A DNA stretch of 27,650 nucleotides from a virus: positions 1-27,650 of IMG/VR virus record IMGVR_UViG_3300032246_001703; one strand, written 5' to 3'. The first letter of the stretch is position 1; each line of letters begins with the position of its first letter. Positions 1-27,650 of this stretch are shown in pieces. Under the pieces are notes generated by a model. It was given only the letters and a program-made list of their open reading frames with translations, made no database searches and was not told the origin of the DNA. The translations under genes were made by a program, and so were the position numbers.

Positions 1-746
1 GATTCAAATTTTGCAATATCTTGATTCTTTTGAGTTTGCCATGCAGTGCTTCTCAATTCGAATGTTTTAATAGATTCTTCCACCTTTTTATTGCTGAGTA
101 ACACAGCGTCCAATCGTACCTTTTCTTCTGCTAAATCCAGTTTTGCTACTCGCATTTGCTCTTTTAGTAGTTCTGCTTTTTCACTCAATAGAGTTATGCC
201 TAACAATTGTTCTATAATCTCTCTCTGTTCGGCCTGTTTGGTTGCTAGAAACGGTTGTGTATAAGTGTTAAGAGCTATGATATTCTTAAACATGGCATGA
301 CTCATGCCGATTAATTTATTGATTTCTTCTTGTGTTTCTCTATTCTCTCCTTGAGCTTCGTTATTGTCTTCGGTTCCATCTGCCCCAGAATTCTGTTCCA
401 CTTCATTGATAAAGAATTTCAATACCTGTGGTTTTCTGCCTCGTTCGATTTTATAATTTACACCGTTCTTCTCAAAGTTCACAGTGACCAACATGTCTTT
501 GCTGTTGGTTTTGTTTACTAGATTATCTCTTCTTATCTGTGTCAGTGCTTCTCCAAAGAACACATAACTGATGGCATTTATAATGGTGGTCTTACCAGTG
601 CCGTTTCGAGCACCAGCATCATCGCCGCCCAAATCCATGTTCTCACCGATGACCAGCACTAGATTTTTGCCAGCAAAATTTACCGCTTGAGTATGATTAC
701 CCACGCTCATGAAATTTTTTACTGTGAGATCTCTAATTGTTAACAT
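1..746 (-). CDS. gp46: gp46-like recombination endonuclease ATPase subunit (partial)
   Basis: N-terminal 248 residues of the large subunit of the T4 gp46/gp47 complex, the phage equivalent of Rad50/SbcC. With gp47 it resects DNA ends for recombination-dependent replication and host DNA breakdown. The start ATG (744-746 on the complement) gives MLTIRDLTVKNFMSVGN, the usual opening of SMC-type ATPases. A Walker A motif GARNGTGKT lies at residues 45-53, followed by ITNAISY-type helix sequence. A QREIIEQLLGI stretch near residue 175 precedes the entry into a charged coiled coil. The gene continues past the left edge, so the zinc hook, signature motif and Walker B are not visible. The start overlaps the end of gp47 by 14 bp, which suggests translational coupling. 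No good Shine-Dalgarno sequence is seen. Identification is firm; only the N-terminal ATPase lobe is present. Confidence 0.93.
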   Translation of the reverse strand, partial: MLTIRDLTVKNFMSVGNHTQAVNFAGKNLVLVIGENMDLGGDDAGARNGTGKTTIINAISYVFFGEALTQIRRDNLVNKTNSKDMLVTVNFEKNGVNYKIERGRKPQVLKFFINEVEQNSGADGTEDNNEAQGENRETQEEINKLIGMSHAMFKNIIALNTYTQPFLATKQAEQREIIEQLLGITLLSEKAELLKEQMRVAKLDLAEEKVRLDAVLLSNKKVEESIKTFELRSTAWQTQKNQDIAKFE

Positions 747-1755
747 CTAAATTGTTATAAATTGCCATTAATACTTTTTTATCATAGGTCTGTGAATCCA
801 CTGCTTCCAATTGTTTGATCACAATCTGATCCACACTGTCAAACTTTTCCACTTTAACCATGGGTTGATCTGCTTGATCCAATTGTTCTGGTATCAATTG
901 TAATTCTCTCAACTGATATTTTTCCATAAATGTTTCTCTGATAAAATTAGCTTCTTCATAGGAAATCTTAATGTCTAATCCCACACGCACATACATTCTT
1001 GATGCTAGTATGCTGTCAGCATCAGATAATAATTGTGATATTTTTACATTTCGGTATTTTGGCATGTTGGGATAGTTGATATATTTGGGTTCGCCACCAT
1101 ATTCCAACACCATCATGCCACGCTCATCATCGCCAGCATCAGCATAATTGTGTGGAAATGCATTGCCAATGTAATGTATGTTGTTTCTTATCTGTCTCTT
1201 ATGGAAATGTCCTGTGAACACATACTCTTGATTCACAAAGTGTTCTGCTTTAATAGTGCCGACATCTGGCATGTCTACCATGGCATTCATTTTAAAATAA
1301 GGTAATTCAAAATGTCCAAAAATATATCTCTGTTTTAGATCCTGTATTCTTCTCCACTCATCATGCACAATCCATGGCACTATGGCTACATCGTCGGCCA
1401 ATAACCAATCATTCACAATCTGTATGTTGGGAATATTTCTACAATATTCCATACTATTAATTTCTCTTTTGTCTCTGTAGAATAGATCATGATTGCCCAT
1501 GATCACATAAACTTTTTCAAAAGCTCGGCCTAGTCTTTCCATATTGCTCACTGTGTAGTTCATGGTGCTAACATTGGTAGCAGATCTGTGATGATGCCAA
1601 TCGCCTAAGAATATGCAGGTTTCACAACTGTGTGCTCGGGCCTGTTCAATGAACCAATAACAAAATGCTTCTCCATCATCGTTATGAACTCGACTGTTGC
1701 CTTTTAATCCAAAATGTATATCAGTAAAACAAGCAGCTCGTTTAAAAAATGCCAT
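733..1755 (-). CDS. gp47: gp47-like recombination endonuclease nuclease subunit
   Basis: Metallophosphoesterase of the Mre11/SbcD family, partner of gp46 in DNA end processing. The phosphoesterase motifs appear in order: D12-I-H14, G51-D52-W-H54, G87-N-H-D90, G147-H148 and G182-H183-F-H185, so all metal-binding positions look intact. At 340 residues it is almost the same length as T4 gp47 (339). The C-terminal third (after about residue 220) would be the capping and partner-binding region. It lies 9 bp after gp55 and overlaps gp46 by 14 bp, in one operon; the order 55-47-46 on one strand also holds in T4, although there with extra genes between. The start is the ATG at 1753-1755, giving MAFFKRAACFTDIHFG; no clear Shine-Dalgarno precedes it. 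The catalytic call is well supported. Confidence 0.95.
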   Translation of the reverse strand: MAFFKRAACFTDIHFGLKGNSRVHNDDGEAFCYWFIEQARAHSCETCIFLGDWHHHRSATNVSTMNYTVSNMERLGRAFEKVYVIMGNHDLFYRDKREINSMEYCRNIPNIQIVNDWLLADDVAIVPWIVHDEWRRIQDLKQRYIFGHFELPYFKMNAMVDMPDVGTIKAEHFVNQEYVFTGHFHKRQIRNNIHYIGNAFPHNYADAGDDERGMMVLEYGGEPKYINYPNMPKYRNVKISQLLSDADSILASRMYVRVGLDIKISYEEANFIRETFMEKYQLRELQLIPEQLDQADQPMVKVEKFDSVDQIVIKQLEAVDSQTYDKKVLMAIYNNLDVNN

Positions 1756-1764
1756 AGTTAGATA

Positions 1765-2694
1765 TTATTTTGTTTTGTCTTCATCTGCAAGAGATAATTT
1801 GCCAGCTGCTTTCAATTCTTTGTTTAATTCTTTTAGAGCGGCCTTGCTGTAAACTTTAACTTCTCCATGCAATTCTTTTTGTCTCTTTTTTGCTGCCACA
1901 GTCTCACTCTCATTTTTAGCTTGTCGAGTATAACTCGGCATCATCTCATTCATTTCTAAAATATCATCACGAATATTTTGATTTTTCTTTTCAATGTTTA
2001 GAATTCTTGTGAATGAGTTTGTGATGGCTGCTGTGTAATAGGCAAAAGGATTCTCAGATTTTGATTCGTCAAATTGTAGACCAATTTGACTCAATTGCAT
2101 CAGTGCCTGTGATCGCATCTCGTCCACATAAGTGTATCCTCTCCAGTTGCTCCTTTGGCTATATCTTTCTGCTAGTTTTAAAAACATGTTTGCTAGATTA
2201 GGAGTGATCTTGCCGTGGTCATTACTGAAATGTCCATTGGTCATACCACCAACCCAGTGTGATTTACCCACACACACTGTTTGTCCTTTTTCATTGATTC
2301 TGTAGTGTTGAAATGGAGGAAAATTAACTTTCGTGTGATGATCTGCTCGAGTTTTAGGATTTTTTTTTCTTTCGCTGTCCATGGTGATATGATCAAACAT
2401 CATTACTCGAAACACTAGATCAGTTTTTTTAACTTTTCTTGGAGAGACTTCATAATCACTCATCTTAATTCTTTTATTGCCTAATTTTTTAGCTGCCTCC
2501 CAAGCCTTGGCTGTTAATCTTTTGGCTTGTATCTTTCTTGCTTTGGCAATATTAGCATTGTTGATCTTTTTAATATCATTAACAATCATGTCATAGTCGC
2601 TGTCTTCGAGACTAACATATGAGCAATAGGTATTCTTGCTCTTGTGTATCTCCGCCAGCAAATCGCGATTATTCAGATAATTCACTCTTTTCAT
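1765..2694 (-). CDS. gp55: gp55-like late transcription sigma factor
   Basis: Sigma factor for late transcription, which replaces the host sigma on RNA polymerase and recognises TATAAATA-type late promoters with help from the sliding clamp. The recognisable part is residues about 165-250: LAERYSQRSNWRGYTYVDEM, then FDESKSENPFAYYTAAITNSF and NIEKKNQNIRDDIL, matching the sigma region 2-like core of T4-type gp55. At 309 residues it is much longer than T4 gp55 (185). The extra sequence is a basic N-terminal region (residues 1-90), a segment with FRVMMFDHITMD and FPPFQHYR (95-131), and a lysine-rich C-terminal tail (260-309) that ends in polar residues. A Shine-Dalgarno TAAGGAA lies 6 bases upstream of the ATG, which fixes the start. 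It is the first gene of the leftward operon, and a TATAAATA promoter lies just across the divergent gap. Its gene contains a run of nine A on the coding strand at 2360-2368. Confidence 0.88.
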   Translation of the reverse strand: MKRVNYLNNRDLLAEIHKSKNTYCSYVSLEDSDYDMIVNDIKKINNANIAKARKIQAKRLTAKAWEAAKKLGNKRIKMSDYEVSPRKVKKTDLVFRVMMFDHITMDSERKKNPKTRADHHTKVNFPPFQHYRINEKGQTVCVGKSHWVGGMTNGHFSNDHGKITPNLANMFLKLAERYSQRSNWRGYTYVDEMRSQALMQLSQIGLQFDESKSENPFAYYTAAITNSFTRILNIEKKNQNIRDDILEMNEMMPSYTRQAKNESETVAAKKRQKELHGEVKVYSKAALKELNKELKAAGKLSLADEDKTK

Positions 2695-2700
2695 AAAAAA

Positions 2701-2707
2701 TTCCTTA
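2701..2707 (-). promoter_or_regulatory. Ribosome binding site of gp55
   Basis: TAAGGAA on the minus strand, 6 bases before the ATG at 2694. It is the best-placed Shine-Dalgarno sequence in the window and supports the chosen start of the sigma factor. Confidence 0.7.
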
Positions 2708-2735
2708 TTTTAGTTGTTTGCTTTGTTGCCTGGAG

Positions 2736-2764
2736 ATTATAAAGTGCGCCTATTATGATGCCTA
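2736..2764 (-). promoter_or_regulatory. Putative sigma70-type promoter for the gp55-gp47-gp46 operon
   Basis: Read on the minus strand: TAGGCA (2764-2759, 4 of 6 matches to TTGACA), a 17-bp spacer, then a perfect TATAAT (2741-2736). Initiation would fall near 2729, leaving a leader of about 35 bases before the gp55 ATG with its Shine-Dalgarno. A host-sigma promoter suits early or middle expression of these genes. The -35 box shares bases 2763-2764 with the rightward late promoter. The assignment rests on sequence match and position only. Confidence 0.5.
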
Positions 2765-2770
2765 TAAATA
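2763..2770 (+). promoter_or_regulatory. T4-type late promoter upstream of gp48
   Basis: Exact TATAAATA, the T4 late promoter consensus, 60 bp before the gp48 ATG and in the only divergent gap of the window. Transcription would start near 2776 and read the whole rightward baseplate block. No sigma70 -35/-10 pair is visible in this orientation, which suits control by gp55, encoded next door. Confidence 0.72.
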
Positions 2771-2829
2771 TTGTTATAGTATACTGAATTTTATATGAAA
2801 AAACAACCTATTAATAAACGGATTTAACA

Positions 2830-3711
2830 ATGGGAATATTAGACACAGCAGGCAAAGTTTTAGGTGTTATCGGAGGGGTTAATAAAGTTATTTCTTCCAA
2901 TCCCACTTTAAATCGTTTATTTGGAGCAGGACTAGGCAGAGGAGCCGAAGCAGCAGATCAATTAAACTCTAAAGCCACGTGGACTGTAAGAAATGGACAA
3001 ACAGATTTTAGAGTTAAAGTTACTTTACCATCAGAAAGTGATTTAAATGAAATATTTTTTGGAGGATCGAGACAACAATTTAAAAATAATAGACAAAAAT
3101 CTCCCAACAATGTACTTTGGCCTCTAGCTGCCGAGGGTGGAGTTATATTTCCGTTAACTCCGAGCATCATTATTCAACATGCCGCCACTTATAATCCCAT
3201 GGCATTAACGCACAGCAATTATAATTTCTATGCTTATGCCCATAGTGAAATACCATCATTCACAGTAACTGGAGAATTTCCTGTACAAAATCAAGAAGAT
3301 GCTCAATATTGGGTAGCCATGTTACATTTCTTTAGATCAGTGACCAAAATGTTTTTTGGTGGAGCCAACAATTCGTTAAAAGGCAATCCACCCCCAATTC
3401 TACAATTAAATGGATACGGCAGCTATGTATTCAACAATGTTCCTGTGGTAGTGACCAATTTCAACGTGGATATGAGAGCTGATGTAGATTATATATGTAC
3501 TACGCAAAAAACCGATCAAACATCATTGTCACAAATGGAACCAATGATCAACGTTATGGATGATAAAAATAATACATGGGCACCAGCATTGAGCACAGTA
3601 ACTTTACAATTACAACCAGTATATTCTAAAGAAAGTATCAAGAAATTTAACATGCGAGATTTTGTCAATGGTCGTCTTAGTGGAAGAAGTAATGGAGTAG
3701 GATTTATCTAA
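2830..3711 (+). CDS. gp48: Baseplate tail-tube cap protein, gp48-like
   Basis: First gene of the rightward virion block. The 293-residue product has a small hydrophobic N-terminus (MGILDTAGKVLGVIGGV), then a beta-rich body with IFPLTPSIIIQHAATYNPMA (about residues 106-125), FTVTGEFPVQNQEDAQYW (about 144-161), a helix AMLHFFRSVTKMFFGG, and FNNVPVVVTNFNVDM. This pattern is typical of the tail-tube-like caps gp48/gp54, which close the hub and nucleate tube polymerisation. T4 gp48 has 364 residues and gp54 320, so this one is shorter. Synteny with gp53, gp5, gp25 and gp6 favours gp48, but gp54 cannot be excluded by eye, and no second tube-cap gene is present here. A CGGA sequence precedes the ATG, and the stop overlaps the gp53 start (TAATG). 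Confidence 0.68.
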   Translation: MGILDTAGKVLGVIGGVNKVISSNPTLNRLFGAGLGRGAEAADQLNSKATWTVRNGQTDFRVKVTLPSESDLNEIFFGGSRQQFKNNRQKSPNNVLWPLAAEGGVIFPLTPSIIIQHAATYNPMALTHSNYNFYAYAHSEIPSFTVTGEFPVQNQEDAQYWVAMLHFFRSVTKMFFGGANNSLKGNPPPILQLNGYGSYVFNNVPVVVTNFNVDMRADVDYICTTQKTDQTSLSQMEPMINVMDDKNNTWAPALSTVTLQLQPVYSKESIKKFNMRDFVNGRLSGRSNGVGFI

Positions 3712-4010
3712 TGGCACAGTATAGCAATACATCTCCATATTTTAATACTCCTGAAAATAATATCAGTCTAGATTTTTTAGTGCCTAGAGCTATCACTGCG
3801 GCAGATGATGACATCACTTATACCATTGATAGAATCTATGCCTATAGACCAGATCTTCTTGCCTACGATTTGTATGGCACACCAAGACTATGGTGGATAT
3901 TTGCTCAAAGAAATCCTGATGTAATCGAAGACCCAATCTATGATTTTGCGCCAGGCAAAGTGATACAGTTACCTAAACTGAGCAACCTTAAGAGGGATTT
4001 GGGTATATAG
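3711..4010 (+). CDS. gp53: Baseplate wedge subunit gp53-like
   Basis: A 99-residue protein consisting mainly of the LysM-like module typical of gp53: IDRIYAYRPDLLAYDLYG (residues 40-57), TPRLWWIFAQRNPDVI (58-73) and FAPGKVIQLP (79-88). In T4 gp53 is 196 residues and clamps the wedge arms together; this version is about half that length and lacks the larger C-terminal part. The start codon overlaps the gp48 stop by one base (TAATG), so the two are translationally coupled, and a GGA 8 bases upstream may help. The next gene starts directly after the stop codon. Its place between tube cap and hub genes agrees with the call. Confidence 0.85.
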   Translation: MAQYSNTSPYFNTPENNISLDFLVPRAITAADDDITYTIDRIYAYRPDLLAYDLYGTPRLWWIFAQRNPDVIEDPIYDFAPGKVIQLPKLSNLKRDLGI

Positions 4011-6206
4011 ATGTCTAATATGTCATCAATGACAGCAGAAGAGAATGTGCTTAATTCTTATGCTTCTTACAATTATATATTTACTCTATCTTGTCTTACT
4101 CCCAAAGAAATGGAAAATGCTCGAGATATAGTAAGATCCGAGTACGTGCCTCATGATATTATAGCTAAGAGTGGAGGCATAGGAGGAGAAGGCAATTATA
4201 GTCCATTTGGAATAGGAGATCCGAATCTATCAAAAACCATTTATAATCAAATGGAAAAAACAGCATTGAGCAAAGGAGAAACAATTGATCTCAGTGGTCG
4301 TAAAAATGCTGACAAAATATTAAAAAGAGGACACGATATTTTTATTGAAAAAGTCACAATAGATAGTTACTATACGCCAAATCCATATCGTAAATTATCT
4401 ACACTTAGCAACTTAGACATAGAGATGACCGAACCATTGGGTGTAACACTGTTTGAAAAGTATCGAGCAGCAGCCAATAACTGTGGCTACACGGATTGGA
4501 TGGACACCCCTTACTTGCTTACATTAGAATTTCGAGGGTTTGATGAAAAAGGCAAAGAGTTAGGAGTTGTGCCGCGATCTAGAAGACAAATGGTAATAAA
4601 ACTTAATAAATGTCCAATGAAAATATCTTCAGCAGGAACATCTTACACACAAACGGCTGTTGCATATAATGAATTGGCATTCCTAGATAGATTTAATAAA
4701 ACCAGAACTGCTGGGCAGGTACCCGGAAATCCTTCGCAAGGAAATTCTGCTATATTAAACAACAATGGCATAATAGATCCCAACAAAGGATTAAGGATAG
4801 GCGAAGTTGTGGATATGAATAATTTACAGACAAGACAATCACCTAGAAATCCCACCTATGATCTCACTAGATTAGATGGAGCTCTAAATGCACTAGCAAA
4901 TGAATTGAACAAATCTCAAATTGAAGAGCAAAAAGAACCACTCAGAGAACTTATAGACGAATATAGAATTATAGTGGAACCGGGCGTGGGCCAATCAATT
5001 AAAGATTCAGCCAATTGGAACATTGATAATCCTGGATTAGATGGTAGATTTAAATTTAGTTGGGGTAGAAATGAAGACATAACAAATATAATCACAAATG
5101 TGGTACTAAATTGCGATCAATACAGAGATATTAAAAAGAAAGTGGAAAAATTTTGGCAAAATTTTGATAAATCAGAGCTTAACCAAATGGAATCACAAAC
5201 TGTGAATCCACAAGATTTTATGGTGCCTTGGTTTAAAATTACTTCTTCAGTAGAAACCAAAATAAACGAATGGGATACTCTGTTGAATATGCATCCAAAA
5301 ATAGTAACCTATAGAGTACAACCATATTTTGTACATATTCTAAATTTTACTGTGGTGGGATTAATAGGAGCTGAAAGTACTTTTGCAAAAACAGTTAAGA
5401 AAGCCTACAAATATATTTTTACAGGAGAAAATACAGAGATAACTGACTTAGAATTAAATTATGACGGTTCCTATTATCAATCAAGATTGTACGACGGTAG
5501 TCGTAGTGATGGAAACACACGAGATGTAAAGAACACAGAGCTGCAAGATAAAATTAAAGTTAGTAGATTGTATGGAGATGCACCATTTACAGATTCACTT
5601 AGAGAAATGAGAGGATATCCTTCAACAGTGAAAGATGAAGATGTTAATACCGAAGACGGAGCCAGTCGCACAGACACAGATGAATTCATGAATTATCTAA
5701 CAGATCCGCAAAAAAACATGATATTAATAGATATGACCATATTGGGAGATCCTGCATGGATAGGACAAGATATGTGGTTACCGGTTTCTTCTTCTACAAA
5801 TTCAGAATTAGTTACATATAAATCAGGCGCAACAGTGTATCATTGGGATGATAAAATGGGGTCTTTTAATATTGATCAGGCAGAACCATTTGTAACTTTA
5901 GAATTTAAATTTCCCACTGATATTGACGAAAAAAAAGGCACAATGAATTTTTCTGGATTAGAAGATATACATTTTAATGGACTCTATAGAACAAATAAGG
6001 TGCGTAGTGTATTCAACAGAGGATTGTTTACGCAGGTGTTAAACATGAATAAGTATCCTAACCAAGGAAAAACTTCATCAAGACCAAGACCATTACAAGG
6101 ATCAACAGACAACACAGAAGCAACGCCTAAATTTAGATTAGAGAATCTTGCTGGAGCACAAATATCACTTGCAAAAGAAAAATTAAACAAAATTAAAGGA
6201 TTATAA
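4011..6206 (+). CDS. Large baseplate hub-type structural protein in the gp27 position
   Basis: A 731-residue protein directly upstream of gp5. No enzyme motif is visible. The N-terminal part (1-60) has YNYIFTLSCLTPKEMENAR. The middle has IEKVTIDSYYTPNPYRKLS and a beta-rich YLLTLEFRGFD segment. The C-terminal half has FMVPWFKITSSVETKINEWD (about 403-422), YKYIFTGENTEITDLELNYD and ILGDPAWIGQDMWLP (577-591). The last resembles the turn found in hub proteins of the gp27/gpD type. The linker at 225-260 (GQVPGNPSQGNS) is low complexity. From its position before the spike gene and these weak motifs I infer that it fills the role of the gp27 hub, forming the ring that holds gp5; T4 gp27 is only 391 residues. 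It starts one base after the gp53 stop codon. It could instead be another conserved virion protein with no T4 counterpart. Confidence 0.55.
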   Translation: MSNMSSMTAEENVLNSYASYNYIFTLSCLTPKEMENARDIVRSEYVPHDIIAKSGGIGGEGNYSPFGIGDPNLSKTIYNQMEKTALSKGETIDLSGRKNADKILKRGHDIFIEKVTIDSYYTPNPYRKLSTLSNLDIEMTEPLGVTLFEKYRAAANNCGYTDWMDTPYLLTLEFRGFDEKGKELGVVPRSRRQMVIKLNKCPMKISSAGTSYTQTAVAYNELAFLDRFNKTRTAGQVPGNPSQGNSAILNNNGIIDPNKGLRIGEVVDMNNLQTRQSPRNPTYDLTRLDGALNALANELNKSQIEEQKEPLRELIDEYRIIVEPGVGQSIKDSANWNIDNPGLDGRFKFSWGRNEDITNIITNVVLNCDQYRDIKKKVEKFWQNFDKSELNQMESQTVNPQDFMVPWFKITSSVETKINEWDTLLNMHPKIVTYRVQPYFVHILNFTVVGLIGAESTFAKTVKKAYKYIFTGENTEITDLELNYDGSYYQSRLYDGSRSDGNTRDVKNTELQDKIKVSRLYGDAPFTDSLREMRGYPSTVKDEDVNTEDGASRTDTDEFMNYLTDPQKNMILIDMTILGDPAWIGQDMWLPVSSSTNSELVTYKSGATVYHWDDKMGSFNIDQAEPFVTLEFKFPTDIDEKKGTMNFSGLEDIHFNGLYRTNKVRSVFNRGLFTQVLNMNKYPNQGKTSSRPRPLQGSTDNTEATPKFRLENLAGAQISLAKEKLNKIKGL

Positions 6207-6215
6207 ATTAAAATT

Positions 6216-8465
6216 ATGTCAGATGCAGCAACACCCTATAGAAAAGACCGTCGCTCCACAGGAACAGACATAAATCCAGGTCCTTATATAGCCGTGGTTA
6301 AAGATAATACAGATCCTACGAAAATGGGAAATCTAAGAGTGTTAATACCCAGCTTGAGTGGAGCCGACACAGGTAACAGTGGCAATCTTTTCACAGTGAA
6401 ATATCTATCCCCATTTTATGGTGTTACTAGCCCTGACGCATTATCAGCAGCAGGCGGAGCGTATGATTATGAATACACACAACACTCTTATGGTATGTGG
6501 ATGGTACCCCCAGATATAGATACTAGAGTCATGGTTATATTTGTTGAAGGCAAAAAAAGTCAAGGATATTGGTTTGGTTGTATACAAGAACCTTATATGA
6601 ATCACATGATTCCAGGATTAGCAGCATCTAGAAACACAGAAACAGAAACGCCCGGAGATAAGAAAAAAATTTATGGCTCAGATTACGTGCCTGCTGGAGA
6701 ACCTAACAGAGAGCTTTTTGCTTCTGCTTCAGGAGCAGAAGGAATAGACAACTTACCTAAACCTATACACCCTTTTGCTAATAGATTAAGAAACCAGGGA
6801 TTGAGTCAAGACACAGTGCGTGGAACCACCACAAGTTCTGCACGCAGAGAGAGTCCTAGTTCTGTATTTGGTATCAGCACACCAGGTAGACCTAACAATA
6901 GAGATCCCAACAAAGGACAACTAGGAACCAGCGACAACATACAGAATGTAACAGTGGTTAAAGATGCAGGACACACATTTGTTATGGATGATGGCGATAC
7001 TAACGGAGATAATCAACTCATAAGATTAAGAACTAGCTCTGGACATCAATTATTAATGCACGACACCAAAGGCGTGGTATATCTTGCTAACGGCTCAGGC
7101 AATGTATGGATGGAATTTGCTGCAGATGGTACAGTGGATATATATTCTAAATTAGGATATAATTTAAGATCAGGAGGAGATATTAATTTTCATTCCGAAG
7201 GCGATATTAATATGTATGCCAATAGAAATATTAAGATTAAAGCCAACCAACACCTAGGAGAAGATCCTTATGATAGAACAATCAAAGGTTTTATCAGTAT
7301 AGATGGATCAGTGATTAATCAAATTGCAAGTAGACATGTGAATGTCACAGCAGAACAAGGAAATTATAATCTTCGCACTGGTATGAGCATATATTCTCAA
7401 GCAGCTGGAGGACAACAAATACATCAAGCAGCGGGCCAAGTACATCTAGTAGGCAGTCAAGTACATTTTAACAGTATACCTGCAGATCCAAATCTTCTTC
7501 AACCACTGAAAAGAACAGGATTTAATCAACCACACGGAACAGGCACAGCAGAAATACAAGTGCCCGACGTTACTCCAGTATTAACAAGCGGAACAGGAGT
7601 ATTACAGGTAGACACACAAATACTAGGTATGACCGGTATGCGAGTACCCACTCACGAACCGTGGACATGGCATTCAGATAAGTTTGTAAAATTTCCAACA
7701 GGAGGCAACATAGAAGACAGTGAAAGACCGGGCACCCTAGGATATGTGTCACAACAAAATAGATTGAATGAAAATCCAGTGATTAGATTAGGACAATATG
7801 AAGCTGATTTAACAGATTACATTAAAAAAACAGTGCCTAGTACTACAGATATTGCATCTATACAACAAGCCACAGACACATTTACAAAAAATTATTCTTT
7901 AACCTACGGTCTTCCTACCACAGCAGGATTTTCAATTAATCCTTTGCAAGGAGGAGTTAGTGATGTATCACAAAGATTAATTAGAAATATAACTGGACAA
8001 TCAAATAATACTTCTGATTTATTTAAAAATCAAATACTTGTAAATCAAGGCGGAATATTATACACAGTAGGAAATCTTGATAAATCTATTAGCAGTTTAG
8101 GAAATAACTTTGTAGGTCAGCTCTCAGCTAATGTTAAAAACTACGCCACTACCACAGTAGGAGGAATAATCAACAGACAGATCGCTAATACCACAAGAGA
8201 TGTTGCAGGTCGAATATTTGGCAATGCAGGAGATGCTGTGTATACAGATTATGGAAGTGGTTTTATAGATGGTACAGTTCCAGGATTAGGAAATTCATAC
8301 TTTTCAGACAGTATAAATATTGCTACAGATAGTTATGCAAACGTTATAGGTGGAGAATACACATCATTCACAGATGTAACCAGCGTACTATCAGGAGGAT
8401 TTGAAGATCCAGTTGGAATAATGGCAGAGAGTGTGTCAAGTTTCTTTGGAGGAGGATTTTTTTAG
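6216..8465 (+). CDS. gp5: Baseplate central spike gp5-like, without a lysozyme domain
   Basis: Puncturing-spike subunit. Residues 1-135 form the OB-fold domain (PGPYIAVVKDNTDPTKMGNL, then MWMVPPDIDTRVMVIFVEG and GYWFGCI). The beta-helix starts near residue 250 with GHTFVMDDG, LIRLRTSSGHQLLMHDTKG and GNVWMEFAADGTVDIYS, followed by short VgrG-like strands up to about 425. In T4 gp5 a lysozyme domain of about 170 residues lies between these two parts. Here the linker is only about 115 residues, rich in Ser, Pro, Asn and Gly, with no lysozyme-like catalytic segment. A C-terminal region of about 320 residues follows the helix; it carries RVPTHEPWTWH (476-486) and ends in FFGGGFF. It overlaps neither neighbour. 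The nearest Shine-Dalgarno (AAGGA, 6196-6200) is 15 bases from the ATG, which is long. The gp5 identity is firm; the function of the tail is unknown. Confidence 0.88.
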   Translation: MSDAATPYRKDRRSTGTDINPGPYIAVVKDNTDPTKMGNLRVLIPSLSGADTGNSGNLFTVKYLSPFYGVTSPDALSAAGGAYDYEYTQHSYGMWMVPPDIDTRVMVIFVEGKKSQGYWFGCIQEPYMNHMIPGLAASRNTETETPGDKKKIYGSDYVPAGEPNRELFASASGAEGIDNLPKPIHPFANRLRNQGLSQDTVRGTTTSSARRESPSSVFGISTPGRPNNRDPNKGQLGTSDNIQNVTVVKDAGHTFVMDDGDTNGDNQLIRLRTSSGHQLLMHDTKGVVYLANGSGNVWMEFAADGTVDIYSKLGYNLRSGGDINFHSEGDINMYANRNIKIKANQHLGEDPYDRTIKGFISIDGSVINQIASRHVNVTAEQGNYNLRTGMSIYSQAAGGQQIHQAAGQVHLVGSQVHFNSIPADPNLLQPLKRTGFNQPHGTGTAEIQVPDVTPVLTSGTGVLQVDTQILGMTGMRVPTHEPWTWHSDKFVKFPTGGNIEDSERPGTLGYVSQQNRLNENPVIRLGQYEADLTDYIKKTVPSTTDIASIQQATDTFTKNYSLTYGLPTTAGFSINPLQGGVSDVSQRLIRNITGQSNNTSDLFKNQILVNQGGILYTVGNLDKSISSLGNNFVGQLSANVKNYATTTVGGIINRQIANTTRDVAGRIFGNAGDAVYTDYGSGFIDGTVPGLGNSYFSDSINIATDSYANVIGGEYTSFTDVTSVLSGGFEDPVGIMAESVSSFFGGGFF
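8448..8456 (+). promoter_or_regulatory. Shine-Dalgarno repeat upstream of gp25
   Basis: GGAGGAGGA within the last codons of gp5, 12 bases before the gp25 ATG at 8469. It also encodes the Gly-Gly-Gly of the spike C-terminus. It is the purest Shine-Dalgarno match among the rightward genes, but the spacing is longer than usual. Confidence 0.5.
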
Positions 8466-8468
8466 ATT

Positions 8469-8876
8469 ATGGCTTACGAAGATAAAAATAGCAATAGCAA
8501 TTTAAGACAGGTATTCAAAGGTTTTAGCTCACGAGCGGATCAAAACAATTTTAGATTGTACGATTTTGAATTGATCAAACAGGATCTTATCAATCGACTG
8601 AGTGTACGCAAAGGGGAGCGAGTGGAAAATCCAGAATTTGGAACCATAATCTATGATTGCATATTTGAACCTTTGACTAATTCATTGAAACAAGCCATAG
8701 CGGATGATATCACACAAAATCTCAATGCCGATCCTCGTATCAGCACATCTGATATAATAGTGAGTGAAACCGAAGGTGGTATTAGTATACAAGCTACTAT
8801 AACCTATGTACCTTACAATATTACCGAGAAATTAACATTTTCATTCGACGAAAACTCTCTTTTGCGCCTGTCTTAA
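8469..8876 (+). CDS. gp25: Baseplate wedge subunit gp25-like
   Basis: A 135-residue protein of the gp25 / GpW family of wedge proteins, which with gp6 and gp53 forms the core of the baseplate wedge and contacts the sheath. T4 gp25 has 132 residues. Diagnostic features are FRLYDFELIKQDLINRL (28-44), the RKGERVENPEFGTIIYDCIF segment (47-66) and the family E-P-x triplet, here E67-P68-L69. The T4-type triplet is E-P-R, so the arginine is replaced. A beta C-terminal part follows (SIQATITYVPYNITEKLTFS). Despite old lysozyme-like labels for this family, I see no basis for enzyme activity. It starts 3 bp after gp5, preceded by a GGAGGAGGA sequence. The gap after it holds a late-promoter-like element. 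Confidence 0.9.
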   Translation: MAYEDKNSNSNLRQVFKGFSSRADQNNFRLYDFELIKQDLINRLSVRKGERVENPEFGTIIYDCIFEPLTNSLKQAIADDITQNLNADPRISTSDIIVSETEGGISIQATITYVPYNITEKLTFSFDENSLLRLS

Positions 8877-8896
8877 TCTACGCACTTAATAATATC

Positions 8897-8904
8897 CATA
8901 AATA
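8897..8904 (+). promoter_or_regulatory. Late-promoter variant CATAAATA upstream of gp6
   Basis: CATAAATA differs from the T4 late consensus TATAAATA at one base and lies in the 43-bp gap between gp25 and gp6, 15 bp before the gp6 ATG. A transcript would start near 8910 with a leader of about 10 bases; no Shine-Dalgarno is seen before gp6. It could be a secondary late start for gp6 and the giant gene. Confidence 0.4.
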
Positions 8905-8919
8905 TCCGTGTATTAAACT

Positions 8920-11900
8920 ATGGCCACCACTGATAGACAAAACCGATTGCTAGTAGCCGAAGATTGGCGTAAAATCTATACCAGTTTCCAACAGGCAGAT
9001 TTTAAATCATACGATTTTGAGACACTAAGAAGGACCATGATTGCCTATCTTAGAGAAAATTACCCAGATGATTTCAATGATTTTGTTGAGAGTTCTGAAT
9101 ATATCGCTCTCATAGATCTTATTGCTTATATTGCTCAGAGTTTGAGTTTCCGAGTGGATCTAAATGCTCGAGAAAATTTCCTAGAGACTGCTGCTAGAAG
9201 AAACAGTATTCTAAGATTGGCACGATTAATCAATTACAATGCCAAAAGAAATCTTCCAGCCACAGGACTTTTAAAATTTACATCAATATCTACCACACAA
9301 GATGTCAGAGACAGCAGCGGCAACAGTCTAGCAAATCTTACAATATCATGGAACGATCCTACCAATGCTAATTCTAGAGAGCAGTTTATTAATATATTAA
9401 ATGCTGCCACGGTTAGCGGACAAAAATTTGGAAAACCTAGAGAATCCAACAACATAGGAGGCATTAATACAGAAACTTACACAGTTAATTCTAACAACAC
9501 AGATGTACCAATGTTCACATTCACCAGAGGAGTGAGTGGTATAGCAAGAAATTTTGAAATAGTACCAGCCACAATATCTAATTCAGAATCTATCTATGAA
9601 CAATCACCAATACCAGGCACTGGTTTCAGTTACTTGTATAGAAACGACGGAGCAGGAGATTCCAGTCCTAATACAGGATTTTTTGTTCTACTAAAACAAG
9701 GATCATTGGCCAATTACGAATTTTCAATAACTCAACCCACTACGAATTACATCCAATCGATTAATGTTAACAATATTAATAATACCGATGTATGGTTATA
9801 TAAATTGGATGATTTTGGACAGATAGAAAAAGCATGGACCAAAGTACCCGACCTTAGCGGCAATAATGTTATCTATAACAGTTTATCATCTGATGTAAGA
9901 GATATCTACAATGTTGTAACAAAGAATAATGATGCAATAGATCTTGTGTTCGGAGATGGTAACTTCTCTAATATACCATCTGGTAGATTTAGAGTTTATT
10001 ATAGAACCAGTGCTAATTCTAATTTTTCAATTCAACCTGCAGACATGCAAGGTATATCATTCGGTATTGCTTACACAGCTGCCAATGGATCTCAACAAAC
10101 TTTAACTATTACAGCATCTTTACAACAGAGTATCTATAATGCTGCTGCCACAGAGAGTAATGATAGTATTAAAACCAAAGCACCACAAGTGTATTATTCT
10201 CAAAATAGAATGATCACAGCAGAAGATTATAACGTAGTACCTCTATCAGCATCACAGGAAATTATTAAAATAAAATCAGTGAATAGAAGTGCCAGCGGTA
10301 TCAGTAGATCCAAAGAAATTATAGACCCTACAGGTGCTTACAGTAATGTATCAGTATTTGCAGATGATGGAATACTTTACAGAGAAGAAGTTTCTCCAGC
10401 GTTCACATTTACATTTACAAATAGAAATGAAATATTGGATGTAATCAATCGATTAGTAGAACCAAAATTAACAAAATCTTATTCTAGACAATTTTATTAT
10501 CTCAAATATGGTAGTAAAGATCTTAGCACATTAGCAGCTAACTGGGTCAGCACCACAACAGGAACCAATGCAAATACAGGATATTTTACAGCAGGTGGAC
10601 CATTAGCAGTGGGAGATTTTGCAACCAGCAATTTAAAATATGCTATACCCGGATCTATAATAAAATTTACATCACCAGATTCAAGAGAATTCTTAAACGG
10701 AAAATTAGTAACTGCAGGCACAGGACTTGCTCAAGATAGACAATGGAGTAAAATTGCTGCAGTAGTAGGAGATGGCGCTAATAATGGAGCAGGTAATTTA
10801 GAAACAGGAGTAGGACCAATCACATTAAATGATACAGTGCCAGCAGATGCTGTATTATCATCGGTTATTCCAAAATTTGCAACAGTGTTTGATACTGCTT
10901 TAAAAATTGATCTACAAGATAGAATAGAAGTTTATGAAGAATTTGGTCTTAGATATGATGAAGAAAATTCAGAATGGAAAGTAATAACAGCAGCTAATTT
11001 AGATTATTCTGAAGAATTTTCTTTAATGGATGCAGGAGATACAACCAATAGTAATTTAGATGCCAGCTGGTGGTTCAAGTTCACCAATGATGGCAACACA
11101 TACACAGTGACTTATAGAGCTTTAGATTATATTTTTGAATCAGTGGGAGATAATAAATTTCATTTTGATACCGAAGAAAGAATATATGATTATACCACAG
11201 GAAGATCGGTTAAAGACACAGTAAGAATACTAAAAAGTAACACCGTGCCTAGCACAGGATTAGGTATAGGTTATCCAATTGATTGGCAGATTGTGGACAC
11301 AGTGGAAGAAGCAGATGGCTATCAAGATAATAGAAAAGTCAAAGTAGGATTCTATGATAGCGACGACGATGGTGTAGTAGACAATCCAGATATTTTTGAT
11401 ATAGTAATAGAACCAGACACAAATATTACAACAAAATTTGTTTTCTTTGAAAAATATATCAGTTATGATAACATAGAAAGATACCGACCTTATTCTGCTA
11501 CTAATTTTGTTGTTGCAGCAACAGAATCTGCTATAACATTACCAGGTGCTTATGAGAATGGACAATTATTTTATTTTTACACAGACGATATTGTTAAAAT
11601 ATATGATAGCGAAACAATAACATTAACTACCACAACAGATTATTATGCTAGAAGAGGTAGAAGCGATATAGAATTCCACTATCGTCACAATGCAGGACAA
11701 GGTACTAGAATAGACCCTTCTCAAACCAATATCATTGATATCTATATGTTGGAAAGATCCTATGATCAATTATACAGAACATGGTTGGCCGAAGGAGGAG
11801 AAGAACCACAATCATCTACATCGGATCAGTTAAGAATTTCTTATTCGGGAGTATTAAATCCATTGAAAGGATTGTCAGATCAAATAGTCTATCATCCGGT

Positions 11901-12399
11901 AAAATACAAAATATTATTTGGTTCTAGAGCAGAAGAACAATTTCAAGCTACATTTAAAGTGGTAAAAAATTCTTTAACCAATGTTACAAATGCAGTAATC
12001 AAAACTCGAGTTATACAGGCTATAAATGAATTTTTTGCTCTAAATAATTTTGACTTTGGAGATACTTTTTATTTTACAGAATTAGCCACTTACATACACA
12101 ACGAATTAGCACCAGATCTATTAACAGTGGTCATAGTGCCTAATCAACACGAACAGTCATTTGGATCATTATTCCAAATTAGTGGTGCTGCAGATGAGAT
12201 TTTTATCAGTGGAGCGACCGTGGATGATGTTGTGATCATTGATGCTATAGGTGCCAATCAGTTGGCAGCCAGCGGCACAGTTGTAACCAGTACTACTGGA
12301 ACAACTACCAGCAATAGGTCAACATCAGCAGTATCATCGGTCACTACAGGAAAAGCTGGATCAAGATCCAACACAGGCAGTAGCGGAACGGGATACTAA
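8920..12399 (+). CDS. gp6: Baseplate wedge subunit gp6-like, enlarged
   Basis: A 1159-residue wedge protein; T4 gp6 has 660. gp6 dimers link neighbouring wedges into the inner baseplate ring. The N-terminus is typical: YDFETLRRTMIAYLRENYPD (30-49), FNDFVESSEYIALIDLIAYI, then LNARENFLETAARRNSILRL. A GDGNFSNIPSGRFRVYYRTS segment (about 345-365) matches the gp6 / baseplate J-like core. The C-terminal core ends with FALNNFDFGDTFYFTELATY and LLTVVIVPNQHEQSFGSLFQ. The extra length is mainly in the middle, roughly residues 560-1000, which is rich in Asp, Thr and Tyr and looks like inserted beta domains. The last 45 residues are almost only Ser, Thr, Gly, Ala and Val. The start ATG is the first after the CATAAATA element. 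The next gene begins 2 bases after the stop codon. Confidence 0.88.
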   Translation: MATTDRQNRLLVAEDWRKIYTSFQQADFKSYDFETLRRTMIAYLRENYPDDFNDFVESSEYIALIDLIAYIAQSLSFRVDLNARENFLETAARRNSILRLARLINYNAKRNLPATGLLKFTSISTTQDVRDSSGNSLANLTISWNDPTNANSREQFINILNAATVSGQKFGKPRESNNIGGINTETYTVNSNNTDVPMFTFTRGVSGIARNFEIVPATISNSESIYEQSPIPGTGFSYLYRNDGAGDSSPNTGFFVLLKQGSLANYEFSITQPTTNYIQSINVNNINNTDVWLYKLDDFGQIEKAWTKVPDLSGNNVIYNSLSSDVRDIYNVVTKNNDAIDLVFGDGNFSNIPSGRFRVYYRTSANSNFSIQPADMQGISFGIAYTAANGSQQTLTITASLQQSIYNAAATESNDSIKTKAPQVYYSQNRMITAEDYNVVPLSASQEIIKIKSVNRSASGISRSKEIIDPTGAYSNVSVFADDGILYREEVSPAFTFTFTNRNEILDVINRLVEPKLTKSYSRQFYYLKYGSKDLSTLAANWVSTTTGTNANTGYFTAGGPLAVGDFATSNLKYAIPGSIIKFTSPDSREFLNGKLVTAGTGLAQDRQWSKIAAVVGDGANNGAGNLETGVGPITLNDTVPADAVLSSVIPKFATVFDTALKIDLQDRIEVYEEFGLRYDEENSEWKVITAANLDYSEEFSLMDAGDTTNSNLDASWWFKFTNDGNTYTVTYRALDYIFESVGDNKFHFDTEERIYDYTTGRSVKDTVRILKSNTVPSTGLGIGYPIDWQIVDTVEEADGYQDNRKVKVGFYDSDDDGVVDNPDIFDIVIEPDTNITTKFVFFEKYISYDNIERYRPYSATNFVVAATESAITLPGAYENGQLFYFYTDDIVKIYDSETITLTTTTDYYARRGRSDIEFHYRHNAGQGTRIDPSQTNIIDIYMLERSYDQLYRTWLAEGGEEPQSSTSDQLRISYSGVLNPLKGLSDQIVYHPVKYKILFGSRAEEQFQATFKVVKNSLTNVTNAVIKTRVIQAINEFFALNNFDFGDTFYFTELATYIHNELAPDLLTVVIVPNQHEQSFGSLFQISGAADEIFISGATVDDVVIIDAIGANQLAASGTVVTSTTGTTTSNRSTSAVSSVTTGKAGSRSNTGSSGTGY

Positions 12400-12401
12400 A
12401 A

Positions 12402-15400
12402 ATGGCTGACGCACCTATTAATAGTCAATCCAATTATGAGGTTGTAACAGATTCTCAAGGCACTGTACTTCGAAGATCCATAGCTCATCTACCATCTTTT
12501 TATAGAACAGATAATAATCATAGATTTTTAACCAGCACACTGGATCAATTAATACAACCAGGCAGATTAAAAAGATTAGATGGTTATATCGGTAGACAAT
12601 ATTCTTATACTAGATTGCCTTCCGATAGTTATATTGAAGCAACCAGCGAAGACAGAACAAATTATCAATTAGAACCTGCTGTAACATATACAGATAAAGA
12701 TACATCATCGGTCAATCCAGAAGATCAAGTTAAATTTACTGCAACCTATGATGATTATATTAATCAAATAAAATTCTTTGGGGGAAATGTTGAAAATCAT
12801 GATAGATTAAACAAAGAAAAAGTTTATTCATGGAATCCAGCAATAGACTTTGATAAATTGATCAATTATAGAGAATATTATTGGTTACCCGAAGGACCAG
12901 ATCCGATATTGGTTTCTAATAATGGCACAAATACAGTGACTGAAATAAAAGTAGATCGTATAGGTAATTCTGCTTATACATTCAGCACCTATAAAAATTT
13001 AGAAAATCCTACAATAACTTTGTATAGAGGTAATACTTACAAATTTGTAATTAACGCACAAGGTCATCCTTTCTACATAATGACCGAACCGTTCACAACA
13101 GGTATAGCCGAAGATGGCAGCACATCAGTGATATATTCTTCTGGAGTATCGGGCAATGGCACAGAAATTGGAACTTTAAATTTCACAATACCTTCAGATG
13201 CTCCTGATATATTATATTATCAGTGCGGTAATCATCAAGCAATGCAGGGTATTTTTACAATCAAAACCATCACTGCTACCACAAAAATAGATGTAGAACA
13301 CGAGATAGTAGGTGCTAAAAATTATACTTTAGCCACAGGAATAAAATTGAGCAATGGTATGAAATTAAGATTTGATTCAAATACTGTTTCTTCGTCTTTT
13401 AATAATAAACAATTTTATGTAGAAGGTGTTGGAAGTTCTATCACTTTAACTGATACTGCTCGATTGATAACTCCAGAATCTTATTCTGTAGAAACCACAG
13501 AATTATATGATACAGTTTCATATGATAGCAGACCATATGCAATCAGTTTTTATAGACCCGAAACACCAGATTATATCACAATCAAAAGAGACAGTCCAGA
13601 TAACAATGCATGGAGTAGATATAACCGATGGTTTCATAAATCAGTAATAAAAACATCAGACGATGTTAATGGCAATATTACCGCTTTACTAGAAACAGCC
13701 AGAGCGAAAAGACCCATAGTAGAATTTGATTCAGGCATACAATTATATGATCATGGCACCGAAGGATTAAACTCTGTGGCCTTGATTGATACAGTGACCA
13801 CAGATGTGTTCTCCTCAGTGGTTAATTCCTCGGGATATATTGTGGACGGTATTTCTTTAGCACATGGCATGAGAGTATTATTCACAGCAGACACCGATTC
13901 ACTAGTTAAAAATAGAATTTATAAAGTAAATTTTGTCACAGTGGGAGGTAACTCAGTAATAAATCTTACTCAAGAACCAGATGGCATACCTCAAGATGGT
14001 CAGACAGTTTATGCAGAATTAGGAGCAAACTACCAAGGAAAAACTTTTTATTTTAAACAATCTGATAATATATGGACACAAGGACAGATCAAAACTGCTC
14101 TAAATCAACAACCTTTGTTCTCGTTAGAAGACGACAATCATGTAAAATTTAGTGATCAAACAGTGTATGAGAATTCTTCTTTTACAGGTGCTGCTGTTTT
14201 TGAATATAAAACTTCAGAAACTTCTCCTGTGGATACTGTGTTAGGATTAAGAGTAAAATATAATACCATTAATAATGTGGGAGATATTATTTTTACTTCT
14301 GATCTTGGTTCAGATTCATTCACTTATAAGAGTGGAGAAAAAGTTCTTTCAAAGAGTTTTACAACTGGCCACGTACATTATATTACTGGTAGAGATACCA
14401 ATATTCCTAGAACTTCGTGGATAGAAAGAGCCGAAGAGAGTAAACAGAGAGTAATAAGAACATTCATAGTAGAAGCTGGAGAATTAAGATTATTTCCTAT
14501 AGATGTATTTGCCAACAGTGCTGGTCTACAGGATTTAGATGTTCAAGTGGATGTTAATCATACAACACAGAATTTAAACATTGATTATGTACTGGTAAAT
14601 GGAACCACTAACAAATATGTAAAATTTTTATATGATTTAGCAGTCAATGACATAGTAAAAATACAAGTTCACAGCTCTGTTAAAAAATTAACAGGCAAAG
14701 GATTGTATGAAGTACCAGAAAATTTAGGAGTTAATCCATTCAATGAGCAATTAACAGATTTTACATTTGGTCAAATATTAAATCACGTACACGATATTAA
14801 TGAAAAAAATATTGAATTAACAGGAGATACACCAGGCAATAGTAATTTAAGAGATCTTCCTGATGTAAGAACCAAGGGTGGAACTATATTACAACATTCA
14901 GCACCGTTGCCACCAGCAATGTTTTTATTAATAGATCAAAATGCCAATGCAATATCGGCTATAGAATATTGTTCTTTAGAATATCAAAAATTTAAAGAAG
15001 GATTTTTATCAAATATCTCTAATGGAAGTACGTATGAGAGTAATGTTGCTACTGCAGTAGATGAGATAATAAAATCTATGATAGGAGATAAGGGAATTAG
15101 TTTTCCATTCTTCTATGAAGATATGATAGGATATGGAGAAAAAGTCAGCACAAGAACATACACAGTACAAGACAGTGCAGAGACCGAATATACCATAGAC
15201 AATCAGTTTGATATAAAAGTCTCTAGCAATAGAGCAGTTTATGTTTATCTTAATGATACGCAACTATTACAAGGTTATGATTATACTTTTAGTGAAACTG
15301 ATGACAGTGTGAACATAACTGCGGCTCTCACAGAAGGAGATATAATTAAAATTAAAGACTACAGCGACACCACAGGTAGTTTTGTACCACCAACACCAAC

Positions 15401-18400
15401 TAAATTAGGAATATATCCTCGATTTAAACCAGAAAAAGTTCTTGATAACACATACGTAGAACCAACCTATGTGATAGTAGGACACGATGGCAGTAAAACT
15501 GTAGCATACGATGATTATAGAGATGATTTATTATTAGAATTAGAACGAAGAATTTATAACAATTGCAAGATTGTTTATAATCCAGAATTATTACCAGAAA
15601 CTGAAGTAAGACCTTCAGCATTCCAAACAAGCGAATATTCTATAAACGAAATTAATAATATTTTGAGTTATGATTTCTATTTTTGGGCAGGAAAAAATGC
15701 TGTGGATTATCAAAAGAATAATATCTATAATGAATCTAATCCTTTCACTTTTAATTATAGCAGTAATAAAGATTTTTTAAACGGTGAATATCTACCAGGA
15801 CATTGGAGAGGCATATACAACTATTTCTATGACACAGACCGACCACACACGCATCCTTGGGAAATGTTGGGTTACAGCGAAAAACCATCATGGTGGGAAG
15901 ATACCTATGGTCCAGGACCCTACAGCTCGGGTAACGAATTATTATGGAACGATTTAGCAGCTGGATATGACAACGGATTAGGAGCAGCCAATTCTAGATA
16001 TGCTAGACCAGGATTATTAAATTATCTACCAGTGGATGAGAATGGAAATTTAAAATCACCGATAGAGGCAGGATTGATAGACAACTATGAATCATCAGGT
16101 ATTAATAAAGTATGGAAATTTGGAGATCAAGCACCAGCTGAAACTGCTTGGAGAAGAAGTTCTCAATATCCTTTTGCTGTGATGAGATTGTTAGCATTAA
16201 CAAAACCAGCAAAATTCTTTGGATTATTTTTTGACAACAGTAGATTAGGTTTAAATGCATCAGGAAATGTCATAGATAAAGACACAGATGTAGCACAGAG
16301 TATAAGAACTGCCAAATATCATTTAGAAACAGTAACAGATAGCGAAACAGGAGCAATCATTCGTTATATAACCGGAGGATATCAACCTTTTGTTGTTAAC
16401 TATCTAATTAAAAATGGATTAGATCCAGCAGTATTCTTTTATGATAAAATGAAAAATCTCAATGTGCAATTAGCATATAAATTAGGAGGATTTTCAGATA
16501 AACAAAATTTAAGAGTATTAACAGATAGTGTTAGTCCAGGATCCACATCAGGATCACAATTTATTCCTGATGAAAACTATAAAATTTTATTTAGAATCAG
16601 TAATCCTATTAGAACATTTGAATATTCTGGAGTATTGATAGAATTAAACACAGCTACCACAAATGATGGTAGTACATTAGAAGGTGGTTATAAAGTTGTA
16701 GGTTATAATACAATTAGACCTTACTTCTCAGTTTTAGAACCAATACAGAATGGTAATAGTTATTCCGTTGAAGCAGGTAATGCTCGAGCAATTATCTATA
16801 AAGATTATGCAGATGTAGAAAAAATTGTAACTTATGGCACAGTGTTTAAAGATGTTCAATCAGTGATTAATTTTTTAACAGGATACGGAAAATATTTAGA
16901 ATCACAAGGATTTGTTTTTGATAGATTTACAAAAGAATTACAAGAAGTTGCAAACTGGGATATGTCAGCCAAAGAATTTTTATATTGGACCAGACAAGGA
17001 TGGGCAGCAGGATCTGCTATTACATTAAGTCCAGGAGCAGAAGGATTCCATCTTACAACCAAAGATAGTGTGATAGGAAAATTAAAAAATTTACAAGGAG
17101 AATACACAGTATTAGACTCTTCGGGTAGAACAGTTAATAACAAATCAATTAGTACCAAACGTGTGGGTACTACTTTTGAAATAGTTAGCAAATTTCCAGA
17201 ATCAGGCATATACAATATCTCAATGAATGCTGTACAGAAAGAACACATATTATTATTTGATAATATCACAGTGTTCTCGGACATACTGTTACAATTAACC
17301 ACAGGATTCCGTCAACAAAGATTTCGATTAATCGGATGGAAGACTGGTGACTGGAATGGTGATTATTATTCTCCAGGATTTATATTTGACGAAGCACAAG
17401 TAGCAGCATGGACAGCAAATACTGATTATCAAATCGGTGATACTGTGGAATATAATGCTAAATTTTATACTTCTAAAGTCAATCATAATTCTGGAAGTTC
17501 TTTTGAATCAGCTAAATGGCAAAAAAAATCTCAAAAACCTGCTGCACAATTAATACCTAATTTTGATTATAAAATTTCACAATTTAATGATTTTTACAAT
17601 TTAGAGAGCAACAATTTTGATGAAGCACAACAAAAGTTAGCACAACATCTTACAGGATATCAATCTAGAAGTTATTTAGATAATCTTTTCTTAAACGATG
17701 TTTCTCAATATAAATTTTATCAAGGATTTATTAGAGAAAAGGGTACACTTAATGCTATAAACAAATTAGTCAAAGCCAAGTTTTATGGAGAAGATATCAG
17801 TATCGATCTTTATCCAGAATGGATGATTAAAGTCGGAGAATTTGGAAATACTGAAAGTAAAAAATCTATACAGATTCGTATGTCTGACAACTCATTCACT
17901 AACAATATACAGAGTATAGAGATATTGGACAATTCAACAGATTCTTTAAATTGGGACAAATCAGTTAGAGTGCTTAGTTCAGAATTATACAACAAACCAG
18001 TGGAATATGTTGCTCAAGAAACATTTTCTCTTTATGACTATAATACAGAAGGTACAGATAAAGACACAGTTCAAAAATTTAAAACAGCAGGTTATCCTAG
18101 ATTGCTAGATGTAGACCATACTGCATTTACAACATCGGATCTTCTTAATTTAAATGTGTCAGCAATTACTAAAAATGATCTGGTATGGATAGCAAAAAAA
18201 GACAATAGTGAATGGGACGTGTTAAGATTAACGTCCACTGGATTAAAAATAGCAGGCATGAGACAGATTAATAATGCTACTCAAGTAGAAATATTATTAA
18301 CCGGAAATCACAATTTTATAAAAGGAGATTATTTTACAATATTAAACAGTCAATTTACACCATTGAATGGAGTATATCAAATATACAGCACACCTACCAG

Positions 18401-21400
18401 TTCATCTTTGATATTCAATTACAGCAATTCTAATAGAGTATCCGGCACAGTATTAACTTCAGATCAATCCACAATAAACACCTATGGTAACATTTATAAA
18501 TGGGTTAGTGTGAGAATTTCTAGTATGGATAATGTCAATGATAGAATATCTTACAATGTTTATAGAGATGTTGATACTACAAATTTTGTTAACGGAGATA
18601 GAATATTTGCAGACAATAATACTGAAGGTAAGTGGAGCATATATGAAAAAACTGACCCTTATGCAGTAACAATACTACAATCTCCAGACACAGACAACGA
18701 GCAGGCATTTGGTTATCAAGTAGTGGCTAGAAATGATGGTAGAACTTTAATAGTATCAGCTCCAGACGAGGGACAAGGTCATATACATTTCTTCTATAGA
18801 GCAGAAAATAAACCAGGTAACTTATTCTTCCCTACAGGCAGTTATGAGATGACCGATGGCAACAACGAAACAGCAGGATTAGGGCGAGTTTTAACAATCA
18901 GCACAGATGAAAATTATATTGTGGCAGGAGCACCCTATACAAATACATTAACATCTGATGGCAGCACCAGACACGATAAAGCTGGATTAATAAAGATTTT
19001 TTCTTGGAATTCTGAGGATAAATTTTATTCATTATCACACACCGTGTTACCACTATCAGATGATAGTACCACATTAACAAATTTAAATTATGGATGGGCA
19101 TGTGCTATAGCCGAGCCTTCGGATGCTAGTACAGTATATACAAGACCGAAATTTCTTTTTGCTTCTGCACCAGGTTTAAACAATGATTCTGGTGTGGTTT
19201 ATGTGCATACCTTACAAAAAGATGTAGGCGACAGCACCATCTCTCTTTGGAGACAAGATTCAGCTATATTCAGCAATGAATCAGGCTCAGGCAAAAGATT
19301 TGGACATAGATTAGCAGTCAATGACAATGCAGATATATTGGCTGTGAGCAGCGTTGCTCCAGGCACCGCTGGGCAAGTAGAAATATTTACAAAAAATAGT
19401 GTGAATGATGATGGCAGCAGTATAGAAGACGGCAGTACAAAACATATATTCACTCACAGACAAACACTTAAAGGAGTAAATGCAGATGGCAGTACATTAA
19501 ACACTGCATTTGGTGAGAGTATATCTATGAGCATCGACGGAGAATGGCTTGTAATATCTGCTCCTGGATTTGATAAAGGCGAACAAACAGATGCTGGCAC
19601 AGTTTATGTCTATAAATGGAATGCCGATGGATCAACAAACACCTATACTTTACAACAAACTATTTCAGCACCAGATTCTGCCACAAACATGAGATTTGGT
19701 TCTTCAGTACAAATTAATAGAGCAAATAATAGAATAGTGATAGGAGCTGAAAAATTTGGCAATCAAAGAAGTATGAGTTTCGATAACGGTGCTACCACAT
19801 TTGATATAGGAGACACAAGAATAGTGGATCTTAATATAGGATCCGGCGGTGTTTTTACCGCTACAAAATATGATACAGAATTTGTAATAGATGACAAATT
19901 AGTTACAACCAAAGTTAGCGCCAATGATGATTTTGGTAGAGGTGTTTTTATAACTGATACAACAGTATTTGTTGGAGCTCCTCAGGATGACACAGCAATA
20001 GATGACAGCACATATCGTGTAAATGATGGAACATTAACAATATTTGATCTTAAAGAGAGAGATTCTTATGCTTGGAACGCATTATCAACGGAAACTAATC
20101 TTGTTAATAATAATAGAGCAGATTCTGCTTTTATATTTGATAGTGCAACCAACGAAATAATTGATTATTTAGATTATTATGATCCTATCAAAGGTAGAAT
20201 ATTAGGCATAGCAGATAGAGAAATTAATTATAAAACAGAATGGGATCCTGCTGTTTATAATATAGGAACACAAAATAAAACTGTCAGTGCTAACACAGCA
20301 TGGGGAGAAGAGCATATAGGAGAAGTTTGGTGGGACATGAGTACTGTAAGATGGTTATGGTATGAACAACATGGCACAGAATATAAAACTAAAAATTGGG
20401 GTAATATATTTCCAGGCTCCTCTATAGACATATATGAGTGGGTAGAATCAACTCTATTGCCATCAGAGTGGAATTCTAGAGCTGACACAGTGGTAGGTTT
20501 AGCACAAGGTGTATCAGGCACGCCATTACACACTGACAATACAGTTTTTACAGTAAAACAAAAATACAATTCTAACTCAGATAGTTTTATCAATTACTAT
20601 TATTATTGGGTAAAAAATTCTGTATTTTTACCACCATTAAACAAATCAGTCACACAAAGAAAGAATACTACTGCTTATGTGGCTAACCTAATAGAAAATC
20701 CATTGGGGTCTGGAATAAAATATTATGCTATCACAGGCACAAATTCATTGATAACATTTAATGTTAAAAATAGTTTGAATAACGATAATACAATACTTAA
20801 TGTTAATTTTAAAAATAACGATAATGAATCAGGGTCTCACTCTGTTTGGAAATTAATCAGAGAAGGTGATAAAAATGATCGTCCTAATGAAATGTTGGAA
20901 ACAAAATGGTGGGATAGTCTTATAGGTAAAGACACAGCTGGTAATGAAGTACCAGATGTAAATCTACCTCTTAATCAAAGATATGGAACCAATATAAGAC
21001 CTAGACAGAGCTGGTATGTGGATAGATTTGCTGCATTAAAAGAAATTATAGATTATAGTAATATTGTGTTAAAAGCAAACCAATTAGCCAACAATATCGA
21101 TTATACAAATTTAAATTCTGCCGATCCAGAACCCACAGAAGTGTCAGGAGAATGGGATCGTAGAGTGGAAAGTTATGCAGATTTAACATATATTGATACT
21201 CGAGATATCAGCGGTACAATTAATGTATTAGTAGCCAATGATGAAGAAAATAGCAAAGGTTCGTGGGCTATCTACAATTGGAATCTTACAGAATGGGTTA
21301 GAACCAAAGTACAAACATACAAGACCAGCACTTACTATAGTTTAGCTGATTGGTATGCCGAAGGATACGACACAAATACTGTGATTGATAAACAGGTTAA

Positions 21401-24400
21401 TTATCAGTATGAGGCTGACACAGCAGGTTTAGAAATTGGACAGATTGTAAAAGTATTACGAGCTGACACAGGTGGATGGAAATTATTTGAACAAACCACA
21501 GAAGGATTAAAAAATATTGCCACGCAAAATGGCACAATACAATTGTCCAAAGCTCTATATGATTATACCATTAAGAATACAGGATTTGATGCCGATGATA
21601 CTTTTGACGTTAATTTCTTTGACCAAGAACCCACTATTGAGACTAGAAATATTTTAAAAGCTCTAAGAGATGATATATTTGTAGGTGATCTTGCAATAGA
21701 GTACAATAATATATTTTTTATAGGATTAAGAAAAGTATTAGAAGAGCAATTATACGTAGATTGGTTAAACAAATCTTCATTCATAAATGTAACCAATAAT
21801 TTAAGACCATTAGATCAGCGCAAGACCTATAGAGTGGGTAATGAGAACTTCGTGGAAGATTATATCAATGAAGTCAAACCTTATCATACAAAAATAAGAG
21901 AATACAAATTAGGTTATACCAATACAGAAACACAAGATGGAATCAATGCAGATTTTGATCTTCCAGCGTTCTATGATGGCACTCGTATTAGAAATGTGGA
22001 TACCACAGCAGATGTAGCAGTAATGGCGAGTTATCCTTATCGATTCTGGAGAGACAATTATAAAAAATATGTAGATTCTATTGTGGTAACCAATAGCGGT
22101 AGTGGTTATATCACTGCTCCTACAGTTACATTGGTAGGAGGAACAACCAAATCAGTGGGACCGTTTACAGTGTTAGGCAGAAGTAATAGTGGCACAACAT
22201 CGGGACAATCAGGCTATTTCTATCCATTATACACAGCCAAAGCAGATGCTGATTTAGCAGATAGTCAAGCAGGTGGATTAAGCTCTAGTTCATTATTCAC
22301 ATTTGAAGAATACACAGGCATAGAATTCTATATGCCAAATACAGGACAGAATATCGCTGTTACAGATAGACCGGAAGGATATGAAGTTTATACCACAGCA
22401 GATAATACTCAAGCCACAGCCACAGCAATAATACAGAATGGATCTGTAACAAAAATAAAATTATTAACGCCAGGTAGCAATTACACAGCCACACCAAGAG
22501 TGGTATTAACAGGCGGGGGTGTTGGAGGAGTTACACCAACAGATGCTGCTCGAGCCTATGCTAATTTAAGAAATGATCTTGTGAGAGATATTGCTACAAC
22601 GATTAAATTTGACCGAGTTCAATCCACAGCCACAGTGTTGGATTGGGCAGCAAATACTGCTTATGCTTATAATGATTTAATCAGATATGAAGATGGATTC
22701 TATAAAGTTAATAGTGGTTTTACTAGCACAGAAAATTTTGATGATGGAGTAACATATCTAACAAAATTACGAGGTGACGAGCCTTATATTACTGCTGCTG
22801 AAAGAACACTGGGATTATATGCTCCAGAAGCTGGTATGCCAGGCAATGAATTATCTCAAGTGATGACCGGTGTGGATTATGGTGGAGTTATGGTCACAGG
22901 ACTGGCATTTAGCAGTGGTCAGGGTTGGGATCGATCTCCATGGTATGACAATCCATGGGACACATATGGTTTAAGTCGAGTTAAAACATTCTACGGCGAT
23001 GGCAGCACCACAGCATTTACATTTCCAAGTGCACCAAGTGCAACAGATGTTTATACAGTATACATAAATGGTGTGAGACAAACATCACTGGTGTTCAGAG
23101 GCGATGGATCTACCAAAACATTCACAGTTATACCTGATGATAGTTCAGTGGTCGGTGCTGGAGATGAAATACAATTTATACCGTTCGATGATGACGGAGT
23201 TCTAACACCCACAGATGACAAAACTCTAGATTCATTGATCAGTGGTGGTCTTTTTGGATCAGCAGTAGGAATAGCACCAAGTGACATTGTATTAGAAGGT
23301 GATGGATTCGTAACACCAGAAACCAGCTATGCTCCAGAAGAGAATGTGCCAGGATCTATGTTCGACACTGTGGATATTAAAGTTTACACCACACCAGAAT
23401 CAGGTGTGCCATTTATCATACAGAAAAATTTTATTGGAGATGGTGTTACTGATACATTTGATGTGGGTCAAACACCAGGCACCAAAGCCTCTGTGATAGT
23501 GACTGTAGATGGTGTAACAAAAAATTATCCAAATGAATATTTTTTAGGTGGACCTTATGATAGACAATTAATTTTTGCAAGTGCACCAGCAATCGGTAGC
23601 AAAATATCTATCAAAAGTTTTGCAGTGTCTGGCAGCAATTACATGGTGCTGAACACATTCTGGGGAAATGGATACACAACGTCATTCACAACATCGGCTA
23701 GAGAAACCTTCCAATTAGATAGCTCTCTATCACAGCTCTATGTCACAGTAGATGGACAACCAACCACAGATTACACCACTTCTGTGTCTGGAAAACTAAT
23801 CACAATAAATTTTAACACTGTACCCACAGGAGCGATAGTGATAGCAGCATTCAATCAAGCACCTGGCAGCGGCAGAGCTTACGCTGAAATAAGATCAGAA
23901 GATATCGTCTACGATGGCATAAACAACAGATACATTCTAACATATCCATCTGGATCTATAGGTCCATATTCAGGATTGACTCTATTAGAATTAAATGGCA
24001 AAATATTGCGAGGACCAGACAACACTTATTATGCTGGCGATGGCAGCACTATAAGTTACAACCTAGGCACAGATCCTTCCAACACTGTGACAGCAGCCAA
24101 TCAAGTGGAAGTGTATGTGAACGGTTCTAAAAAATATCTATTCACTGATTACACAGTGAATATTGGCACACAAAAAGTAGAGTTTGTGTCAGCACCCGGT
24201 GCATTGGATGTTATTGCTATATCGGTGTTATTAGATAATCATTATTACAATGAAGGATCAGACGTGATATTGAAACCAACACAAATCTCAGCAGATGGAA
24301 TATCTCTATTAGCAGGCAATACTCTTACTGCAATTACATTTAACAATGCTGTGGGAATGAATCAAAGAAGAGAAACGTTTGCTGGAGCAACATCTGGAGA

Positions 24401-25253
24401 ATTCTATCTACAGAACACACCACTCAACAGTGATTATGTGTTTGTGTGGGTAAATGGAGATTCTTTAACAGCAGGATACAATTTCCTTTTAAACGGAAAC
24501 AAGATAACCATAGGTGGATTAACATTATCACCCACAGACAGAATAGATGTGATGTATTTTGCTGTGGAGAGTGCTACTAACGCCACAGGATTCCGCATAT
24601 TCAAAGATATGTTGAATAGAACTTTCTTCAAAAGAATCAGTGCTAACAATACCACAACATTGGCTGCAGCACTGGCAGAAGATGCTACAGCAATCACAGT
24701 TGCAGATGGCAGTGTATTGGCATCTCCTCCAGGTGGTTCAGTGCCAGCAGTTATATTCATAGACAAAGAAAGAATTGAATATTTCATTAAATCGGGCAGC
24801 ACTCTATCTCAATTGAGAAGAGGCACACTAGGAACAGGTATAAGAACACATGCAGCAGGCACACAGGTAGTGGATGCTTCAGGTTCTCAAACTGTGCCTT
24901 ACGCAGAAACAGTTTACACAAAAACATCTATGGGAGATGGTAGCACTAATATATTCCCTACCACAATTGCGGCAGCCACACCATACGAATTAGATGTGTT
25001 TGTGGGAGGTCGAAGATTGCCATATATGAGTGAAGATGGCAGCACTGTTAACTATACAGTGGATGGCAGCACTGCAAATGTGGTACTCGCTGATACACCA
25101 CCAGCAGATGTGCAAGTAAAAATCGTACAAAAACGTGGAGTAGTATGGTATACACCAGGTGTAGGCACTGCAGCTGATGGTAAAGGACTACAAAAATCAA
25201 CAACTAACCAAGCAAAATTCATAGCAGGAGAACCAACAAATGTACCTGAATAA
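12402..25253 (+). CDS. Giant multidomain virion protein in the gene 7 position
   Basis: One uninterrupted 4283-codon gene, almost half of the window, directly after gp6 where T4 has gene 7 (wedge protein, 1032 residues). Assignment to the wedge or peripheral baseplate is by position; I see no decisive match to gp7. Visible parts in order: N-terminus with LPSFYRTDNNHRFLTSTLDQ; cupredoxin-like domain (about 201-290); long beta-rich stretch; aromatic-rich block (1126-1192); CBM-like motif (1667-1712); seven FG-GAP blades (2103-2550); a Trp-rich segment with GEVWWDMSTVRWLWYEQH (about 2640); EVKPYHTKIREY (3157-3168); GSGY-type repeats (about 3227 and 3355); a second CBM-like motif (3413-3456); and GDGST-type repeats (3530-4252) enclosing a small beta domain (4096-4160). 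No signal peptide, membrane segment, protease or intein is seen. The modules suggest contact with cell surface glycans or host-range display. A CGGGA precedes the ATG. Confidence 0.8.
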   Translation: MADAPINSQSNYEVVTDSQGTVLRRSIAHLPSFYRTDNNHRFLTSTLDQLIQPGRLKRLDGYIGRQYSYTRLPSDSYIEATSEDRTNYQLEPAVTYTDKDTSSVNPEDQVKFTATYDDYINQIKFFGGNVENHDRLNKEKVYSWNPAIDFDKLINYREYYWLPEGPDPILVSNNGTNTVTEIKVDRIGNSAYTFSTYKNLENPTITLYRGNTYKFVINAQGHPFYIMTEPFTTGIAEDGSTSVIYSSGVSGNGTEIGTLNFTIPSDAPDILYYQCGNHQAMQGIFTIKTITATTKIDVEHEIVGAKNYTLATGIKLSNGMKLRFDSNTVSSSFNNKQFYVEGVGSSITLTDTARLITPESYSVETTELYDTVSYDSRPYAISFYRPETPDYITIKRDSPDNNAWSRYNRWFHKSVIKTSDDVNGNITALLETARAKRPIVEFDSGIQLYDHGTEGLNSVALIDTVTTDVFSSVVNSSGYIVDGISLAHGMRVLFTADTDSLVKNRIYKVNFVTVGGNSVINLTQEPDGIPQDGQTVYAELGANYQGKTFYFKQSDNIWTQGQIKTALNQQPLFSLEDDNHVKFSDQTVYENSSFTGAAVFEYKTSETSPVDTVLGLRVKYNTINNVGDIIFTSDLGSDSFTYKSGEKVLSKSFTTGHVHYITGRDTNIPRTSWIERAEESKQRVIRTFIVEAGELRLFPIDVFANSAGLQDLDVQVDVNHTTQNLNIDYVLVNGTTNKYVKFLYDLAVNDIVKIQVHSSVKKLTGKGLYEVPENLGVNPFNEQLTDFTFGQILNHVHDINEKNIELTGDTPGNSNLRDLPDVRTKGGTILQHSAPLPPAMFLLIDQNANAISAIEYCSLEYQKFKEGFLSNISNGSTYESNVATAVDEIIKSMIGDKGISFPFFYEDMIGYGEKVSTRTYTVQDSAETEYTIDNQFDIKVSSNRAVYVYLNDTQLLQGYDYTFSETDDSVNITAALTEGDIIKIKDYSDTTGSFVPPTPTKLGIYPRFKPEKVLDNTYVEPTYVIVGHDGSKTVAYDDYRDDLLLELERRIYNNCKIVYNPELLPETEVRPSAFQTSEYSINEINNILSYDFYFWAGKNAVDYQKNNIYNESNPFTFNYSSNKDFLNGEYLPGHWRGIYNYFYDTDRPHTHPWEMLGYSEKPSWWEDTYGPGPYSSGNELLWNDLAAGYDNGLGAANSRYARPGLLNYLPVDENGNLKSPIEAGLIDNYESSGINKVWKFGDQAPAETAWRRSSQYPFAVMRLLALTKPAKFFGLFFDNSRLGLNASGNVIDKDTDVAQSIRTAKYHLETVTDSETGAIIRYITGGYQPFVVNYLIKNGLDPAVFFYDKMKNLNVQLAYKLGGFSDKQNLRVLTDSVSPGSTSGSQFIPDENYKILFRISNPIRTFEYSGVLIELNTATTNDGSTLEGGYKVVGYNTIRPYFSVLEPIQNGNSYSVEAGNARAIIYKDYADVEKIVTYGTVFKDVQSVINFLTGYGKYLESQGFVFDRFTKELQEVANWDMSAKEFLYWTRQGWAAGSAITLSPGAEGFHLTTKDSVIGKLKNLQGEYTVLDSSGRTVNNKSISTKRVGTTFEIVSKFPESGIYNISMNAVQKEHILLFDNITVFSDILLQLTTGFRQQRFRLIGWKTGDWNGDYYSPGFIFDEAQVAAWTANTDYQIGDTVEYNAKFYTSKVNHNSGSSFESAKWQKKSQKPAAQLIPNFDYKISQFNDFYNLESNNFDEAQQKLAQHLTGYQSRSYLDNLFLNDVSQYKFYQGFIREKGTLNAINKLVKAKFYGEDISIDLYPEWMIKVGEFGNTESKKSIQIRMSDNSFTNNIQSIEILDNSTDSLNWDKSVRVLSSELYNKPVEYVAQETFSLYDYNTEGTDKDTVQKFKTAGYPRLLDVDHTAFTTSDLLNLNVSAITKNDLVWIAKKDNSEWDVLRLTSTGLKIAGMRQINNATQVEILLTGNHNFIKGDYFTILNSQFTPLNGVYQIYSTPTSSSLIFNYSNSNRVSGTVLTSDQSTINTYGNIYKWVSVRISSMDNVNDRISYNVYRDVDTTNFVNGDRIFADNNTEGKWSIYEKTDPYAVTILQSPDTDNEQAFGYQVVARNDGRTLIVSAPDEGQGHIHFFYRAENKPGNLFFPTGSYEMTDGNNETAGLGRVLTISTDENYIVAGAPYTNTLTSDGSTRHDKAGLIKIFSWNSEDKFYSLSHTVLPLSDDSTTLTNLNYGWACAIAEPSDASTVYTRPKFLFASAPGLNNDSGVVYVHTLQKDVGDSTISLWRQDSAIFSNESGSGKRFGHRLAVNDNADILAVSSVAPGTAGQVEIFTKNSVNDDGSSIEDGSTKHIFTHRQTLKGVNADGSTLNTAFGESISMSIDGEWLVISAPGFDKGEQTDAGTVYVYKWNADGSTNTYTLQQTISAPDSATNMRFGSSVQINRANNRIVIGAEKFGNQRSMSFDNGATTFDIGDTRIVDLNIGSGGVFTATKYDTEFVIDDKLVTTKVSANDDFGRGVFITDTTVFVGAPQDDTAIDDSTYRVNDGTLTIFDLKERDSYAWNALSTETNLVNNNRADSAFIFDSATNEIIDYLDYYDPIKGRILGIADREINYKTEWDPAVYNIGTQNKTVSANTAWGEEHIGEVWWDMSTVRWLWYEQHGTEYKTKNWGNIFPGSSIDIYEWVESTLLPSEWNSRADTVVGLAQGVSGTPLHTDNTVFTVKQKYNSNSDSFINYYYYWVKNSVFLPPLNKSVTQRKNTTAYVANLIENPLGSGIKYYAITGTNSLITFNVKNSLNNDNTILNVNFKNNDNESGSHSVWKLIREGDKNDRPNEMLETKWWDSLIGKDTAGNEVPDVNLPLNQRYGTNIRPRQSWYVDRFAALKEIIDYSNIVLKANQLANNIDYTNLNSADPEPTEVSGEWDRRVESYADLTYIDTRDISGTINVLVANDEENSKGSWAIYNWNLTEWVRTKVQTYKTSTYYSLADWYAEGYDTNTVIDKQVNYQYEADTAGLEIGQIVKVLRADTGGWKLFEQTTEGLKNIATQNGTIQLSKALYDYTIKNTGFDADDTFDVNFFDQEPTIETRNILKALRDDIFVGDLAIEYNNIFFIGLRKVLEEQLYVDWLNKSSFINVTNNLRPLDQRKTYRVGNENFVEDYINEVKPYHTKIREYKLGYTNTETQDGINADFDLPAFYDGTRIRNVDTTADVAVMASYPYRFWRDNYKKYVDSIVVTNSGSGYITAPTVTLVGGTTKSVGPFTVLGRSNSGTTSGQSGYFYPLYTAKADADLADSQAGGLSSSSLFTFEEYTGIEFYMPNTGQNIAVTDRPEGYEVYTTADNTQATATAIIQNGSVTKIKLLTPGSNYTATPRVVLTGGGVGGVTPTDAARAYANLRNDLVRDIATTIKFDRVQSTATVLDWAANTAYAYNDLIRYEDGFYKVNSGFTSTENFDDGVTYLTKLRGDEPYITAAERTLGLYAPEAGMPGNELSQVMTGVDYGGVMVTGLAFSSGQGWDRSPWYDNPWDTYGLSRVKTFYGDGSTTAFTFPSAPSATDVYTVYINGVRQTSLVFRGDGSTKTFTVIPDDSSVVGAGDEIQFIPFDDDGVLTPTDDKTLDSLISGGLFGSAVGIAPSDIVLEGDGFVTPETSYAPEENVPGSMFDTVDIKVYTTPESGVPFIIQKNFIGDGVTDTFDVGQTPGTKASVIVTVDGVTKNYPNEYFLGGPYDRQLIFASAPAIGSKISIKSFAVSGSNYMVLNTFWGNGYTTSFTTSARETFQLDSSLSQLYVTVDGQPTTDYTTSVSGKLITINFNTVPTGAIVIAAFNQAPGSGRAYAEIRSEDIVYDGINNRYILTYPSGSIGPYSGLTLLELNGKILRGPDNTYYAGDGSTISYNLGTDPSNTVTAANQVEVYVNGSKKYLFTDYTVNIGTQKVEFVSAPGALDVIAISVLLDNHYYNEGSDVILKPTQISADGISLLAGNTLTAITFNNAVGMNQRRETFAGATSGEFYLQNTPLNSDYVFVWVNGDSLTAGYNFLLNGNKITIGGLTLSPTDRIDVMYFAVESATNATGFRIFKDMLNRTFFKRISANNTTTLAAALAEDATAITVADGSVLASPPGGSVPAVIFIDKERIEYFIKSGSTLSQLRRGTLGTGIRTHAAGTQVVDASGSQTVPYAETVYTKTSMGDGSTNIFPTTIAAATPYELDVFVGGRRLPYMSEDGSTVNYTVDGSTANVVLADTPPADVQVKIVQKRGVVWYTPGVGTAADGKGLQKSTTNQAKFIAGEPTNVPE
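13002..13271 (+). other. Cupredoxin-like domain inside the giant protein
   Basis: Residues about 201-290. The segment reads as a cupredoxin: strand ITLYRGNTYKFVINAQGHPF with His222, a Gly/Ser/Thr-rich loop, strand GTLNFTIPSDAPDILYY, then YYQCGNHQAMQGIFTI with Cys275, His278 and Met281. The His...Cys-x2-His-x2-Met pattern is the type-1 copper ligand set with amicyanin-like spacing. Whether copper is bound in the virion is inference. Confidence 0.65.
15777..15977 (+). other. Aromatic-rich block in the giant protein
   Basis: Residues 1126-1192 are dense in Trp, Tyr, Phe, Pro and Gly: LPGHWRGIYNYFYDTDRPHT, PWEMLGYSEKPSWWEDTYGP and GNELLWNDLAAGYDNG. The composition differs from the Thr/Asn/Asp-rich beta sequence around it and suggests a compact conserved core rather than a spacer. 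No known family is recognised. Confidence 0.5.
17400..17537 (+). other. Carbohydrate-binding-module-like motif 1 (CBM5/12 type)
   Basis: Residues 1667-1712. The pattern W-x3-T-x-Y-x2-G-D-x-V-x-Y-x3-F-Y-x10-15-W (Trp1670, then TDYQIGDTVEYNAKFYTSKV, ending at Trp1706) matches the short three-stranded chitin-binding type 3 / CBM5/12 fold. It would place exposed aromatics for binding a polysaccharide. The fold match is reasonable; the ligand is unknown. Confidence 0.5.
18708..20051 (+). other. Seven-bladed FG-GAP-type beta-propeller in the giant protein
   Basis: Residues 2103-2550 hold seven repeats, each with an FG-like start, a short strand, and a (V/I)(V/I)xGAP-like end. They start at F2103 (FGYQVVARNDGRTLIVSAP), about G2159 (GLGRVLTISTDENYIVAGAP), Y2230, F2300 (FGHRLAVND), F2370 (FGESISMSIDGEWLVISAP), F2432 (FGSSVQINRANNRIVIGAE) and F2511 (FGRGVFITDTTVFVGAP). 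Repeats are 56-79 residues apart and often end in strands such as GTVYVYKWN. Seven blades of about 64 residues is the size of the integrin-alpha propeller. The full calcium loop DxDxDG is not conserved. Confidence 0.75.
22080..22518 (+). repeat. Two GSGY-type protein repeats
   Basis: TNSGSGYITAPTVTLVGG (from about 22086) and TPGSNYTATPRVVLTGGG (from about 22467) share the pattern x-G-S-x-Y-x-(A/T)-(A/T)-P-x-V-x-L-x-G-G, about 125 residues apart. Such GSGYTxxPxV motifs recur in phage tail proteins as small beta elements. The DNA of the two copies has diverged, so this is an old duplication. Confidence 0.6.
22638..22769 (+). other. Carbohydrate-binding-module-like motif 2 (CBM5/12 type)
   Basis: Residues 3413-3456: Trp3415, then AANTAYAYNDLIRYEDGFYK and a Thr/Asn-rich end with TYLTKL. 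It aligns with motif 1 (WTANTDYQIGDTVEYNAKFY) over the W-x-A-N-T-x-Y and Y-x3-F-Y positions. It lacks the final Trp and has N-D in place of G-D, so it is weaker than motif 1. Confidence 0.42.
22989..25160 (+). repeat. GDGST-type repeat series at the C-terminus of the giant protein
   Basis: Seven units start with a G-(D/N/A)-G-x-T-like turn after an aromatic or short residue: FYGDGSTTAF (G3532), FRGDGSTKTF (G3567), FIGDGVTDTF (G3679), FWGNGYTTSF (G3755), YAGDGSTISY (G3879), FAGATSGEFY (G3995, degenerate) and SMGDGSTNIF (G4178). Most continue with a strand containing V-x-V-(N/D)-G, such as YTVYINGVRQ or VEVYVNGSKK, then an F-x-S-A-P-like end. Spacing is irregular (35-183 residues) because other modules are inserted. 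This type of repeat is common in virion proteins of marine T4-like phages. Confidence 0.7.
24687..24881 (+). other. Small beta domain of phage virion type near the giant protein C-terminus
   Basis: Residues 4096-4160: TAITVADGSVL, then PAVIFIDKERIEYFIKSG, LSQLRRGTLGTGIRTHAAGT and VVDAS. The pattern ITVxDxS...P...IxIDxExIxY...G..L..(T/L)RG..GT....HxAGTxV is a widespread small module in phage capsid and tail proteins. It sits between the last two GDGST-type units. Confidence 0.5.
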
Positions 25254-25926
25254 ATACAACGCAATGACAGAACAAGAGAATAACAAAAATACTCAGCAAG
25301 AGCAGAACAATAAAAAGCCACAGGATCATTCCGGCATCAAAATGGAAGGACATATTAAGATATGGGATCCAAGCACAGGCGAAGTTATTGTGGACAAAAG
25401 AAATGCTATTCACTATGAGAATATGAGTATAGCACTCGCTAACAGTCTTGCAAACAAGAGCACAGGATTTATTCATGAGATGGCATTTGGTAATGGTGGA
25501 ACCACAGTGGATCCCACAGGTATTATCACATATCTAACACCCAACACCACAGGAACCAATGCATCACTATACAATCAAACCTATTACAAAGTAGTGGATG
25601 ATAACTCAGCTACTAACAAAGACACTACCAGAAACAAAATGGAGATTCGTCACACTGCTGGTAACAAGTACACTGATATAGTGGTAACTTGTACATTGGA
25701 TTACGGAGAACCCACAGGTCAGGAAGCATTTGACAACACAACCAACTTCAATGGCGATTTCGTATTTGACGAATTAGGATTAAAATCTTGGGAAGGCACA
25801 GAGAATGGATCATCTAATAAACTATTGACTCATGTGATATTCCATCCTGTACAAAAAAGTTTAAACAGACTGATACAAATTGATTATACTCTAAGGATAC
25901 AATCGTTAACAACATTTACGGAATAA
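25240..25926 (+). CDS. Virion structural protein, conserved in marine T4-like phages
   Basis: A 228-residue protein of unknown role. It has a polar N-terminus rich in Gln, Asn and Lys (about residues 9-30), then GHIKIWDPSTGEVIVDKRNA (36-55), IHYENMSIALANSLANKSTG, a glycine-containing FIHEMAFGNGGTTVDPTG, and IVVTCTLDYGEPTGQEAFDN. I recognise the pattern as a small structural protein seen next to baseplate and fibre genes in marine myoviruses, but no T4 homologue. The chosen ATG overlaps the giant gene by 14 bp and has GGAG (25227-25230) 9 bases upstream. An ATG at 25264 (MTEQEN) would remove the overlap but has no Shine-Dalgarno. A likely role is a peripheral baseplate or fibre-attachment subunit; that is inference from position. 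Confidence 0.72.
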   Translation: MYLNKYNAMTEQENNKNTQQEQNNKKPQDHSGIKMEGHIKIWDPSTGEVIVDKRNAIHYENMSIALANSLANKSTGFIHEMAFGNGGTTVDPTGIITYLTPNTTGTNASLYNQTYYKVVDDNSATNKDTTRNKMEIRHTAGNKYTDIVVTCTLDYGEPTGQEAFDNTTNFNGDFVFDELGLKSWEGTENGSSNKLLTHVIFHPVQKSLNRLIQIDYTLRIQSLTTFTE

Positions 25927-25931
25927 AATAA

Positions 25932-27146
25932 ATGGCTTATACAGTTAACAAATCTAATACTGCAGCGTCGCCCAATCAGTACACAGTACAAGATTCTATT
26001 TTGAATACTCAAACTGATATATCGTTTGTGGGCAAAGGTTATGCTGGATACGGAGAAATAATTGCTGAAAATTTTCTACACTTACTAGAAAATTTTTCTA
26101 ACACTTCAGCACCTGGAAAACCAATCAAAGGTCAGTTATGGTACGATGAGTCATCATCAAAAATAAAAGTTTATACAGGATCCTCTTTTCAACCAGTGGG
26201 AGGAGCATCGTATTCATCAGTATCACCATCAGGATTGAACGCAGGTGACCTTTGGATTGACAGTGATACTCAACAATTATATTTTAATAACGGAGCCACA
26301 AACATATTAGTAGGACCTCCAGCATCATCTGGTACAAAAAACGGTTTTGAATACAGCACCATATCAGATAGCAATGATATAGAAAGAAACATCACTAGAG
26401 TTTATAATAATGACGTACAGGTAGCTATAATCAGTGATACTAATTTTACTCCAAAAGTATCCATACCTGGTTTTGCTACTATTACCAAAGGTATAAATTT
26501 ATCCACAGTAATTTCAGGAAACAGATTTACAGGCACAGCCACCAACTCAGATGCTCTAGGAGGAGAATCTGCGGCATCATATCTTAGAATAGATGGAGCA
26601 TCAACTAGCTCTACCACAAGATCTCTTTCAATTTTAAATGATGTAGGATTAACTATCGGTCAAGACAGTGATTTAAGAATATTGTTAGATCCATCAGGAG
26701 TACATTATCAGAACAATACTGTGGACACAGATTTAATATTCCGAGTGAACGATGGTGGTGTTGTTACCACAGTTTTAACTATGAAAGGATCTACTTCTAG
26801 AATAGGTATTGGAACCAGTACACCCACAACCAAATTAGATGTAGTGGGCACGATCAATGCCACAGCATTCACAGGACCATTAACAGGAGCAGTAAATGCC
26901 AATGCTGTAACAGTGATCGAAGGTGGAGATGGGTTAAAAATAATAAATGGAAGTTATGGAGCAACATTAAATTCTGCTTCTCTAACTGCTAATCGTACAT
27001 TGACTTTACCAAATAGGTCAGGCACAGTGATAACTTCGGCAGATACAGGCACAGTGAGTGGTGCGATGTTAAAAGATTCGGTAGTCCTTCAAATATTAGA
27101 TTCAACTGGCACAGTATTAAAAACCATATACGGCGCTGGTTCTTAA
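25932..27146 (+). CDS. Tail-fibre-like virion protein
   Basis: A 404-residue protein. The N-terminus (about 35-130) has GKGYAGYGEIIAENFLHLLE followed by two copies of a small motif: GQLWYDESSSKIKVYTGSSF and GDLWIDSDTQQLYFNN, each ending in VG. The middle has GTATNSDALGGESAASYLR (about 199-217), the A-T-N-A-D-x-L-G-G-type fibre repeat. Then come GIGTSTPTTKLDVVGTI (about 296-312), the sequence that in many fibres leads into the shaft end, and RTLTLPNRSGTVIT near the C-terminus. The C-terminal chaperone (peptidase S74) domain that often follows such motifs is absent. It is probably a trimeric fibre or fibre-like baseplate appendage, perhaps with roles split between neighbours. It starts 5 bp after the previous gene, with CGGAA 8 bases upstream. 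Confidence 0.75.
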   Translation: MAYTVNKSNTAASPNQYTVQDSILNTQTDISFVGKGYAGYGEIIAENFLHLLENFSNTSAPGKPIKGQLWYDESSSKIKVYTGSSFQPVGGASYSSVSPSGLNAGDLWIDSDTQQLYFNNGATNILVGPPASSGTKNGFEYSTISDSNDIERNITRVYNNDVQVAIISDTNFTPKVSIPGFATITKGINLSTVISGNRFTGTATNSDALGGESAASYLRIDGASTSSTTRSLSILNDVGLTIGQDSDLRILLDPSGVHYQNNTVDTDLIFRVNDGGVVTTVLTMKGSTSRIGIGTSTPTTKLDVVGTINATAFTGPLTGAVNANAVTVIEGGDGLKIINGSYGATLNSASLTANRTLTLPNRSGTVITSADTGTVSGAMLKDSVVLQILDSTGTVLKTIYGAGS

Positions 27147-27147
27147 T

Positions 27148-27168
27148 ATACAATGGAAAATATTGTAT
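27148..27168 (+). repeat. Short inverted repeat before the sigma70 promoter
   Basis: ATACAAT (27148-27154) and ATTGTAT (27162-27168) are exact reverse complements separated by 7 bases. It is too AT-rich to be a strong terminator, but it ends 4 bp before a perfect -35 box. It may be an operator-like site or chance. Confidence 0.3.
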
Positions 27169-27218
27169 TAATTGACAGTGATAACAAATACATTTATAAT
27201 ATTATAGGAAGATTATAA
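27153..27218 (+). CDS. Possible 21-residue mini-ORF
   Basis: An ATG reading frame in the gap between two virion genes, starting MENIVLIDSDNKYIY and ending in IIGRL; its TAA ends one base before the next gene's ATG. It fills almost all of the 73-bp gap in phase. Against it, no Shine-Dalgarno is seen before the ATG, and a perfect sigma70 promoter lies inside it. The product shows a loose resemblance to the end of the preceding protein (LDSTGTVLKTIYGAG against IDSDNKYIYNIIGRL), so it may be a remnant of a duplicated fibre tip. Low confidence that it is expressed. Confidence 0.25.
   Translation: MENIVLIDSDNKYIYNIIGRL
27172..27200 (+). promoter_or_regulatory. Perfect-consensus sigma70 promoter
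   Basis: TTGACA at 27172-27177, a spacer of exactly 17 bp, and TATAAT at 27195-27200: a full match to the bacterial housekeeping consensus in both boxes. It points at the gene starting at 27220. Initiation near 27206-27208 would give a leader of about 13 bases starting in the AGGAAGA Shine-Dalgarno. Confidence 0.72.
27206..27212 (+). promoter_or_regulatory. Ribosome binding site of the last gene
   Basis: AGGAAGA, 7 bases before the ATG at 27220. It supports this start and lies at the predicted 5' end of a transcript from the sigma70 promoter. Confidence 0.6.
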
Positions 27219-27219
27219 A

Positions 27220-27650
27220 ATGGCAATTCGTAGACCTTTATATTACGTTGATGGAAATTTAAGAGAGATGAATGACGAGCAAATTGCAAAAATTAAAGCT
27301 CGAATGTTTTGGTCATATGTTAATAATCCTTCTGTGACACTAACAGTGGTTAATGCAGGAGGCAATTTAGGTACAATAACAGACACAAGATTACAAGCAG
27401 GAGCAGCTAGTACATCAACCACAGGTTTTATAAATGAAGCTACCACAGAAGAACCCAGTATTGTGAATGTAGCCATCTCTAGAATAGAGCAAACAGTGGC
27501 ATCAGATCCAAATCCTGCCACCACAGTCACACAATATCCTGCTTATTACACAGCAACTGGAAACATAAGAGCAATGAATTTACAGGACATGTATGATACT
27601 TTTGCTAAAGATGTGTTCAATGGAGGATGGACAGCAGCAGATGGTTCCAC
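27220..27650 (+). CDS. Virion structural protein of marine T4-like phages (partial)
   Basis: The first 143 residues of a protein that runs off the right edge. It opens MAIRRPLYYVDGNLREMNDE, followed by IAKIKARMFWSYVNNPSVTL, a GGNLGTITDTRLQAGAAS segment, EPSIVNVAISRIEQTVA, and IRAMNLQDMYDTFAKDV. I recognise this as the opening of a small virion protein family common in T4-like cyanophages and related marine phages, without a T4 homologue or known function. It is preceded by AGGAAGA and by a perfect sigma70 promoter, which sets it apart from the upstream virion genes and suggests that transcription of the following block can start here with the host sigma factor. The C-terminus is not visible. 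Confidence 0.78.
   Translation, partial: MAIRRPLYYVDGNLREMNDEQIAKIKARMFWSYVNNPSVTLTVVNAGGNLGTITDTRLQAGAASTSTTGFINEATTEEPSIVNVAISRIEQTVASDPNPATTVTQYPAYYTATGNIRAMNLQDMYDTFAKDVFNGGWTAADGS

Follow-up and report, generated by a model that had tools for sequence, protein, structure and literature searches.

A probable host-type promoter in front of gene 10

The gap in front of gene 10 of a T4-like phage fragment holds a perfect sigma70 consensus, TTGACA-17-TATAAT, which is very likely a working host-sigma70 (early-type) promoter serving gene 10 and the gene after it, with late read-through from upstream in addition. Comparison of related sequences establishes that the element exists, is selectively conserved and occurs in two gene-10 clades, that another clade has a late-type promoter in its place, and that both promoter classes occur side by side in these genomes. 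On the same comparisons, gene 10 is probably switched on earlier than the neighbouring virion genes.

The window, as we term the whole stretch of DNA analysed, is a 27,650-base virus record, a fragment of an uncultured marine phage of the T4 superfamily. Its minus strand bears a gp55-like late sigma gene and an SbcD-like gene. Along the plus strand follow virion, baseplate hub/lysozyme, gp25-like and gp6-like genes, a 4283-aa ORF, two more genes and finally the promoter gap, 73 nt (27147–27219) between gene 9 and gene 10. "Host-type" is used here for a match to sigma70 TTGACA-17-TATAAT. The elements that define the setting are:

1765–2694, minus strand: long late-sigma (gp55-like) gene, 309 aa, phrog_12791, by family match
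2763–2770, plus strand: TATAAATA, late-type promoter preceding virion gene 2830–3711
8897–8904, plus strand: CATAAATA, late-type promoter preceding the gp6-like baseplate gene 8920–12399
25249–25256, plus strand: AATAAATA, nearest late-type motif upstream of the promoter (about 2 kb), at the 5' end of gene 25240–25926; invariant in the window, L002 and L004
25932–27146, plus strand: gene 9, virion-structural-like by family match, upstream of the gap
27220–27650, plus strand: first part of gene 10, which continues past the window's end; the L004 copy has 325 aa; uncharacterised family

An earlier sequence-only reading had located the site within a late virion gene block, in one of its few intergenic gaps. 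The upstream genes fit such a block, whereas the downstream gene has no family match; the gap is indeed one of only three in the window of at least 35 nt, the others being 2695–2829 and 8877–8919. The 4283-aa product is encoded by a single ORF of the tail block (12402–25253) that takes up almost half of the window. As to composition, the window and contigs G003, G018 and G023 show strong avoidance of CTTAAG and of AAGCTT, the latter with 0 copies in the window, perhaps as a form of restriction avoidance.

The element is exact and rare

Sequence inspection and a promoter scan give the following features of the gap:

27148–27168, plus strand: weak A+T-rich stem-loop just before the -35, folding no better than shuffles (z about -0.5 to -0.7)
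27153–27171, plus strand: A+T-rich stretch upstream of the -35, putatively UP-element-like from its sequence
27153–27218, plus strand: 21-codon ORF over the promoter, unsupported as a gene
27172–27177, plus strand: -35 hexamer TTGACA; TTGA invariant in all 14 distinct element-bearing gaps
27178–27194, plus strand: 17-nt spacer, constant in length and unconserved in sequence (mean pairwise column identity 0.40 vs 0.80–0.81 in the hexamers)
27195–27200, plus strand: -10 hexamer TATAAT; TA at positions 1–2 and T at position 6 invariant
27206–27208, plus strand: predicted transcription start, from the rule of thumb of 6–8 nt after the -10 hexamer
27206–27211, plus strand: Shine-Dalgarno-like AGGAAG for gene 10, found by eye

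As first described, both hexamers are exact and their 17-bp spacing is optimal (27172–27200, plus strand). The site has the properties of a host sigma70 (RpoD) promoter: hexamers matching at 12/12 positions, a spacer within 16–18 bp and hexamers conserved over the spacer. The accompanying claim that a full match is rare by chance is borne out. Shuffling the window 400 times by dinucleotides gave 0.025 exact matches of 17-nt spacing on average, both strands counted, and at least one in 2.25% of the shuffles; with spacers of 16–18, dinucleotide shuffles give an expectation of 0.06. For a 12/12 match within the 73-nt gap alone, p is about 0.0015 (2000 shuffles). The exact 17-spaced match is present in a single copy in the entire 27,650-base record and is the sole 12/12 site among the 110 promoter-like sites (9/12 or better) that the scan listed for 7651–27650.

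The 26-nt block at 27153–27178 is invariant in the window, L002 and L004 and is the joint longest invariant run of their 5.4-kb three-way alignment, beginning at the ATG of the 21-codon ORF and stopping just past TTGACA. The scan listed no intrinsic terminator between the end of gene 9 and the promoter, Rfam gave no match at E 1 or better in 26900–27650, and megablast of 26400–27650 against phage records returned no match. TTGACA occurs 8 times in the window vs 25.4 expected from dinucleotide shuffles; the idea that the hexamer is avoided was dropped, as a trinucleotide model ranks it only 41 of 180 anagrams.

The junction across relatives

Searches with the upstream gene and with gene 10 yielded at least 195 loci with a gene 10 start and at least 90 distinct upstream sequences. 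From 195 loci, 95 rows were kept in a gene-10 tree, the window's copy being row L001; loci in which the end of the upstream gene was unresolved or gene 10 was shorter than 120 aa were excluded, as were duplicate rows, and L217, which has a stop codon, was removed from the protein alignment. Gaps of useful length are of two main kinds, carrying either the host-type element or a T4-type late motif.

The host-type kind, a TTGA hexamer followed by exactly 17 nt and then TA...T, was found in 14 distinct gaps. Loss of the hexamers in close relatives had been named as an observation that would count against the promoter; instead, both are exact (12/12) in L002, L004 and L043 as in the window, and both recur at 17-bp spacing with one to three mismatches in ten further distinct gaps. 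Five of these match at 11/12 positions (L053, L234, L235, L244, L245), two at 10/12 (L224, L059) and three at 9/12 (L055, L238, L239; shuffle p 0.08–0.26). Host-type gaps make up two separated groups of the tree, S1 with 6 rows (the window group, L053 and L224) and S2 with 8 rows (the L055 group). Every distinct gap of at least 45 nt in the two clades carries the element (14/14, spacer 17 in all). The other 12 members (5 and 7 rows) have gaps of only 0–23 nt, too short for a 29-nt element, and therefore all long-enough gaps in the two clades carry it. Clade S2 is less clean, with the -10 ending 9–13 nt before the ATG in 7 of 8 gaps, which leaves almost no leader.

Across ten representatives, the hexamer columns have a mean pairwise identity of 0.80 vs 0.42 for the other columns, and none of 20,000 random sets of columns reached this value; this excess is partly due to choosing rows by motif, yet no long-gap row of these clades was omitted. 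The element is not essential, because the close relatives L236 and L237 lack the whole gap, the gene 9 stop codon abutting the gene 10 ATG, and L243 has a gap of 3 nt. In L242, a sister of L236 and L237, the two genes are separated by 59 nt that include the element.

Late-type gaps fall mostly (23/25) in a third gene-10 clade, where the motif is TATAAATA, often followed by a GGTAC...GTACC hairpin. L295 was classed as host-type by the automatic rule and left out of the 14, since it has TATAAATA and lacks a proper -10. In the ATAAATA clade (L263, L193, L162 and relatives), a conserved leader hairpin, GGTACTTACT...GTGGTACC, lies 3' of the motif within roughly 80 nt upstream of gene 10, with a z of -2.7 in L193.

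Two promoter classes in the same genomes

The contrast originally drawn with the phage late promoter also holds, as ATAAATA stands before virion genes in this phage group and at the same junction in other phages. The window has four copies (2764, 8313, 8898 and 25250), all on the plus strand and three of them at gene starts, vs 16.9 expected. Relative to a trinucleotide model, ATAAATA is the lowest of its 21 anagrams in 4/4 contigs (the window, G003, G018 and G023); elsewhere it is little or not reduced, with 8 copies vs 7.5 expected in G001, 5 vs 7.7 in G019 and 24 vs 34.1 in G020. Its distances from virion gene 2830 and the gp6-like gene 8920 (59 and 15 nt) are conserved in G003 and G018 and similar in G020 and G019. 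The genes that follow it in G020 include ones with tail-tube, virion-structural and tail-fibre-like matches, two further scanned genes having no match. By these patterns ATAAATA behaves as a late promoter in these phages and is avoided outside such places.

Host-type sites are a recurrent feature of the same group. Among 139 gaps of 35–250 nt in nine related contigs, sites of at least 10/12 number 36 in sense and 8 in antisense orientation vs 4.2 by shuffling, the antisense number being itself somewhat above shuffles, and sites of at least 11/12 number 16 and 2 vs 0.3, counts that are not independent, since the contigs are related, and that include the gene-10 gap itself as 7 of the 36. Such sites also precede an ATPase gene and a cysteine dioxygenase-like gene, and the baseplate-hub-like gene of G020 has both promoter kinds.

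Two further observations concern other genes. The late-sigma gene (1765–2694, minus strand) is preceded at 41 nt by TAGGCA-17-TATAAT, a site that G003 and G018 retain. A gene of about 105 aa has a host-type -10 ending 6 nt before its ATG in six contigs (G020:51328–51648, G019:24783–25100, G018:38424–38744, G001:42226–42543, G023:10765–11079 and G021:1028–1345), an arrangement that suggests a leaderless mRNA.

Alternative readings of the gap

The element could be a late promoter peculiar to this clade, if its long late sigma (309 aa) were to recognise a -35 as well as a -10, which we regard as improbable. The long sigma, at 68–100% identity, is present in 9/9 element-bearing records that yielded the gene (G000, G003, G018, G019, G022, G023, G025, G026 and G042). 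Five records without the element have only a short-sigma match, within residues 163–274; among them G027, G028 and G029 carry ATAAATA at the junction, and G010 and Mosig have a short gap. The element also takes the place of ATAAATA at the gene 10 junction. Five element-bearing records, all fragments, gave no sigma match (G001, G021, G024, G043 and G044), and the long sigma occurs without the element in three records (G020, G034 and G035). The split between long and short sigma is a clade difference and does not alone tell which sigma reads the element. What speaks against a late role is that virion genes of long-sigma contigs are preceded by ATAAATA, which is avoided in the rest of the window, that host-type sites also stand before genes such as the two named above, and that G027, with its short sigma, has six exact TTGACA-17-TATAAT sites. 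The host sigma is thus favoured, because ATAAATA promoters share these genomes and exact host-type sites are present in a short-sigma one. The notion of a new kind of late promoter was dropped, as ATAAATA fills the late role in the same genomes. Nor does the gap resemble a T4-type late promoter, which has NATAAATA at -10 and no -35: there is no ATAAATA in 27147–27219.

Slightly less probable still is that the gap is a small gene, the 21-codon ORF that fills it, with the hexamers serving as its codons for I-D-S and Y-N. This ORF spans 66 of the 73 nt, beginning 6 nt past a stop codon and leaving 1 nt before the following start codon. It is open in the window, L002 and L004, has a shorter version in L043 and gives an NG86 dN/dS of about 0.08 between the window and L002. 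Those three sequences alone could not separate the two readings. However, with the hexamers kept constant, the number of amino-acid differences does not fall below that from random placement (P 0.11–0.33; six pairs from 4 sequences, a comparison of low power), and in L053 the promoter is kept while the sole ORF lies in another phase relative to the hexamers; on these two comparisons the small gene was rejected. Moreover, no Shine-Dalgarno sequence was seen before the ORF, which has no homologue in 50,697 phage records and is present in 3 of 17 related records. Matches of L041 and L042 to a degenerate peptide pattern were due to chance.

Least likely of all is a functionless chance consensus in A+T-rich DNA: sites of 9/12 or better are common (110 found vs 94 by shuffling), but a 12/12 match with a spacer of 17 is expected only 0.025 times per window, and the hexamers and their fixed spacing persist while the spacer sequence diverges.

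Gene 10 and its predicted expression

Among named phages, gene 10 occurs only in Pelagibacter phage Mosig EXVC030M, at 46.5% identity to the part in the window and 39% to the full-length L004 protein. An AlphaFold model of the gene 10 product (L004:5001–5975) is confident, with a pLDDT of 92. Foldseek gave no match to this fold at E 0.001 or better in the PDB or among viral models, a second look returned one structural match (Z 3.4), and family searches found no family match. The late-type promoter of gene 10 in another clade suggests, from sequence, virion-stage expression there.

For a host-sigma70 promoter at this junction, we infer the use of host polymerase, the early timing, the start site and a dual mode of expression as follows. 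Host RNA polymerase with its primary sigma would bind TTGACA-17-TATAAT, aided by the A+T-rich stretch upstream. A start at about 27206–27208 would give a 12–14-nt leader that opens with the Shine-Dalgarno sequence. The resulting short message would cover gene 10 and, to judge from L004, a 162-aa gene, with convergent genes after it. In L004 only these two genes precede the convergent genes, which fits the sequence-only suggestion that a different regulatory block begins here. Gene 10 would be transcribed from the start of infection, independently of the phage late sigma. Read-through from the ATAAATA promoters (25249 and 8897), likely because of the late motif upstream at 25249–25256, would add late transcription, and the gene 10 product would then be available both early and late.

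Discussion

T4 early promoters are of the host sigma70 type with 17-bp spacing, act without phage factors and cluster in early regions. The window's site is of the same type and spacing and instead follows virion genes. The nearest named relatives of the long late sigma are in jumbo phages such as Phosso, PA5oct, Atu_ph07, PBECO4 and GAP32, so that the window resembles T4-superfamily jumbo phages, with GAP32 and PBECO4 among the matches, in having a long late sigma of the same family. A further parallel is the jumbo phage CBB of Pectobacterium, for which the published account describes RpoD-like promoters with an UP-like element, 11 of 18 of them in the putative early region, and a separate ATAAATA before structural genes (PMC5259590). 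The window shares the host-type -35/-10 promoters, the UP-like upstream tracts and the separate ATAAATA; unlike the CBB promoters, its site sits where a structural block ends and has kept its position across two gene clades.

Late promoters are given as TATAAATA for the T4 type and NATAAATA for cyanophages in PMC2984593, which also describes early and late promoters that overlap in RB49 and S-PM2. A T4-type late promoter, with no -35 element, stands at the same junction in another clade and is absent from the window's gap. As in RB49 and S-PM2, host-type and late promoters would serve the same genes, although here the late promoter is about 2 kb upstream and does not overlap. PeSL promoter/stem-loop cassettes of T4-like phages (Arbiol 2010 and Comeau 2014, as mentioned in PMC4503421), in which a stem-loop terminator is joined to an early promoter, may offer another likeness: here, too, an intergenic gap holds an early-type promoter that is there or missing as a whole (L242 vs L237), with a stem-loop before the -35 in some copies (z -3.3 in L053, whereas the window's 27148–27168 folds no better than shuffles). 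No evidence of shuffled flanking genes, another trait of such cassettes, was seen at the present site.

Host-type promoters as such are already known; what draws interest is the exchange of one promoter class for another at a single junction. Tentatively, promoter class may be exchangeable at this junction, late (gp55-type) in one clade and host-sigma in two, the latter having been gained twice or kept through gene replacement, and a gene at the end of the tail block may have moved to early or continuous expression, a scenario that is possible but rather doubtful. Prediction of middle and late promoters was reported to have failed in an earlier pelagimyophage study (PMC7029224). The present comparison shows a division of genes between host-type and late promoters in uncultured marine T4-like phages, and the junction provides a natural comparison of a late-type promoter, a host-type promoter and no promoter before one gene family. 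Early or continuous expression, if true, would fit a role of gene 10 besides, or before, virion assembly, and if timing differs among these arrangements, it would help to tell what gene 10 is for.
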